Shown: positions 1-62,815 of the stretch, in pieces
Position numbering within the stretch: the stretch's first letter is position 1
How the letters are laid out: each line of letters begins with the position of its first letter
NCBI GenBank assembly: GCA_017545185.1
Contig: JAFWQJ010000082.1
Coordinates: 1 to 62,815, forward strand
DNA length: 62,815 nucleotides
DNA from: Oscillospiraceae bacterium
GTDB lineage: Bacteria; Bacillota; Clostridia; Oscillospirales; Ruminococcaceae
Direction of reading: 5' to 3'
The notes under the pieces: model-generated
Databases searched by the model: none
What the model was told of the DNA's origin: nothing
Seen by the model: the letters and a program-made list of their open reading frames with translations, nothing else
Program-made: the position numbers and the translations under genes

Positions 1-37
1 TGACGAAAGTGCGCTTCTTGTGTTATACTGTTCATAG

Positions 38-100
38 ACAACTTCCTTTTTGATATTGGTGTTTGGGTGGTACTTAACATTATATCATTTTGGAAGTTGT
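38..100. repeat. 9-bp inverted repeat with long loop at window edge
   Basis: ACAACTTCC at 38-46 is exactly complementary to GGAAGTTGT at 92-100, and the second arm runs into TTTTTCT. It may be the terminator of a gene ending left of the window or the end of a mobile element. No coding region in the first 237 bases is convincing, so the choice cannot be made here. Confidence 0.3.
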
Positions 101-170
101 TTTTCTATCCCCTCTGTTACCTATCTATTGTATCATAACACCGTCATCGCTGCGGCTGCACGCTGCTTGT

Positions 171-199
171 TTGACAAACGCCTGCTTCCGTGCTATAAT
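171..199 (+). promoter_or_regulatory. Sigma-A promoter for the DUF2156 gene
   Basis: A perfect -35 TTGACA (171-176) lies 17 bases before a perfect -10 TATAAT (194-199). A TG at 191-192 gives it an extended -10. It sits about 40 bases before the start codon at 238. Confidence 0.85.
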
Positions 200-237
200 A
201 AAGGTATATTTTACAAAAAGAAAGGCTGATTTTCCGC

Positions 238-1143
238 ATGTCCTTACGCTTTCATGTTCCGGTTCCGGGAGACAGACCTGCCGTATCCGAGGCGGTTTTT
301 GCCGCAGGTGCAAGGGAAAACGATGCAGCGTTTGCAAATCTTTTTCTGCTGCGCGAAAAATACGGCACGGAGCTCTGCACGGAGAACCGGATGCTGCTCC
401 GGCGGTACGGCCGCAGTGTCCGGGTGGGCAGCTTCGGCTTTCCGCTCGGTGACGGCGATCTGAAACAGGCTGTCTCTCTGCTGTATGCGGATGCAGAGGA
501 ACGCGGGATCCCGTTCCGGATGACGCTGCTGACCAAAGCACAGTGCTGCAGGCTGGAAGCACTGTTCCCCGGCAGCTTCACATTTGCGCCGATGCCGGAT
601 TATACCGAATATCTTTATCTGCAGGAGAATCTTGCTGCGCTGCGCGGGAGCCGCTATCACGGCAAGCGCAATCATATCGCGCAGTTCTGGCGGGCGTGTC
701 CGGAGGCGTATATTCAGCCTCTGGTCGCGGAAAATGCCGATATTGCCGTTTCGATCGCGGAGCGCTGGCTGAAGGCGCGCAATACGCCGGATGACCCGTC
801 GCTGCTGTTTGAGCTTTCCTGCATCAAGGAGGCTGCGGCGAACTGGGACGCGCTCGCGCTGACCGGTCTGCTGCTCTACGACGGCATGGAGCCGGTCGGC
901 ATGACGGTCGTCTCGGAAATTTCCGCCGGTATCTTTGATATCCATTTTGAAAAGGTCGTGCCGGAATATCCGCACGCATGGCCGGTCGTCGTCAACGAAA
1001 TGGCGAAATGCCTGTCCGGTGCGGAATATCTGAACCGGGAGGAGGACCTCGGCGAAAGCGGGATGCGCTCGTCGAAGCAGTCCTACCGGCCCGACCTGCT
1101 CAACGAGAAATACACTGCGCAATGGCGCGGGGAGGAGCCCTGA
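238..1143 (+). CDS. DUF2156 (phosphatidylglycerol lysyltransferase C-terminal-like) protein
   Basis: This 301-residue soluble protein matches the DUF2156 family, which has the GNAT-like fold of the C-terminal half of MprF/LPG synthetase. The recognisable part is the C-terminus, with the stretch YLNREEDLGESGMRSSKQSY, and the Y-G-T-E start of the fold near residue 40. It has no membrane domain, so it is the stand-alone form, whose substrate is not established; aminoacyl or acyl transfer is an inference from the fold. The start at 238 follows a weak AAAGG site, and a strong promoter lies just upstream. Its stop is one base before the ATG of the next gene, so the two are probably co-transcribed. 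Confidence 0.8.
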   Translation: MSLRFHVPVPGDRPAVSEAVFAAGARENDAAFANLFLLREKYGTELCTENRMLLRRYGRSVRVGSFGFPLGDGDLKQAVSLLYADAEERGIPFRMTLLTKAQCCRLEALFPGSFTFAPMPDYTEYLYLQENLAALRGSRYHGKRNHIAQFWRACPEAYIQPLVAENADIAVSIAERWLKARNTPDDPSLLFELSCIKEAAANWDALALTGLLLYDGMEPVGMTVVSEISAGIFDIHFEKVVPEYPHAWPVVVNEMAKCLSGAEYLNREEDLGESGMRSSKQSYRPDLLNEKYTAQWRGEEP

Positions 1144-1144
1144 T

Positions 1145-3049
1145 ATGCTGAAAACGATCCTTTCGCCGGAGACCTGCGCGGCCTGCCGGAACTGCTGCGT
1201 CTTTGAGGAGCAGAGCGCATGGGAGCTGCCTTCCTTTGCGGCGGCATCTGCAGAACGGCTCGATGACCGTCCGCAGTACAGGGTACGGCAGGAGAACGGG
1301 CGCATCCGCGTCACGCTGCCCTATGACGAGACCCATGCCGCGCAGCCCTGCCCGTTCCTTGATCCGGCAAGCGGCTGTACGCTGCCTGCTGAGGAAAAGC
1401 CCTTTGCCTGTTCGGTTTGGCCGCTGCGCCTGATGAAAAAGCCGGACGGCTCTGCGGCGATCGCGCTGTATCAGGGATGTCCGGGCGTACCGGATATCGG
1501 CGATCCCGCATGGAGCAGGCTGCTGGACGGCGGCCTTCGCGAACGCATTTTTGCGGAGGCGGAACGCGATCCTTCGCTGATCCTGCCGTATCATCCGAAT
1601 TACCGTTTTCTTGAACAGGAGGAACATACAATGCCTGATTTTCCGCAGCCGCAGGCTGTTTACCGTTATTTCACCGCGCTCGCCGCGATCCCGCACGGCT
1701 CCGGCAATACCGCCGGGATCCGGAAATGGGCGCTCGATACCGCTGCAAAGCTGGGGCTCTCTGCCCATGCGGATGAAACCGGCAATGTCATCATCCGGAA
1801 GGACGGGTCTGCCGGGTATGAGGATCACCCGCGCGTGATTTTGCAGGGGCATCTGGATATGGTCTGTGCGCAGCTGCCGGACTGCAAAAAGGATATGACG
1901 CGGGAGGGGCTTGACCTTGTCTGGACGGCGGATTCTCTCTCCGCGGACGGCACGACGCTCGGCGGAGACGACGGCATTGCGGTTGCCTATGCATTTGCCG
2001 TGCTGGAATCGGACAGCATTCCGCACCCGCCTCTGACCGTCATCCTGACCGTTGACGAGGAAACCGGCATGGACGGCGCGACCGGGCTCTCTCCGGAGGA
2101 ACTCGACGGCGTTTCACTCATCAATATTGACTCCGAGGAGGAGGGTGTGTTCACGGTCGGATGCGCAGGCGGCGTGCGGTCGCATCTGCGTTTTCCGGTC
2201 ATGATGCAGCCGGTCGGCGGCGATCGGCTGACTGTCTCGCTCTCCGGCCTGACCGGCGGACACTCCGGTGCGGAGATCCACAAGCCGCTGCTCAATGCAA
2301 ATACCGCGGTGCTGGAGCTGCTTTCGGGCATCACTGCGCCGTACCGTCTGGCGGAACTGACAGGCGGTGTGCGGGACAATGTCATCCCGACGGAATGCCG
2401 TGCGGGGCTGTATACCGACGATGCCGAAGCGGTCGGGCAGTCGCTTGCTGCCGGACTGGAACGGCTGAAAGCGGCCTATCCCGGGGAAACGGGCATCCGG
2501 CTCGGGCTTTCCGCGGAGCAGGGGAGCGGGAATGCGCTTTCTGCGGCGGATACCAAAAAGCTGCTGAATACGCTGAACCTGCTGCCGAACGGCGTGCAGG
2601 AGATGAATACCGTGCTCAATATGCCGGAAACGTCGCTGAACCTCGGCATTTTTGAACTGCGCGCCGACGCGATGCTCGTCGATACGCTGATCCGCAGCGG
2701 CGTCAATGCGAAGAAGGAACAGCTTGCAAAGAAGCTTTGTCAGATCGCGGAGAACGCAGGCGGCAGCGCGTCGGAATCCGGCAATTATCCGGCGTGGGAA
2801 TACCGCCCCGGCACGGCACTGGAACAGACGGCCGTTCGCGTATTCACGGCGCAGTACGGCAAAGCGCCGCAGGTCGTGACGATCCATGCGGGGCTTGAAT
2901 GCGGCATCCTCTCCGACAAGGCGCCGCAGCTTGCCTGCATCTCGGTCGGCCCCGATATTTATGATATCCACACACCGAGAGAAACCCTCTCGCTTCCCTC
3001 GGTGCAGCGGACATGGGACTTCCTCTGTGCGCTGCTGAAAGAGCTGTAA
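1145..3049 (+). CDS. YkgJ-type CxxCxxCC protein fused to M20-family PepD-like aminoacyl-histidine dipeptidase
   Basis: One uninterrupted 634-codon frame holds two proteins. Residues 1-162 are a YkgJ-like metal- or cluster-binding domain with CAACRNCC at 11-18 and later PCPF and FAC cysteines. From residue 163 the sequence is a complete PepD-like M20 dipeptidase of about 472 residues, the family's usual length. It carries the metal motifs GHLDMV and LGGDDG and the acidic pair in TVDEETGMDG. A textbook AGGAGG at 1617-1622 sits 8 bases before an in-frame ATG at 1631, exactly at the junction. The dipeptidase can therefore be made alone from that internal start, as part of a fusion, or both. PepD-type enzymes cleave Xaa-His and other dipeptides in the cytoplasm. 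The gene follows the DUF2156 gene by one base and precedes sbcD by 12. Confidence 0.85.
   Translation: MLKTILSPETCAACRNCCVFEEQSAWELPSFAAASAERLDDRPQYRVRQENGRIRVTLPYDETHAAQPCPFLDPASGCTLPAEEKPFACSVWPLRLMKKPDGSAAIALYQGCPGVPDIGDPAWSRLLDGGLRERIFAEAERDPSLILPYHPNYRFLEQEEHTMPDFPQPQAVYRYFTALAAIPHGSGNTAGIRKWALDTAAKLGLSAHADETGNVIIRKDGSAGYEDHPRVILQGHLDMVCAQLPDCKKDMTREGLDLVWTADSLSADGTTLGGDDGIAVAYAFAVLESDSIPHPPLTVILTVDEETGMDGATGLSPEELDGVSLINIDSEEEGVFTVGCAGGVRSHLRFPVMMQPVGGDRLTVSLSGLTGGHSGAEIHKPLLNANTAVLELLSGITAPYRLAELTGGVRDNVIPTECRAGLYTDDAEAVGQSLAAGLERLKAAYPGETGIRLGLSAEQGSGNALSAADTKKLLNTLNLLPNGVQEMNTVLNMPETSLNLGIFELRADAMLVDTLIRSGVNAKKEQLAKKLCQIAENAGGSASESGNYPAWEYRPGTALEQTAVRVFTAQYGKAPQVVTIHAGLECGILSDKAPQLACISVGPDIYDIHTPRETLSLPSVQRTWDFLCALLKEL
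1617..1633 (+). promoter_or_regulatory. Internal ribosome binding site and start for the dipeptidase part
   Basis: AGGAGG (1617-1622) is followed 8 bases later by ATG (1631-1633), in frame with the upstream CxxCxxCC domain. The start falls precisely where PepD homologues begin, which suggests a former gene boundary whose stop codon has been lost, or deliberate dual translation. Confidence 0.7.
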
Positions 3050-3061
3050 AGGAGGTACGCT

Positions 3062-4201
3062 ATGCGCTTTCTGCATCTTGCCGACCTGCATCTCGGCAAA
3101 ACGCTGCACAAGCAGAATCTGCTTGCGGATCAGCGTTTTATCCTGCAGCAGATCCTTGAGACCGCCCGCACGCGTGAGATCGACGCGGTGCTGATCGCGG
3201 GGGATGTGTACCAGCGGAATGCGCCCTCTGCCGACGCGATGACGCTGTTCAGCGATTTTCTTGCGGCGCTGGCGGATATGCAGCTGCCCGTTTACGTCAT
3301 CAGCGGCAATCACGATTCCGCGGAGCGTGTCGCGTATCTTTCGGAGATCGCGGCGCATTCCGGCATCCGTATCGCGGGGGCTGATTCTGCGGCGGTCTAT
3401 TCGTATCCGGCGGAGGATGCTTACGGCAGTCTGACCGTGCATCTGATGCCGTTCACGGCACCGCTGCAGGTGCGGCAGAAATATCCGGATGAAGCAGACG
3501 GCATCCGCTCCTATGACGATGCGATCCGCGTGCTGCTCTCGCATTATCCGCTGCCGGATGACGGCGGGCGGCATATCATGGTCGCGCACCAGTTTCTGAC
3601 CGGCGGCGCGGTCTGCGAATCCGAGGAGCTTGCGATCGGCGGGCTGGACAACATCTCCGCCGCGCTGTTTGACGGTTATGATTATGTTGCACTCGGGCAT
3701 CTGCACGGGCCGCAGTACGTTTCCCGTCCGGAGATCCGCTATGCGGGTTCACCGCTGAAATATTCATTCTCCGAGGTGCATCAGCACAAATCCGTGACGA
3801 TCGCCGATATCCGCGAAAAGGGCAATGTGACTATTGAGACCGTGTCGCTCACGCCGCTGCATGAGATGCAGGAGCTGACCGGTACGCTGGATGCGCTGAT
3901 GCAGCACGAACCGACCGAGGACTATCTGCATGTGATCCTGACGGACGACAATCCGCCGTCCGATGCGGTCAGGATGCTCCGGACGGTGTTCCCGAATCTG
4001 CTGCAGATGACCGTGCAGAATACGCGGATGCGTGCGGATTACGTACCGGAGGAGCAGACGCTGCCGCAGCGGACGGATTTTGCAGCGCTGCTCACCGATT
4101 TTTACGCGGCGCAGAATCAGGGCGCCGAACCGACCGAACAGCAGATGCAGATCGTCCGCGATCTGCTGGAGCAGCTTGACAGAGAGGCGGGTGCGCTATG
4201 A
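3062..4201 (+). CDS. sbcD: Exonuclease SbcD (Mre11-type nuclease subunit)
   Basis: This 379-residue calcineurin-like metallophosphoesterase is the nuclease of the SbcCD complex. With SbcC it opens hairpins and degrades double-strand ends at palindromes and stalled forks. The Mre11 metal motifs appear in order: DLHLG at 8-12, GDVY at 47-50, GNHD at 82-85, then VAHQ near 178 and GHLHG near 216. Length is normal. The stop overlaps the ATG of sbcC by four bases (ATGA), the usual sign of translational coupling between the two subunits. The start follows AAAGGAGG at a normal distance. Confidence 0.97.
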   Translation: MRFLHLADLHLGKTLHKQNLLADQRFILQQILETARTREIDAVLIAGDVYQRNAPSADAMTLFSDFLAALADMQLPVYVISGNHDSAERVAYLSEIAAHSGIRIAGADSAAVYSYPAEDAYGSLTVHLMPFTAPLQVRQKYPDEADGIRSYDDAIRVLLSHYPLPDDGGRHIMVAHQFLTGGAVCESEELAIGGLDNISAALFDGYDYVALGHLHGPQYVSRPEIRYAGSPLKYSFSEVHQHKSVTIADIREKGNVTIETVSLTPLHEMQELTGTLDALMQHEPTEDYLHVILTDDNPPSDAVRMLRTVFPNLLQMTVQNTRMRADYVPEEQTLPQRTDFAALLTDFYAAQNQGAEPTEQQMQIVRDLLEQLDREAGAL

Positions 4202-6819
4202 AGCCGAGATTGCTGACGATGCAGGCCTTCGGGCCCTATGCCGGAAAAACAGTCGTTGATTTCACGCAGCTGGACAGCGACGGGCTGTTCCTGATCGCCG
4301 GTGATACCGGCGCCGGGAAGACGACGATCTTTGACGCGATCTCCTTTGCGCTCTACGGCGAGGCGAGCGGCGGCAACGGACGGCGGAGCGCCAAAAGCTT
4401 CCGCTCGGACTATGCAGACCCGTCAGAGGAGACATGCGTTACGCTGGAATTTTCGCACCGCGGCGGGGTGTATACGGTCAGCCGTGTGCCGGAGCATGAG
4501 CGCAGAAAGCTCCGCGGCGAAGGTCTGACAAAGATCAAGGCATCCGCCGTGCTGAAAATGCCGGACGGCAGGCTTTACGATTCGGTCCCGGAGGTCAACA
4601 TCGCCGTGCGGACGCTGCTCGGGCTTGACCGTGAGCAGTTTGCCCAAACTGTCATGATCGCGCAGGGCGATTTCCTGAAGATCCTGAATGCGAAATCCGC
4701 AGACCGCCGTGCGCTGTTCCAGAAGCTGTTTTCTACAACACGCTTTGCACGTTTTCAGGATCTGTTGAAGAATACGCATACCAATGCAAAGCAGGCGCTT
4801 GAACAGAACGGGCAGCAGATCATGTATGCGGCGACGGATATCTCCGATGCGGATGACCCGGATGCGGCGACGGTTTTCGGAATGCTGAAAAGCGACCCGG
4901 TCTACGCGGTGCAGGCGATCCCGCTGCTGGAAGCACTCTGCGCGGCACAGGAGCAGACGCTCTCCGAAAAGAAGGACGCCGCTGCGGCAATGGAATCCGA
5001 GCTGCTCATCAAAACGCGGGAGGCAGAACAGGCACAGCAGCAGAATAACCTGCTGCGGCAGCTGCAGATGACAGAACAGGAGCTTGACAAGCTTGCGCTG
5101 CAGAAAGACGAAGCGGATATGCAGCAGGCGGAGCTCGATGCCGCCGAAAAAGCAGCCGCGCTCAATCAGCATTATATTGCGCTGCAGACGGCAAAACAGC
5201 AGGAGGCCGAGGCGCAGGTCACGGCAGAGAGCCGCCGCGCAGAGCTCCCCGCACTCGAACAGGCACTTGCCGAGGCAGAAGCTGCGGCGCAGTCCGCGGA
5301 TGAAGCCGCCGCGGAGATCGCGGGGCTCAATGAGAAAAAGCAGAAGGCCGAGCGTGCGCTCGAGCTGCTGAAAAAGACCCGTCTTGCGCGGGAGGTTCAC
5401 GAAAAGGCGGTCGCGCAGCTGGAGGAAGCGGCGGCGGCACTGGAACAGGTCTCCGCGCAGCAGAAGCTGGTATTGGCGGCTTACCGCGCCGGACAGGCGG
5501 GGACGCTCGCGGAGCAGCTGGAAGAAGACAGCCCCTGCCCGGTCTGCGGTTCGCGTTCGCACCCGGCACCTGCGGAAAAGCCCGCGCATACGCCGACGGA
5601 CGCCGACCTCGAAAAGACGGGGCAGGCGGTCAATGCGGCAATGGCGCATTACGGGCGGCAGAATCAGGCCGTGACCGAAAAGCATGACGCACTCGAAGAA
5701 CTGCTGAAAGAGCTGTCGGCGGTCTGCGGCGCGGAGATCCCCGACGAAGCAAAGCTGCAGGCGAACTGCGTCCGGGCGGCGGAGCTTGCCGAGCAGCTGA
5801 CGCAGAATCAGCGTCTGGCTGCACAGAAGCTGCAGAACGCCGAGCGCGCGCTGGCATCGAAACGGGCGGCGTCCTCGGAGGCGGATGCGGCACTCGAACG
5901 CATCGAAACGCGCTGCGCGGATCTGGACGGCAAATATACCGCGGCACTGGCTGCCTCTGATTTCATCGGGGAGCAGGAATTTCTTGCGGCACTCCGTTCG
6001 CAGGAGCAGCTCATGCTGCTGCGGAATCGTCTGCGGAGCTACCGGGACCGGCTGCAGCAGCTGAGCGGTCAGCTGGAGAGCCTCAGAAGTCAGTGCACGA
6101 TCACCGAGCCGCTCCCGGTCTCGGAGCTGCAGCAGGAGATTTTGCAGCTGCGGACGAACAAGGCGGCTGCGGATGCCGCATATCAGGCGGCGGCACGGAG
6201 CTGTCAGGGCAATCAGAAGGCGCTCCGCACGCTGATCCCGCTGACGAAAAAACGGGACGAGCTTTCGCAGTATGAGGCGAATGTCCGCGACCTTTATCAG
6301 ACCGTCGGCGGGCAGCAGACCGGACAGGCCAAATTAAGCTTTGAGGCCTATGTGCAGCAGTTCTATTTCCGGCGGGTCACGGAGGCGGCCAATCAGCGGC
6401 TCTGCTTCCTGACGAACGACAACTACGCGCTCCGCTGCCGGACAGAGGGCGGCCCGCTGCGCGGACAGACCGGCCTTGACCTCGAGGTCTACGACAGCAC
6501 GACCGGCGCATGGCGTGAGGTCTCGACGCTTTCGGGCGGCGAATCCTTCCTCGCATCGCTGGCGCTGGCGCTCGGGCTTTCCGATGTCGTGCAGCAGCAG
6601 AGCGGCGGCATCACGCTGGATGCGATGTTCATTGACGAGGGCTTCGGCTCGCTGGACGAGCAGGCACTCCGGCAGGCGATCCGGATGCTCGGAAAGCTCG
6701 CGGACGGCAGCAGGCTGATCGGCGTCATTTCCCATGTGACCGAGCTGAAGGACGCGATCCCGGCGCAGATCCGCATCACGAAGGATGCAAACGGCAGCTC
6801 TGTTTCCGTTATCCGGTGA
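4198..6819 (+). CDS. sbcC: Exonuclease SbcC (Rad50-type ATPase subunit)
   Basis: This 873-residue SMC-like ATPase partners SbcD. Walker A GDTGAGKTT lies at residues 35-43. A long coiled coil rich in Ala, Glu and Gln follows, broken near residues 447-450 by the CPVC zinc hook that joins two complexes. A second coiled-coil arm leads to the ABC signature LSGGES near 778 and the Walker B region FIDEGFGSLD near 812. The protein is somewhat shorter than the 1000-plus residues common in the family, because the coiled-coil arms are shorter. It overlaps sbcD by four bases and ends the operon. Confidence 0.97.
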   Translation: MKPRLLTMQAFGPYAGKTVVDFTQLDSDGLFLIAGDTGAGKTTIFDAISFALYGEASGGNGRRSAKSFRSDYADPSEETCVTLEFSHRGGVYTVSRVPEHERRKLRGEGLTKIKASAVLKMPDGRLYDSVPEVNIAVRTLLGLDREQFAQTVMIAQGDFLKILNAKSADRRALFQKLFSTTRFARFQDLLKNTHTNAKQALEQNGQQIMYAATDISDADDPDAATVFGMLKSDPVYAVQAIPLLEALCAAQEQTLSEKKDAAAAMESELLIKTREAEQAQQQNNLLRQLQMTEQELDKLALQKDEADMQQAELDAAEKAAALNQHYIALQTAKQQEAEAQVTAESRRAELPALEQALAEAEAAAQSADEAAAEIAGLNEKKQKAERALELLKKTRLAREVHEKAVAQLEEAAAALEQVSAQQKLVLAAYRAGQAGTLAEQLEEDSPCPVCGSRSHPAPAEKPAHTPTDADLEKTGQAVNAAMAHYGRQNQAVTEKHDALEELLKELSAVCGAEIPDEAKLQANCVRAAELAEQLTQNQRLAAQKLQNAERALASKRAASSEADAALERIETRCADLDGKYTAALAASDFIGEQEFLAALRSQEQLMLLRNRLRSYRDRLQQLSGQLESLRSQCTITEPLPVSELQQEILQLRTNKAAADAAYQAAARSCQGNQKALRTLIPLTKKRDELSQYEANVRDLYQTVGGQQTGQAKLSFEAYVQQFYFRRVTEAANQRLCFLTNDNYALRCRTEGGPLRGQTGLDLEVYDSTTGAWREVSTLSGGESFLASLALALGLSDVVQQQSGGITLDAMFIDEGFGSLDEQALRQAIRMLGKLADGSRLIGVISHVTELKDAIPAQIRITKDANGSSVSVIR

Positions 6820-6878
6820 GCGGCTCCGTCAAAATAGCAGAAAGTTGTATTTTTTCTTCCGAAATAGCGTACAAATAC

Positions 6879-6907
6879 TTGACAAATAAATGTAATTCAT
6901 GTAAAAT
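6879..6907 (+). promoter_or_regulatory. Sigma-A promoter for the clostripain-family gene
   Basis: TTGACA (6879-6884) and TAAAAT (6902-6907) are separated by 17 bases. A strong AGGAGG (6930-6935) precedes the ATG at 6944. The 124-base gap after sbcC holds only this promoter. Confidence 0.8.
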
Positions 6908-6943
6908 AGTATCAGAATCTTGCAAACTTAGGAGGATTGCAGT

Positions 6944-9313
6944 ATGGATCAGAATCGACCGAAAGGGCGCGAAAAGCATGTGACCGAAGGCGGCTCCGGC
7001 GTACACCGCCGCGGCGAAGGACTGGGTACCGGTCCGGTCGGATCACAGGACGGATATGCAGGCAGAAAGCAGCAGTCCGGCGGCGGTGCCGGCAAGCGTG
7101 CTGCGGCAGCAGGCGGCGGCGGAACGATCATCATCGCCCTGCTTGTGTTAATGATGATGAAGGGCTGCAATACGAGCAGTCTCGGCGGCGGCGGCGGTGC
7201 CGGTGATCTGGCAGAGCTGCTCGGCGGTGCAGGCGGCGAACTGCCGTACCATTCCGAACAGGCAGCAGAGCCGCAGTATTCGGTTCCGGATACGACTCCG
7301 GTTGACGATTCCGTGGCATCCGGCTCCCGCGACAAGCGCACGAAGATCATCGGCAACAATCAGGATACCGTCACGATGATGATCTATATCTGCGGTACCG
7401 ACCTGGAATCGAGAAGCGGTATGGCGTCCTCTGACCTCTCGGAGATCGCCGGTGCAAAATACGGCGACAATGTCAATGTGATCGTCTATACCGGCGGCTG
7501 CTCCGGCTGGAAAACGCAGGGCATCAGCAGTCAGGTCAACCAGATCTACCGCGTGCGGAACCAGCAGCTGGAGCGTCTGGAATCGGACATGGGCAACAAG
7601 GCCATGACGAATCCGGCGACGCTTTCCGAGTTCATCCGCTACTGCGCAAAGAACTTCCCGGCCAACCGCAATGAGCTGATCTTCTGGGATCACGGCGGGG
7701 GATCGGTCACCGGCTACGGCTATGACGAAAAGCTCCGGAACGGCGGCTCCATGGATCTCGGCGGGATCAGTCAGGCGCTGAAGGACGGCGGTGTGACCTT
7801 CGATTTCGTCGGCTTCGATGCCTGCCTGATGGCTACGGCCGAAACCGCTCTGATGCTGAATGACTATGCCGACTACATGATCGCTTCCGAGGAAACGGAG
7901 CCCGGCATCGGCTGGTATTATACCAACTGGGTGACGCAGCTCGGCTCGAATACCTCGATGCCGACCGTTGAGATCAGCAAGAATATCGTCGATGACTTTA
8001 CCGCTGCGTGTGCGAGAAAGTGCCCCGGCCAGCAGACCACGCTGTCTGTCATTGACCTGGCAGAGTTCTCCAACACTGTGCCGGAGAAGCTCAGCGCCTT
8101 CTCGGAATCCGTCAGCAATCTGCTCGAGCAGAAGGAATACCAGAAGGTTGCCGATGCACGCTACGGAACCAGAGAATTTGCGACCTCGAACCGTATTGAC
8201 CAGATCGACCTTGCGCATCTGGCACTGAATGTCGGCACCGGCGAGGGCAAGGCACTCGCCGATACGATCCAGAAGGCGGTCAAGTACAACCGGACATCCT
8301 CGAACATGACGAATGCCTACGGCGTTTCGATCTTCTTCCCGTACCGGAATGCGAAGTACGTGGCACCGGCCTGCAGCACCTATAACCAGATCAACATGAA
8401 CTCCGCGTATACCAAGTGTATCCGCCAGTTCGCCAGCCTGCAGAGCAGCGGTCAGATCGCTTCCGGCGGTACGGAATCTCCGCTCGGCGCACTGCTCGGC
8501 ATGGGCGGCGGCGGCAGCAGCGGCGGCGGTGCCGATATGATCGGCTCCCTGCTCGGCAGCTTCCTGTCCTCCGGTATGGCGGGCGGCAGAAGTATTGAGG
8601 GCCTGAACGCCTCGAACATCGACTTCATGAACGATCTGCCGTTCAGTCAGGATGAGACCGCGGAGTACATCTCCATGAACCTGCTGAACACGGACGCGCT
8701 GACATGGCAGCAGAAAAACGGCCGCTATGTGATGTCGCTTCCGGAGGAGCAGTGGAAGCTCGTTGAGAATGTTGACAAAAACATGTTCTATGATGACGGC
8801 ACCGGCTACGTTGATCTCGGCCTTGACAATGTGTACGATTTCGACGACGACAAGAATCTCGTTGCCGATACCGACCGCGACTGGATTGCGATCAACAAGC
8901 AGGTCGTTGCATACTACCACACCGGTACGACGGTGAACGGCGACAATTACCGCATTGACGGCTATGTGCCGTGCCTGCTGAACGGCGAGCGCGCAAATCT
9001 CCTGCTCGTGTTCGATCAGGATAACCCGAAGGGCTTTATCGCCGGTGCGGAGACCGACTACCGCAACAACGAGACGGAGACCGTCGCGAAGAGCATGACC
9101 GAGCTGAATGTCGGCGACACGCTGGATTTCGTCTGCGACTACTACAGCTATGACGGCGAGTATCTTGACAGCTATATGCTCGGCGATACGATGACCGTCA
9201 GCAACGATATGCAGATCAGCAATGTGTCCGTCGGCGACGGACAGGTGAAGATCATGTACAAGTTCACCGACCTCTACTGCCACGAGGCATGGTCTGATCC
9301 GATCATTCAGTAA
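6944..9313 (+). CDS. Membrane-anchored clostripain-family (C11) cysteine protease
   Basis: This 789-residue protein carries the C11 clostripain fold at residues 140-480. The catalytic His lies in FWDHGGG near residue 250 and the catalytic Cys in FDACLMA near 293. The first 60 residues are hydrophilic and Gly-rich. A hydrophobic segment (IIIALLVLMMMKG) follows, with poly-glycine on both sides, so it probably spans the membrane once and the protease faces outside. The C-terminal third is a separate beta-rich region ending in acidic repeats of unknown role. C11 proteases cut after Arg or Lys; the target here is unknown. It has its own promoter and a following hairpin, so it is likely monocistronic. 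Confidence 0.88.
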   Translation: MDQNRPKGREKHVTEGGSGVHRRGEGLGTGPVGSQDGYAGRKQQSGGGAGKRAAAAGGGGTIIIALLVLMMMKGCNTSSLGGGGGAGDLAELLGGAGGELPYHSEQAAEPQYSVPDTTPVDDSVASGSRDKRTKIIGNNQDTVTMMIYICGTDLESRSGMASSDLSEIAGAKYGDNVNVIVYTGGCSGWKTQGISSQVNQIYRVRNQQLERLESDMGNKAMTNPATLSEFIRYCAKNFPANRNELIFWDHGGGSVTGYGYDEKLRNGGSMDLGGISQALKDGGVTFDFVGFDACLMATAETALMLNDYADYMIASEETEPGIGWYYTNWVTQLGSNTSMPTVEISKNIVDDFTAACARKCPGQQTTLSVIDLAEFSNTVPEKLSAFSESVSNLLEQKEYQKVADARYGTREFATSNRIDQIDLAHLALNVGTGEGKALADTIQKAVKYNRTSSNMTNAYGVSIFFPYRNAKYVAPACSTYNQINMNSAYTKCIRQFASLQSSGQIASGGTESPLGALLGMGGGGSSGGGADMIGSLLGSFLSSGMAGGRSIEGLNASNIDFMNDLPFSQDETAEYISMNLLNTDALTWQQKNGRYVMSLPEEQWKLVENVDKNMFYDDGTGYVDLGLDNVYDFDDDKNLVADTDRDWIAINKQVVAYYHTGTTVNGDNYRIDGYVPCLLNGERANLLLVFDQDNPKGFIAGAETDYRNNETETVAKSMTELNVGDTLDFVCDYYSYDGEYLDSYMLGDTMTVSNDMQISNVSVGDGQVKIMYKFTDLYCHEAWSDPIIQ

Positions 9314-9324
9314 ATCAGCAGCAC

Positions 9325-9353
9325 AAAGCACCCTGCGGCAAACAGGGTGCTTT
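9325..9353 (+). terminator. Hairpin after the clostripain-family gene
   Basis: An 11-bp perfect stem, AAAGCACCCTG with CAGGGTGCTTT, encloses a 7-base loop. Only three Ts close the stem, so termination may be partial and the next gene may be read through. Confidence 0.6.
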
Positions 9354-9372
9354 GCATTGAAAGGAGCATCAT

Positions 9373-9852
9373 ATGCTTGACAGGGCGACATCGGCTGCAG
9401 TCGGAAAAATGGTCAGTGCGGTGATTACGCTGCTTTTTGCGGCGATTGTTGCAGGGATGATGTTTTTTCATTATCAGGACGAGGCTGAGATCAGAAATCT
9501 GTACACTGTTCCCGTGCCCGGGTATGTGCAGAAGTGCGATGCTTATGCGAACCGTGTGAGAAGCTCGAACGGTGTATACAGCAACAGACTGTATTATGTG
9601 GTCACGGTCGGCTATGAGATCGACGGAAAGAAGTTTTCGACCGTGCTCAAAGAATCCCGGCCTTACAATGTCGGTACGGCTATGACGCTGATGTACAATC
9701 CGGAGACCTTCGCTGCCGTGCGGCTTTCCGAAACGCAGCAGGATTCTGTGCTTTACATGATCGGCGGGGCGGTCGTAGTGTTCTCTGTCCTGAGCGGCGT
9801 GGTGAGTATTGTCAGCTTCCTGCGCGGATGCAAACGGAACGAAAACTGGTAA
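9373..9852 (+). CDS. DUF3592-like two-transmembrane protein
   Basis: This 159-residue protein has one transmembrane helix near residues 13-32, an extracytoplasmic beta-rich middle, and a second helix near 133-153. The middle fits the DUF3592 pattern: a Pro-Val-x-G strand, then YYVVTVGYEIDGK, then a Y-N-P-E turn. DUF3592 proteins have no assigned biochemical role. It begins after GAAAGGAGC. A second gene of the same architecture starts at 10023 and shares the pattern of V-x-V-x-GYE and LLYNP-type motifs, so the two arose by duplication. Confidence 0.7.
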   Translation: MLDRATSAAVGKMVSAVITLLFAAIVAGMMFFHYQDEAEIRNLYTVPVPGYVQKCDAYANRVRSSNGVYSNRLYYVVTVGYEIDGKKFSTVLKESRPYNVGTAMTLMYNPETFAAVRLSETQQDSVLYMIGGAVVVFSVLSGVVSIVSFLRGCKRNENW

Positions 9853-9862
9853 GGAGTACTTG

Positions 9863-9967
9863 ATGTTATTTGAACGTCATACGACGGGTGACATTGTTTT
9901 CGGCGGAATCTGCAGCTTCGTGGCTGCGCTCGTTTTCATTTCGCTTGGAGATAGACAGTTTTATTAG
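9863..9967 (+). CDS. 34-residue putative membrane peptide
   Basis: A 35-codon frame begins at ATG 9863, six bases after GGAG, and ends at TAG 9967. The peptide starts MLFERHTTGD and then has about 15 hydrophobic residues (IVFGGICSFVAALVFISLG), enough for a short membrane segment. It sits in a 170-base gap between two DUF3592-like paralogues. It may be a real small protein or the leftover N-terminus of a third copy. No homologue can be named. Confidence 0.35.
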   Translation: MLFERHTTGDIVFGGICSFVAALVFISLGDRQFY

Positions 9968-10022
9968 GCGGGAACCTGCTGCGCGGGAGCAATGGGAACG
10001 GCTTTGGATAAGGGGGCATCTG

Positions 10023-10493
10023 ATGGCAAAACTGACGAATACACCGGTCAACAGGATGATTACCGGAATTGCCTGCATTTTGATTGCGGGGATCCTCATT
10101 GTGCTGCTGCTCATGCAGTATCAGGAAACGAACCTGAAAGCGAAGCTGTATACGGAACCGGTCACCGGAACCGTGCAGCAGTGCGAAGCCTACCGGAAAA
10201 CGGAACGCAGCGCAGGGCGATTCGGCGGCACCAGAGTCAAAACCTATTACACGGTCACGATCGGCTATGAGCTCGAAAAAGGGCATCCGCTGACGATCGA
10301 GCGGCGGGGACAGACATGGCCGCAGGCGGTCGGTACGGAGATACCGCTGCTGTACAATCCCGATACCGGAGAAGCGGTGCGGAAAACCGAAACGGTGCAG
10401 GATCCAAAAGCCTATCTGCTGCTCGGTGCGGCCGCGCTTGTTTTTGCCGGGATCGGTGTGCTCTATGTGATCTCCGCCCGGCGGGAATGGTAA
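10023..10493 (+). CDS. DUF3592-like two-transmembrane protein, paralogue of the gene at 9373
   Basis: This 156-residue protein has the same plan as the gene at 9373. A first helix lies at about residues 10-32, an outer domain contains TGTVQQCEAY and YYTVTIGYELEKG, a LLYNPDTGEAV turn follows, and a second helix lies near 130-150. The ATG at 10023 gives an N-terminus that aligns with the paralogue; longer in-frame extensions upstream do not look like protein. Function is unknown. The small peptide ORF at 9863 lies just upstream, and the DUF1294 gene follows after 21 bases, so all may share a transcript. Confidence 0.68.
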   Translation: MAKLTNTPVNRMITGIACILIAGILIVLLLMQYQETNLKAKLYTEPVTGTVQQCEAYRKTERSAGRFGGTRVKTYYTVTIGYELEKGHPLTIERRGQTWPQAVGTEIPLLYNPDTGEAVRKTETVQDPKAYLLLGAAALVFAGIGVLYVISARREW

Positions 10494-10514
10494 AAGCCTT
10501 CGGAAAGGAGCATT

Positions 10515-10784
10515 ATGCTGAAGTATGTACTCATTGCGTTTGCAGCCATCAGCCTGCTGACCTTTGTCAGCTACGGGCTTGATAAGCACGCTGCAAAGCA
10601 GAAAACATGGCGCGTGCCGGAGCGCAGGCTGCTGCTGTTCGGATTTGCCGGCGGCGCCGCCGGTGCGCTGCTCGGCATGCAGATCTTTCACCACAAGACG
10701 CGCAAGCCGCGGTTCTGGGTCGTCAACATTCTCGGGCTGCTCTGGCAGATCGCGCTCTGTGTGTATCTGCTGCTGAACAAATAA
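10515..10784 (+). CDS. DUF1294 small membrane protein
   Basis: This 89-residue protein has three hydrophobic stretches and the DUF1294 hallmarks: an N-terminal helix, then SYGLDKHAAKQKTWRVPE, then a Gly/Ala-rich helix and a conserved H-K-T-R-K-P-x-F turn before the last helix. The family is common in Firmicutes and has no established function. AAAGGAG precedes the start. It is the last plus-strand gene before the convergent GGGtGRT operon. Confidence 0.85.
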   Translation: MLKYVLIAFAAISLLTFVSYGLDKHAAKQKTWRVPERRLLLFGFAGGAAGALLGMQIFHHKTRKPRFWVVNILGLLWQIALCVYLLLNK

Positions 10785-10826
10785 AACGCATCGCCCGGGC
10801 ACGCTTTTTCCTGAACAAACAGAAAT

Positions 10827-10854
10827 CCCCGGCAGACCGCAAAATCTGCCGGGG
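10827..10854. terminator. Bidirectional hairpin between convergent operons
   Basis: CCCCGGCAGA (10827-10836) pairs with TCTGCCGGGG (10845-10854) around an 8-base loop. It lies between the DUF1294 gene and the convergent GGGtGRT gene. The minus side reads into a T-rich run. Confidence 0.75.
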
Positions 10855-10887
10855 TTCGTATACTTACGTATTTGCGTTGATCTGCTA

Positions 10888-11886
10888 TTACTTCATTGCT
10901 TCCTCGACTGCAACTGCGCAAGCAACTGTTGCACCAACCATCGGGTTGTTGCCCATACCGATCAGACCCATCATCTCAACGTGAGCCGGAACGGAGGAAG
11001 AACCTGCGAACTGCGCATCGGAGTGCATTCTGCCCATGGTATCGGTCATGCCGTAGGAAGCAGGGCCGGCTGCCATGTTGTCCGGATGCAGGGTACGGCC
11101 GGTACCGCCGCCGGAAGCGACAGAGAAGTACTTTTTACCTGCATCGGTGCGCTCCTTCTTATAGGTGCCGGCGACCGGATGCTGGAAGCGGGTCGGGTTC
11201 GTGGAGTTGCCGGTGATCGAAACATCGACGTTTTCCTTCCACATGATCGCAACGCCCTCGACGACATCGTTTGCGCCGTAGCAGTTGACCTTTGCGCGCA
11301 GGCCGTCGGAGTAAGCCTTGCGGAAGACTTCCTTGACCTCGCCGGTCTGATAGTTCATCTCGGTCTCAACATAAGTAAAGCCGTTGATTCTTGCGATGAT
11401 CTGTGCAGCGTCCTTGCCGAGGCCGTTCAGGATAACACGGAGCGGCTTCTTGCGGACCTTGTTTGCCTTTTCTGCAATACCGATCGCGCCCTCAGCAGCC
11501 GCGAAGGACTCGTGGCCTGCGAGGAATGCGAAGCACTCGGTCTCCTCCTCAAGAAGCATCTTGCCGAGGTTGCCGTGGCCGAGGCCGACCTTTCTCTGGT
11601 CAGCAACGGAGCCCGGGATGCAGAATGCCTGCAGACCCTCGCCGATCGCGGCAGCAGCGTCAGCAGCTCTGGTGCAGCCCTTCTTGATTGCGATCGCGCA
11701 GCCGACGGTATAAGCCCACTTTGCGTTCTCGAAGCAGATCGGCTGAATGCCCTCGACCAGCTTGTAGATATCCAGACCCTTTGCCTTGCAGACATCTGCG
11801 CACTCCTCGATCGAGTTGATGCCGTATTCCTTGATCACAGCGAGGATCTGCTTCTCGCGTCTCTCGTAAGATTCAAATAATGCCAT
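10888..11886 (-). CDS. GGGtGRT protein
   Basis: This 332-residue protein is a clear member of the GGGtGRT family, named for the motif seen here as SGGGTGRTLHP near residue 255. Other conserved features are a Gly-rich stretch around VGLGHGNLG, the NSTNPTRFQHP segment and a C-terminus ending near GMGNNPMVGATVA. Members are widespread in anaerobic Clostridia and are almost always next to a NifU-like scaffold, as here 13 bases downstream of one. The biochemical role is not established; the pairing points to Fe-S cluster handling or an electron-transfer enzyme. The gene is second in a two-gene minus-strand operon. Confidence 0.93.
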   Translation of the reverse strand: MALFESYERREKQILAVIKEYGINSIEECADVCKAKGLDIYKLVEGIQPICFENAKWAYTVGCAIAIKKGCTRAADAAAAIGEGLQAFCIPGSVADQRKVGLGHGNLGKMLLEEETECFAFLAGHESFAAAEGAIGIAEKANKVRKKPLRVILNGLGKDAAQIIARINGFTYVETEMNYQTGEVKEVFRKAYSDGLRAKVNCYGANDVVEGVAIMWKENVDVSITGNSTNPTRFQHPVAGTYKKERTDAGKKYFSVASGGGTGRTLHPDNMAAGPASYGMTDTMGRMHSDAQFAGSSSVPAHVEMMGLIGMGNNPMVGATVACAVAVEEAMK

Positions 11887-11899
11887 TGAACAAACCTCC

Positions 11900-12592
11900 T
11901 TATTCCTTGCGCGGATCCACGATCTTCACTGCATCGGCGACACGGCCGTACTGACCCTGTGCCTTCTCAAATGCGGTATTCGCATCATCGCCGGCCTTGA
12001 TGAAGTCCATCATCTTGCCGAAGTTCACGAACTTGTAGCCGATAATCTCATCGTACTCGTTCAGAGCAAGACCGGTCACGTAGCCGTCGGTCATTTCGAG
12101 GTAGCGCGGACCCTTTGCCAGCGTGCCGTACATGGTACCGACCTGGGAACGGAGGCCCTTGCCGAGGTCCTCAAGACCTGCGCCGACGACCAGACCGCCC
12201 TCAGAGAATGCGGACTGGGAACGGCCGTAGACGATCTGGAGGAACAGCTCTCTCATTGCAGTATTGATTGCGTCACAGACGAGGTCTGTATTCAGTGCTT
12301 CGAGAATGGTTCTGCCCGGCAGGATCTCAGAAGCCATGGCAGCGGAATGCGTCATGCCGGAGCAGCCGATCGTCTCGACCAGACACTCCTGGATCACGCC
12401 TTCCTTGACATTCAGGGTCAGCTTGCAGGTACCCTGCTGCGGAGCACACCAGCCCACACCGTGCGTAAAGCCGGAAATATCCTTGATCTCCTTGGCCTTG
12501 ACCCACTTGGCTTCCTCCGGGATCGGAGCTGCGCCGTGTGCAACGCCCTGTGCGATCGGACACATTGTTTCTACTTCGTGCGAATAGATCAT
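11900..12592 (-). CDS. NifU/IscU-like Fe-S cluster scaffold protein (GGGtGRT partner)
   Basis: This 230-residue protein contains a NifU/IscU-like region with cysteines at VGWCAPQQGTC and ETIGCSGMT, plus an early MCPIAQG cysteine. The spacing differs from classical IscU, matching the longer scaffold type found beside GGGtGRT genes. It presumably assembles or transfers an Fe-S cluster in the cytoplasm, perhaps to the GGGtGRT protein. The start follows AAAGGAG at a normal distance. A good promoter lies upstream, divergent from the response regulator. Confidence 0.88.
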   Translation of the reverse strand: MIYSHEVETMCPIAQGVAHGAAPIPEEAKWVKAKEIKDISGFTHGVGWCAPQQGTCKLTLNVKEGVIQECLVETIGCSGMTHSAAMASEILPGRTILEALNTDLVCDAINTAMRELFLQIVYGRSQSAFSEGGLVVGAGLEDLGKGLRSQVGTMYGTLAKGPRYLEMTDGYVTGLALNEYDEIIGYKFVNFGKMMDFIKAGDDANTAFEKAQGQYGRVADAVKIVDPRKE

Positions 12593-12682
12593 TCAAATAC
12601 TCCTTTCTGGCATAAAGCGAGAAAAATTGATTTCGGCGGCCGGTTCGCCGGAGCACTGACCGGCTCGGACACCGCTTTTCCC

Positions 12683-12711
12683 ATTATACCATTTTTTTTG
12701 CAAGAAATCAA
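12683..12711 (-). promoter_or_regulatory. Promoter for the Fe-S scaffold/GGGtGRT operon
   Basis: On the minus strand, TTGATT (12706-12711) is followed by 17 bases and a perfect TATAAT (12683-12688). The leader to the start codon is about 90 bases and contains a GC-rich inverted repeat (CCGGTTCGCCGG-like), which may fold in the mRNA. Confidence 0.75.
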
Positions 12712-12775
12712 GAGCTTCGGCGGGAATCGGCGCAAAAAATATGGATGCGCGCAGACAGTGTTACAGAATGCCGGA

Positions 12776-12804
12776 TTGACGCACCGGAAAATTTGTGCTA
12801 TAAT
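12776..12804 (+). promoter_or_regulatory. Extended -10 promoter for the two-component system
   Basis: TTGACG (12776-12781), 17 bases, then TATAAT (12799-12804) preceded by TGTGC. It lies 31 bases before the response regulator start and is divergent from the promoter at 12683-12711. Confidence 0.82.
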
Positions 12805-12835
12805 GACAACAGACTAACCAAAAGCAGGTGAAAAC

Positions 12836-13516
12836 ATGAACGCAAAAATCGCACTGGTCGAGGACGAACCGGATATCCGGAAGATGCTGCGGAGCTTTCT
12901 GGAAGGCAAGGGCTGCACGGTCAGCGAGGCGGCAGACGGTCACGCGGCGGAAAAGCTGCTCGCGGAGGAAACCTTTGACCTGATCTTAATGGATCTGATG
13001 CTGCCCGGCATCAGCGGGGAGCAGCTGATCGCGTCGCTGCGGCGGGATTCGGATACGCCGGTCATTGTGATCTCGGCGAAGTCCATGCTGGAAACGCGCC
13101 TTGCGGTGCTGCGCCTCGGTGCGGATGACTACATCTTAAAGCCGTTTGATCTGAACGAGGTGCTTGTCCGCATGGAGGTCGTGCTCCGGCGGGCGGGACG
13201 GGAAAAGCTCCCGGAGATGCTCCGCGTCGGCAGCCTGACGCTTTATCCGGCGGAAAACCGCGTCTGCTGGGCGGATGCGCCGCTTTCGCTGACGGCAAAG
13301 GAATTTCAGCTTCTGCTGCTGTTTATGGAGTATCCGCAGAAGGTGTACTCCAAGGCGAATCTGTACGAATCCGTCTGGAACGAGGAATATTTCTGCGAGG
13401 ACAACACGGTCAGCGTGCATGTCAGCAATCTTCGCGCGAAGCTGAAAAAGGCGTCCGGCCGCGATCTGATTGAGACGGTCTGGGGCATCGGCTACCGGAT
13501 GAAGGGGGACGCATGA
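12836..13516 (+). CDS. OmpR/PhoB-family response regulator
   Basis: This 226-residue regulator has a receiver domain followed by a winged-helix DNA-binding domain. The acidic pocket is at residues 9-11, the phospho-acceptor Asp at 53 in LILMDLMLPG, and the conserved Lys is in VISAKS near 82. The effector domain begins near residue 128 and ends with the HVSNLRAKL recognition helix and a WGIGYR wing. It overlaps the kinase gene by four bases. The exporter genes follow directly, so it most likely controls them in response to an antimicrobial or envelope signal; that link is inferred from context and from the repeat at 14517-14534. Confidence 0.93.
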   Translation: MNAKIALVEDEPDIRKMLRSFLEGKGCTVSEAADGHAAEKLLAEETFDLILMDLMLPGISGEQLIASLRRDSDTPVIVISAKSMLETRLAVLRLGADDYILKPFDLNEVLVRMEVVLRRAGREKLPEMLRVGSLTLYPAENRVCWADAPLSLTAKEFQLLLLFMEYPQKVYSKANLYESVWNEEYFCEDNTVSVHVSNLRAKLKKASGRDLIETVWGIGYRMKGDA

Positions 13517-14430
13517 CAGGGTATATCATTGCGGGGATCCTGCTGGCTGTCTGCACCGTGCTGATCATCCGGCTGGTCATCCTCCGGCGGGAGATCCGTC
13601 TGCTGAAGGACGAGCTGACGCGCAATCTTGACCCGGAATACAACCGGCAGATCACGGTCACGCTGCTTGACCGCGGGCTGAACAGCCTTGCCGCGGAGAT
13701 CAACCGATCGCTGGATTATCAGCGGCGGCTGAAGCGCGATGCGGTGCGGGCGGAAAACGATCTCAGGCAGTCTGTCTCGGACATTGCGCATGACCTGCGC
13801 ACGCCGATGACGGTCATCAAGGGCAATCTGCAGCTTCTGACGCAGGAGGAGCAGCTCTCGCCGGGCGGCAAAGAGCATCTGGCGATCTGCTGCGAAAAGG
13901 CGGATGTGCTGAAAGATATGGCGGATGCGTTCTTTGAGCTCTCCGTGCTGGAAAGCGACGATGCCGCCGCAGAGCTCCGCACGGTCAATCTGACAAAGTT
14001 GCTGATGCAGTTCCTTGCCGACAGCGAGGCCGCGATCCGGCTGCACGGTCTGGAGCCGGAGATTGTTCTGCCGGAAAAGACGCTCAGCATCAAAGCAGAC
14101 GAGCAGATGCTCCTGCGGATGCTCGGCAATGTGCTGAACAATATCTTAAAGTATGCAAAGGACACGTTCCGGCTGGAAGCGAAGCAGGAGGGCGCGTGCT
14201 GTACGGTTTCGTTCTCGAACACGGTTCCGGCGGAGCAGATGCCCGACCCGGCGCGGATGTTCCTGCGGAGCTACCGTGCGGATGCGTCCCGCAGCGGCGG
14301 CGGCGCGGGTCTGGGGCTGTTTATCGTGCGGCTGCTTGCGGAAAAGCAGAATGCGCAGGTCAGTGCGTTCGCGGAGGATAATATCCTGACGCTGCAGATG
14401 CAGTTTCCGCTTGCGGATGCGGTGCATTGA
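13513..14430 (+). CDS. Sensor histidine kinase, small intramembrane-sensing type
   Basis: This 305-residue kinase has one strong N-terminal helix (residues 3-25), a short linker, and then the catalytic core with no visible extracytoplasmic sensor. The H-box is IAHDLRTPMT with His at 93. The ATP-binding domain shows an N-box (GNVLNNILKYA) and a G-box (GGGAGLGLFIV). Kinases without a sensor domain next to an ABC exporter often detect the state of the transporter or the membrane. The ATG overlaps the regulator stop (ATGA). A terminator hairpin follows. Confidence 0.92.
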   Translation: MTGYIIAGILLAVCTVLIIRLVILRREIRLLKDELTRNLDPEYNRQITVTLLDRGLNSLAAEINRSLDYQRRLKRDAVRAENDLRQSVSDIAHDLRTPMTVIKGNLQLLTQEEQLSPGGKEHLAICCEKADVLKDMADAFFELSVLESDDAAAELRTVNLTKLLMQFLADSEAAIRLHGLEPEIVLPEKTLSIKADEQMLLRMLGNVLNNILKYAKDTFRLEAKQEGACCTVSFSNTVPAEQMPDPARMFLRSYRADASRSGGGAGLGLFIVRLLAEKQNAQVSAFAEDNILTLQMQFPLADAVH

Positions 14431-14440
14431 CCGGAATAAC

Positions 14441-14485
14441 AGGGGATTCCTGCAGGCGGACAGTACGCCGGGGGATCCCTTTTTT
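14441..14485 (+). terminator. Intrinsic terminator after the kinase gene
   Basis: An outer stem AGGGGAT/ATCCCTT and an inner GGCG/CGCC stem around GACAGTA are followed by TTTTTT. It separates the kinase from the exporter operon, which has its own promoter. Confidence 0.7.
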
Positions 14486-14516
14486 ATACCAAAATGCAGC
14501 AATATCCTTCGTTAAA

Positions 14517-14563
14517 TGTGAACAAATTGTAAACTTACGGAATCTTAAAGGATTCTTTATACT
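14517..14563 (+). promoter_or_regulatory. Exporter promoter with adjacent tandem repeat (candidate response-regulator operator)
   Basis: TGTGAAC (14517-14523) and TGTAAAC (14528-14534) are direct repeats with 11-base spacing, typical of OmpR/PhoB-type boxes. They abut a weak -35 (TTACGG, 14535-14540), which is 17 bases from a -10 TATACT (14558-14563). A poor -35 flush with a tandem repeat is the arrangement of an activated promoter. The regulator encoded at 12836 is the obvious candidate, but this is inference. Confidence 0.6.
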
Positions 14564-14619
14564 TTTCCTTTATCATGAAATCAGCAGGAACAAATCCGAC
14601 ATGCAAAGGAGGAACTGAT

Positions 14620-15576
14620 ATGTCAGAAATCGTGATCGAAGCAAAGGAGCTGACCAAGCAGTACAAGAAGCAGAAAGCGGTTGACAGCGTCAGCTTTCAG
14701 ATCAGAAAGGGCATGATCTGCGGACTGATCGGGCCGAACGGCGCCGGCAAGACCACGATCATGAAAATGCTAGGCGGACTGGTGCTCCCGACCGGCGGCA
14801 GCTTCTCGCTGTTCGGCGGCAGCACGGAGGAGGCGCTCTGTCATGCGCGTTCCCGCATGAGCTTCATGATCGAAACGCCCTACGCCAAAGAGGAAATGTC
14901 CGCGCGGGAGAATCTCGAAAAGCTGCGTCTGCAAAAGGGCATCCCGAACCCGAAGCGCGTGGACGAGGTGTTGGAGCTGGTCGGGCTTGCAGATACCGGC
15001 AAAAAGCAGGTGCGCAAATTCTCGCTCGGAATGCGGCAGCGGCTCGGGCTTGCGGGCGCGATGCTCTCGAAGCCGGAGATTATGGTGCTGGACGAGCCGG
15101 TCAACGGTCTTGACCCCGAGGGCATCATTGAGATCCGCGAGATGCTGCGGCGGTTCAATGAGGAGGAAAACATCACCATTCTGATCTCCTCGCATATCCT
15201 TGCGGAGCTTTCACAGCTCTGCACGGATTATATGTTCATCCGCAAGGGGACGATCCGGCAGTTTTCGTCCGCGGAGGAGCTGCACAAGATCTGCGGCGAA
15301 TACTACCACATCCACACCGACAACGACGCGGTCGCGCTGGCCGTCCTGCAAAATAAGCTCGGCATTGAGAACTGTGATGTGCTGAAGGACGGCAGTCTCC
15401 GGTTGTTTGAGCGGCTGAACGAGCTGCCGCTGATCTCGAAAACACTGTATGAAAACGGCCTTGTTCCGGTGACGCTCCATATTCATGAGGCTGATCTGGA
15501 ATCGTATTACATGAAACTGGTAGGTGATGACAATGCTGAACATTCTGAAAGCGATGCTGCGGCAGACAAAGCGTGA
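14620..15576 (+). CDS. ABC transporter ATP-binding protein
   Basis: This 318-residue ATPase has Walker A GPNGAGKTT near residue 38, signature FSLGMRQRLGLAGA near 135, and Walker B IMVLDEPVNGLDP near 157. The C-terminal hundred residues are the extension common in the BcrA/CcmA drug-export group. ATG 14620 was chosen because AGGAGG (14607-14612) is seven bases upstream; an in-frame extension to 14575 would place the ribosome site inside the gene. The next gene starts inside its 3' end. It should energise the two permeases that follow. Confidence 0.93.
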   Translation: MSEIVIEAKELTKQYKKQKAVDSVSFQIRKGMICGLIGPNGAGKTTIMKMLGGLVLPTGGSFSLFGGSTEEALCHARSRMSFMIETPYAKEEMSARENLEKLRLQKGIPNPKRVDEVLELVGLADTGKKQVRKFSLGMRQRLGLAGAMLSKPEIMVLDEPVNGLDPEGIIEIREMLRRFNEEENITILISSHILAELSQLCTDYMFIRKGTIRQFSSAEELHKICGEYYHIHTDNDAVALAVLQNKLGIENCDVLKDGSLRLFERLNELPLISKTLYENGLVPVTLHIHEADLESYYMKLVGDDNAEHSESDAAADKA

Positions 15577-16312
15577 CAAGCTCCTGCTGATCGGTCTGTT
15601 TTATTATTTGCTCATGTCCGTCGAGATGCTGGTGCAAAGCGGTGCGGACTGGAATACGCACGGCAGCACAGTTTCCGGTATCATAGCGAATACGCTGCTG
15701 ATCATGACGACGGTCGTGGTCGGGGCATTCACCAGCAGGATCTGCGGCAGCGATCTCCGCGATAAGACCGCCAATTATGAGATCCTGTTCGGCAAGCACC
15801 GTTCGGAAGTCTATTTCGGCAGATTTTTCGCCGCACTGACCGTATCGGTCGCTGTGATCGCGGGTGTCGTACTGATCCCGGTGCTGTTCCTTACGGCGAA
15901 AAACGGCTGGGGCGGGGCGCTCCCCGCGCAGACTGCATGGGTGATCTTCGGGCTGCTGCTTGTGATGATCTTCCGGTGCGTTTGCTTCTTTACCGCGCTG
16001 ACCTTCCTCTGCGGGAACGATATCGTGCCGCTGACTGTCGCGCTGATCGGAACCATGTGCGTCGCATTATGTGTGTTTCTGCTCGGTGCTGCGGACATTC
16101 ATCTGTCATGGCAGACGACCTTCTCCGATATCATGACGCTGCTCGATTTTTCCAACACGACAAGCGGCTATGCGGACGGCAAAGACTACCTCATTTATAA
16201 GGTCGCGCTGTCCGGCAAAACGGCGCTGCGGATGCTCTGCACCAGTCTCGGCTTCGGGCTGTTCTGGCTGTTCGGCGGATTCGCGCTGTTCCGCAGAAAA
16301 GATATTCCGTAA
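15533..16312 (+). CDS. ABC-2 type transporter permease
   Basis: This permease of about 259 residues has six predicted membrane segments, beginning with LLLIGLFYYLLMSVEMLV and ending with a LGFGLFWLFGGFALF helix and a basic RRKDIP tail. It overlaps the ATPase gene by 44 bases. Alternative in-frame starts are GTG 15524 and ATG 15527; ATG 15533 has the best spacing from GGTAGG. It has the usual size for the permeases of small bacitracin/lantibiotic-type exporters. Substrate is unknown. Confidence 0.85.
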   Translation: MLNILKAMLRQTKRDKLLLIGLFYYLLMSVEMLVQSGADWNTHGSTVSGIIANTLLIMTTVVVGAFTSRICGSDLRDKTANYEILFGKHRSEVYFGRFFAALTVSVAVIAGVVLIPVLFLTAKNGWGGALPAQTAWVIFGLLLVMIFRCVCFFTALTFLCGNDIVPLTVALIGTMCVALCVFLLGAADIHLSWQTTFSDIMTLLDFSNTTSGYADGKDYLIYKVALSGKTALRMLCTSLGFGLFWLFGGFALFRRKDIP

Positions 16313-16324
16313 GGGGGTGCTGTC

Positions 16325-17128
16325 ATGCTTGATATCATACGCGGACAGATCCGCATTTTTCTGCGCGCAAGGACGCTGCATCTTTGCAATCTTTCGCTCG
16401 CAGCCGTATTCTTTCTCATGATGTTTCTGGACAGCGGCGGAACCGGTGAACTGCGGAAGCCGGTGACGGACTATATTGCAGGTTCGCTTCCGGTGTTTGC
16501 GGGCTTTGCATCAATTTCCGCCGGCCTGACGGTCGGCATGGTCAGCGGTGCCGATTTCACGGACAAGACGATCAATCATGAGCTGACCTCCGGCAGAAGC
16601 CGTGCGGTGTCATTTTTCGGGCGCGCGATCCCGGCACTGATCGGAGCGCCGCTGACCGCGCTGGCCGTGACCGCTTTGCCGCTGCTGCTCTACGGAATGC
16701 TGTTCGGCTTCGGGGATGTTGTGCCGGTATCTGAGGTCGTCCGGCGGCTTCTGCTGATGCTGTTCCCGAACATCCGGATGACGGCGTTCTGTCTGATGAC
16801 CGTTTTCATCCTGAAAAATCCGACAGCTTCGATTTCGTTTTCTACGCTGGTGATGCCAGCATTCGCGCTTGCACAGGTCGCGGATACTTCCGTGCCGATG
16901 ATCGGCAAGCTGGCGGCGCATCCGTTCCTGCTGGCGCCGTCAGGGCTTTCCCGTCTCGGCAAATTTGACAGCTGGTATACCTACGACCTGAGCCTGAATC
17001 AGTATTTCACTTATGACCCCGCGCTGCCCGCATCAACGGTCTGGCCGATCATCGTCTGCGCGGTCATCATGACGGCAGTGTATCTGCTGATCGGCTATCA
17101 CTTTTTCCATGTGGACGACATGGCGTGA
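16325..17128 (+). CDS. ABC-2 type transporter permease, second subunit
   Basis: This 267-residue membrane protein has six hydrophobic segments. The motif SGADFTDKTINHELTSGRSR resembles the matching loop of the first permease (CGSDLRDKTANYEILFGKHR), so the two are paralogues that probably form a heterodimer. It starts 13 bases after the first permease, following a GGGGGTG site, and ends 16 bases before the S41-type gene. With the ATPase it forms an export or self-immunity pump. Confidence 0.87.
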   Translation: MLDIIRGQIRIFLRARTLHLCNLSLAAVFFLMMFLDSGGTGELRKPVTDYIAGSLPVFAGFASISAGLTVGMVSGADFTDKTINHELTSGRSRAVSFFGRAIPALIGAPLTALAVTALPLLLYGMLFGFGDVVPVSEVVRRLLLMLFPNIRMTAFCLMTVFILKNPTASISFSTLVMPAFALAQVADTSVPMIGKLAAHPFLLAPSGLSRLGKFDSWYTYDLSLNQYFTYDPALPASTVWPIIVCAVIMTAVYLLIGYHFFHVDDMA

Positions 17129-17143
17129 AAGGAGGCGGCAAAC

Positions 17144-18847
17144 ATGAAGCTTATGGATATCACTGCGGTGACTGCTTGTGTCGCCGCCTGCGGGGGACTG
17201 TGCTGGCTGGCGGGCTATGCCGACCGCGTCAAAAGCACAAAATGGAAAATATTTTGGCTGATCGTTCCGCTGCTTGCGATCGGCGTTTCCAAGCACGGCC
17301 TGACCGTCTCCCTGCTGCCGCTGTATCTCGGTGCGGTGATCGCGGCACTCGGATTCTTCACGGAGCGTTCCGGCATCCGCCGCAGACTGGCGGCAGCGGG
17401 CGCGGCCTGTATGCTGCTGAGTGTGCCGGTCTGCCTGCTGAATCCGCGGTACCGTGCTAAGGATTATCTCGGTGACTTCGAGAAGCTTTCCGCCTGTATG
17501 CGGGAGCATTATGTGCTGACTGACCACAAGGGCATTGACTGGGACGCGCTCTATGCGAAGTATCAGCCGAAATTCGCGGAGATCGACCGCACACAGGACG
17601 CGGGAGCCAATCTGCTGACATGGGGCGCATTCTGCGGAGAATTTCACGACGGTCATGTCGGCTATACCTACAGCATCAAAGAGGACATGGCACCTGCAAA
17701 TCAGGCGATCCGCGAGGCACTCGGCCATGATTACGGCCTGTCGCTGATGCGCTGCGCAGACGGCAGCTTCGCCGCGGTACATACCGACGAAAGCCTTGCG
17801 GAATACGGCATCCGCAACGGTACCGTCATCACGGCATGGGACGGCAGATCGCCTGACGAAGTCAGCAAAGCGTCACCGCTCTATGACGTCAATTTTTTCG
17901 TATACGATGAAGAAAAGGAAGAACCGACGCTCATCATGAGCAGCTATCCCGACATGGACAACGAGATCTTCTGGAGCGGCGTGCTCTGTGCGGGCGTGGG
18001 CGGGGACAGCGTGACCGTGACCTATCTCGATGAGAACGGCGCGGAGCAGACAGCCGTCCTTTCGCAGTGCGGCGATTATCTCGACCGCCTGACCGGCACG
18101 GTGAAAACGGTCGGTCAGAGCGTGGAAACAGGCAATCTGATGTGGAAGCGCATCGGCAGGACAACAGCCTGCCTGCGCATCAAGGGCATGAGCTTTGACA
18201 TGAAGTCCTACAACTCTGCGGAGGATGATGCCTACGACGAAATGAAAAACGAGATCCGGCAGCAGATCCTCGAATATCAGCAGGACGGGGTCAAGGACGT
18301 CATCATCGACCTGCGCGGCAATGAGGGCGGCTCTCCGCACATGGTCAACGGCGTGACGGCGATGTTCGCGCCGAAAGGGGAGCACTACTGCCTGACGAAC
18401 TGCGTCTGGGACGAGCAGAACCACTGCTGGGCAAAGGACGCGTCCGGGCGGTATGTCAAGGGCAATGACATCGTGTATCAGGGGGAGCAGCTCCTCGGGG
18501 ACGGCCGCATCATCGTGCTGGTCGATTCCGCGACGGTCAGCGCGGGCGACATCATGACAAAGGAAATGGAAGGGCTTGAGAATGTGGCCGTGATCGGCTT
18601 CACGGAGCCGAACGGCTCGTCGCAGGCAGTCGGCATGAAGGCGGGGAAATGCGGCACGCTCTCGTTCTCGAACTGCGTCGTGCTCGATGAAAACGGCGAT
18701 ATTGCGATCGACTCCGGTATCGACCGTCAGAGCGGCGATGGGGACGGCGTGGAGATCATCCCGTTTGACGGAGAAGCGATCCGCGCGCTGTTTGACGAAG
18801 GCCGCGATTACCTCATGGACAAGGCACTCGAAATGCTGGAACGATAA
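17144..18847 (+). CDS. Membrane-anchored S41-family (C-terminal processing-like) peptidase
   Basis: This 567-residue protein has three or four N-terminal hydrophobic segments (residues 5-110), a spacer with a possible PDZ-like part near 225, and a tail-specific-protease domain from about 335. Recognisable pieces are VIIDLRGNEGGS and LVDSATVSAGD; the second Ser of that motif is the expected nucleophile. The stretch where classical CtpA enzymes carry the catalytic Lys reads EPNGSSQAVG, so it may use the Ser/His-type arrangement or be inactive. It lies 16 bases after the permease, within the exporter operon, so it may process the exported peptide or a sensor; that is inference. A strong terminator follows. 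Confidence 0.8.
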   Translation: MKLMDITAVTACVAACGGLCWLAGYADRVKSTKWKIFWLIVPLLAIGVSKHGLTVSLLPLYLGAVIAALGFFTERSGIRRRLAAAGAACMLLSVPVCLLNPRYRAKDYLGDFEKLSACMREHYVLTDHKGIDWDALYAKYQPKFAEIDRTQDAGANLLTWGAFCGEFHDGHVGYTYSIKEDMAPANQAIREALGHDYGLSLMRCADGSFAAVHTDESLAEYGIRNGTVITAWDGRSPDEVSKASPLYDVNFFVYDEEKEEPTLIMSSYPDMDNEIFWSGVLCAGVGGDSVTVTYLDENGAEQTAVLSQCGDYLDRLTGTVKTVGQSVETGNLMWKRIGRTTACLRIKGMSFDMKSYNSAEDDAYDEMKNEIRQQILEYQQDGVKDVIIDLRGNEGGSPHMVNGVTAMFAPKGEHYCLTNCVWDEQNHCWAKDASGRYVKGNDIVYQGEQLLGDGRIIVLVDSATVSAGDIMTKEMEGLENVAVIGFTEPNGSSQAVGMKAGKCGTLSFSNCVVLDENGDIAIDSGIDRQSGDGDGVEIIPFDGEAIRALFDEGRDYLMDKALEMLER

Positions 18848-18862
18848 GCGGAATCATACCCC

Positions 18863-18896
18863 AAAAAACGGTGTGCCTTTTTGCACACCGTTTTTT
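18863..18896 (+). terminator. Strong intrinsic terminator after the exporter/S41 operon
   Basis: AAAAAACGGTGTGC (18863-18876) pairs perfectly with GCACACCGTTTTTT (18883-18896) around a 6-base loop. It isolates the exporter operon from the pilus locus. Confidence 0.9.
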
Positions 18897-19034
18897 GCTG
18901 TGATCGGAACCGGAACAGGAATTTGTATATGCTGTTCACAAATGGTGTATCCGGATTGAAATTATACATATTGTAATTGCTTGGGAGACTGCCTTCCCAC
19001 AGTCCCGGATAGAAAACTTTTATAATGAAAAAGG

Positions 19035-19063
19035 TTGACAAATGGCACGGAATGTGCTAAAAT
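19035..19063 (+). promoter_or_regulatory. Promoter of the pilus operon
   Basis: TTGACA (19035-19040), 17 bases, then TAAAAT (19058-19063) preceded by TGTGC. The AT-rich stretch between 18900 and 19118 also holds a small imperfect hairpin around 18982-19008; no other feature is evident there. Confidence 0.8.
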
Positions 19064-19118
19064 ATAGATATAATTATCAGTAAACAACAGCGGGGAAGAA
19101 CAGACAGCTTCCGGATAT

Positions 19119-19733
19119 ATGCATGGCATGGATTATTACGGAATGTATACTCCGAACAGACAGATTCCCGCTGGAAAAAGGAGGCGGCAGGCGCCGATGG
19201 ACAGCGGCAGGGCAGAAGCAAAACAAAGCAAAAAACAGCGTTCTCCGATGAATCCGATCCAGATCTTTCTGCTGAATGTGCTGATCGTCACGGCGGCTGT
19301 GTGGCTGCTTTTCGGGTTTGTATTCGGGATCCGGTCGGCACCGAACGGCGATATGTCGCCCAATATCAAAGCGGGCGATCTGCTGCTGTATTACAGACTG
19401 GAAAAAAGCTGTCAGGCACAGGACGTTGTCGTGCTGCGCAAGAACGGTACGGTGTATGTCGGACGGGTCGTTGCAGTCGGCGGCGATACGGTCGAGATCA
19501 CAGATGATGAAACGCTTGTCATCAACGGAAACACGATGACGGAAACGAATATTTATACCCGGACGCCGCGCTATGAGGGCTTTGCGGAATATCCGCTGAC
19601 GGCGGCGCCGGATTCATACTTTGTTCTGGCGGATAACCGCGCAGGCTGTGAGGACAGCCGCTACTACGGCACCGTGCAGAAATCCGAGGTGCTCGGCAAG
19701 GTTATCACCGTCATCCGCCGGAATCACCTGTAA
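19119..19733 (+). CDS. SipA-like, catalytically inactive signal peptidase homologue (pilus assembly)
   Basis: This 204-residue protein has the type I signal peptidase fold: a basic cytoplasmic N-terminus, one membrane helix (residues 48-70) and the box regions. The catalytic Ser, expected just before the Met of the S-M-x-P motif, is Asp78 in NGDMSP. The catalytic Lys, expected before the R-V-V of the VGGD box, is Gly115 in VYVGRVVAVGGD. Streptococcal pilus protein SipA has the same Asp and Gly replacements, and the 37-residue distance between them matches as I recall it. A sortase and pilins follow directly, so a chaperone role in pilin polymerisation is likely and peptidase activity unlikely. 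The first gene of the operon; an in-frame ATG at 19128 is an alternative start. Confidence 0.82.
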   Translation: MHGMDYYGMYTPNRQIPAGKRRRQAPMDSGRAEAKQSKKQRSPMNPIQIFLLNVLIVTAAVWLLFGFVFGIRSAPNGDMSPNIKAGDLLLYYRLEKSCQAQDVVVLRKNGTVYVGRVVAVGGDTVEITDDETLVINGNTMTETNIYTRTPRYEGFAEYPLTAAPDSYFVLADNRAGCEDSRYYGTVQKSEVLGKVITVIRRNHL

Positions 19734-19745
19734 GGCGGTGCAGTG

Positions 19746-21026
19746 ATGAAGCTGGCATACCGGGCCGCATCGCTGGCCAACCGTCTGCTGATGACAACGG
19801 TCGCGGTGCTTGCTGCCGTACTGACTGCATACGGCCTTTATGTGCTGTATGATATTTTCTACATCAGCGAGAATGCATTTGTTTCGCGCGATCTGCTGAA
19901 ATACCGCCCCGGTCTGACGATCACGGATGCGGAAAAGGAACAGGAGAGCTTTGCGGAGCTGCGCGCGATCAATCCCGATACCGTCGGCTGGATCGAGCTG
20001 TTCGGGACGCATATCAATTATCCGGTCGTGCAGGGCAGGGATGATCTGGAATATCTGAACAAGGATATTTACGGCAATTCCACAATGTCCGGTTCCATTT
20101 ATCTTGCTGCCGACAACAGCAGCGGGTTTAACGACTGGTACAATCTGATCTACGGGCACCACATGGACAACGGTGCCATGTTCGGCGACATTGACCGCTA
20201 TCTCGATCAGGAATACTTCGATGCGCACCGGCACGGGATCCTTCAGACGCCTGACGGGATCTACGATATCAACGTGCTCGCGTGTATTTCTACGGATTCC
20301 TACGAGGGCACGGTCTACCGCATGGAGCCGGATGCTGCGGAAGCGTATCCTGTCCTGCGTGCATACATTGAAGAACATGCCGCGCAGATCGCGGAAATGC
20401 CGGAGGAGCTCGGCGGCGATACGATGCTGCTCGGACTCTCGACCTGCACGGATGCCGTCACAAACGGACGGATCGTGCTGTTTGCTGCGGCGGAAAAGCG
20501 CGATCCGGATGCGCCGGTCCCCGAAGCCGTACTGGCTGCGGAGGCGGAAAAGCAGCAGGCGCAGAAAAAGGATCCGCCGAAGCTGCTGGCGGCCGTCGGG
20601 CACATGACTGACAGCGCACACTGGGCGCTGCTCAATCTGGTCTGCGTGCTGCTGACATTCCTGACGTTTCTGCCGCTGTTTTCGCTGCGGCGGAAATACC
20701 GGCAGCTGCCCTATGCCAAACGAACGGTCAAGGCGCTGACGGACAGCGGAAAGCATGACATCCGCACGAATGACATTGTGCGCGGACTGCGCAGATTCAT
20801 CCGGAAATGCCGGATCGGAATCGCTGCGGAGGCGGGGCTGCTGATCCTGTCAGCGGTCGTGTTCCTGTTGACGGAAAACCTGACAAAGCAGGCGGTCATC
20901 TGCGACGGCATGACCGGCTGGATGCTTCTGATTGCAGCCGCCGCACTTCTGACAGACTTCATCTGCTTCCGGTATCGCGGCGAACGTCCCGATCCGCCGG
21001 AGCAGACCGATCCTGAAGCAGCCTGA
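19746..21026 (+). CDS. Class B sortase with extra C-terminal membrane domain
   Basis: This 426-residue sortase is longer than the usual 220-280. A membrane anchor at residues 14-40 leads to the sortase barrel with His138 in YGHH, Cys234 in LSTC and Arg242 in NGRIVL. After residue 285 come three more hydrophobic helices (about 290-315, 357-375, 386-402) separated by basic linkers. Class B pilus sortases join pilin subunits, which fits the location between the SipA-like gene and the tip adhesin. ATG 19746 was preferred to GTG 19743. The gene starts 12 bases after its neighbour and ends 30 bases before the adhesin. Confidence 0.9.
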   Translation: MKLAYRAASLANRLLMTTVAVLAAVLTAYGLYVLYDIFYISENAFVSRDLLKYRPGLTITDAEKEQESFAELRAINPDTVGWIELFGTHINYPVVQGRDDLEYLNKDIYGNSTMSGSIYLAADNSSGFNDWYNLIYGHHMDNGAMFGDIDRYLDQEYFDAHRHGILQTPDGIYDINVLACISTDSYEGTVYRMEPDAAEAYPVLRAYIEEHAAQIAEMPEELGGDTMLLGLSTCTDAVTNGRIVLFAAAEKRDPDAPVPEAVLAAEAEKQQAQKKDPPKLLAAVGHMTDSAHWALLNLVCVLLTFLTFLPLFSLRRKYRQLPYAKRTVKALTDSGKHDIRTNDIVRGLRRFIRKCRIGIAAEAGLLILSAVVFLLTENLTKQAVICDGMTGWMLLIAAAALLTDFICFRYRGERPDPPEQTDPEAA

Positions 21027-21056
21027 ACGGGCGCTTCGGAAAGGGGGTGATCGAAT

Positions 21057-24000
21057 ATGAACAAACGCATTTATGCGCTGCTTGCAGCAGTGCTGATGAC
21101 AATGGCCGTGACGGTCGGGATCCTTCCGCTTTCCGTTTTTGCGGAAACGGAAAAGCAGATCCTGACGGAACAGCGCCTGATTATGACGCCGGACGGCGGA
21201 CTTGTCCAGCCGGAGGTGATCAGCACGCGCACGATCAAGAGCGGAGCCAAGGGCGGAACCAAGAGCAGCGTCAAAAGCGGCGCGCCGGCGAAGGACGGCA
21301 GCGACAGCAAGGACGGCTCCATACCGCCGCAGATCGTTCTGGAGGGCGCACTGCCGACGGATATCACGGCAGAAGCAGTCAGCGTCGATCCGATGGATTA
21401 TATCCGGCCGACCGAAAGCACGATCCTCTGCGCGTATGACATTTCGCTCTATTGCGCGGAAAAGGAATACGAGCCGGAGGACACGGCGATTTCCGTTTCG
21501 GTTTCCAATGATATGATCGCGGAAGCCGAACATCCGGTCGTGGTTCATATTCAGGATGACCCCGCCGCTCCGCTGGAGCTGATCGAGGATTACACGCTCA
21601 GCGGCAGAACGATCACGTTCAGCACAGAGCACTTCTCCGTGTTCATGATCGTGGATGTGGGAGAAAACGGCACGGACGACATTCTCGTGACGCCGCGTGT
21701 CTATTACTACTTCCTCAGTCCCGGCACGGAGGGTACCGGCGGCGAATATACCTCGACGCTGTACCCGATCGAAACGGACGAGCAGGATACCCCCGGAAGA
21801 AATCCGGTCTGGATGCAGATCGTCAAGAACGGCGATTCGCTCAATGAGGTCCCGATCCCGCCGGCACAGTCCGGAAAGAGCTTCCTCGGCTGGTATTACG
21901 TGTGGCTTTCTGAGGATCAGGAACCGCCGCCGGAGCAGCCGACAGGCACGGAAACATTCACTTACGCCTGGCCGGATTCCGCATCGCTGCAGCGTGCAGA
22001 ATTCGGACGGCCGCTTTCCGTCGTCGAGGAGGAGGACGGCGCCTGCTACTATCTGGCGCCGCTGTACCGCAATTACCGCATTCTCGTGTTCCATGAGTAT
22101 GACGGCTCCGTCATCACACGGAAGCTGGTCGTGCTCGGCACTGATGAGGGCGAACTGCAGGGTACGGTGCTCATCAGTGATGTCAAGGCGAAGAACCTGG
22201 ACGATACCCGAACCTTCTATATGTGGAAGATCCAGGAGCGGACACAGGAGCAGCAGCTCAAGGTCATTGACGAGCAGGGCAATTTCAAGGATACCTATTA
22301 TACCGTCAAGCCGACGAATTTTGACGAGGGCAAGATCGAGATCGACGTGATCCCGGAATTCATGGATTCGCACTGGGTCAATTTCAACACGGTTGATTCC
22401 CGCGCATCGTTCTTAAAGCCTGCGCTGATCCAGAAGAATAACGGCAAGGTCCTGATCACGACGGCGCTGCTCTCGCAGAAGATTCCGACGCTGGCGAACC
22501 ACACCTTTGAAGGCTGGTATCTCGATTCCGGCTATAACACGCAGCTCTGTGACGGCACCGGTACGATGGTGCCGGAGTATGCAAACGGCTACGAGATCCA
22601 TCAGGATACGATGATCTACGCCAAGTGGGCGTATAACGGTGACCCGGTGCCGTACCGGTATCTGTTCTGGCAGCAGCTCCCGACCGACAGCCCCGGCATG
22701 GCGGACAGCCAGAAGCATTACAGCTTCCTGCGTTCGGAAACAAAAACCGGTGTTGCGGGCGCCGGCCACTTCACAGAGGAGCCGACGGTTCCGGCCATAG
22801 CTGGCTTTACCTTCCGGAAGGACGCCCCGCAGGAAATCCTTGAGGACGGTACCACAGTCGTGAATATTTATTATGACCGTGAGCCGAGGACGATTCGCTT
22901 TTATACGCATGATCAGTATACGGAATCCACAGCCAGTAATGCAACATACGGATTTGTCAACGGAATGTATGTTCCGTTGACAAAAGGCCAGACAAGATAT
23001 AATGTCATGACCAGTCATACATATACGCAGTTGATAACCGGCACACAAGGAGCGACTTATAATAATCTTTATCATATTTCAAATCAAACGTATGAATCAT
23101 ACGATTATAATGTAAGATATAATAATGGTAAATTTCAATATCGCAGATACAATTTCGGCAATTGGAGAGATGTTAATGAACCGTTATTTACTCGTTCCGC
23201 CGGAAGTGATTACAGCGGAACAGTATATACCAGAAGCGGGAGCAATTATTCTCCAACAGAAGCCTATTCTGATTCCGGGACGTATTATGGATATGATTCC
23301 AATGGGTATTATGTCCTCCTAGACATAACAGCCTATACAGTTAATACGGACACCTGGTATGACCCTGACGGCAATGAATATACAGGAACAAGATATACAA
23401 AGACCACGAGTAATTACAACTGGTATCTTTATACTGAGTTCAACGGCCTTTACGGCCAGACCTTCAAGGAAGCCGATGTAACATGGCCAACGGATTATAC
23501 ATGGCATGAAGGGTCTTCAACCGGCAAAACAATCACATTCCTGGATGCGTTCTTGGAACAGAATGAAGTCCTTGAATTATATGGAGATACTGCAAGCACA
23601 TCCGGTGCAACAATCCGTTTCTGGAAACAGGATTTGTCAATGGAAGCGGATGATTTCACGATTGCGAATACTGTCAGAGCCAATGTCGGATACAACGGAG
23701 CCAATTTTGAATTAACGAATAAATACGAAGGCTTCACACTTTATCAGTACCGCACGAACAATGGCAACTGGCAGAATGCATCGGTCGGAGGAAACGTAAC
23801 AATCTATAATTCGACGACGCTTGACATTCGGTTTAAGAGAAACACCTACGACATTCTGTTCCTCGACAAGAACGACGACCCCGATCATCCGTATGCGAAG
23901 ATTGACAACGTTCCGTTCGGTGCAGACCTTTCACAGTATGCCTCACAGGCGCTTCCGCCGAATGAGTCCGGCCTGACGTACACCGGCTGGCGCTTCAATT

Positions 24001-25268
24001 TTGAGGATGCAACGATGCCTGCTTACGACCTTGCGATCTACGCAGACCGTGAAATGGCAAAATACAATGTCACACTGGATCTGGACGGCGGTTCGTTCCC
24101 GTGGAGCTTCTACTCCAACACCGCACAGCATGACGATCCCGACTGGGAATGGACGTATTCCACATACTTCAAGGTGGATGCCCCGCCCTACCGCATCGAG
24201 CCGTATGACATCGTAGAGCGCAAGTACAAGCCGGATCCGAACGGACAGTTTGTTTACATCTACGTGACGCGGAGTTCACCGCATAATGATCCCGGTACCG
24301 GCGAGGAAATGCCGCGTCTGGCGCTGTATGTTGACAAAAACAGCGAATTTGCGCGGCGGTATGCAGACAGCCTTGTGAAAGACGATGACGGCAATATCCA
24401 GTATTATACCCAGATGCAGTGGGCAGACGGCGAATACAAGCTCGAGGGCTGGTATGAGGTCGATCCCGATACCGGCGAGCTGAAACCCGAGCCGTTCAAC
24501 TTCATGAGGACGATTGACCATGACGTCACGCTGCGTGCGGTCTGGATCAATCTCGGTGCAAAGTTCAAGGTCATGTATCATACGATGCAGACGGTTGACG
24601 GCGTGGATGTCAGCGGTACGCTGAACAATCCCGCGCATTACGGCGCTGTAACGGTTGAAAATCTGCTTGAAAAGGCTGATTACAGCCTGCTCGGTGCGCC
24701 GGACAACATTACGCCGGGCTATGTGTTTGAGTACTGGCTGGTCGGCAATACGCGCTACGGTCCCGGCGATACGTTCAAGATTCTTTCCAATCTTGCGGAC
24801 AGCGAGCAGACCATTCACATTCAGGCGGTTTACGCGCCGAGGGCACAGTCCGTTCACAACCAGAAGCTGACAAACCTCTGGCTGCACAGAAATGACGGTA
24901 CCGATCCGGAGCCTGAAACCGACATCACCAAGCTGAATTTCCTTCAGGTCAATGAAATGGTGGATCTCGGACAGTATTCTCCGTCGTTCCGCCGTGAGGG
25001 CTATGAGCTGCTCGGCTGGGCGAGAACCCCGGATGCGGTCGTTCCGGATTTCAGCACGATCGACAAGGTCGGCGCGGATCTGAATGACATTGACGGCAAG
25101 ACGAATCACCTGTATGCCGTCTGGAAGGCGTATCCCGCACCGACAATGTATCAGGACAACGCAGTGCCGTACGGCATCCTTGTGATCGCCGTCAGCGCAG
25201 CGGTTGTATTGATGATCCTGGTTCGCAGGCGAAAGGGGGTGGTCGTCCATGACGATGCACCGCTCTGA
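21057..25268 (+). CDS. Large pilus tip adhesin with InlB-type repeats and non-LPXTG sorting signal
   Basis: This 1403-residue secreted protein starts with a signal peptide (cleavage probably after SVFA, near residue 30) and ends with a wall-sorting signal: VPYG at 1370-1373, a 15-residue hydrophobic helix and RRRKG. Several InlB/Listeria-Bacteroides-type repeats are visible, marked by F-x-G-W-Y and Y-A-x-W (HTFEGWYLDSGYN, MIYAKWAY, LYAVWKAY). The N-terminal part ends in FSTEHFSVFMIV, a common surface-protein module. A Tyr/Asn/Ser-rich central stretch, about residues 605-925, is encoded by markedly AT-richer DNA. It is most likely the adhesive tip subunit joined to the pilus by the class B sortase. 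Ligand unknown. Confidence 0.85.
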   Translation: MNKRIYALLAAVLMTMAVTVGILPLSVFAETEKQILTEQRLIMTPDGGLVQPEVISTRTIKSGAKGGTKSSVKSGAPAKDGSDSKDGSIPPQIVLEGALPTDITAEAVSVDPMDYIRPTESTILCAYDISLYCAEKEYEPEDTAISVSVSNDMIAEAEHPVVVHIQDDPAAPLELIEDYTLSGRTITFSTEHFSVFMIVDVGENGTDDILVTPRVYYYFLSPGTEGTGGEYTSTLYPIETDEQDTPGRNPVWMQIVKNGDSLNEVPIPPAQSGKSFLGWYYVWLSEDQEPPPEQPTGTETFTYAWPDSASLQRAEFGRPLSVVEEEDGACYYLAPLYRNYRILVFHEYDGSVITRKLVVLGTDEGELQGTVLISDVKAKNLDDTRTFYMWKIQERTQEQQLKVIDEQGNFKDTYYTVKPTNFDEGKIEIDVIPEFMDSHWVNFNTVDSRASFLKPALIQKNNGKVLITTALLSQKIPTLANHTFEGWYLDSGYNTQLCDGTGTMVPEYANGYEIHQDTMIYAKWAYNGDPVPYRYLFWQQLPTDSPGMADSQKHYSFLRSETKTGVAGAGHFTEEPTVPAIAGFTFRKDAPQEILEDGTTVVNIYYDREPRTIRFYTHDQYTESTASNATYGFVNGMYVPLTKGQTRYNVMTSHTYTQLITGTQGATYNNLYHISNQTYESYDYNVRYNNGKFQYRRYNFGNWRDVNEPLFTRSAGSDYSGTVYTRSGSNYSPTEAYSDSGTYYGYDSNGYYVLLDITAYTVNTDTWYDPDGNEYTGTRYTKTTSNYNWYLYTEFNGLYGQTFKEADVTWPTDYTWHEGSSTGKTITFLDAFLEQNEVLELYGDTASTSGATIRFWKQDLSMEADDFTIANTVRANVGYNGANFELTNKYEGFTLYQYRTNNGNWQNASVGGNVTIYNSTTLDIRFKRNTYDILFLDKNDDPDHPYAKIDNVPFGADLSQYASQALPPNESGLTYTGWRFNFEDATMPAYDLAIYADREMAKYNVTLDLDGGSFPWSFYSNTAQHDDPDWEWTYSTYFKVDAPPYRIEPYDIVERKYKPDPNGQFVYIYVTRSSPHNDPGTGEEMPRLALYVDKNSEFARRYADSLVKDDDGNIQYYTQMQWADGEYKLEGWYEVDPDTGELKPEPFNFMRTIDHDVTLRAVWINLGAKFKVMYHTMQTVDGVDVSGTLNNPAHYGAVTVENLLEKADYSLLGAPDNITPGYVFEYWLVGNTRYGPGDTFKILSNLADSEQTIHIQAVYAPRAQSVHNQKLTNLWLHRNDGTDPEPETDITKLNFLQVNEMVDLGQYSPSFRREGYELLGWARTPDAVVPDFSTIDKVGADLNDIDGKTNHLYAVWKAYPAPTMYQDNAVPYGILVIAVSAAVVLMILVRRRKGVVVHDDAPL

Positions 25269-25378
25269 ACGCCGGCGTCGCCGGGGAGGTTCCAGAGACA
25301 AACCGCCCTGAGCGGGAAACACCCGCAAAAACAAACCCGTTTGAAAAAACAGAATTCAAAAACGAAAGGATGTTTATT

Positions 25379-26740
25379 ATGAAGGCTATTTTCAAGAAGA
25401 CGGCTGCTCTTGCAGCTTCCGCAATTCTGACAGCTACTCTGGCTGTTCCGGCTATGAGCGCTTTCGCAGACGGCGAATCCTGGATCGAGCTCCCGGCGCA
25501 GAACGGACTCGTTGATTTTGCTGCAACAGACGGCCCGTATTTCAACAAGTCGATCACGCTCCACAATGACGATCCTTCTGTCAAGGTCTATGTTCCGGCT
25601 GTTACCTACACCTATGCAATCGCAGGCGTTGAGGCTTCCGGCAAGGTGACTGACAAGAACGACAGCAGCGTGAACACCAAAATGGGTCCGGAAGGCGGTC
25701 TTACCCTGGTCAGCGATACATTCCAGTTCTCTGAGAAGGATACCGCTAAGGAACTGACCGATGCTGACGGGGACGGCAAGGGCGAGGTCACAATCACCGA
25801 AAAGGTCAAGGTCAGCTACGATGAATCCAAGTTCACGGCAGCAGGCATCTACCGCTATGAGATCACCGAAACCGCTGATTATGCAGATTACGGCATCACC
25901 CGTTCCGCTGACAGCGTGACCCGTCTGGTCGATGTCTATGTTGAGCAGAATTCTGACGGAACCGGATTTAAAGTCTACGGCGCAGTTATGCTGTACGAGG
26001 TCCCGGGTGAAGCTGGCGTGACGATCTCCACTGAGAAGACGGACGGCTTTACCGATGCAGGTGAGAAAACCGGTACCAAGGAAGATGACGTTTTCACACC
26101 GACTACGGAGAAGAAAACCGATCCCACGGCGTATATTGCAGACCAGCTCTACACCTACAACTACACCGTGGAAAAGCTGATCCAGAACAGCCTGATCGGC
26201 GACGAAACCTTCCCGTTCACTGTTACCGTAAACGGTACAGACGGAAAGCAGTTCTTCAACTACTCCGATGCTGCTGCTGACAGCGCTGCTGCTGCAATCG
26301 CTGCTGCAACAACCAAGGGAACTGTCGGCACTGCTGACAGCGATGTCGAGCTGGCTGATAAGAAGTTCCTTGCACTGACGGCTGTTCCGGCCAATGCAAC
26401 GATCCTCGTTTCTGAAAAGAACACGCAGACTGCAACCTACACTGTGACTGTTGAAGACGGCACCAAGTCGGATCTGGCGGTTGATGCAACCACCATTTCC
26501 AAGGATCAGTCCTCCAAGTTCAGCGCAGCAGCTGCAATCTCCAACTATGCGGATGACAAGACCACTGAGCCGACCAAATCGCTGGGCGATACCACCTTCA
26601 CCAACAAGATGGTCAGCATTTCCCCGACCGGCGTCATCTTCATGATCGCACCGTTCGTGATCATGCTGGGCGCAGGCGCATTCCTGCTCGGACTGTTCAT
26701 GAAGAACAGAAAGAAGGACGCTGCGGAGAGCATTATCTGA
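25379..26740 (+). CDS. FctA-like backbone pilin (isopeptide-linkage domains)
   Basis: This 453-residue secreted protein has a signal peptide ending in MSAFA and a sorting signal with SPTG at 415-418, a 23-residue hydrophobic helix and a KNRKK tail. The two middle domains match the Spy0128/FctA pilin type, including AGIYRYEITE with the Glu expected to promote a Lys-Asn isopeptide bond, and YNYTVEKLI at the start of the second domain. Its tail differs from LPXTG and parallels the adhesin's VPYG, so both may suit the same class B sortase. ATG 25379 was chosen because GAAAGGA lies eight bases upstream. The 110-base gap before it contains GC-rich hairpins that could lower or raise expression relative to the adhesin. 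Confidence 0.88.
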   Translation: MKAIFKKTAALAASAILTATLAVPAMSAFADGESWIELPAQNGLVDFAATDGPYFNKSITLHNDDPSVKVYVPAVTYTYAIAGVEASGKVTDKNDSSVNTKMGPEGGLTLVSDTFQFSEKDTAKELTDADGDGKGEVTITEKVKVSYDESKFTAAGIYRYEITETADYADYGITRSADSVTRLVDVYVEQNSDGTGFKVYGAVMLYEVPGEAGVTISTEKTDGFTDAGEKTGTKEDDVFTPTTEKKTDPTAYIADQLYTYNYTVEKLIQNSLIGDETFPFTVTVNGTDGKQFFNYSDAAADSAAAAIAAATTKGTVGTADSDVELADKKFLALTAVPANATILVSEKNTQTATYTVTVEDGTKSDLAVDATTISKDQSSKFSAAAAISNYADDKTTEPTKSLGDTTFTNKMVSISPTGVIFMIAPFVIMLGAGAFLLGLFMKNRKKDAAESII

Positions 26741-26786
26741 TCTGATCCGCGATTCTGATCCCATGGCATAAATAAGAATCTCCTCC

Positions 26787-26815
26787 TTGCATTTTGCCCG
26801 GAAATGTGGTATGAT
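26787..26815 (+). promoter_or_regulatory. Separate promoter for the second sortase
   Basis: TTGCAT (26787-26792), 17 bases, TATGAT (26810-26815) with TG two bases before the -10. It lies in the 128-base gap after the pilin gene, so the second sortase can be expressed independently of the pilus operon. Confidence 0.65.
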
Positions 26816-26868
26816 AAAACCGCAGGCAATGCAGGGGGGAGTCTTTTTTGCAAAGGAGGTGTGCCGCT

Positions 26869-27717
26869 GTGCTGCGATCAAAAAGAATGCTGCTTGCAGC
26901 TGCTTTGCTGCTCATACTGTGCATCTGTATGGCTGTGCGGGCGGTTCACCGTGCAGGGATCCCGGAGCAGGAGCTGCCGGAGCTGACGCTTTCTGCGGAG
27001 CCGCAGCGGACGGAAACCGTCCCCGCAGTGACGGCGGCGCCGCCGGTCACAGCGCAGACTGCCGCGGAAACGACCGGAACAACCGGAACGACCGGAACGC
27101 TCCCGGTCCCCCATGCGGACGAGCCGGAGCTCCCGCAATGGAAATATGAGGAGCTGCGAAAGAATACGGATGATCTCGCGGCGCAGCTCGGTGATCTGGT
27201 CGGCTGGATTTTCATGGCCGATTCAGATATTGATTATCCGGTGATGCAGGGCAATGATAATTTCTATTACCTGTCCCATGCACCGGACGGGCGCCCCTAT
27301 CAGCTCGGCTCGATCATGCTGGATTACCGCAATGACCGCCGCTTTCAGGACGACGCAAGTATTTTATACGGACATAATATGGTAAGCGGAATGTTCGGGG
27401 ATATCCGGTCATTCCGGAATCAGAGCAGCTTTGACGCACACCGCTACGGCTGGCTGTTCACGCCGGATACCGTGTACCGCATTGATTTTTTTGCACTGGC
27501 CATTGTCAGCGGCTATGATACTGCGTATGATCTGCCGTGTGCGCAGAAGGATTTTCTGACGCGGATCCGTTCACAGGCGGAGTTTGATTCCGGCGCGGAG
27601 GTCGCGGCAGAGGACAGGCTCATTGCGCTGTCCACCTGTGCCGTCGGTGACCCCGCAGAATGCCGCGCCCTGTTTACCGGTGTGCTGCGGGAGCAGGGCG
27701 GCTCCGGCGGAGCATAA
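26869..27717 (+). CDS. Class B sortase, second copy (candidate wall-anchoring or housekeeping enzyme)
   Basis: This 282-residue sortase has an N-terminal membrane anchor (residues 7-24), a Thr/Pro/Ala-rich stalk (48-80) and the class B barrel with His169 in YGHN, Cys257 in LSTC and a downstream Arg near 266. The GTG start at 26869 follows AGGAGG (26854-26859) by nine bases; a TTG-initiated extension would contain the ribosome site. It lacks the extra C-terminal helices of the sortase at 19746. In pili with two sortases, one polymerises and the other attaches the fibre to peptidoglycan; which does what here cannot be told from sequence. Confidence 0.9.
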   Translation: MLRSKRMLLAAALLLILCICMAVRAVHRAGIPEQELPELTLSAEPQRTETVPAVTAAPPVTAQTAAETTGTTGTTGTLPVPHADEPELPQWKYEELRKNTDDLAAQLGDLVGWIFMADSDIDYPVMQGNDNFYYLSHAPDGRPYQLGSIMLDYRNDRRFQDDASILYGHNMVSGMFGDIRSFRNQSSFDAHRYGWLFTPDTVYRIDFFALAIVSGYDTAYDLPCAQKDFLTRIRSQAEFDSGAEVAAEDRLIALSTCAVGDPAECRALFTGVLREQGGSGGA

Positions 27718-27789
27718 ACGCGGATCCGCGCTTGCGGTCCGGGCACTTTCCGGCAGTATTGAGATCCGTAACATATCATAAGGGCATAG

Positions 27790-27824
27790 AAAAGAGCAGC
27801 ATGAATGACGCATGCTGCTCTTTT
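27790..27824. terminator. Bidirectional terminator closing the pilus locus
   Basis: AAAAGAGCAGCATG (27790-27803) pairs perfectly with CATGCTGCTCTTTT (27811-27824) around a 7-base loop. It serves the sortase on one side and the convergent P-loop gene on the other. Confidence 0.88.
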
Positions 27825-27927
27825 ATTCTGCATTCGTTTGGATGCGCGCTGCGGATATCATGTATCTATGCGGAAACGGCTTGTATTTGCCTGCGGGTTC
27901 ATTTTCCCTGCGGCAGCCTCTTTCGGC

Positions 27928-28665
27928 TCATTGCGCAGCGATCCCATTGAAAGCCACCTCGGCGGCTTCGGGTTCCATGTTGCAGCCGAGACGGTAAAAC
28001 GCGGTCTGCTTTCCCAGACGGTCGATCAGCCGCACGGTCTGCATCATGCGCGCAGGGTCTGCCGGACGGTACACCTGCTGCAGCAGCATCGGATAGGCTT
28101 CCCTGCCCGTGATCGGTGCAATGTGATTCGTCTCCGATCTCGTGAGAATGCAGATCGCCTTCAGCGGTACCGCGATATTCGTGCTGAGCCGGTGCACCCC
28201 GTTATACGGCGTTCCGAACACAGTGACGCCCTGCTCCGTGATCTTCAGAAGCGGCTTGTCGTCATTGACCATAACGGCACGGCCGCCGAGCATTTGCCGC
28301 CAGAGTGCCGTATGCGTCGATTTGCCCGTTCCGCTTTTGGCAATAAACAGATAGCACTGACCGTCCACCGCGACCGCCGACCCGTGAAACAGCACCGTAT
28401 CATAGCGGATCATATGATCTGCGATCTGCCGGTAGACTGCCAGCTCCTCGAGAAACGGCTCTGTATACTGTCTGCCTGTGTGCCCCTCTTTTTCATCAGT
28501 GCGCGCAAGCATGTTCCGCTCGTATCCGAGATCCTCCGGTGTTACGGTCACGGCAAAATCCGGCTCGCCTTGTGCGCGGTATTCTGCACAGTATGCATGT
28601 ACATCCGGATAGATCGAGCTGACCGAAATGATCCGCTCTGCGATCCGGTAGGTATCTGTGATCAT
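27928..28665 (-). CDS. HPr kinase/phosphorylase-like P-loop protein
   Basis: This 245-residue protein has an HprK-like core: a conserved FHGSAV strand with His94, then the P-loop AKSGTGKST at 109-117, then VNDDKPLL (Walker B-like) and GTPYNGVHRLS. It lacks the N-terminal domain of true HPr kinase, and the HPr kinase signature is not evident, so it belongs to the small HprK-like group. Some members of that group phosphorylate peptides or small molecules in modified-peptide clusters. No peptide precursor is visible here. It is divergent from the radical SAM gene at 28761, with 95 bases between them. Confidence 0.72.
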   Translation of the reverse strand: MITDTYRIAERIISVSSIYPDVHAYCAEYRAQGEPDFAVTVTPEDLGYERNMLARTDEKEGHTGRQYTEPFLEELAVYRQIADHMIRYDTVLFHGSAVAVDGQCYLFIAKSGTGKSTHTALWRQMLGGRAVMVNDDKPLLKITEQGVTVFGTPYNGVHRLSTNIAVPLKAICILTRSETNHIAPITGREAYPMLLQQVYRPADPARMMQTVRLIDRLGKQTAFYRLGCNMEPEAAEVAFNGIAAQ

Positions 28666-28687
28666 GGGATTGTCCTCCTGCAGTCAC

Positions 28688-28716
28688 TTGCTTTTTCCGG
28701 TAAAATGTGATACAAT
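28688..28716 (+). promoter_or_regulatory. Promoter for the radical SAM/pentapeptide operon
   Basis: TTGCTT (28688-28693), 17 bases, TACAAT (28711-28716). A GAAAGGA site follows at the usual distance from ATG 28761. Confidence 0.65.
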
Positions 28717-28760
28717 AGAACCGGAACGGTCTGTTATTGATTACGAAAGGATGATGTTTT

Positions 28761-29366
28761 ATGGCAATGACCATTCTCTACCCGGTCGGGCAGCATCTGT
28801 ATGTCAACCTGACGAACCGGTGCCCCTGCGCCTGCACCTTCTGCATCCGGCAGAACGGCGACGGTGCTTACGGCTCCGATTCGCTCTGGCTCGAGCACGC
28901 ACCAGATTTTTCGGAGATCAGGGCGGCGTTTGAAAAATGGGATCTCGCGGATTTCACCGAGCTGGTGTTCTGCGGCTACGGCGAACCGACCGAAGCGCTC
29001 GAGCTTCTGCTCATGACGGCGGTCTACGCAAAGAGCCTGCCCGGATGTCCGCCGATCCGTCTCAACACGAACGGCCTCTCCGACCTGATCCACGGCAAGC
29101 CGACCGCTAATCTGCTGAAAGATGTGATCGACACCGTTTCGATCAGCCTGAACGCCAGTACCGAAGCCGAATACATGGCCGTCACGCGCCCGAAGTGGGA
29201 TAACGCATTCAGCGCGATGCAGAAATTCGCATCGGACTGCAAGCAGTATGTGCCGAAGGTCATGTTCACGGTCGTCGATGTGATCCCGAAGGCGGAGATC
29301 GACGCGGCGCAGGCGGTCGCCGATACGCTCGGCATCCCGCTCCGCGTGCGGAAATACGATTCCTGA
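28761..29366 (+). CDS. TatD-associated radical SAM protein
   Basis: This short 201-residue radical SAM protein has the CX3CX2C cluster motif as Cys21, Cys25 and Cys28, with an extra Cys23. VFCGYGEPT near residue 74 supplies the Gly-rich SAM motif, and LNTN near 112 and SISLNA near 131 follow. The start LYPVGQHLYVNLTNRC is typical of the family usually found beside or fused to TatD nuclease genes; no tatD is in this window. The substrate is unknown. It lies opposite an HprK-like protein and 18 bases before the pentapeptide-repeat gene. Confidence 0.88.
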   Translation: MAMTILYPVGQHLYVNLTNRCPCACTFCIRQNGDGAYGSDSLWLEHAPDFSEIRAAFEKWDLADFTELVFCGYGEPTEALELLLMTAVYAKSLPGCPPIRLNTNGLSDLIHGKPTANLLKDVIDTVSISLNASTEAEYMAVTRPKWDNAFSAMQKFASDCKQYVPKVMFTVVDVIPKAEIDAAQAVADTLGIPLRVRKYDS

Positions 29367-29384
29367 ACGAAAGGAGCCGTCAGC

Positions 29385-29843
29385 ATGGACAGCATTCAGC
29401 AGATGCTTGAAGCACACGAGCTTTGGGTGAGATCGCACCGGACACAAGGGCAGAAAGCCAGGATCGAAGATGCCGTGATCGAAAATCTGACGCTGAACGG
29501 CAATGCTTTGCCGGATCTTGTCATGCCGGGCTGCACGTTCATCAACTGCTGCTTTACGGATGTTGACCTGTTCGCAGGCTTTTTCGGCGGATGTCAGTTC
29601 CGCGGGTGCAGCTTCACAAACTGCATCCTCGGCAAATCGGTCATGGACAGCGTGTTCATCAGGGAAACGGTATTCCTGAACTGCACACTCATCAAAACAG
29701 ATATGTACGATGCCGTTCTGGAGAACGTCACGTTCAGCGGATGCGACCTGACCTCTCTGTGGTTTGCCGGGGACGAAGCGCGTGCTGAACACATCACAAT
29801 GACGGACTGCGGCCGCACAGACGGTCCGCTCCCGCCGTGGTAA
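29385..29843 (+). CDS. Pentapeptide-repeat protein
   Basis: This 152-residue protein has an N-terminal helix (residues 1-25) and then about 16 degenerate five-residue repeats of the A(D/N)LXX class, such as FINCCF, FRGCSF, FLNCTL and FSGCDL, with Phe or Leu at the central position. Such repeats fold into a four-sided beta helix. The many Cys residues at solvent-facing or stacking positions are a noticeable feature. Some members mimic DNA and protect gyrase, but nothing here shows that role. It follows the radical SAM gene after GAAAGGAG. Confidence 0.85.
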   Translation: MDSIQQMLEAHELWVRSHRTQGQKARIEDAVIENLTLNGNALPDLVMPGCTFINCCFTDVDLFAGFFGGCQFRGCSFTNCILGKSVMDSVFIRETVFLNCTLIKTDMYDAVLENVTFSGCDLTSLWFAGDEARAEHITMTDCGRTDGPLPPW

Positions 29844-29873
29844 CATGATATGCCGCACGCATCACACAAACAA

Positions 29874-29907
29874 AAGCGGACAGTGCCTGCATGGGTACTG
29901 TCCGCTT
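29874..29907 (-). terminator. Terminator of the pseudo-carboxypeptidase gene
   Basis: AAGCGGACAGT (29874-29884) pairs with ACTGTCCGCTT (29897-29907). Read on the minus strand it is followed by TTTGTTTG. It may also stop the plus-strand transcript ending at 29843. Confidence 0.75.
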
Positions 29908-29912
29908 GGCGT

Positions 29913-31301
29913 TTACTGATTCTTGCTGCGGAGATGTCCTGCACGGGCAGCCTCGCGGCGCTTGCGCTCCTCATGATACCGGAACGCGAAGAATACACAT
30001 GCCGCGATATACACGACGGAAAGCACGATCGCGAGCACCCATGTGCGCTTCAGGTACTTGGAACGGAAGAAGCCGGGGATCTCGCTGAGATTGTACTTCC
30101 AGAAGGAGCGCTCCACGCTGCCCTCTGCGATGACGTCGATCTCTGCGAGCGTTTCGCCTGCGAGCTTCAGTGTCACCTTGCCGAGCTTGTCTCCGGCATG
30201 GACAGGCGCATTGACCTCTGCCGGCCATTCGGTGATCTCCTGTACGCTCTTTTTATCCGTGGTGCTGTTCCAGATGCAGGAATAGCCCTTTGCGGGAACG
30301 AGGATGACAACGTCATTGCCCTCCGCATTGTTGACATGGATCTGACCGAGCTGCTTGTTCTCCGGCAGGATATCCTGGAAGGACAGATCGCGGAATGCCC
30401 ATTCGAGAATGTTTTTCGCATCCTCCAGATGATAGAAGCGGTTGTTGCCCTCCATATCCTTCAGCGGCGCGTCCATGCAGACCAGCAGATAATTGTTGCC
30501 GTCGCGGGAGCCCTTGCAGGCGATGCAGCGGTGACCCTCCTGCGAGTTCGCGGTCTTGATGCCGCGGACGCCCTTGCAGAAATTTTCGCTGGATTCATCG
30601 ACCATGAGGTTCGAGTGCTTCCAGCTCCAGTCGTCGGTCTTTTCGGCGGCTGCGGCAGAAGGCGGCGTATATTCATTTGTGCAGGCGATCGTCTCGAACT
30701 TCGTGCTGCTCATCGCGTAGTTCAGCAGCGTCATCATATCGCGCGCGGTCGTGAGCTGGCGTGCGCTGTAAAGACCCGTTCCGTTCGTGTAGCGTGTATT
30801 CGTCATGCCGAGCTCCTCTGCCTTGGCGTTCATCATCGCCGTGAAGGCTTCCTGATCGCCCTTGCCGAAGTGGTCGGTCAGCATGTAGGCCGCCTCGATC
30901 GACGAGGTCAGCAGCATTGCATAGAGCAGATCCTCGGCTGTCAGCTCATCGCCTGCCGAGATATGTGCATAGCGCAGATCCTCCGGATATTCGTCCTCCT
31001 CGAAGATCTTGTACATATCTTCCTTTGCGGTGATCTTCTCCGAAGCGATATCGGGGCAGTTTTCCAGCACGACGACTGCCGTCATGATCTGCACGAGCGA
31101 ACCCGGCATTTTCTTCATATCCGCATTCTTTTCGTAGACGATCTGGCCGATATCCAGATTCATCAGAACGGCGGCGTCACTCTGAACGGTAGCGTTCGGC
31201 GTGAACAGCAAAGCGGATGCGCGAAGCGGCAGTACGGTTCCGAGCATCACGGCAAAGGTCATGACCGCCGCGAGCGCGGAAGCAAGAAAGCGTTTCTGCA
31301 T
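29913..31301 (-). CDS. D,D-carboxypeptidase (PBP5/DacF-like) homologue with all three catalytic motifs altered
   Basis: This 462-residue secreted protein has the S11 D-alanyl-D-alanine carboxypeptidase layout: signal peptide, penicillin-binding domain to about residue 270, PBP5-type C-terminal beta domain, a membrane helix near 425-445 and a basic tail. The catalytic motifs are all changed. S-x-x-K reads SLVQ (Ser68, Gln71). S-x-N reads SSI (133-135). K-T-G reads KTA (249-251). Surrounding landmarks such as TNTRYTNGTGL are intact, and there is no frameshift, so this looks like a retained non-catalytic homologue rather than decay. The start at 31301 follows AGGAG by nine bases. It may bind wall material or regulate active carboxypeptidases; that is inference. 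Confidence 0.85.
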   Translation of the reverse strand: MQKRFLASALAAVMTFAVMLGTVLPLRASALLFTPNATVQSDAAVLMNLDIGQIVYEKNADMKKMPGSLVQIMTAVVVLENCPDIASEKITAKEDMYKIFEEDEYPEDLRYAHISAGDELTAEDLLYAMLLTSSIEAAYMLTDHFGKGDQEAFTAMMNAKAEELGMTNTRYTNGTGLYSARQLTTARDMMTLLNYAMSSTKFETIACTNEYTPPSAAAAEKTDDWSWKHSNLMVDESSENFCKGVRGIKTANSQEGHRCIACKGSRDGNNYLLVCMDAPLKDMEGNNRFYHLEDAKNILEWAFRDLSFQDILPENKQLGQIHVNNAEGNDVVILVPAKGYSCIWNSTTDKKSVQEITEWPAEVNAPVHAGDKLGKVTLKLAGETLAEIDVIAEGSVERSFWKYNLSEIPGFFRSKYLKRTWVLAIVLSVVYIAACVFFAFRYHEERKRREAARAGHLRSKNQ

Positions 31302-31355
31302 TTGATTCATCTCCTGTAAGCTCCAATAGTTGTCCGTCCGGACACGATTACTCTT

Positions 31356-31384
31356 ATTATAACAGATATCGCGGAAAAATGGAA
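31356..31384 (-). promoter_or_regulatory. Promoter for the carboxypeptidase homologue
   Basis: On the minus strand a weak TTCCAT (31379-31384) stands 17 bases before a perfect TATAAT (31356-31361). The 283-base gap between this gene and the acyl-CoA synthetase holds two divergent promoters and nothing else obvious. Confidence 0.6.
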
Positions 31385-31484
31385 TACCTTTTCGCAAAAA
31401 AATAAGGAAAAAATCATAAAAATGCGGAAAATACGGCTTTCCGGACAGAAATCGGGGATTTCGGAAGGAATTTGCCGGTTGCTA

Positions 31485-31513
31485 TTGACTTTAACGCTTT
31501 TTTGTGTTAAAAT
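31485..31513 (+). promoter_or_regulatory. Promoter for the acyl-CoA synthetase gene
   Basis: TTGACT (31485-31490), 17 bases, TAAAAT (31508-31513), with TG just before the -10. Confidence 0.75.
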
Positions 31514-31584
31514 AAGATTACTGCGGGCGATCTCCCGGAAAAGGAGCATATTGCCCATGATTCAGAATGAAAGGACGAATTACT

Positions 31585-33222
31585 ATGCCGATTATTGATA
31601 TTCTGGAACGCAATGCCGCGCTCTACGGAAACGATACCGCGCTGGTCGAGCTGAACCCCTCGGTCATCGAGCCGCGCAGAGTCACATGGAAGGAATACGA
31701 GCTCATTGAGCCCCGCCGTCCCAATATCTACCGCCGCGAGATCACATGGAAGGTCTTTAACGAAAAGGCAAACCGCTTTGCGCATTTCCTGATCTCCCGC
31801 GGCGTCAAGAAGGGCGACAAGGTCGCGATTCTGCTGATGAACTGCATCGAGTGGCTGCCGATCTACTTCGGCATCCTGAAGGTCGGTGCGCTGGCGGTGC
31901 CGCTCAATTTCCGCTATGCGGCAAGCGAGATCGAATACTGCGTCGGGCTGGCGGATGTTTCCGTGCTCGTGTTCGGCCCGGAGTTCATCGGCCGCGTCGA
32001 AGAACTGGTCGATACGATGGGCAACGACAAAATGCTGCTCTACGTCGGACAGGGCTGCCCCGGCTTTGCGGAGAGCTATGATACGCTGACCGCAAACTGC
32101 CCGAGCACGACCCCGGCGATCATGCTGACGGATCAGGACGATGCTGCGATCTACTTCTCCTCCGGCACGACCGGCTTCCCGAAGGCGATCCTGCACAATC
32201 ACGAGAGCCTGATGCACGCCTGCAAGGTCGAGCAGGCGCACCACGGCCAGACCAAGGACGATGTGTTCCTCTGTATCCCGCCGCTGTATCACACCGGCGC
32301 GAAGATGCACTGGTTCGGCAGCTTTCTGGTCGGCGGCAAGGCGGTGCTGCTGAGCGGCATCACCCCGAACGTGATCCTCGATGCGGTCTCCTCGGAAAAG
32401 TGCACGATCGTCTGGCTGCTCGTTCCGTGGGCACAGGATATTCTGGATGCGATCGAGAGCGGCAAGGTCTCGCTCAGCGATTATGAGCTTTCTCAGTGGC
32501 GGCTCATGCATATCGGCGCACAGCCGGTCCCGCCGAGCCTCATTACCCGCTGGAAAAAATACTTCCCGAATCACCAGTACGATACGAACTACGGCCTGAG
32601 CGAGTCGATCGGCCCGGGCGCGCTGCATCTCGGCGTGGAGAACATCCACAAGGTCGGCGCGATCGGCAAGGCTGGCTTCGGCTGGGAGAGCAAGATCATT
32701 GACGAGAACGGCGAGATCGTCCAGCGCGGCGAGGTCGGCGAGCTCTGCGTCAAGGGCCCGGGCGTCATGACCTGCTACTATCACGATGAGGAAGCGACAA
32801 AGCAGGTGCTGACGGATGACGGCTGGCTCCGCACCGGCGATATGGCGCGCGAGGACGAGGACGGCTTTGTGTTCCTTGTTGACCGCAAGAAGGACGTCAT
32901 CATCACCGGCGGCGAGAACCTGTATCCGGTGCAGATCGAGGACTTCATCCGCTCGAACAGCAAGGTCAAGGACGTTGCGGTCATCGGTCTGCCGGACAAG
33001 CGTCTCGGCGAGATCGCAGCGGCGATCATCTCGATCAAAGAGGACTGCACCTGCACCGAGGAAGAAATGAACAAGTTTTGCGAGGCTCTGCCGCGGTACA
33101 AGCGTCCGAGAAAGATCATTTTCGCGGATGTCCCGCGCAATCCCACCGGCAAGATCGAAAAGCCGAAGCTCCGCAAGATGTACGGAGCAGACAAGCTCGT
33201 TGCCGAGCAGAACATGTCGTAA
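31585..33222 (+). CDS. AMP-dependent acyl-CoA synthetase/ligase
   Basis: This 545-residue adenylate-forming enzyme activates a carboxylic acid as its AMP ester and then transfers it to CoA. The motifs appear in order: phosphate loop YFSSGTTGFPK near residue 197, YGLSES near 338, DGWLRTGDMA near 418, the hinge DRKKDVIITGGENLYP near 433 and the C-terminal PTGKIEKPKL Lys. The sequence resembles fatty-acid and 4-coumarate-type ligases, and the exact acid cannot be named. ATG 31585 was chosen because the upstream in-frame ATG at 31567 overlaps the ribosome site GAAAGGA. It is flanked by its own promoter and terminator. Confidence 0.9.
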   Translation: MPIIDILERNAALYGNDTALVELNPSVIEPRRVTWKEYELIEPRRPNIYRREITWKVFNEKANRFAHFLISRGVKKGDKVAILLMNCIEWLPIYFGILKVGALAVPLNFRYAASEIEYCVGLADVSVLVFGPEFIGRVEELVDTMGNDKMLLYVGQGCPGFAESYDTLTANCPSTTPAIMLTDQDDAAIYFSSGTTGFPKAILHNHESLMHACKVEQAHHGQTKDDVFLCIPPLYHTGAKMHWFGSFLVGGKAVLLSGITPNVILDAVSSEKCTIVWLLVPWAQDILDAIESGKVSLSDYELSQWRLMHIGAQPVPPSLITRWKKYFPNHQYDTNYGLSESIGPGALHLGVENIHKVGAIGKAGFGWESKIIDENGEIVQRGEVGELCVKGPGVMTCYYHDEEATKQVLTDDGWLRTGDMAREDEDGFVFLVDRKKDVIITGGENLYPVQIEDFIRSNSKVKDVAVIGLPDKRLGEIAAAIISIKEDCTCTEEEMNKFCEALPRYKRPRKIIFADVPRNPTGKIEKPKLRKMYGADKLVAEQNMS

Positions 33223-33233
33223 TGATGCATAAC

Positions 33234-33268
33234 AAAAGGACGCCGATGCTGTAACCGGCGTCCTTTTT
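33234..33268 (+). terminator. Terminator after the acyl-CoA synthetase gene
   Basis: AAAAGGACGCCG (33234-33245) pairs with CGGCGTCCTTTTT (33256-33268) around a 10-base loop. Confidence 0.85.
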
Positions 33269-33321
33269 CAGTATAAAGAGGTTCGGGGCGTGATCCCCGG
33301 GAAGATTTGCCGCGCTCCGGA

Positions 33322-35525
<2,204 letters not shown>

Positions 35526-35561
35526 TGGGATTCCTCCTGTTATACAGATCGTTCGTACTAT

Positions 35562-35590
35562 AGTATAGCACAACGCGCGGGTTTTGTCAA
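35562..35590 (-). promoter_or_regulatory. Promoter for the dockerin gene
   Basis: On the minus strand TTGACA (35585-35590), 17 bases, TATACT (35562-35567), preceded by TGTGC. This is the same extended -10 seen at several other genes in the window. Confidence 0.83.
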
Positions 35591-35640
35591 TGAAACGGTG
35601 CGGTGATCTGCGGCATTCCGCGAAAAAAAGCAAAACAAAA

Positions 35641-35665
35641 GGCGGAGAGAACCGTTCTCTCCGCC
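35641..35665 (-). terminator. Terminator after the 35680-36966 operon
   Basis: GGCGGAGAGAAC pairs with GTTCTCTCCGCC with a very short loop. On the minus strand it runs into TTTTGTTTTGC, so it ends the operon upstream of the dockerin promoter. Confidence 0.78.
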
Positions 35666-35679
35666 GCATCGTATTCTGT

Positions 35680-36051
35680 TTATGCGAAAAAGACCTCGCC
35701 GTCTGCGCGGTTGATCTCATAGCTTGCCAGCAGGCGGATATCGCCGATCAGATGCTGATTCAGAATATCGACCTCATCCGCCGGGATCCATAGTGCGCGG
35801 CGTGTACGCTCCTGAACATGCTGCACCGGGAACTGCCGGATATAAGCATCCTCAACCAGAAATTTGACGACGTATACAACATTGTCACAGTCCTTCGCGA
35901 TCCGCATGTGTCGTGCGATCTGCGAGGCGCCCTCCTCGGAAAGCAGCGCCGTAAAGAGCGGCTGCTCTGCTGCCCGCGGCGGGAATCCGCGGAAGCTGCG
36001 TGCTTCAACCTCGTGGTATTCATCAGCATTCAAGGGTCGGTAAAGCTCCAT
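35680..36051 (-). CDS. Hypothetical soluble protein
   Basis: This 123-residue protein starts MELYRPLNADEYHEVE and has no membrane segment, signal peptide or familiar motif. A stretch near the C-terminus (RRALWIPADEVDILNQHLIG) resembles small toxin- or enzyme-associated domains, but not enough to name. It is the last gene of a three-gene minus-strand operon, 21 bases after the two-helix membrane protein, and ends just before a strong terminator. I do not recognise the family. Confidence 0.6.
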   Translation of the reverse strand: MELYRPLNADEYHEVEARSFRGFPPRAAEQPLFTALLSEEGASQIARHMRIAKDCDNVVYVVKFLVEDAYIRQFPVQHVQERTRRALWIPADEVDILNQHLIGDIRLLASYEINRADGEVFFA

Positions 36052-36072
36052 GGATAACCTTCCTTTCTGCGT

Positions 36073-36438
36073 TCAGGATGCAGACCTGCTCTCTGACTGC
36101 CGCAATCTGCGTGCGTGGATCTCATCGTGCATTTTATACATCTTCTGCACAGAGTTTTCGAGAAAATAATAATGTGCGATATACGGGACGAGAAGCCCGA
36201 GAATCAGAAGCATCAGCGGGAGCAGCATGATCTGCTCGCCAAGCAGATAGATCGCCAGCGTGATGAAAAAGCCGAGCGCAAACAGGATCGTCACGAGAAA
36301 ATGGATCAGCCGTTCATGCTGCATGAACCCGATCATGATCAGATGTGACTGCTCCAGCTCTGCGTAGTCAAGCTGTGCGTCCGGATCGGCCAGCTTTGCC
36401 TCCAGCGCCTTCAGATATTCCGTCAGATACTTTCGCAT
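36073..36438 (-). CDS. Hypothetical membrane protein, two helices
   Basis: This 121-residue protein has an amphipathic N-terminal helix (MRKYLTEYLKALEAKL), two close hydrophobic helices at about residues 45-65 and 70-91 separated by GEQ, and a charged C-terminal helix. Both ends therefore face the same side of the membrane, probably the cytoplasm. It lies nine bases after the YbjN-like gene and shares its transcript. No family is recognised. Confidence 0.65.
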   Translation of the reverse strand: MRKYLTEYLKALEAKLADPDAQLDYAELEQSHLIMIGFMQHERLIHFLVTILFALGFFITLAIYLLGEQIMLLPLMLLILGLLVPYIAHYYFLENSVQKMYKMHDEIHARRLRQSESRSAS

Positions 36439-36447
36439 GGGAGATCA

Positions 36448-36966
36448 TCACTCCTTTGATTCGTCTGCCTTTGCGTCGCCGGCGGCTGCAGCGAGGAATT
36501 GCTCAAGCGTCATTTCCCCGTTGTTCAGCGCCAGAAAACGGTCGTTGTAGCGGTCGATCGTTTCCGCCGAGACGAACATCAGATACGAGAACAGCTGCTC
36601 GCTGAGCACGCTGCCGAGGAAGCAGCTTGTCAGCCGGAACACGATATTTCCGTTGGAAAGATTCAGGTCAAAGGATCCGTCGATCAGCCCGTGATTCGCT
36701 GCGGCGACTGCGGTCGCTGCTGTCTGCAGGTGTTCCTCCGGGATGCGGAACGGGATCGCGGAGAGCACCGAGGCGATCTGCTTATCCGTGCGCAGGATGA
36801 TGTGCAGCGTCATCGGGAGATCATTGCCTTTGAAGTGGATGCGGACATGCGTGCGCGCATCGGTCTCCTCCTCAACGGTATATTTCAGCCGGCGCTTTTC
36901 GAGCATATCCAGCAGGAGCTTCGCATTCCGGTTCTTGTTTTCAATGCGGCTCGGATCAAGTGACAT
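36448..36966 (-). CDS. YbjN-like domain protein
   Basis: This 172-residue soluble protein has the alpha/beta layout of the YbjN group (PFAM 'bacterial sensory transduction regulator'), related to type III secretion chaperones in fold. The beta strands TVEEETDARTHVRIHFKG and SFDLNLSNGNIVFRLTS are separated by the helix of residues 75-100. Members have poorly known regulatory roles. It begins after AAGGAGG, has a near-perfect promoter and leads the three-gene operon ending at 35680. Confidence 0.65.
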   Translation of the reverse strand: MSLDPSRIENKNRNAKLLLDMLEKRRLKYTVEEETDARTHVRIHFKGNDLPMTLHIILRTDKQIASVLSAIPFRIPEEHLQTAATAVAAANHGLIDGSFDLNLSNGNIVFRLTSCFLGSVLSEQLFSYLMFVSAETIDRYNDRFLALNNGEMTLEQFLAAAAGDAKADESKE

Positions 36967-37003
36967 TCGCACTGCCTCCTTTATGATACTTCGGCATAGT
37001 GAT

Positions 37004-37032
37004 ATTATACCATAGCTTTCAAAATTTGTCAA
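37004..37032 (-). promoter_or_regulatory. Promoter for the YbjN-like operon
   Basis: On the minus strand TTGACA (37027-37032), 17 bases, TATAAT (37004-37009): a consensus sigma-A promoter. Confidence 0.88.
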
Positions 37033-37114
37033 GCCGTATCCGGGAGAATGCACAAAATTGAGATGCGACCGGCGGCATAGGACGTTTTTGCTGCAAAATC
37101 TGACATTTACAGGG

Positions 37115-37957
37115 TCAGAGCACGGCTGAAGCGTGGCGCGTGACATGGCACCCCACATTGACCGATACCGGCAGGCCGGCGATATGCGTCGGCGCCTGCT
37201 CAATGTTGACGGCCAGTGCGGTCACGGTGCCGCCGAAGCCCTGCGGTCCGATGCCGAGCCGATTGACCGATTCCAGCATTTTAGCTTCGAGCTCCGCGTA
37301 AAGCTGCTTGGGATTGCGCACGGAAACGTCGCGGCAGAGTGCCTTTTTCGCTAAGAATGCGCACTGCTCAAAATCGCCGCCGATGCCCACGCCGACCACG
37401 ATCGGCGGGCAGGGGTTGCTGCCGGCCTTCGCGACGGCCTCCGTCACAAAGCCGACGATATCATCCGCGGATGCGGCGGGCGTCAGCATTTTCAGGGCGC
37501 TCATGTTCTCGCTGCCGAAGCCCTTGGGACATACGTCGATGCGGAGCTGATCGCCCGGCACAATGTCAAGATGCAGCACGGCGGGCGTATTGTTGCCGGT
37601 GTTGACGCGCTCCAGCGGATCACCGACGACCGAGCAGCGCAGATAGCCCTCCAGATAACCGGCCGCGACGCCCTTGTTCACGGCCTCGCGCAGGTCGCCG
37701 CCGGTAATGTGCAGATCCTGCCCGACCTGCATGAAGATGACTGCCATACCGGTATCCTGACAGATCGGCAGGCCGGTTTCGCGGGCGGCGTCCAGATTGG
37801 CACAGAGGTCTGCAAAGACGGCTTTGCCCGCAGATGACTGCTCCTTTTCCGCGCCGCAGCGGATGCACTGCTCCAGCGAACCGGGCAGCACCTTGTTTGC
37901 CTGTATGCACAGATCGCGGACAGTTTCCGTGATCCTGTCTGTATGAAGCTCTCTCAT
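37115..37957 (-). CDS. Class I fumarate hydratase-type (TtdA-like) alpha subunit
   Basis: This 280-residue protein is the N-terminal, Fe-S-binding subunit of two-subunit class I fumarases and L-tartrate dehydratases. Family marks are LPICQDTGMAVIF (cluster Cys), YLRCSVVGDPLERVNTGNNTP, PKGFGSENMS and GIGPQGFGG, with the GVGIGGDFEQC stretch. The beta subunit, normally the next gene, is absent: the next minus-strand gene begins at 36966 and encodes a YbjN-like protein. The enzyme would interconvert fumarate and malate if the beta subunit is made elsewhere. The start follows AAGGAGG. Confidence 0.9.
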   Translation of the reverse strand: MRELHTDRITETVRDLCIQANKVLPGSLEQCIRCGAEKEQSSAGKAVFADLCANLDAARETGLPICQDTGMAVIFMQVGQDLHITGGDLREAVNKGVAAGYLEGYLRCSVVGDPLERVNTGNNTPAVLHLDIVPGDQLRIDVCPKGFGSENMSALKMLTPAASADDIVGFVTEAVAKAGSNPCPPIVVGVGIGGDFEQCAFLAKKALCRDVSVRNPKQLYAELEAKMLESVNRLGIGPQGFGGTVTALAVNIEQAPTHIAGLPVSVNVGCHVTRHASAVL

Positions 37958-37990
37958 GAGAATGTCCTCCTTACGAAGATATACATATTC

Positions 37991-38019
37991 AGTATAACAC
38001 AAATTGTATTATTTTGCAA
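37991..38019 (-). promoter_or_regulatory. Promoter for the fumarase alpha gene
   Basis: On the minus strand TTGCAA (38014-38019), 17 bases, TATACT (37991-37996) preceded by TGTGT. The gap up to 38223 is AT-rich and also holds the divergent LRR-dockerin promoter. Confidence 0.72.
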
Positions 38020-38145
38020 GTACTTTGCGTAATTGTTAAGAAATCGTGCTATTTTGCGAATTCGTATAATTTTGTGCACGATGCTGTAATTTGCCGCGAA
38101 ATGCTCCGAAATATTGTAGACAACTTGCGGGTTGTATGCAAATGC

Positions 38146-38174
38146 TTGCTTTTTCAGTTTTTTTGCGCTATAAT
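38146..38174 (+). promoter_or_regulatory. Promoter for the LRR-dockerin gene
   Basis: TTGCTT (38146-38151), 17 bases, TATAAT (38169-38174). Confidence 0.72.
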
Positions 38175-38223
38175 TTTGATACAGCCGGCGGGCTGAATGA
38201 TTTGAGAAAGGATGAATTTTACT

Positions 38224-40092
38224 ATGAACGCACTACGAAAAATGGCTTTGCTGAGCGCAGGTACCCTTGCACTGATGAACTTTTCTGCGGTGATGCCCGC
38301 GGAGCTCTCTGTCTTTGCGGCGGATACCGTGCAGAATGCTGGTACATGGGGCGAGAACCTGCAATGGAGCTACGACGAGACTACCAATATCCTGACGGTC
38401 TCCGGCTCCGGCGATATGCAGGCGGCAGGGGATTCCGCATCCTATCCGTGGGCGCATGTCTGCGAAACAGCTGTGAAGGTCGTCATCGGGAGCGGCATCA
38501 CGGGCGTTTCCGAAGGCGCCTTCAGAGGCTTTCTTGTGATGACAGAGCTTTCACTTCCGGACAGCCTGAAGGCGATTGAAAAGGGCGCTTTTCAGGGCTG
38601 CCGCAAGCTGAAAGCGGCTGCGCTCCCGGCAGCGCTGACTTCGGTCAGATGGGAAGCATTCGCAGACTGTGAGGCGCTGAAAGAGGCCGTTATTCCCGAC
38701 GGCGTGACCGAGATCGACTACGGCGTGTTCAGCAGCTGCACCGCGCTGCAGCGTGTCACGCTCCCGGAGCGCGTCACGAAGATCGGCAGCAATGCATTTG
38801 CCGGCTGCGCGGCACTCAAGGAAATCGAACTGCCGTCCGCGCTGACCGAGATCGGCGATAACGCATTCCAGCTCTGCACCGGTCTGACCGCTGTCACGTT
38901 CCCCGCAAAGCTCGAAAAGATCGGTTCCAGAGCGTTTGCACAGTGCAGCAGCATCACGGAGATCACGATCCCGGATACGATCAAGCGGCTGGAACGCGAG
39001 ACGTTTAAGCAGTGCACGAAGCTGGAAACGGTCACGCTCCCCGAAAAGCTGTGCGATATCAGCGGTACGGCATTTGATAAGACCGCATGGCTGACTGCCC
39101 TGCGCAAGGAGAATCCGGTCGTTGTGATTCACGGCACGCTGATCGACGCAAAGACCTGTGTCGGCAAAGTCACGGTGCCGGACGGCGTCACACGCATTGC
39201 CGATTACGCATTCTATCAGGCAAAGAATGTGCCGGCTGTCGGGATCCCGGACAGCGTCACCGAGATCGGCGACTATGCGTTCGCGTACTGCGCCGCGCTT
39301 TCTGCACTCGAGATCCCGGAAACGGTTAAGGAGCTCGGCGTTTCCATGTGCTTCAGCTGCAAGAAAATGGAGTCTGTGAAGATCCCTGCCGGGATCACGG
39401 CGATCTCTGCGGCTGCATTCCGCGACTGTCAGGCATTGAAGGAGATCACCATTCCGGCAGGCGTGAAGAAGATCGACCTGCTTGCATTCAGCGGCTGCAC
39501 CGGTCTGACAGGGGTTGTGCTGCCGGATGCGGTCGAAAGCATCGGCGAGCGCGCATTTGCGAACTGCACGGGCATGACCGAGATCACTATTCCGAGCGGG
39601 ACGGCGCAGATCGACAAGCTGGTCTTTGAGAAGTGCTCCAAGCTGACGATCAACGGCTATACCAATTCCGCAGCAGAGGAATATGCGCTCATGAATCACA
39701 TCGCCTTCAATTCGATCGGTTTTGCGGAGCCTGTGACGACCGCGGCGCCTGTCACGACGACGGCCGTCCCTGTGACGACGACGGCGCCTGTGACGAAAAC
39801 GAACGCTCAGGTCACGACGGTCACGACGACCGGCTCTGATGCGGCAACGACGGTGCCGGCCGATGAGCTCATGTACGGCGATACGAATCTGGACGGCATC
39901 GTTGACGTCAGCGACGTTGTGCTGGCCTGCAGATTTATCGTCGGCGATGTGACGGCAGTCATCAAGGATGCGGGCGTTGCAAGCTCCGATGTCGATGCGG
40001 ACGGACAGGTCACGACGAATGACACGACCCTGATGCTGAAGTATATCGCGAAAATGATCCGCGTGTTCCCGGCGAAGGAAAACAAGGCATAA
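38224..40092 (+). CDS. Secreted BspA-type leucine-rich repeat protein with dockerin
   Basis: This 622-residue secreted protein has a signal peptide ending near SVFA, a short N-terminal module (GTWGENLQWSYDETTNILTV) and about fourteen BspA/LRR_5 repeats of roughly 23 residues, such as IGSNAFAGCAALKEIELP. A Thr/Val/Pro linker (residues 510-540) follows, and a dockerin-like pair of calcium loops (GDTNLDGIVDVSDVVLA and DVDADGQVTTNDTTLM) ends the protein. LRR_5 proteins bind host or microbial surfaces. The dockerin would attach it to a scaffold. The start at 38224 follows GAAAGGA; an ATG at 38212 overlaps the ribosome site. Confidence 0.88.
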   Translation: MNALRKMALLSAGTLALMNFSAVMPAELSVFAADTVQNAGTWGENLQWSYDETTNILTVSGSGDMQAAGDSASYPWAHVCETAVKVVIGSGITGVSEGAFRGFLVMTELSLPDSLKAIEKGAFQGCRKLKAAALPAALTSVRWEAFADCEALKEAVIPDGVTEIDYGVFSSCTALQRVTLPERVTKIGSNAFAGCAALKEIELPSALTEIGDNAFQLCTGLTAVTFPAKLEKIGSRAFAQCSSITEITIPDTIKRLERETFKQCTKLETVTLPEKLCDISGTAFDKTAWLTALRKENPVVVIHGTLIDAKTCVGKVTVPDGVTRIADYAFYQAKNVPAVGIPDSVTEIGDYAFAYCAALSALEIPETVKELGVSMCFSCKKMESVKIPAGITAISAAAFRDCQALKEITIPAGVKKIDLLAFSGCTGLTGVVLPDAVESIGERAFANCTGMTEITIPSGTAQIDKLVFEKCSKLTINGYTNSAAEEYALMNHIAFNSIGFAEPVTTAAPVTTTAVPVTTTAPVTKTNAQVTTVTTTGSDAATTVPADELMYGDTNLDGIVDVSDVVLACRFIVGDVTAVIKDAGVASSDVDADGQVTTNDTTLMLKYIAKMIRVFPAKENKA

Positions 40093-40105
40093 TCCCGGAA
40101 TATAC

Positions 40106-40148
40106 AAAAAAGGACTGCGCATTCAGACGGATGCGCGGTCTTTTTTTT
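40106..40148 (+). terminator. Terminator after the LRR-dockerin gene
   Basis: A long stem of AAAAAGGACTGCGCAT against ATGCGCGGTCTTTTT, with one G-T style mismatch region, followed by a T run. Confidence 0.85.
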
Positions 40149-40156
40149 GCGGGGAT

Positions 40157-40207
40157 ATCTTGCGAATTTGCATCATATTTATGCAAAATGCTACAAATCC
40201 GCAAGAT
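40157..40207. repeat. Nested inverted repeat upstream of the collapsed paralogue
   Basis: ATCTTGCG (40157-40164) pairs with CGCAAGAT (40200-40207). Inside it, ATTTGCAT (40166-40173) pairs with ATGCAAAA (40181-40188) at seven of eight bases. It precedes the promoter of the pseudogene and may be an old operator or a recombination scar. Confidence 0.5.
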
Positions 40208-40254
40208 GATTTATTTTTTCGATTGTGCAATGGTTTACGATTTTGACATTGTTG

Positions 40255-40282
40255 TTGAATTGTTCATTTTTTTCGGTATAAT
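40255..40282 (+). promoter_or_regulatory. Promoter of the collapsed LRR-dockerin paralogue
   Basis: TTGAAT (40255-40260), 16 bases, TATAAT (40277-40282). The promoter is intact although the gene behind it is not. Confidence 0.6.
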
Positions 40283-40351
40283 ATTGGTAACAGTCAACAG
40301 CCGGTATAATACGGCTGAGCGGCTGATTTCTGAATGAAAGGACATATCACA

Positions 40352-40685
40352 ATGACAGGGTTACGAAAATTTGCGGCAGTGAGTGCGGGCGCACTCGCAA
40401 TGATGAATGTTTCCGCGGTGATGCCCGCGGGGGTCACGGTCTGCGCGGAGGAGTCTGCGACAAGCGGTACATGGGGAACGAACATCAATTGGTCGTATGA
40501 CACTGCGAACAGGACACTGACGATCTCCGGACGAGGCGCGATGAATCGTGCGCAGGGCGGCGTCATGGACTTCCCCTGACGTGGACGGCGACGGACAGGT
40601 CTCGCCGCAGGACGCAACGCTGATGCTGCAGAAGATCGCAAAAATTATCAAAGAATTCCCGGCTGCAGAGAAAAAGAACGCATAA
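40352..40685 (+). pseudogene. Collapsed LRR-dockerin paralogue (core deleted, frame broken)
   Basis: The first 75 codons encode a signal peptide and the same N-terminal module as the gene at 38224: GTWGTNINWSYDTANRTLTI here against GTWGENLQWSYDETTNILTV there. The frame stops at TGA 40577-40579. In another frame the sequence continues at once as PDVDGDGQVSPQDATLMLQK and ends EFPAAEKKNA, matching the last dockerin half of the neighbour. The whole repeat region, about 500 codons, is missing and the junction is out of frame. It is a decayed tandem duplicate; a short secreted peptide of about 75 residues could still be made from ATG 40352. Confidence 0.85.
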
Positions 40686-40693
40686 ATAACAAG

Positions 40694-40726
40694 AACCGCA
40701 CGCAGAGCGATCCGCGTGCGGTTTTT
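40694..40726 (+). terminator. Terminator after the pseudogene
   Basis: AACCGCACGC (40694-40703) pairs with GCGTGCGGTT (40714-40723), followed by TTTTTTG. Confidence 0.83.
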
Positions 40727-40738
40727 TGTGTTATCAGC

Positions 40739-41128
40739 TCACTGTTCCCCGAAAAAGTCATCCGAGGCGGCTCCCCGCCGCATCAGCGCGTCAAGCTCGG
40801 TGAGGGTGAGCGCACGGATCAGGACATTCTCGCCGTTGTCATCGAGAATGTAGCCGCCGGTGACAAGAATACGCATCGCTGCATAAAAATCCGTGTCGCC
40901 GATCACATCGCGCTTTGTTCTGCTGTAGAGCAGGATGCGCCATTCGCCGATCTGTCTGCCGTCAACCTGAAACCGCTCCTGCGGCAGCTTCGGCATGATC
41001 GTTTCAGTGCCCTCGTTGATCGCGAGGACGCCGAACGCGGTGCCGTCCGGTCTGCGGTAAAAATGCGGCTCTGCAATGAATGCTTTGGTCCAGTCGGCGT
41101 TTTCCCCGACATATTTATTTTGTGCCAT
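40739..41128 (-). CDS. Hypothetical soluble protein
   Basis: This 129-residue protein starts MAQNKYVGENADWTKAF after a good AAAGGAG. It has no membrane segment or signal. A central GEWRILLYSRTKRDVIGDTDFY stretch suggests an alpha/beta fold, but I do not recognise the family. It lies 11 bases downstream of the nitroreductase gene and is probably the last gene of the run that includes the nitroreductase and acetyltransferase. Confidence 0.62.
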   Translation of the reverse strand: MAQNKYVGENADWTKAFIAEPHFYRRPDGTAFGVLAINEGTETIMPKLPQERFQVDGRQIGEWRILLYSRTKRDVIGDTDFYAAMRILVTGGYILDDNGENVLIRALTLTELDALMRRGAASDDFFGEQ

Positions 41129-41139
41129 GCGGTCTCCTT

Positions 41140-41670
41140 TCAGCCCTCTGCCCAGACGATGCGGCCGTCTGCGCGGGCAGGCGGCTCCGGCTTGTCCGCA
41201 TCCGGATATCCGAGAATGCAGTGGCCGATGCCCTCCCATTCGCCTTCAATGCCGAGCGAGCGGAGCAGCTCTTTGCCGGCTTCGCTTTCAAATTCTTCCT
41301 TCGCGCGGTGGATCCAGCAGCTGCCGAGCCCCAGAACATCTGCGGCGAGCATCAGATTGCCCATGACAAGGCTGCCGTCATAAATGCCGGTCGGGACGGT
41401 CTTGTCCGCGAGCACGATCAGCAGCGCCGGTGCGCCGTAGAACGGGTCAAAGCCCGCCTCCCAGCCGCCGATCTCCCGGTTCATCTCCGAGAGCCGGTCG
41501 CGGAGCGCCTTGTCCGTGACCGCGACGATTTTGACAGCCTGTTTGTTTCTGCCGCTGGCTGCGTACAGTCCTGCCTCTGCGATCTCCTCGATCAGCAGCT
41601 TCGGGATCTTGTCTGCGCGGTATTTGCGGCAGCTTCTGCGCCCGATCATTGCCTTGATGACTTCATTCAT
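41140..41670 (-). CDS. Nitroreductase family protein
   Basis: This 176-residue FMN-dependent oxidoreductase has the short nitroreductase pattern: IGRRSCRKYRADKIP at residues 9-23 (phosphate-binding Arg), AASGRNKQ near 37-44, and a C-terminal LGLGSCWI and ILGYPD with the conserved Gly-Tyr-Pro. Such enzymes reduce nitroaromatics, quinones or enones using NAD(P)H. It starts 15 bases after the acetyltransferase gene and precedes the hypothetical gene at 40739-41128. Confidence 0.9.
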   Translation of the reverse strand: MNEVIKAMIGRRSCRKYRADKIPKLLIEEIAEAGLYAASGRNKQAVKIVAVTDKALRDRLSEMNREIGGWEAGFDPFYGAPALLIVLADKTVPTGIYDGSLVMGNLMLAADVLGLGSCWIHRAKEEFESEAGKELLRSLGIEGEWEGIGHCILGYPDADKPEPPARADGRIVWAEG

Positions 41671-41685
41671 GACGTTTGCCCTCCC

Positions 41686-42156
41686 TTATAATATCGTTTC
41701 CATGCCGATTTTCTGCGGCTTCATGCCGCAGCTTTCGTAAAATGCCTGTGCGCCGGGGTTGCATGTCCAGACATTCAGCGTGACGTTGTAGCAGCCCTGC
41801 GCTTTTGCGTAGGCGAGCACCGCGTCGTAAAGCCGCCTGCCGACATGCTGCCGCCGTGCGTTTTCGTCCACGCAGATATCGTCGATATACAGCGTTCTGA
41901 TATCGGTCAGCACATGGTCGTTTTCATGCTGCTGCAGGATGCAGAATGCATGGCCGAGCACCTTGCTGTCCGTTTCATCGGTCAGGACAAAGACCGGCGT
42001 TTTCTCACTCGCGAGGATCTCTGCGAGCTCTGCCTCGGTGTATTTCGTCGCGGGTCCCTTGAACAGATCGGGTCTTCCGTTGTGGTGTACCATATCGACC
42101 TGCAAAAGCAGCTGCATGAGGCCGGGGATATCCCGCGGTTCGGCTCTGCGGATCAT
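41686..42156 (-). CDS. GNAT-family N-acetyltransferase
   Basis: This 156-residue acetyltransferase has the GNAT core: strand LYIDDICVDENARRQHVGRR, where R-x-x-H-V-G-R binds the CoA pyrophosphate, followed by VTLNVWTCNPGAQAFYESCG, the classical motif B with N and F-Y. An acceptor cannot be assigned. It lies 15 bases after the topoisomerase A gene and the same distance before the nitroreductase, so it may be the tail of the topoisomerase transcript. Confidence 0.9.
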   Translation of the reverse strand: MIRRAEPRDIPGLMQLLLQVDMVHHNGRPDLFKGPATKYTEAELAEILASEKTPVFVLTDETDSKVLGHAFCILQQHENDHVLTDIRTLYIDDICVDENARRQHVGRRLYDAVLAYAKAQGCYNVTLNVWTCNPGAQAFYESCGMKPQKIGMETIL

Positions 42157-42171
42157 GACAGGGCTCCTTCC

Positions 42172-44409
42172 TTACAGCGTCATCTGTCCGGCAAGCTCCA
42201 AGTCCTTGGCCATGCTGCCCGCTGCCGGAATATTCTTGATGATATACTTTTTCAGTTCCTCGGTCTGCTCGGCGGTCAGGACGGATGCGGAATCCAGCTT
42301 CGAGGACTTCGCTTTCAGCGTCATGACCTGCACGCCGATCGAATCACGCGTGGTTTTCGGCAGGAGCATCGCCGTGCTGAAAATGATCGCGCGGTTGTTC
42401 GTCGAGCGCATCAGCACATTGCAGTCCTCCGGAATGAACAGGATATCGACGATCGGGTTCTTCGCGGAGTACGCATTTGCGAGCTTTTTGCGGTTCGTTT
42501 TCGTCGCGTAGGCACTGAGCGGCACCTTCGCGGCCTTGCCGTTCGCAAAGCAGAACAGCACGAATCCGCTGTAATCGTCCGTCGCGATCATGAACTTCAC
42601 GCGCTCGCCGTCGTCAAAGCCGAGCTTGACCGGCACATAATCGCCGAGCACGCTTGCCTTGGTATCATCGAACGCAGAGGCACGCGTCTTGTAGACCTGC
42701 GCCTTGTCCGTGAAGAACAGCAGTTCCGTGCGGTTGGACGCATTCCTCTGCTGCATCATGACGTCGCCCTCCTTGAGCTTCTGGTCGCTGCTCATGCGGA
42801 GACTCTGCGGCGTGATCTTCTTGAAATAGCCCTCCGCGGAGAGGAACAGGTGCACCGGATAATCCGGCGTATCGTCTGCGGTGTCGGTCTCGGGTTCGTC
42901 GGTCAGGTCGTAGAACAGCGTTTTGCGCGGCTGCCCGTACTTCTGCGCGACCTTTTTCAGCTCCTCGATCATGATTTTGCGGATCTTCCTGACATCCTTT
43001 AAGATGTCCTCCATTTCCGCAATATCCTTCCGGAGCTGCTCGATCTCCTCGGTGCGCTTAAGGATATACTCGCGGTTCAGGTGACGCAGCTTGATCTCCG
43101 CCACGTATTCCGCCTGAACATTGTCGATGCCGAAGCCGATCATGAGGTTCGAGACGACCTCGGATTCCTCCTCCGTCTCGCGGACGATCCTGATCGCCTT
43201 GTCGATATCGAGCAGGATCTTTTCGAGACCCTCGAGCAAATGGAGCTTGTCCATTTTCTTGTGCAGATCGAAATACACCCTGCGGCGGATGCATTCGGTG
43301 CGGAACGCGATCCATTCCTCAAGAATTTCCCGCACGCCCATGACCTTCGGCATTCCCGCGATCAGGATATTGAAATTGCAGGAGACCGTATCCTGCAGCG
43401 GGGTCATGCGAAAGAGCTTCTGCATCAGCTTGTCCGGATCGGTGCCGCGCTTTAAGTCGATCGTCAGCTTTAAGCCGTTGATATCGGTCTCGTCGCGGAT
43501 ATACGAAATCTCGCGGATCTTGCCCGCCTTGACCAGCTCGACGATCTTCTCCATGATCGCCTCGACGGTCGTGGAGTAGGGGATCTGCGTCACCTCGATG
43601 CAGTTCGCGGATTTGTCGTAATTCCACTTGGAGCGCAGCTTCACGCTGCCTCTGCCGGTATCGTAGATGCGGCGCATTTCCTCCTCGTCATAGAGCAGAT
43701 ACGCACCGGTCGGGAAGTCCGGGCCTTTCAGCGTGGAAAGGACGTCGTGCGCCGGGTCCTTGATGCAGGCGATCGTTGTTTCACAGACCTCCGCCAGATT
43801 GAACGGGCAGACATTGCTCGCCATGGAGACCGCGATGCCGACATTCGCATTGACCAGCACAGACGGGAACGTCGCGGGCAGAAGCGTCGGCTCCTGCATG
43901 GTGTTGTCGTAGTTCGGCATGAAATCGACGGTTTCCTTGTCGATGTCCGAGAACAGCTCCGCGGCGATCGGTTCAAGGCGCACCTCGGTATAACGCGGGG
44001 CAGCGTAGGCCATATCGCGGGAATACACCTTGCCGAAGTTACCCTTGCTGTCCACATACGGATGCAGCAGCGATTCGTTGCCGCGCGCAAGGCGCACCAT
44101 GGTCTCGTAGATCGCGGCGTCGCCGTGGGGGTTCAGCCGCATCGTCTGGCCGACGACATTTGCGGATTTCGTTCTGGCACCGGAGAGCAGCCCCATTTTG
44201 TACATGGTATAGAGCAGCTTTCTGTGCGAGGGCTTGAAGCCGTCGATCTCCGGCAGGGCACGCGAAACGATCGCGCTCATGGCGTAGGGCATGAAGTTCT
44301 TGCGGAGCGCTTCTGTGATGCGCTCCTCGGTCATCAGGCCCGCGCCCTCAATATAGGCATTGGAAGGATTCGCCTGACGGACAGGCGAATCCTTTTTCTT
44401 CTTTGGCAT
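42172..44409 (-). CDS. parC: Type IIA topoisomerase subunit A (ParC-type)
   Basis: This 745-residue DNA-cleaving subunit has the catalytic Tyr140 in APRYTEVRL and the quinolone region NPHGDAAIYET. The C-terminal part has the beta-pinwheel repeats, such as RTELLFFTDKAQVYKTRA. It is shorter than typical GyrA and pairs with the ParE-type gene at 45420. The position matching the usual QRDR Ser is Ala98, and that matching Asp/Glu is Glu102. It decatenates and relaxes DNA with its partner. Two small PH-like genes lie between the two subunits, all on one strand, so the four are likely one operon. Confidence 0.9.
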   Translation of the reverse strand: MPKKKKDSPVRQANPSNAYIEGAGLMTEERITEALRKNFMPYAMSAIVSRALPEIDGFKPSHRKLLYTMYKMGLLSGARTKSANVVGQTMRLNPHGDAAIYETMVRLARGNESLLHPYVDSKGNFGKVYSRDMAYAAPRYTEVRLEPIAAELFSDIDKETVDFMPNYDNTMQEPTLLPATFPSVLVNANVGIAVSMASNVCPFNLAEVCETTIACIKDPAHDVLSTLKGPDFPTGAYLLYDEEEMRRIYDTGRGSVKLRSKWNYDKSANCIEVTQIPYSTTVEAIMEKIVELVKAGKIREISYIRDETDINGLKLTIDLKRGTDPDKLMQKLFRMTPLQDTVSCNFNILIAGMPKVMGVREILEEWIAFRTECIRRRVYFDLHKKMDKLHLLEGLEKILLDIDKAIRIVRETEEESEVVSNLMIGFGIDNVQAEYVAEIKLRHLNREYILKRTEEIEQLRKDIAEMEDILKDVRKIRKIMIEELKKVAQKYGQPRKTLFYDLTDEPETDTADDTPDYPVHLFLSAEGYFKKITPQSLRMSSDQKLKEGDVMMQQRNASNRTELLFFTDKAQVYKTRASAFDDTKASVLGDYVPVKLGFDDGERVKFMIATDDYSGFVLFCFANGKAAKVPLSAYATKTNRKKLANAYSAKNPIVDILFIPEDCNVLMRSTNNRAIIFSTAMLLPKTTRDSIGVQVMTLKAKSSKLDSASVLTAEQTEELKKYIIKNIPAAGSMAKDLELAGQMTL

Positions 44410-44424
44410 GGATCAGATATCCTT

Positions 44425-44937
44425 TCAGTCTGCGTCGTCAATGAGATTCCATTTTTTCTCTTTGTATGTGCCGTAGAGTGCCTCACACTGCTTTTTCAGT
44501 GCTTCGAGCACCTTTTCGACATTCGGTCCCTGATCGGGGAAGCGGTTGCCGAGTACCTTCGGGGTGAAGCCCATGCGGTATCTGTGGTCGTCCCATGTGA
44601 CCTGCACATTGCGGCCGAGCACCGGCTCGGAGACCAGCACCTCGGTTGCTTCCGCCAGCGGGATCACTTCTGTTTCGACCGGCTCGTGACGCTGGCCGCG
44701 CATGATGATGAGCTGGCCGCCCTGCGTCAGGCCGAGATAGCCGGGGATATCGGTCTTGGCATTGCCGCCCTCGTCAACGGGCGCGTCGGTCTTTGCGAAT
44801 GCTGCGAACACCCATGCTGCCAGTGCGGTGCCGTCGGTCGCTGCCGCGGCAAGACGCTGCTGCATGTCCTCGTTGGTGTTCTTCAGTGCGTTCGGGTCAT
44901 CCTCTTTTTTCAGAAAATCAAACAGTCCCAAAATCAT
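44425..44937 (-). CDS. Hypothetical protein, PH-like, between topoisomerase genes
   Basis: This 170-residue soluble protein opens with LGLFDFLKKEDD and contains IPGYLGLTQGGQLIIMRG followed by a TEVIPLAEATEV strand, resembling the first half of the gene at 44992 (VIAGYLGLTDRNRLVGTR and LHEVYAIRL). The pattern of an open beta domain with a final helix (KVLEALKKQCEALYG) suggests a pleckstrin-homology-like fold. No function is known. It sits 15 bases upstream of the ParC-type gene, on the same strand. Confidence 0.62.
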   Translation of the reverse strand: MILGLFDFLKKEDDPNALKNTNEDMQQRLAAAATDGTALAAWVFAAFAKTDAPVDEGGNAKTDIPGYLGLTQGGQLIIMRGQRHEPVETEVIPLAEATEVLVSEPVLGRNVQVTWDDHRYRMGFTPKVLGNRFPDQGPNVEKVLEALKKQCEALYGTYKEKKWNLIDDAD

Positions 44938-44991
44938 ACTCCTTTTCTGTCATTTTATTATGACCGCTTTTGTTCAGCGGTTCTGAACTTA

Positions 44992-45408
44992 TCATCGGGC
45001 ATATTTCTGAACGGCCTGCCGGATCATTGCGGCGTGCTCTGCATGGGACGGGAACCGCTTATCGTCGCCGCGCATTCCGAACGTGATTCGCTGCCGCCCG
45101 AACCGGGCGTCAGGGTCGCTGACGCGGAGATGCACGGTGCTGAGCGGCATGTCCGTAAGATGCAGGGCGGCACGGTCAAGCCGGATCGCATAAACCTCAT
45201 GCAGAAAGATGCCGTACCGCGTGCCGACCAGCCTGTTCCGGTCGGTCAGCCCGAGATAGCCGGCGATCACCCGCTTGGAAGTGAACAGGAATCCGTAATC
45301 CTGATAGGTGCAGTAAACGCCGGCCAGCAGCTGCTCGCCGGGGTCGAGCATGGGCTCCAGCTCGCAGCGCATTTCCGCTTCGTTCCATTTCATTTTCAGG
45401 ATTCCCAC
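44992..45408 (-). CDS. Hypothetical PH-like protein, paralogue of the 44425 gene
   Basis: This 138-residue protein has a GEQLLAGVYCTYQDYGFLFTSKRV pattern seen in short PH-like proteins that act as surface or tail modules, then GYLGLT as in its neighbour, and a C-terminal helix (SHAEHAAMIRQAVQKYA). It starts 11 bases after the ParE-type stop. The shared GYLGLT segment and layout imply duplication. Its role is unknown; a topoisomerase-associated factor is only an inference from position. Confidence 0.65.
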   Translation of the reverse strand: MGILKMKWNEAEMRCELEPMLDPGEQLLAGVYCTYQDYGFLFTSKRVIAGYLGLTDRNRLVGTRYGIFLHEVYAIRLDRAALHLTDMPLSTVHLRVSDPDARFGRQRITFGMRGDDKRFPSHAEHAAMIRQAVQKYAR

Positions 45409-45419
45409 AGTCTGCCTCC

Positions 45420-47402
45420 TTACGAAATGTCAGCCAGATCGAGATAGTCGCCGCCGTTTTCGGCGATATAGTCCTTGCGCGCTGCAAGGTTGTCGCCCAG
45501 CAGCATATCAAACATATCGAAGGTCGCCTCGGCATCCTCCGGCGTGATGCGGATAATGCGGCGCGTCTCCGGATTCATCGTTGTCAGCGCCATCATCTCG
45601 GCTTCGTTCTCACCGAGACCCTTCGAGCGCTGCAGCGTGAACTTCTGCCCCTCGATCATCGAGAGGATCTTGACGCGCTCCTTTTCGTCATAGGCGAAAT
45701 AGGTGCGGTCTTTCGTCGTGATCTCGAACAGCGGCGATTCCGCGATATAGACATAGCCCTCGCGGACCAGCGTCGGCGCAAGGCGGTAGATCATCGTCAG
45801 GATCAGCGTGCGGATGTGGAAGCCGTCCTCGTCGGCATCCGTACAGATCACGATCTTGTTCCAGCGAAGATTTTCCAGATTGAAGGTCGCAAGCTCCTTG
45901 TTCGCCTTCGTCGTGACCTCGACGCCGCAGCCCAGCACCTTGACCAGATCGGTGATGATCTCCGATTTGAAGATGCGGGCGTAATCCGCTTTCAGACAGT
46001 TCAGGATCTTGCCGCGCACCGGGATGACCGCCTGAAATTCGGCGTCACGCGCCATTTTGACCGAACCGAGTGCGGAATCACCCTCCACGATATAGAGCTC
46101 GCGGCGTTCGGTGTCTTTCGAGCGGCAGTCCACAAATTTCGGCACCATATTGGAGAGATCGAGGTTGCCGGAAAGCTTCTTTTTGATATTCAGACGGGTG
46201 CGCTCGGCGTTCTCGCGGCTGCGCTTGTTGATGAGCACCTGCTCCGCGATCCGTGCGGCGTCGTCCGGGTTTTCGGTGAAGTAGACCTCAAGCTGATGCT
46301 TCAGGAACTCGGTCATCGCCTCATAGATAAAGCGGTTCGTGATCGCTTTTTTCGTCTGGTTCGCGTAGGACGCGATCGTCGAGAACGAGGACGATACCAG
46401 CACAAGGCAGTCCTGAATATCAGCAAACGTGATTTTGCTTTCGTTCTTCTGATAGCGGTTGTTATTCTTCAGGAACGCGTCGATCTGCGCCGTGAATGCG
46501 CGCTTGACTGCGTCATCCGGCGAGCCGCCGTGCTCCAGCCAGCTGGAATTGTGGTAGTATTCCAGCCGCTGCACCGTATTGGAAAACGCGAACGCCACAT
46601 TCAGCTTGACCTTGTAGTCATCACGGTCGGCGCGGTCGCGGCCTTTTCTGTCGGCCGACCAGAACTGCACCGGTGTCAGGGGCTTCTCCCCGACGATCTC
46701 GGTGACGTAATCTGTGATGCCGTTTTCATAGCAGAACTCGGTCGTCTCAAATTTGCCCGGCGTGACCTCGTTGCGGTACACAAACAGCAGATTCGGATTG
46801 ACGACCGCCTGCCGCTTCAGCACATCGCGGAACCATTCGTCCGAAACGGCGATCTCCGTAAAGACCTCGAGATCGGGTTTCCAGCGTGTTTTCGTACCGG
46901 TCTGCTTCCGAGTTGCAGGCTCCTTTTTCAGTCCGCCGATACAAAATCCTTTCTCGAAATGCAGTGTATACTGCTGGCCGTCGCGGATGACCGTGACATC
47001 CATGTATTCCGAGGCGAACTGTGTCGAGCAAAGACCCAGACCATTCAATCCGAGTGAATAGGCGTAAGTTTCAGCTTTGGCATCATATTTACCACCGGCA
47101 TACATCGTGCAGTAAACCAATTCCCAGTTGAATTTGCTTTCAGTAGCATTCCAGTCTACAGGACAACCTCTTCCGAAGTCCTCTACTTCCAGTGAATGAT
47201 CCAGAAAGCGAGTGATGATGATTTTGCTGCCGTATCCGGCACGCGCCTCGTCAATTGAGTTTGTAATGACCTCGAATACCGAATGCGCACAGCCTTCGAG
47301 ACTATCGGATCCAAATACGACTGATGGGCGTAGCCGTACTTGGTCAGGCCCTTTCAGTGAAACGATACTATCGTTGCCGTATTCCTGCTGCTTTTTCGCC
47401 AT
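45420..47402 (-). CDS. parE: Type IIA topoisomerase subunit B (ParE-type)
   Basis: This 660-residue ATPase subunit has the GHKL motifs: FEVITNSIDEARAG, DFGRGCPVD and the ATP lid around LNGLGLCSTQF. The TOPRIM part has IVEGDSALGS and DADEDGFHIRT, with Leu and Glu where gyrase and ParE usually have Gly and Val. These replacements and the altered QRDR in its partner suggest a divergent topoisomerase lineage rather than standard GyrB. ATG 47402 follows AAAGGA, and a promoter lies 60 bases upstream. It starts the topoisomerase operon. Confidence 0.9.
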   Translation of the reverse strand: MAKKQQEYGNDSIVSLKGPDQVRLRPSVVFGSDSLEGCAHSVFEVITNSIDEARAGYGSKIIITRFLDHSLEVEDFGRGCPVDWNATESKFNWELVYCTMYAGGKYDAKAETYAYSLGLNGLGLCSTQFASEYMDVTVIRDGQQYTLHFEKGFCIGGLKKEPATRKQTGTKTRWKPDLEVFTEIAVSDEWFRDVLKRQAVVNPNLLFVYRNEVTPGKFETTEFCYENGITDYVTEIVGEKPLTPVQFWSADRKGRDRADRDDYKVKLNVAFAFSNTVQRLEYYHNSSWLEHGGSPDDAVKRAFTAQIDAFLKNNNRYQKNESKITFADIQDCLVLVSSSFSTIASYANQTKKAITNRFIYEAMTEFLKHQLEVYFTENPDDAARIAEQVLINKRSRENAERTRLNIKKKLSGNLDLSNMVPKFVDCRSKDTERRELYIVEGDSALGSVKMARDAEFQAVIPVRGKILNCLKADYARIFKSEIITDLVKVLGCGVEVTTKANKELATFNLENLRWNKIVICTDADEDGFHIRTLILTMIYRLAPTLVREGYVYIAESPLFEITTKDRTYFAYDEKERVKILSMIEGQKFTLQRSKGLGENEAEMMALTTMNPETRRIIRITPEDAEATFDMFDMLLGDNLAARKDYIAENGGDYLDLADIS

Positions 47403-47463
47403 TGGGATGTTCCTTTCTGTCGGTGCGCCGCCGGGGCACACCGGAAAATTGTCATACAAAGTA

Positions 47464-47492
47464 AGTATAGCACATTTAGAAAAAAAATGCAA
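47464..47492 (-). promoter_or_regulatory. Promoter for the topoisomerase operon
   Basis: On the minus strand TTGCAT (47487-47492), 17 bases, TATACT (47464-47469), preceded by TGTGC. The rest of the gap to the tRNA genes holds the divergent tRNA promoter. Confidence 0.75.
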
Positions 47493-47627
47493 GCATTCCG
47501 CCTGCGGATGCAGAAAAGTGCGCCGCGCAGGCCGTTTTTCGGCGCGGTTCTCATACGCAGAAACAGGGGAGGGGACAGCGTTTTTTTCGTAAATACAAAT
47601 TTTATTCCGCTTTTTTTAAATCAGGGG

Positions 47628-47656
47628 TTGACAAAAATGCTTTTTTGTGCTATAAT
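47628..47656 (+). promoter_or_regulatory. Promoter of the tRNA-Ser pair
   Basis: TTGACA (47628-47633), 17 bases, TATAAT (47651-47656) preceded by TGTGC. A consensus extended -10 promoter 20 bases before the first tRNA, as expected for a stable RNA. Confidence 0.9.
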
Positions 47657-47675
47657 GGAAAAGCTGAATCCGAAA

Positions 47676-47764
<89 letters not shown>

Positions 47765-47796
47765 CATTGAACCACGGATATCGCATTCACCATGCT

Positions 47797-47886
47797 GGAG
47801 AAATACCCAAGTGGTGAAGGGGCTCCCCTGCTAAGGGAGTAGGGCTCGAAAGGGTCGCGAGGGTTCAAATCCCTCTTTCTCCGCCA
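47797..47886 (+). tRNA. tRNA-Ser (anticodon GCT)
   Basis: The acceptor GGAGAAA (47797-47803) pairs with TTTCTCC (47876-47882), followed by G and an encoded CCA (47884-47886). The anticodon loop CTGCTAA gives GCT for AGC/AGU codons, and a long variable arm is present. It shares a transcript with the first tRNA-Ser. The conjugative element begins just beyond its terminator, so its 3' end is a natural candidate for the integration site. Confidence 0.95.
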
Positions 47887-47891
47887 GATGT

Positions 47892-47935
47892 AAAATGTCC
47901 TAGATGCGTGAAAACCAAGCATCTAGGACATTTTT
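47892..47935 (+). terminator. Terminator of the tRNA-Ser transcript
   Basis: AAAATGTCCTAGATGC (47892-47907) pairs perfectly with GCATCTAGGACATTTT (47919-47934) and ends in a T run. Confidence 0.88.
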
Positions 47936-48011
47936 CTTATGTTTGGAATTGAAAAAAATTTCCGATTTCGGAAGAATTTTTCCGTATTTTGAAGCTATTT
48001 TCAAGCCAATC

Positions 48012-48063
48012 GCACACGCGTGCACACGAATGCACACGAAAGCCCGCAAAAACACTGCACACG
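48012..48063. repeat. Phased GCACACG repeats at the left end of the element
   Basis: GCACACG occurs at 48012, 48022 and 48032 at exactly 10-base steps, then at 48057. Inverted and direct copies recur at 48310-48316 (CGTGTGC) and 48334-48340. One-turn phasing suggests a protein-binding array, for example for integrase, excisionase or relaxase. The 485-base gap between 47887 and 48377 holds these repeats, the tRNA terminator and the hairpin at 48208-48252, but no gene I can support. Confidence 0.55.
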
Positions 48064-48207
48064 ACCTGGTGTATCATGGCTCTTACTCATTCACTCAAAT
48101 CAGTGTAAATGCGTCGCTTTCGTTATATTCCCGCTCGATTCCCGCGAAATCCAGCACCCTCTTTCCTATTTCAGCGTTTTTCCTGTTCAGAATTGAATAT
48201 TTCATCC

Positions 48208-48252
48208 GCCCGGTCTTTTTATTAACAAAAACTCCGGGCTATTTTTATGCCC
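48208..48252 (+). repeat. Hairpin with 18-bp repeat element, copy 1
   Basis: GCCCGG (48208-48213) pairs with CCGGGC (48234-48239), with an AT-rich inner stem (CTTTTT/AAAAA). It flows into the 18-base sequence CGGGCTATTTTTATGCCC (48235-48252), repeated exactly at 48945-48962. It is followed by a G-rich run and an ATG that meets a stop within three codons. Confidence 0.65.
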
Positions 48253-48377
48253 TTTTGCTGGGGGGTGATGCTAATGTAGACACTAATCCAGATTGAACAT
48301 ACCCTGCGTCGTGTGCAATCACAACCAGATTTCGCACACGAAATCGAAAAATAATATCTTTCAGGAGGAATATGATT

Positions 48378-48812
48378 ATGAAACAGATGACTCTGAAGCT
48401 CCATTCCATGTATGCAGCAGCCAACAAGCTTGGCTACAGCCTGCCCTTTATGAACGAGATCTGCAAGAGAGCGTTTTGGAGCGGTCGCCCGTTCCATGTG
48501 CTCAAGGACGAGAACAACAAGTACTTCATCGAGGCAAACAGCCTCCAGCGCTATATCGACAGCTGCCCGGACTTCAATCCGTATATGATTCCCGGCGTCT
48601 ATGAGCCGGATAACTATGATGAGGACGCGCCGATGGACGAGTCTGTGTTCATTCTGACTGAGGATATGCTCCCCCAGGTCTGCGGCGTTCTGGTCGATGA
48701 CGAATGCGCGCCGCTTATCTCCTACAACAGAAATGAACCGGCACTTCTGGTGCTGACGGTCGTGGAGGCGGACGAAACGGAAAAGCTGTTCTATCCGTCC
48801 AAGGATGACTGA
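48378..48812 (+). CDS. Hypothetical protein, first gene of the conjugative element
   Basis: This 144-residue soluble protein starts MKQMTLKLHSMYAAANKLGY and ends with an acidic tail (YPSKDD). No signal, membrane segment or named motif is visible. ATG 48378 is nine bases after AGGAGG (48363-48368), and an ATG at 48372 would be too close. It sits between the two copies of the hairpin repeat, so it may be expressed separately from the transfer operon. I do not recognise the family. Confidence 0.7.
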   Translation: MKQMTLKLHSMYAAANKLGYSLPFMNEICKRAFWSGRPFHVLKDENNKYFIEANSLQRYIDSCPDFNPYMIPGVYEPDNYDEDAPMDESVFILTEDMLPQVCGVLVDDECAPLISYNRNEPALLVLTVVEADETEKLFYPSKDD

Positions 48813-48900
48813 CCGTATACTGTTATCGGCAAAATCGACTCCGAAATTTGATCTGGTTTTTGCCGAAACATACACCTTGACAACTGAATACTCTTTTTCA

Positions 48901-48962
48901 AGCCCGTTATTATGATGCGCAATTCCTATCTACTATTATAATAACGGGCTATTTTTATGCCC
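48901..48962 (+). repeat. Hairpin with 18-bp repeat element, copy 2
   Basis: AGCCCGTTATTAT (48901-48913) pairs perfectly with ATAATAACGGGCT (48938-48950) and runs into ATTTTTATGCCC, so the second arm lies partly within the 18-base repeat (48945-48962). It stands just ahead of the PcfB-like gene and may be a terminator or antiterminator controlling the transfer operon. Confidence 0.65.
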
Positions 48963-48983
48963 ATTTGAAGGAGGGATGAGCCA

Positions 48984-51332
48984 ATGAACATGAGCGAAGA
49001 TGTGACTGCCGTTTCGATGCAGGTTTCGGAAAAGGCAGCAGACGCAGCACTTGCGGCGTTCAAGTCTGTGCTGGATTCGGTCGGCAGGCTGTTCCGGGAG
49101 CTTCTCGGCATGGAGCATGACCGCGCCCGCGCTAAGGCGCAGATCAAAGCATCGAAAAGCAGCACTGCGCCGGAGAAAACAAAGCCGCCGAATGTCACCG
49201 CAACGAACCTGACCGGCATCAAGCCCGGTGAGGTCAGCCTGAAAGACCTTGCCGAAAATGCCAGAGAGACAGGCGAAGCACTGTCTGTCTCACAGCACGG
49301 CTTCTCGCAGGAGGATCGCAAGGCCATTGCCCGGACCGCAAAAAAGTACGGCATCCCCATTGCTTTCTCCGGCGAAAAAGGCAAAAATAACCTCTATGCG
49401 AATGTCCGCAGCGGCGATCTGCCGATCTTTAAGCAGATCTGTACTGAGTGCATCAAGGAAAAAATCGCGGAAAAGCCTGAATCATTCGGCAATTTCAAGG
49501 TGCAGGCATGGGAAGTGCCGCATCTGACGGCTATGCTCAAAGCCCATGATCTTCCGGCGGTATTCGTTGAAACGAAAAGCGGCGAGCAGTATTGTCTGCA
49601 TGATGTGAAGCATCAGGACGCCGTGCGAATCGTCCGCGAGGAATTTGTCTCCAAATGCAAGGAGATCGAGAGAAATTTTTCCTTTGACAAGGACGAAAAC
49701 GGCTTCTATACTCTGAAAGACCTGCATTCCGGCAGAGAGGTCTCCTTCGATCAGATACCGGATAAGGCAGCGGTTTCACAGCAGATTCAGACGCAGTTCG
49801 GTTATGATCCGGTCAAGGCTGATCTGGCTGCGGCGAAGTTCGGAGAGGAAGCACTCACCGGAAAGCAAAAAGAGCGGTATTTCAGCAGCAGCGCGCAAAA
49901 CGAGTTCTCGCGCATTGAGTGCAATGTGCAGCTGGAGGGCGAAAGCCTGTATGCAAAGCCGTTTGGATGCTGGTATCTCCAGCCGAAGAAGGATGAAAAG
50001 CCGCGTGTGGTATTCCGAGATCAGGACGGAAAGTATGCTGTTCTGGAACCGCAGAAGATGTCTCGTGCAAAGATGCGCGAGGTACTGACAGCACAACTTG
50101 GAATTACCGACCGCAAGACGCTCGATGCACTGACAAGCAAGGCAGACCGCGTCACAGACTTCTATGCGCGACAGGATACGAAGCTGCTTTTTGCTGACCG
50201 GACATTTAAGATGGAGGATTTTGAACCGGATAAGATTATCGAGCACAAGTATACCGGCGCAAGCGGCATGGAGTACACTACAAAGCAGAAACCGCTGGAT
50301 TCTGTTGAAAACAGCATTCAACGCACCGGAAAAGATCTGTTTACGGTCAATACCACATTCCGATCGACGGAGATCACTGAAAAGGGCGAATCGCTGCCGC
50401 ATGAGAAGACAGAGCATCTGGAATTCTCACTGGCGGACAAAAAGCGCACGCTGCATTTTCTTTCTGCAATGTATATGGAAGCCGGCATGAGCGAAGCTGA
50501 TGCGAAGGCAATGGCAAAGGAGGTCTACAACAAAGCAGAGGCACAGAGTCCGGAGAAGGTATTGCGGATAGAGGAAGTGCGGCAGAACTCCATGACGGTC
50601 GCCTACGGAAAAGCATCGGTGGTGCTGTCTACGGCAGATCGACAGGAAGCTGCTGAAAAGATTGCAGGTCTCGGTGTTTCACCGCAGACAGCGGAAACTC
50701 TGGTTGAGAAAGCACAGGAAATCCGCGTGGATGCAATGAAAGATCGTGTCGCGGCTGTTCAGGCGCAGCAGACCGATTTCAATACGGCAATGAATCACCT
50801 GACAGACCGCGAGGAGCGTGCGATCGACACAATGATCGTGTGCAGTGCGGCAGAGCCGCAGAAACATATTGTTGTGGAAGGAGGACACAATGGCTCGCGT
50901 GTGGTTCATGATTATGCTGTGTGCGATGGCAGCAAGCAGCTCGCGCAGTTTACGGACGCGGAAACGACGGACGCGAACGGCAAGCCTGTACGCGGAGACG
51001 ATGGCAAGACCGCATGGACATCGCTCAAGTCGGAAATGCTCGAAGCGTCCGGCATGGACAAAGATGCGGTGCTGACTTTCAGCTCACAGGAAGAATACGA
51101 GCAGTATCTTTCGGATATGCAGATGCTCGATGAAGCCGGAGAGAAGCCGGAATCGCCGGATATGCCCGAAACCGCACGCGGCAACGGTCATGAAATGCAC
51201 CCGGAGGGCAATGTCTTTGAGGAAATCCATGCAGACAAGCCTGTTTCCGATGCAAAGCCGGATATTCCTCTTCCGGATATGCCTGATGTACCGGATATGC
51301 CAAAGCCTTCGCCGAGAGGGGCGAGAAGATGA
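48984..51332 (+). CDS. PcfB-like (DUF3801) conjugation protein with long C-terminal extension
   Basis: Residues 1-160 fit the PcfB/DUF3801 family: an amphipathic N-terminus, the SLKDLAENARETGEAL region, then a small alpha/beta domain with RKAIARTAKKYGIPIAFSGE. PcfB proteins work with the VirD4-type coupling protein to bring the relaxosome to the channel. This protein is 782 residues, several times longer than the 130-180 of classical PcfB. The extra part is mostly helical and charged, with a Pro-Asp-Met-rich tail. It overlaps the coupling ATPase gene by four bases, as pcfB does with pcfC. AAGGAGGG precedes the start. Confidence 0.78.
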   Translation: MNMSEDVTAVSMQVSEKAADAALAAFKSVLDSVGRLFRELLGMEHDRARAKAQIKASKSSTAPEKTKPPNVTATNLTGIKPGEVSLKDLAENARETGEALSVSQHGFSQEDRKAIARTAKKYGIPIAFSGEKGKNNLYANVRSGDLPIFKQICTECIKEKIAEKPESFGNFKVQAWEVPHLTAMLKAHDLPAVFVETKSGEQYCLHDVKHQDAVRIVREEFVSKCKEIERNFSFDKDENGFYTLKDLHSGREVSFDQIPDKAAVSQQIQTQFGYDPVKADLAAAKFGEEALTGKQKERYFSSSAQNEFSRIECNVQLEGESLYAKPFGCWYLQPKKDEKPRVVFRDQDGKYAVLEPQKMSRAKMREVLTAQLGITDRKTLDALTSKADRVTDFYARQDTKLLFADRTFKMEDFEPDKIIEHKYTGASGMEYTTKQKPLDSVENSIQRTGKDLFTVNTTFRSTEITEKGESLPHEKTEHLEFSLADKKRTLHFLSAMYMEAGMSEADAKAMAKEVYNKAEAQSPEKVLRIEEVRQNSMTVAYGKASVVLSTADRQEAAEKIAGLGVSPQTAETLVEKAQEIRVDAMKDRVAAVQAQQTDFNTAMNHLTDREERAIDTMIVCSAAEPQKHIVVEGGHNGSRVVHDYAVCDGSKQLAQFTDAETTDANGKPVRGDDGKTAWTSLKSEMLEASGMDKDAVLTFSSQEEYEQYLSDMQMLDEAGEKPESPDMPETARGNGHEMHPEGNVFEEIHADKPVSDAKPDIPLPDMPDVPDMPKPSPRGARR

Positions 51333-53836
51333 GTCAGAAGCTGACTATCCCGCATCCCCGAAAGAAAATAGACAAGACAACCCTGATCGTGCTGAGCGTG
51401 ATCGGGGTTGTGCTGTTGATCGGCTGTGTCGTGTTAGGCGCTGCATTCGATTACGCCCTCGGCGCAGACGGTTCGATCGACGGAAGCAAAATCAGTCCTG
51501 CGCTGCATTATGTCCTGTCGCATCCGGCGGTGATCTTTTCCGCTATTACAAAAAAGGACGGCTATGTGCCGAAAATGCTGTTTGTCGGCATCTGCGTGAT
51601 CGGTATCTTTGCTCTCTATAAGTACAGCGAAGAGCCGAAACGTCTGCATCGGCGCGGCACGGAGCATGGCTCTGCAAAGTGGGCTGATGAAAAGGAAATC
51701 CATGCGCTGGCGAGTAAAGAAAAGCCGTATCAGATTGCTTTGCGCGATGAAAACGGCAGGTATCTCTACGACGATAAGGGCGATTTTGTCTGCGCGTATA
51801 CGGACTACAATATCGTGCTGGCAAAGGAAGTGTATCTTGCCCTTGACACCAAGCTGCACCGACTCAATCTCAATACCCTTGTGATCGGCGGTTCCGGCTC
51901 CGGTAAAACGCTGTTCTGGGTGATTACCAACATCCTACAGCTGAATACTTCGTTTGTCATCACAGACCCGAAGGGCGAAATTTATCAGGCAGTCGCCAAA
52001 CTGCTGCAAGAAGCCGGTTATGAAGTCCGTGTGTTCAATACGATTCAGATGGAACATTCCAACAACTATAACCCGTTCCATTATATCTACGATCATAACG
52101 GTGATCTGTGCGAAGATAATGTGAAAAAGATGGCGGATGTCCTGTTCCAGTCTACCAAAGGCGACGGCGAAAAGGATGATTTCTGGAGCCAGAAGGGACA
52201 AACTGTGCTGCTCGCGCTGATGTTCCTGCTGATCGAGGAATCTGAGTACAATGCGCTTTTTGATGAGAACGGTAAGATCATTCCCGGTACAAGGGACGAG
52301 ACTAACCTCAATTTCTACGCGATCACTGAAAAAATGCGCGGACTGCAATATCCACCGCAGGGCTCGCAGAAGCCTGACGGTCTGTTCCTGACAAAGAATC
52401 TAGGAGAGTCCGATGAAGAATTTGAGGCGCGGCGGGCAAAAGCATTTCTATGTCCGCTTGACCGCGATTTTTTGGAACTGGAACGCCGTAAGCCGAATAC
52501 GCTTGCGTTCCGGCTCTACAAGGAAATCCGGAATGCACCGGAAGAAACCGGTCAGTCGTTCGTATCGTCCGCGAATGTCAAGACCTTCTTCTTCAATCTG
52601 GAGAACCTCAAAAACCTGACCTGCTGCGACAATGTGCATCTGGAAACACTCGGCGACAAAAAAACGGCGCTGTTCATCATCATTTCTGCGACGAACAGCA
52701 CCTACAATTTCCTTGCTTCCATGATGTATACGCAGCTGTTCGATACCCTATCAAACCGTGCGAACTTTAAGTATCACGGTTCTTTGCCTGTTCATGTGAG
52801 ATGCCTGATGGATGAAATGGCCAACATCGGGCAAATTCCTGACTTTGACAAGGTAATCGCCTTTGTCCGGTCAATGGGCATGAGCCTGAATGTCATTATC
52901 CAGAATCTCGCACAGCTGAAGGCCCGGTATGAGAAAACATGGGAGGTCATCACCGGAAACTGCGATTCGACGATTTTTCTGGGCGGAAAGGAGGAAACCA
53001 CGCTCAAATCCATTTCGGAACAGCTCGGAAAAGAAACGATTGATGTCAAGGGGCAGAACCGCACAAAGGGCAGACAGAGCAGCACTTCGGAAAACAACAG
53101 TATTCTGGGACGTGAGCTGATGCAGCCAAACGAGATTGCGACTATGCCGATCAGCGACTGCATCTGTCTGGAGCGTTCATTGGACCCGATCTATGCAAAG
53201 AAATACGGTGCATTTGATCACCCGAATTTCCGCTTCACAGGTCTTGCTGACGATGCGAACCGCGCGGATATTACTTTGATTCGATCTGTGACAGTTGCCG
53301 AATTTATGGCAGAGCAGAAAGCGCAGCGGGCAAAAGCAATTCAGCAGTATCAGGCAGTCGCAGCAGCTACACACCCGGAAGACAAGCAGGATGCTGTTAT
53401 CTTTACGGCAGCGGAGCCGGTTGTGACCGCAGAAGAAATTCCCACAAGCTATGAGGATATCCTGGACATGGATTCAGAATTGTCCTCTGTTGCTGAAGCA
53501 GAAACCTATGCCGACCATACGCAGTATTACGGTATCCCGGACGATGAGATCGTCAGCTGTGACATGGGTACTGCGTCCAAAACGAGAAAGGAGGAATACG
53601 AAGATGAAGAAGCAGAGATTACCCCCGCAATGATCGATGAGGAGGAAGAAATCACTGTAATCCCAGAGCAGGAAATACTGGATACCGGTCCGTTCTACGA
53701 TGAGATTGACGAAGAACCGGAAGTGAATCCGAACCTGCCTAAAAGTGATTTTACAGTGACTGTTCTGGCAGATGATCTCCCCGATGCAACAGGGATGATC
53801 GGAGATTCGAGCTTGCTCGGAGAAACCTTTGATTAA
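51329..53836 (+). CDS. VirD4/TraG-type coupling ATPase
   Basis: This 835-residue type IV coupling protein has two N-terminal membrane segments (about residues 12-38 and 70-93), Walker A GGSGSGKT near 189-196 and a Walker B region (VRCLMDEMANIG) near 490. An all-alpha-like region follows, with a long acidic tail (650-835) that probably contacts partners. It links the relaxosome to the secretion channel and is a diagnostic gene for conjugation. It overlaps the PcfB-like gene by four bases, and a VirB2-type subunit follows after 20 bases. Confidence 0.95.
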   Translation: MSQKLTIPHPRKKIDKTTLIVLSVIGVVLLIGCVVLGAAFDYALGADGSIDGSKISPALHYVLSHPAVIFSAITKKDGYVPKMLFVGICVIGIFALYKYSEEPKRLHRRGTEHGSAKWADEKEIHALASKEKPYQIALRDENGRYLYDDKGDFVCAYTDYNIVLAKEVYLALDTKLHRLNLNTLVIGGSGSGKTLFWVITNILQLNTSFVITDPKGEIYQAVAKLLQEAGYEVRVFNTIQMEHSNNYNPFHYIYDHNGDLCEDNVKKMADVLFQSTKGDGEKDDFWSQKGQTVLLALMFLLIEESEYNALFDENGKIIPGTRDETNLNFYAITEKMRGLQYPPQGSQKPDGLFLTKNLGESDEEFEARRAKAFLCPLDRDFLELERRKPNTLAFRLYKEIRNAPEETGQSFVSSANVKTFFFNLENLKNLTCCDNVHLETLGDKKTALFIIISATNSTYNFLASMMYTQLFDTLSNRANFKYHGSLPVHVRCLMDEMANIGQIPDFDKVIAFVRSMGMSLNVIIQNLAQLKARYEKTWEVITGNCDSTIFLGGKEETTLKSISEQLGKETIDVKGQNRTKGRQSSTSENNSILGRELMQPNEIATMPISDCICLERSLDPIYAKKYGAFDHPNFRFTGLADDANRADITLIRSVTVAEFMAEQKAQRAKAIQQYQAVAAATHPEDKQDAVIFTAAEPVVTAEEIPTSYEDILDMDSELSSVAEAETYADHTQYYGIPDDEIVSCDMGTASKTRKEEYEDEEAEITPAMIDEEEEITVIPEQEILDTGPFYDEIDEEPEVNPNLPKSDFTVTVLADDLPDATGMIGDSSLLGETFD

Positions 53837-53856
53837 GAAGAAAAGAGGTAATACAA

Positions 53857-54195
53857 ATGAAACTGATGAATCAGAAAAACAAGAAATTTGCGAAGATCTT
53901 TACTGTGCTGTTTACGATCGCTGTTGTGACCTCGCTCTGCGCTGTGACCGCTTTTGCTGCGGGCGGCGGCGGTGGTGGTGGCTCTGAGGCGGCGTACCAG
54001 TCCACGATCACCTTTTTCATTACATGGATTCGCCGCATCGGCATGATGGTGGCATTCGTGGGTGCTATCATGTTCGCGCTGGCAATCAAGAACAACGATG
54101 CCGAACAGAAACAGGCCGGTCTGATCACGATGATCGCGGGCTTTATTGTCGCAGCGCTCTGTGCAGCGTCCAGTATGTTTGATCTGTTCAGCTAA
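53857..54195 (+). CDS. VirB2/Maff2-family pilin-like subunit
   Basis: This 112-residue protein has a signal-like helix ending in TAFAAG, a Gly-rich patch and two transmembrane helices around WIRRIGMMVAFVGAIMFALAIKNND and ITMIAGFIVAALCA. That is the Maff2/TrbC layout seen in Gram-positive conjugative elements, where the subunit is thought to form or line the channel. The 60-residue core repeats twice in the next gene. AAGAGGT precedes the start. Confidence 0.88.
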   Translation: MKLMNQKNKKFAKIFTVLFTIAVVTSLCAVTAFAAGGGGGGGSEAAYQSTITFFITWIRRIGMMVAFVGAIMFALAIKNNDAEQKQAGLITMIAGFIVAALCAASSMFDLFS

Positions 54196-54258
54196 ACCGA
54201 ATGGCTGGTCTGCCCCGCTCTGCGCGGGGCGGGCTTAGCCCCGTAAGGAGGACGCATA

Positions 54259-54735
54259 ATGAATATCTTACCGATTATGGCAGCGATTCTCCCGAACACC
54301 GGCGCTCCCGAAAATCCGGCATATCTGGCGCAGACCGGTCTCACCTTTTTTGGTACATGGATTTCCCGCATCGGCGGTCTTGTCGCGTTTATCGGCGCGA
54401 TCAAATTTGCGTTGTCAATTAAAGCCGACGAAACAAGAGATCAGCTCCCCGCGCTGCTCACGATGGTTTCCGGCTTCATGATTCAGGCAGCAATCGCCAA
54501 TCTCGGTATCTTTGAGCTTGCAACGACCAATGCGGAGACAATTTTCCAGAATATCCTGCTGTTCATCGGACGCTGGACAAGGCGTGTCGGTGCTGCCGGA
54601 ACACTGGTCGGCGCGGTGATGTTCGGATTCTCGATCAAGGATAACAATGCGGTCGGCAAGGTCGCTGCGCTCAAAACATTCGCTGCCGGTGCGATCGTGG
54701 TTTCCGTTTCGGGAATCCTGCATACTTTTGTATAA
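54259..54735 (+). CDS. Tandem-duplicated VirB2/Maff2-type subunit
   Basis: This 158-residue protein contains two copies of the preceding gene's core. Copy one is WISRIGGLVAFIGAIKFALS (about residues 34-53) and copy two is WTRRVGAAGTLVGAVMFGFS (about 112-131); the reference is WIRRIGMMVAFVGAIMFALA. Each is followed by a similar charged turn (SIK-x-x-x) and a second helix, so four helices result. No signal peptide is evident; the first helix can insert by itself. It lies 63 bases after the single-domain gene. Fusion of two pilin units in one chain is uncommon and would fix their ratio. Confidence 0.85.
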   Translation: MNILPIMAAILPNTGAPENPAYLAQTGLTFFGTWISRIGGLVAFIGAIKFALSIKADETRDQLPALLTMVSGFMIQAAIANLGIFELATTNAETIFQNILLFIGRWTRRVGAAGTLVGAVMFGFSIKDNNAVGKVAALKTFAAGAIVVSVSGILHTFV

Positions 54736-54750
54736 GTCAGGGGGTATCAT

Positions 54751-55908
54751 ATGAAAACAAAGCTGTTATCCCCGAAAGAAAAGCTCCGGCGCTTTCACAG
54801 GCATATTTTTCTGTTCGTGATTGTTGCCGGACTCATGAATATCTTTTTTCCGATGGTCGCGCACGCGGATATTTTCAACAACGATGTGCAGGATGTTTAC
54901 GCGACAATTACGGAAAATGTCGATGAAACGAACGAAATCCTGAAAAGCGCATTCAACTTTACACAGGTTTCGCCTTATACGGTCGTCAACAGCGTCGGCG
55001 GCAGTGCCGGAACAATCGGCGTTGCAATACGAACTGCGACACAAAATCTCGCTTTGATTGTAGCCGTTCTGCTGCTCATGGTGGAGTTTTTCCGAAAGAC
55101 TACCAATTTCGAGTGGTCAAGCAAATGGGAAAATATCCTGATCTTTCTTGTGAAACTCATTGTCATCAAGCAGGTCGTGCAGAATGCAGATCTGATTGTT
55201 GAGTATATCTACAAGGGCTTCAATACCATCAACCGCGCAGCGACAAGTTCAAATATGGACTTCCTGCCAGCCGGACACAAAGTCACTTACGAGGTAACCA
55301 TCGGTGAGAGTCTGCTGAAAGATGTGGTTCAGGCGGATCACTGGTATCAGGGATGGATCAAGTTCTGGGAGCACGTCGGAGCTGGAGAAACACGGCATGG
55401 ATATACCTATATTATATCGCAGGATGCGGTAAAAATGTTTTATCCGAACGCGGTGTTCCCTTCCGGCACTTCCGTCCAATTTGAAGATCATGCCTTCGGA
55501 AATCCGACTACGGCGCTGACCTTTAATCCGACCATTGAGATCATCCTCTGGCAGCCGTACTTTTTGGCGATGAAAGCCATTGCTTACATGATCTTTGTGG
55601 TGACGATCGGACGATTGTTTGAGCTTTCTGTGTATACGATCTTCGCGCCGCTGCCAATCGCTACCTTTGCTTCGGATACTACGCACGATGTGGCAAAGAG
55701 CTTCATCAAAAACTATATTGCAACGGTCATTCAGATCGCGGTGATTGTTGTCATGTTCATTGTATATCTAGCTGTTTCGAAGTATTTCGCAAACCATACT
55801 TCTGGACTAAGCTCTTTGAAACTGATACAATTCATAGCGCTCATTTCTCTTGGCCTGGGCGTAATGAAATCCGGCAACTGGGCAAAGAAGATCTGCGGTG
55901 CGGCGTAA
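54751..55908 (+). CDS. VirB6/TrbL-like conjugation membrane protein
   Basis: This 385-residue protein begins with a signal-like helix (IFLFVIVAGLMNIFFPMVAHA) and then has a hydrophilic region and at least five membrane segments (about residues 105-125, 135-150, 270-295, 325-350 and 365-375). The layout and the conserved ALIVAVLLLMVEFF and FELSVYTIFAPLPIATF stretches are typical of TrbL/VirB6-type channel components in Gram-positive elements. It lies between the VirB2-type and PrgI-type genes. GGGGG precedes the start. Confidence 0.85.
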   Translation: MKTKLLSPKEKLRRFHRHIFLFVIVAGLMNIFFPMVAHADIFNNDVQDVYATITENVDETNEILKSAFNFTQVSPYTVVNSVGGSAGTIGVAIRTATQNLALIVAVLLLMVEFFRKTTNFEWSSKWENILIFLVKLIVIKQVVQNADLIVEYIYKGFNTINRAATSSNMDFLPAGHKVTYEVTIGESLLKDVVQADHWYQGWIKFWEHVGAGETRHGYTYIISQDAVKMFYPNAVFPSGTSVQFEDHAFGNPTTALTFNPTIEIILWQPYFLAMKAIAYMIFVVTIGRLFELSVYTIFAPLPIATFASDTTHDVAKSFIKNYIATVIQIAVIVVMFIVYLAVSKYFANHTSGLSSLKLIQFIALISLGLGVMKSGNWAKKICGAA

Positions 55909-55920
55909 AGGAGGTGCGTC

Positions 55921-56310
55921 ATGTTATCTATGAAGATTCCTGCTGAGATTCAGGAATACAAGTCAAAACTCATTTTCGGACTGTCAGCGCGGCAGTTTTT
56001 TTCAATCGCCGGTGCAATGCTGGTCGGTGTTCCGATCGGTATTTTCGGACGCGGACGTATCTCCGCCGATGTATTACCGTGGTTTGTTATTGCTGCTGTG
56101 ATACCGTTTTTTGCGTTCGGCTTCTTTACATTCCACGGGATGCGCTTCGAGGAACTCGTCAAGGCGTTATGCAATATGTGGTTCAATCCGCAGGAGCGTG
56201 TTTATGAGGATGCGGACGGAATCTTTGAAGATCTGCATACAGAGCTGATTGAGGAAGAAATCGTGCGGCAGCGCATTGCAAACGGCGACTACGAGGAGGT
56301 GGTGAAATGA
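55921..56310 (+). CDS. PrgI-family conjugation protein
   Basis: This 129-residue protein has the PrgI/TcpE pattern: an N-terminal MKIPAEIQEYKSKLIFGLSAR, two close membrane helices (residues 28-48 and 53-75) and a charged tail ending in a helix. PrgI and relatives assist VirB4 at the channel. It starts 12 bases after the VirB6-like gene and overlaps the VirB4 gene by four bases. AAAGGAGG precedes the start. Confidence 0.9.
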   Translation: MLSMKIPAEIQEYKSKLIFGLSARQFFSIAGAMLVGVPIGIFGRGRISADVLPWFVIAAVIPFFAFGFFTFHGMRFEELVKALCNMWFNPQERVYEDADGIFEDLHTELIEEEIVRQRIANGDYEEVVK

Positions 56311-58724
56311 TTTCCTTTTTCAAACGGTTCTTCGGCAGGCGGAAACGAACGACAATTCAGACCTTGCCTTATGAGCGTTTTGTCAGCAATCATGTGATGC
56401 TCAATGCAAGTAATGTCAAGGTCGGGCGTGAGACCGTGAATCTCTACAGCAAATCGTATCTGGTCGAGGATGTCAATTATTCGGTGCTGACCGAGGATGA
56501 ACAGGAAGTAAAGCTGCGGCAGTATTCCGAGTTGCTGAACAATTACGACAGTACGGTTTCGGTACAGATATCGCTCGTCAATTTGCCGATGAACACAGCC
56601 GACTCTGAGAGCCTGATGCTTCACGCACGCGGAGACGGTCACGATCATCAGCGGCAGGAGTTTAATTCTGTCATACGAGGCAAGATCATGGACAGGCAGA
56701 AAGGACTGGAATGCAGGAAGATTATCACGGTAACGGTCTGTGCGGTAGACTTTGAAACCGCAAATACCCGGCTGTATAACTTTGAGCAGCGGCTGAACCG
56801 AAGCCTTGCTGTGATCGGGACAAAAGCGATACCCCTGACAGCCAATGACCGCGTGCGGCTCATGGCAGATATTCTTTGTGATCCGAACAAAGCTATTTCT
56901 CCTGTATCCCGCTCCGAGCTTGACCGACAGGCAGAAAAGCAGCTTTGCTGTCCGGATTCCTTTGAATTCAAAAAAGACTGGTTTATGATCGGCGACAAAT
57001 ACGCGCGGTGTATCTATATCAAGCGGCTTGGTTCTGAGGTCACAGACAATCTCTATCCGGAACTGCTGGAGCTCAATCTTCAATCGGTAATTTCCGAGAA
57101 CATTGACTTTGTCGATCAGGCGGAGGCTCTGAAACTGGTACAGCGAAAACTGACTGACATGAAACAGGAGGAACTCACGAAAAAGCGCAAGAGTGCGGAA
57201 ACAGCAAAGGGCGCGAACATTGACCCGATCGAAGGCACGGCGCTGGAAACGGATATCATCGAAGCAAAAGCATATCTTGAAAAGCTGCAAGGCCATAACG
57301 TCAAAATGACACGCGTACAGTTCCTCATGATGATCCTGGCTGACAGTATGGATGAACTGAGATCTGCAACGGACAAGGTCAATTCCGTATTGCGCGGACG
57401 ACAGATTGAAATGTCTACCGCACCGCTTCGGCAGGAAGTCGCGTTTGATTCCTGCCTGCCAATCGGCAATTCCTGCGGCATTGACAAAGAGCAGAACTTG
57501 CAGATGCGCCGCACGCTTGACACTGACAGCACAGCGATTTTTATGCCGTTTCAGTCACGCGAACTCATGCACGAAAACGGCATTTACTTCGGGCAGAACC
57601 GGCTTTCCCGTTCGGTCATTTTATTCGACCGGATGAAGCTGAACAACCCGAACAGTTTTATCTTCGGTATGCCGGGCAGCGGTAAATCCATGCTGGCAAA
57701 GCTGATGATTCTTTACATTTATCTCTCGCAAAATGACGAAATCCTCATAGTAGACCCTGAGCGAGAGTACGCAGCGCTGGTTGAGCTGCTGGGCGGAGAG
57801 GTCATTTACATGAGCGAAAATTCAGGTACACATATCAATCCGCTTGACCTCACAGAGAATCCGGACAGCGACGACAAGGAGTACAACCCTGTCAAGGCAA
57901 AGCTGGATTTCCTGCTTTCCTTTTTCAGCGCAATCATGGGTGATGCAGAGATCACGCCGATTCAGAAAACGATCATCGACAGCGTGATGCACAGCGCATA
58001 CCGAAATTACCCGAAGCCGACGCTGAAGGAGTATTACGATGAACTGCTGAAATATGAGCAGGAAGCGAGTGAGGAAACGCGACCGGCAGCGGCATATCTC
58101 CGTCAGACGCTGCACCTTTATGTTCACGGTTCGATGAATGTCTTTGCACATGAGACAAATGTAAACATTCACAAGCGGATCGTTGCATATGACATCAAAG
58201 AACTGGGCAAAAATATGCAGACACTATCCATGATGATCGTTCTGGAAAACATCTGGGACAGAGTTGCGAAGAATCGCTCGAAAGGTGTGAAAACTCAGAT
58301 CTTCTGTGATGAGCTCTACCTTCTGTTCAAGTCGGAACAATCCGCAAACTTCTTCTATGAACTCTACAAGAGAGCCCGGAAATGGGGCGGCGTTCCCTGC
58401 GGCATCACCCAGAATGTGGACGACCTGCTGCGCTCGGAACTGGCACGGACAATGATCTCCAACACGCAGTTTGTGGTAATGCTCGGTCAGAATGAGACCG
58501 ACCGCGAACAGCTCGCCAATCTGCTGCATATCCCGAAAGAAACGATGGACACCTACCTGAACGGCGTCGGCGCTGGCTGCGGCATGATCTATGCCGGTGA
58601 CTATGGTGTGATTCCCTTTGACAATTCGTTCCCGACAGACACGGATATATACCGAATAATCACAACCAAATTCGGGGAGACACAGAAGGCGGTGACGGTA
58701 CATGCGGAAGATCAACCTGCATGA
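56307..58724 (+). CDS. VirB4-type conjugation ATPase
   Basis: This 805-residue ATPase powers channel assembly or substrate transfer. Walker A GMPGSGKSM is near residue 455, Walker B QIFCDELYLLF near 667, and the R-x-W-G-G segment and VMLGQNETDR follow, as in TraC/VirB4. The N-terminal 400 residues are the less conserved TraC-type region. It overlaps both neighbours (PrgI by 4 bases, the next gene by 23), so translation is coupled along the operon. Confidence 0.96.
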   Translation: MISFFKRFFGRRKRTTIQTLPYERFVSNHVMLNASNVKVGRETVNLYSKSYLVEDVNYSVLTEDEQEVKLRQYSELLNNYDSTVSVQISLVNLPMNTADSESLMLHARGDGHDHQRQEFNSVIRGKIMDRQKGLECRKIITVTVCAVDFETANTRLYNFEQRLNRSLAVIGTKAIPLTANDRVRLMADILCDPNKAISPVSRSELDRQAEKQLCCPDSFEFKKDWFMIGDKYARCIYIKRLGSEVTDNLYPELLELNLQSVISENIDFVDQAEALKLVQRKLTDMKQEELTKKRKSAETAKGANIDPIEGTALETDIIEAKAYLEKLQGHNVKMTRVQFLMMILADSMDELRSATDKVNSVLRGRQIEMSTAPLRQEVAFDSCLPIGNSCGIDKEQNLQMRRTLDTDSTAIFMPFQSRELMHENGIYFGQNRLSRSVILFDRMKLNNPNSFIFGMPGSGKSMLAKLMILYIYLSQNDEILIVDPEREYAALVELLGGEVIYMSENSGTHINPLDLTENPDSDDKEYNPVKAKLDFLLSFFSAIMGDAEITPIQKTIIDSVMHSAYRNYPKPTLKEYYDELLKYEQEASEETRPAAAYLRQTLHLYVHGSMNVFAHETNVNIHKRIVAYDIKELGKNMQTLSMMIVLENIWDRVAKNRSKGVKTQIFCDELYLLFKSEQSANFFYELYKRARKWGGVPCGITQNVDDLLRSELARTMISNTQFVVMLGQNETDREQLANLLHIPKETMDTYLNGVGAGCGMIYAGDYGVIPFDNSFPTDTDIYRIITTKFGETQKAVTVHAEDQPA

Positions 58725-59979
58725 TACAGCAGATACCGGCGCTGAGAGCGTCCGGCTCGGTGTGGACGCAGCGAAAAAAGGAAAACGGGCGGTCAGGGCG
58801 GCAAAAGATACTGCCGTCAAGACTGCCCGCGCCGCGAAAACAACGGTGAATGTCCTGCATCATCTGGTCGTGCATACAGTTGCCGTGCTGATCTCACCGG
58901 TTACATGGGTGATCATCGCAATAGGCTTTGTTGTTTATCTGCTCATGACGCTGCTCATCATTCTGACTGGTGTTGCCGCGCAGGATAACAATGCGCAGCA
59001 GCAGGCATACGCGACGCCGGTTGCGCTTGGCGAGAACATTCCAGATGAAATTGCAGAAGCAAAGGGCTTCTTTGAAACTGCAGTCAACGCGAAAAAGCGC
59101 GAGTTTACAGATCAGATTGATGCGCTCATCTTCAACACGGCAGATATGCCGCACAATGATACTGTATATCTGGTTCGGAATGAGCCGCCTGCGACCTTTC
59201 AGACTTCGCTTGCGACGGATGCACGAAAAACACAGCTAAAAAACGCATGGCAGCTTGATGTGACAGAGGCGGAAGGCATTGCGATCGCCTATGTGTATCT
59301 GGAAAAACAGGAGAACCTGACGCACGGCTCGCAGGGTGTATTATATCCGATCACATATACGCAGGACGTATTTGATACGATTGTCGCGGAAATGGTCGCG
59401 GTGACGGAGACTGAATACCAGAATCAGGCTTGTCCGACTGAGGATTGCTCGGTGCATTATCATGTAGCGGCGAATCCGGCATACGCAGCAGCACAGCAGG
59501 CGTATATCGATGCGGTTACGAGGTGTAATGACTGGAATGTGATGGTTGTGCCGCGATGCAATGACTATATCTCAGCGCTCAATAATTATAACAATACGCC
59601 CGCAGCCGGACAGTCATACGCATGGCAACAGGTAGAGAATACCTATGCAGTATATGCGCAGGCTGTCAACAACTGGTCAACAGTGTTCGGTGTCTGGGGG
59701 CTGACGATCGACGAGTATCTCGGCGCGAATATGCAGACACGGCTAAACGGCGAAGTGACAACGGCTGAAAATACGCTGAACAATACGCCGCAGACCACTC
59801 AGACACCGTATTACACTTGCGATCACCTGCACACGCTGCATTCGTTCGGGCTGAATTTCTATTCTGCCGAACAGGTCATGCAGGTGCTAAATTTCACGGA
59901 GGACGAAAAACAATGGGTTGCACTGACGGCGATGAACATTCAGCAATACCTGATTTCAGAACCAGAGGGAGGTACATGA
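58702..59979 (+). CDS. CD1108-like mobile element membrane protein, no visible hydrolase
   Basis: This 425-residue protein starts with a basic, Ala-rich cytoplasmic region (residues 1-50) and one membrane helix (about 60-90), then a long extracytoplasmic part. The layout matches the CD1108/VirB8-like proteins placed after VirB4 in clostridial elements. Most relatives carry an NlpC/P60 or lysozyme domain; none is visible here. The outer part has a Cys/His cluster (ACPTEDCSVHYH, later VPRCNDY and YYTCDHLHTLHS) that could bind metal or form disulfides. It overlaps VirB4 by 23 bases and the next gene by 4. Confidence 0.7.
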   Translation: MRKINLHDTADTGAESVRLGVDAAKKGKRAVRAAKDTAVKTARAAKTTVNVLHHLVVHTVAVLISPVTWVIIAIGFVVYLLMTLLIILTGVAAQDNNAQQQAYATPVALGENIPDEIAEAKGFFETAVNAKKREFTDQIDALIFNTADMPHNDTVYLVRNEPPATFQTSLATDARKTQLKNAWQLDVTEAEGIAIAYVYLEKQENLTHGSQGVLYPITYTQDVFDTIVAEMVAVTETEYQNQACPTEDCSVHYHVAANPAYAAAQQAYIDAVTRCNDWNVMVVPRCNDYISALNNYNNTPAAGQSYAWQQVENTYAVYAQAVNNWSTVFGVWGLTIDEYLGANMQTRLNGEVTTAENTLNNTPQTTQTPYYTCDHLHTLHSFGLNFYSAEQVMQVLNFTEDEKQWVALTAMNIQQYLISEPEGGT

Positions 59980-60266
59980 TGTTTGAGGGACACAAGAAGC
60001 GCACCGAGAAAGTGCGCGGATATTTCACGCAGAAACGGGCAATTACACTGTTTGCAATCCTCGCCGCAGTCGCGCTGCTGGTCAGTCTGGTGATGAATCA
60101 TCAGGTCAGGGAAAGCGATGCAGATACGCAGGAATCCGCTGCTTCGGATACGGATGAAACATGGCGTTTCTATCCGGTCGATCTGGTCGTGCTGGGCGCA
60201 GGCGGCGGATTGTGTGCGGTTATGATGCTGCGGGAGAAACGGCGTGCGAAGGAGGAGTTGAATTGA
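59976..60266 (+). CDS. Small membrane protein of the transfer operon
   Basis: This 96-residue protein has a basic N-terminus, a membrane helix (about residues 23-41), a short acidic outer loop and a second hydrophobic stretch (DLVVLGAGGGLCAVMMLR), so both ends should be cytoplasmic. ATG 59976 overlaps the previous stop (ATGA), with GAGGGAGG just upstream. The next gene starts inside its last codons. No family is recognised, but the position fits a small accessory component of the channel. Confidence 0.68.
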   Translation: MMFEGHKKRTEKVRGYFTQKRAITLFAILAAVALLVSLVMNHQVRESDADTQESAASDTDETWRFYPVDLVVLGAGGGLCAVMMLREKRRAKEELN

Positions 60267-62407
60267 AGTATTATAGTAAAATACGGCTGCTAGCCGGAAA
60301 GGATCATGAAACATTACTGTTCCTGATTCTGGATGCAGCTGACAGCGAAGATGTGCCGGGGCTGAGCAAAGAAAAAGTGATCGAGAGCCGCGAATACCGC
60401 CTGTTTACGCAGGGCGTTCACAGCAAAGTCGTCGTTGCCGAGTATTCTGTGTACCGGACGGAACAGGAAATAACAGCGAATCTGGAAAATGAACGCTTTG
60501 AGAGAATGATCGAAACCGGAGAGGCGGAGGTCGTCAGCAGCGGCGAGATGCAGATTCCGCGCAACGAAAAGCGCGACAGGAAAACCGGTGAGATCGTCCG
60601 GAAGCATAAGCGCTCGCCGTTTCTGATTCTTGCAATCGTGGGCGGTTCAGTGGCGTTTTCGATGGCTGCTTTTGCGGTCGGCAAAAGTTTCGGTCGCGGT
60701 ACGGCATTGCCTGAAACATCAGTCGAATCCGCAAATGTTGCCGAAGACGGTCTGATTATTCCGAAACAGGAGCAGATTGCAGATAATGCCGAGCAGATCA
60801 CCGTGACAATCGACCGAAGTTATTCTGCTGTACCGGTCGAGGATTTGCAGCTCAAGGGCGTGGTCTCAAAAGGCAAGGCAAATATCCTGCTGCCAGAGTT
60901 TGACAAGACCGACTTTTTCACTCATGTTCCCGGCTATTCGTGGGGGTTTACATCTGATCCGAACGGAAAGAAGATCGAGTATTACGGTGGACAGGCTTAC
61001 GATTTCACGAAAGATACCAAGCTATATCGCGTGCTGGTGAAGTACGGCGGCGGCTCCGGCACAAAGGATGACCCATATCTGATTGACTATTTCGATCAGC
61101 TGGAACTCATGAGCGAGGAAAAGGCACGGGGTTATTTCAAGCAGACTGCTGACATTTCTTTCCCGGTCTGGGCTTCCCATACATCGATCCGCACAGTCAA
61201 CGAACTGAAAGCCGATCCAAATTCCGAGCATTTTGAGTATGACGGCGGCGGCTATCTGATCGAAAACCTGAATGCGCCGTTGTTTGAAACAGTTTCCGGC
61301 GCGGTTATCCGGAATGTGAACATCCGCAATTCTGCTATCGTTTCCGACGAATACAAGGATTACGGGTTCCTGGTCTGCATGGCATATAATTATCATTATC
61401 TCGCGGAAGATGAACAAGTCTACGAAACCGGCGAAACCGTGATCGAGCATTGCTCGGTGTCGCATTCCTCTATTACAGTGAAGCCGCCTGAACCTGATGC
61501 TGATGAAACCGAACCGGCAGTCACGACAATGGAAGTCGTACCACCGGATGTGATCGAGTATGACGAGGAGGGAAACATTATCGAGCCGGAAGAAGAACCG
61601 GCTGAACCAACAAAACACGCGGAGCATTGCATCGGTGCAATCACGGGCATCGGTGGTCAGATCGACGGATGCTATGTGACAGATTTCGGCATTTTCAATG
61701 AGCTGCCGGACTACTATCTATATTGCGGCGGCATTTCCGGGAAGCCTGCAACAGTGTCAGATTCCGCGGTTTTCTATTACTCTGCACAAGGAAACATCTT
61801 CAATGCGGGCGGCGTGGTCGGCTCTGCGGCTGGTGCGCGGGCATACGATGCGAAAGGACGCGAGTTGCCGAACTGTTACGGCGGCAGTATCCAGGGCTGT
61901 CTGGCACGGAACATCATTTTGAAAACAGAAACAGCTGCGGGCGGCATTGCGGCAGAGGGCACGACCGATGCCGAAGGTGCGGTGATTTCAAACTGCTATT
62001 GTAATGAGCTTGATTTCTCCTGCGGCGTATTCAAGGATGAGAAGCGTGTTGAGTGCATCAAGGCAGGTACGGTCGGCGGCATGATTGCCGTGGACGGCAG
62101 CGGAAAGCACGGACATCTGATTACCAATTCCGTATCCCACGCAGATTTCAGGGTGATCGGGCAGAAAACACGGTCATCCTTTGATGATACTGTGCGGCAG
62201 GCTCCGTCGTATGCGTATTATCAGGAAAATATTCTGACGGTGCTGAATAAAAATACCGTCAACCCCGTGAATCCGAAAGAGATCTATACCGGCTCTTTCA
62301 TGTTCGGGGAAAACGGTGTGTTCGGCGATGAAACAGGAAATCTGGCATATCCGGAAAAAATCTCGGATTTGCTGGAAAAAACGATTGTGGAGGATACAAA
62401 TGAATGA
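60263..62407 (+). CDS. Large surface protein of the conjugative element, TTG start
   Basis: This 714-residue protein begins at TTG 60263, five bases after GGAGGAG (60251-60257) and overlapping the previous stop; no in-frame ATG lies near. Residues 1-115 are cytoplasmic, and a membrane helix follows near 116-137 (FLILAIVGGSVAFSMAAFAVG). The outer part contains repeats of the GLUG/beta-helix kind, such as VIRNVNIRNSAIVS, HCIGAITGIGGQIDGCYVTD and CGGISGKPATVSDSAVFYYS. An acidic Pro/Glu linker sits near 410-450. It may act as an adhesin that brings donor and recipient cells together. Function inferred from architecture only. Confidence 0.72.
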   Translation: MKYYSKIRLLAGKDHETLLFLILDAADSEDVPGLSKEKVIESREYRLFTQGVHSKVVVAEYSVYRTEQEITANLENERFERMIETGEAEVVSSGEMQIPRNEKRDRKTGEIVRKHKRSPFLILAIVGGSVAFSMAAFAVGKSFGRGTALPETSVESANVAEDGLIIPKQEQIADNAEQITVTIDRSYSAVPVEDLQLKGVVSKGKANILLPEFDKTDFFTHVPGYSWGFTSDPNGKKIEYYGGQAYDFTKDTKLYRVLVKYGGGSGTKDDPYLIDYFDQLELMSEEKARGYFKQTADISFPVWASHTSIRTVNELKADPNSEHFEYDGGGYLIENLNAPLFETVSGAVIRNVNIRNSAIVSDEYKDYGFLVCMAYNYHYLAEDEQVYETGETVIEHCSVSHSSITVKPPEPDADETEPAVTTMEVVPPDVIEYDEEGNIIEPEEEPAEPTKHAEHCIGAITGIGGQIDGCYVTDFGIFNELPDYYLYCGGISGKPATVSDSAVFYYSAQGNIFNAGGVVGSAAGARAYDAKGRELPNCYGGSIQGCLARNIILKTETAAGGIAAEGTTDAEGAVISNCYCNELDFSCGVFKDEKRVECIKAGTVGGMIAVDGSGKHGHLITNSVSHADFRVIGQKTRSSFDDTVRQAPSYAYYQENILTVLNKNTVNPVNPKEIYTGSFMFGENGVFGDETGNLAYPEKISDLLEKTIVEDTNE

Positions 62408-62815
62408 AGCAGAAAAGAAAAAAGCGGAACTGGTGGAAGAAGCACGACAGGAAACCGGAGCCGCGGGTGATTCCCGCAAATACTCGCTCCGCGGCGCGCG
62501 TCTTGCAATTCAGCGCAAGGAAGCCGCGATTCAAAAGCGTTCGGAAAAGATAACGCAGCTTCAGCTGGAAAACCAGCAGGACAGAGAGGATATCCGGGCG
62601 CTGAAAACGATTTGCGCAGAGCTTCAGGCCAGGGAAGTTAAGAAGAAAATTGCCCAGATGCAGACAAAGGGCGCAACTGTTGACACAGATCAGATCAACC
62701 GAGCACTGGAGCTTCTCGCGCTGGTCGGAGATGCCGTTGATGCGCTGAGTGTGGAGCAGATGGCACAGGCGGTTCAGGGAGCGGCAAGTCAGGCAGCGAT
62801 TGCCGCCGATGCACA
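62400..62815 (+). CDS. Coiled-coil protein of the conjugative element, cut by the window edge
   Basis: The frame opens at ATG 62400, six bases after GGAGG and overlapping the previous stop by eight bases, and runs off the end of the window. The visible 138 codons are highly charged and helical, with a clear coiled coil (KRSEKITQLQLENQQDREDI) and an Ala/Val-rich stretch after residue 95. No signal or membrane segment is seen. Small coiled-coil genes are common after the transfer operon in such elements; the exact family is not recognised. Confidence 0.7.
   Translation, partial: MNEAEKKKAELVEEARQETGAAGDSRKYSLRGARLAIQRKEAAIQKRSEKITQLQLENQQDREDIRALKTICAELQAREVKKKIAQMQTKGATVDTDQINRALELLALVGDAVDALSVEQMAQAVQGAASQAAIAADA

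What the first reader, a model, noticed from the sequence alone, without database searches (positions are those of the whole stretch)
19119..19733. Signal-peptidase homologue with the SipA-type Asp/Gly substitution
The Ser position of the S-M-x-P motif is Asp78 and the Lys position of the RVVxxGGD motif is Gly115. In the streptococcal pilus chaperone SipA the same two positions are Asp and Gly, 37 residues apart as here (from memory). The gene leads a sortase-pilus operon. SipA-like chaperones are best known from streptococci, so one in a Clostridia-like genome would widen the family.
Basis: partly seen in the sequence, partly recalled or inferred. Interest (0 to 1): 0.75.

Follow-up and report, generated by a model that had tools for sequence, protein, structure and literature searches.

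The report
Dead signal-peptidase-like pilus assembly helper
A Clostridia-type bacterium carries a protein that looks like a signal-cutting enzyme but lacks the cutting residues, first in a gene cluster for hair-like pili, so it is probably a clostridial version of the streptococcal pilus assembly factor SipA.

Summary
In detail: ORF 19119-19733 is a signal-peptidase-fold (S26) protein with Asp78 and Gly115 where the Ser-Lys dyad should be, 37 residues apart as in SipA. By sequence, predicted structure, reverse search and tree it is a SipA relative. It heads an operon with a class B sortase, a 1403-aa surface protein, a pilin-like protein and a second class B sortase. Relatives occur across Clostridia in a minority of genomes (10 of 148 in its family). 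In 36 genomes that hold one, 36 of 38 SipA-like genes lie within 5 kb of a class B sortase, against 2 of 71 other S26 matches. In the tree, 72 lysine-less rows, S. pyogenes SipA among them, split from 31 Ser-Lys rows (99/89).

Correction: Asp/Gly is not the family mark; only the lysine is always lost. Better marks lie on the sheet described as membrane-associated in SipA (Gly70, Tyr92-Arg93, Arg200). [quoted passage not shown] perfringens, PMC8088525), so I call this a new member of a known kind. Activity and pilus assembly were not tested.

The parts
18863..18896 (+). Intrinsic-terminator-like perfect 14-base inverted repeat (6-base loop) ending in a T run, behind the upstream S41-protease gene
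   Evidence: Read directly; the consensus scan did not list it
19035..19063 (+). Sigma-70-type promoter match TTGACA-17-TAAAAT, 11 of 12, TG before the second hexamer
   Evidence: 13 such sites found in the region, 7.4 expected by shuffles; this is the best; a similar TTGAC stretch lies upstream of the nearest relative
19119..19733 (+). SipA-like, dyad-less signal-peptidase-fold membrane protein (probable start 19197)
19350..19352 (+). Codon 78, Asp at the catalytic-Ser position
19461..19463 (+). Codon 115, Gly at the catalytic-Lys position
19392..19397 (+). Codons 92-93, Tyr-Arg, common in SipA-like rows and rare in Ser-Lys rows
19743..21026 (+). Class B sortase SrtB1 with a C-terminal hydrophobic extension; probable pilin polymerase (role inferred)
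   Evidence: TIGR03064 170.7 bits, over its cut-off; second-best PDB hit 3psq = Spy0129, the GAS pilin polymerase
21057..25268 (+). 1403-aa surface protein with weak Listeria-Bacteroides-repeat matches and a C-terminal hydrophobic segment with basic tail; possible tip/adhesin subunit (inferred)
   Evidence: matches under their cut-offs only
25370..26740 (+). 456-aa probable major pilin: I-S-P-T-G sorting signal, isopeptide-type Lys269/Glu349/Asn412, conserved Lys223, no YPKN motif
   Evidence: DUF7601 23.1 bits, under its cut-off of 27
26848..27717 (+). Second class B sortase SrtB2 (TTG start), perhaps the wall-anchoring one (inferred)
   Evidence: TIGR03064 133.7 bits, under the 153.75 cut-off; best PDB hit Lmo2181

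Best explanation
The gene encodes a clostridial SipA: a one-helix membrane protein with a type I signal peptidase fold outside the membrane that has lost the catalytic pair and does not cut signal peptides. It most likely acts non-enzymatically in the assembly of a class-B-sortase pilus: held at the membrane, it presents or positions the pilin (signal-peptide or sorting-signal end) so that SrtB1 can join pilins, while SrtB2 anchors the fibre to the wall. Shown here: gene, residues, predicted fold, kinship with SipA, operon, link of the family to class B sortases. Inferred: loss of activity, need for it in polymerisation, which partner it binds, and the roles of the two sortases.
Confidence: 0.82

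Rival explanations
1. It is a pilus-dedicated signal peptidase that still cuts, using Asp78 or another residue pair instead of Ser-Lys.
For: The cleft-loop residues are kept and TIGR02227 calls it signal peptidase I. SipA homologues of S. suis and S. agalactiae appear to keep the dyad (PMC4049620, passage), and in one genome here (G951, locus L193) a Ser-Lys S26 gene lies about 3 kb from a SipA-like gene.
Against: Over 72 SipA-like rows no Lys column exceeds 46 of 72; the one Ser in all 72 is S180 of the DSR box, which 29 of 31 Ser-Lys rows share; the Ser position holds at least D, S, G, A, T and R. Gly171, in 31 of 31 Ser-Lys rows, is Ala here (24 of 72 keep Gly). Mutating the Asp in S. pyogenes SipA had no effect on polymerisation and no peptidase activity was found (PMC4049620). 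Distances in the model could not be measured.
Confidence: 0.08
2. It is a former pilus signal peptidase that is decaying or has no function.
For: Active-site residues are lost; two relatives look broken (L180 in two frames, L183 cut short).
Against: dN/dS about 0.145 against L115. Lysine-less proteins persist over several families and orders with a conserved fold signature and operon place. SipA-like and SrtB1 (88 and 92% identical to L115) are better kept than the surface protein (70%) and pilin (43%).
Confidence: 0.03
3. It belongs to a class-B-sortase surface polymer or anchoring system that is not a pilus; the SipA-like protein helps sortase substrates in general.
For: Nothing read here shows such pili in these organisms; the window pilin is divergent; 60 of 102 class B sortase matches in the 36 genomes lie away from SipA-like genes.
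Against: Among eight pilins scanned, three pass FctA, one passes strep_pil_rpt (TIGR03786) and one the QVPTGV sorting domain; the isopeptide-type residues are in 25 of 25; SrtB1 is close to a known pilin polymerase.
Confidence: 0.07

Closest known systems
SipA/LepA of Streptococcus pyogenes FCT-2/3/4 pili (PDB 4n31, 4k8w; PMC4049620, PMC7900414)
   Same: Signal peptidase fold, one N-terminal helix, Asp/Gly at the dyad, pilus operon with a class B sortase, Gly70, Tyr92-Arg93 and Arg200 shared
   Different: 36-37% identical over the domain; heads the operon and precedes the sortase; Tyr113 at the position of SipA Lys83; Ala171 for Asn140; two class B sortases in the operon
C. [quoted passage not shown]
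   Same: Clostridia; pilus operon with a signal-peptidase homologue and a class B sortase
   Different: The paper calls it a signal peptidase in the passages read; whether it has the dyad was not looked at here
Type I signal peptidases LepB/SpsB (S26A)
   Same: Fold, boxes, retained cleft-loop residues
   Different: Ser-Lys dyad absent; other side of the split in the tree (99/89)
SipW of C. perfringens (PMC7395162, passages)
   Same: A special signal peptidase in a surface-polymer operon, with a srtB gene nearby
   Different: Described there as needed for extracellular BsaA, with srtB not needed for polymerisation; relation to SipW was not tested by sequence here

Membership tests
SipA (non-catalytic pilus assembly factor) | Type I signal peptidase fold closest to SipA | tested here: met
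   (4n31 first; the truncated 4k8w ranks lower)
SipA (non-catalytic pilus assembly factor) | Catalytic Ser-Lys dyad lost | tested here: met
SipA (non-catalytic pilus assembly factor) | Asp/Gly at the two positions (S. pyogenes form; not required, PMC4049620) | tested here: met
SipA (non-catalytic pilus assembly factor) | Groups with SipA apart from Ser-Lys signal peptidases | tested here: met
   99/89, unrooted, one streptococcal sequence only; its place among the lysine-less rows is unsure (AU p 0.257 for joining the window's subclade)
SipA (non-catalytic pilus assembly factor) | Encoded with a class B sortase and pilin | tested here: met
   (the pilin by sorting signal and isopeptide residues, not by a family match over cut-off)
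SipA (non-catalytic pilus assembly factor) | Required for pilin polymerisation, without peptidase activity | not testable with these tools
   needs gene removal and assays
Type I signal peptidase (S26A) | Ser nucleophile and Lys general base | tested here: not met
   although TIGR02227 is over its cut-off
FctA-type pilin (for the 456-aa neighbour) | Match to PF12892 FctA or TIGR03065 sorting domain | tested here: not met
   window pilin has no match; relatives L040, L098 and L043 match FctA over cut-off
FctA-type pilin (for the 456-aa neighbour) | Isopeptide-type Lys/Glu/Asn and a PTG sorting signal, no YPKN | tested here: met
   the isopeptide reading rests on residue pattern and recalled knowledge, not on a structure

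The most novel reading that the evidence does not exclude
SipA-like pseudo-peptidases are the regular partner of a class of pili, those built by class B sortases, and are mainly a clostridial system of which the streptococcal version is one offshoot. Their working surface is not the dead active site but the membrane-facing sheet: six of the seven positions that best separate SipA-like from Ser-Lys rows (Gly70, Leu88, Tyr92, Arg93, Arg200, Arg201; the seventh is Leu133) lie on or next to its three strands. That surface would hold the pilin's membrane-embedded end or the sortase, doing the job that lid and C-terminal helix do in class C pilin sortases.
Probability: 0.3. Interest if true: 0.75.

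Novelty: new member of a known kind. Interest (0 to 1): 0.48.

Why it matters
How SipA works, and why some pili need it, is an open question in the passages read of PMC4049620 and PMC7900414. A large clostridial set with a shared neighbourhood lets comparison address it: the Asp/Gly pair drifts (as PMC4049620 noted among streptococci), the lysine is lost throughout the set, and other residues are kept. It also points to a naming error, since this protein passes the curated signal peptidase I model and would be annotated as an active enzyme although it lacks the catalytic pair. And it suggests that some rumen and gut commensals (Ruminococcus albus, R. flavefaciens, Gemmiger, Anaerobutyricum) may build class-B-sortase pili.

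Tried and rejected
Asp/Gly as the diagnostic: rejected (Ser position D 11, S 11, G 7, T 2, A 2, R 2, N 1, E 1 of 37; Lys position G 22, R 9, A 3, S 2, L 1 of 37). One shared origin of Asp/Gly in S. pyogenes and the window: neither shown nor excluded. An active site elsewhere: not supported by conservation; distances in the model could not be measured, as its coordinates were not in the Python box. Plasmid and phage records: the 40 of 72 plasmid records listed were labelled signal or leader peptidase or had no gene named, the listed phage records were unannotated; only the MT836522 hit is noted below. Viral contigs gave no relative. A first tree held stray reading frames through a name-matching slip of mine and was thrown away; one search is the clean one. 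A 468-aa frame given for two S26 matches on contig C18 is cut by a stop between the two in my translation, so I read tandem genes, not a fusion. Literature: ten searches listed no paper that I recognised as describing SipA-like pseudo-peptidases in Ruminococcaceae or Lachnospiraceae; some lists were cut (20 of 171; 15 of 18; 15 of 520) and the library holds open-licence papers only.

Biases: relatives were found by likeness to the window protein; one search's first pattern holds the Asp-Met pair, so its share of Asp is inflated (the Gly is in no pattern); for I fetched 16 of the 41 places, and its nine Ser-Lys rows are those that happened to be fetched.

Full report
OBSERVATION. The ORF at 19119-19733 (+) reads as stated. 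Asp78 stands where type I signal peptidases have the nucleophile Ser (N-G-D-M-S-P), and Gly115 where they have the general-base Lys (Y-V-G-R-V-V-A-V-G-G-D). The alignment to S. pyogenes SipA (PDB 4n31) pairs both with SipA's own Asp and Gly. The nearest relative found, L115, on a contig titled MAG Oscillospiraceae bacterium isolate Tb.RUG.135, is 88% identical and has the same pair; dN/dS between them is about 0.145. The true start is probably 19197, where close DNA similarity to L115 begins behind a Shine-Dalgarno match; numbering here follows the longer ORF.

OPERON. An intrinsic-terminator-like repeat lies at 18863-18896 and a near-consensus promoter at 19035-19063. Then follow the SipA-like gene, SrtB1 (19743-21026), a 1403-aa surface protein, a 456-aa pilin-like protein and SrtB2 (26848-27717). 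SrtB1 passes the class B sortase model (170.7 bits); its best solved relatives are 4y4q (134.7 bits) and 3psq (124.7 bits), the next being 85 bits; 3psq is Spy0129, the S. pyogenes pilin polymerase. SrtB2 is under that model's cut-off (133.7 against 153.75) and closest to Lmo2181. That SrtB1 polymerises and SrtB2 anchors is inference. The pilin ends in I-S-P-T-G, a hydrophobic stretch and a basic tail. In an alignment of 25 such pilins that I picked (window and 24 relatives) Lys269, Glu349 and Asn412 are invariant, the pattern of an intramolecular isopeptide domain (a reading from general knowledge of such domains); Lys223 is in 24 of 25 and is a candidate acceptor lysine; none of the 25 holds YPK. 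The window pilin itself is under the DUF7601 cut-off and has no FctA match. Of the eight pilins scanned (window's and seven relatives'), six pass DUF7601, three FctA (Spy0128-like), one TIGR03786 and one the QVPTGV-class sortase B sorting signal. Against L115, SipA-like (88%) and SrtB1 (92%) are better kept than the surface protein (70%) and pilin (43%), as one would expect if the machinery is constrained and the exposed parts vary.

RELATIVES. Searches with this protein covered 148, 295, 391 and 398 genomes (family, order, class, phylum; samples overlap). Counting the matches whose residues were then checked, lysine-less genes were found in 10 of 148, 16 of 295, 13 of 391 and 3 of 398 genomes, the window's own included each time, at thresholds of 1e-15 to 1e-19 (residues). 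So they are spread over many families but in a minority of genomes. Score alone does not separate them from signal peptidases: L094, with Ser-Lys, scores 83 bits, above some lysine-less rows. In the aligned set (46 rows: window and 45 relatives) 37 lack the lysine and 9 keep Ser-Lys. 35 of the 37, and 0 of the 9, have a class B sortase (phmmer 40 bits or more to the window's two) in the fetched stretch; for the 35 it is on the same strand and at most 2.9 kb away. Of the two without, one contig ends about 200 bases beyond the gene. A control on coordinates: in 36 genomes chosen because they hold a SipA-like gene, the S26 matches at E<=1e-5 (109) were compared with the class B sortase matches at E<=1e-10 (102; 29 of 36 genomes have one over the curated cut-off). 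36 of 38 SipA-like genes lie within 5 kb of a sortase, against 2 of 71 other S26 matches (Fisher p 5e-24, not corrected for kinship). The two near ones are partial S26 matches (66.6 and 26.5 bits); two more lie at 5.0 kb (G951, just beyond the limit) and 6.9 kb. A second scan of titled contigs gave 69 loci, some of them the same contigs as before. None has the lysine; 54 read Asp/Gly in one frame, L180 has Asp and Gly on two broken frames, the rest are D/A 6, E/G 4, D/C 2, A/G 1 and A/L 1; 68 of 69 have a class B sortase on the same strand, the nearest at most 2.9 kb away; the exception, L183, is cut short. Named holders include R. albus, R. flavefaciens, Gemmiger gallinarum, Anaerobutyricum hallii and Lachnoanaerobaculum species (the last with Glu/Gly).

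TREE AND SIGNATURE. A tree made without the two dyad columns separates 72 lysine-less rows, S. pyogenes SipA included, from 31 Ser-Lys rows with 99/89 support (unrooted, 138 columns for 103 rows, the bootstrap had not settled). The fewest changes needed are one for the lysine, 6 for Asp at the Ser position and 11 for Gly at the Lys position. So the Asp/Gly pair is a common state, not the mark of the family; PMC4049620 had already noted that the Asp is not conserved in other streptococci. Whether S. pyogenes and the window share one origin of it is open (AU p 0.257). The positions that best separate the two sets are, in order, Tyr92 (64 of 72 against 2 of 31), Leu88 (64 against 2; Gly in S. pyogenes SipA), Gly70 (67 against 4), Arg200 (71 against 6; 25 Ser-Lys rows have a gap there), Arg201 (61 against 2; 25 gaps), Leu133 (60 against 4) and Arg93 (68 against 8). 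Gly171 is in 31 of 31 enzymes but only 24 of 72 here; Met79 and Pro81 are kept in 68 and 70 of 72. In the model, 70, 88 and 92 lie on strands 69-73 and 88-92, and 93, 200 and 201 just after strands 88-92 and 191-199; the SipA paper describes strands 1, 2 and 10 as a membrane-associated sheet. Leu133 does not fit this. That the model's first, second and last strands are SipA's 1, 2 and 10, and that this sheet is the working surface, is my inference; as the rows were found by likeness to the window, shared residues are somewhat favoured.

MECHANISM. The SipA paper reports that SipA is needed for pilin polymerisation, shows no peptidase activity, tolerates mutation of the Asp and of one cleft residue, and occurs in pilus operons that use a class B sortase; binding to pilin, sortase or peptides was not detected. 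The clostridial operon matches in parts and pairing. The best reading is therefore a membrane-bound, non-cutting assembly factor for SrtB1. A lingering peptidase activity, decay, and a non-pilus sortase system are less likely.

KNOWN OR NEW. C. [quoted passage not shown] The ten searches named under Tried and rejected, some with cut lists, showed me no description of the lysine-less family across Ruminococcaceae and Lachnospiraceae. I file it as a new member of a known kind; the comparative set and the signature are the part I have not seen in print.

Noticed in passing
window 19743-21026 (+), residues 294-412: The class B sortase SrtB1 carries a C-terminal hydrophobic extension matching NCBIfam's FILTED domain at 37.5 bits (cut-off 40); L084 has a 775-aa homologue. 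A C-terminal transmembrane region is described for class C pilin sortases and as not seen in the S. pyogenes class B pilin sortase (PMC7900414, passage).
   Followed up: partly
L193 (G951) 6899-7468 and 10440-10997: One stretch holds both a lysine-less SipA-like gene and a Ser-Lys S26 gene, with a 975-aa surface-type protein between them and a class B sortase beyond.
   Followed up: partly
L001 (own genome, contig C18): Three S26 genes follow each other in one frame, each pair parted by a stop codon, all with Ser-Lys.
   Followed up: partly
window 12836-18847 (+): A response regulator, a sensor kinase, an ABC transporter with two permease genes (names from my reading of the translations) and an S41-type protease lie just upstream on the same strand; whether they serve the pilus was not tested.
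   Followed up: no
phage record MT836522.1, 8027-8440: A record labelled Bacteriophage sp. from human faeces encodes a stretch 39% identical to the SipA-like protein (E 2e-20); it may be a stray bacterial contig or a carried copy.
   Followed up: no
G090 contig C25, 86116-90953: Four class B sortase matches within 5 kb on one strand and no S26 match on that contig.
   Followed up: no
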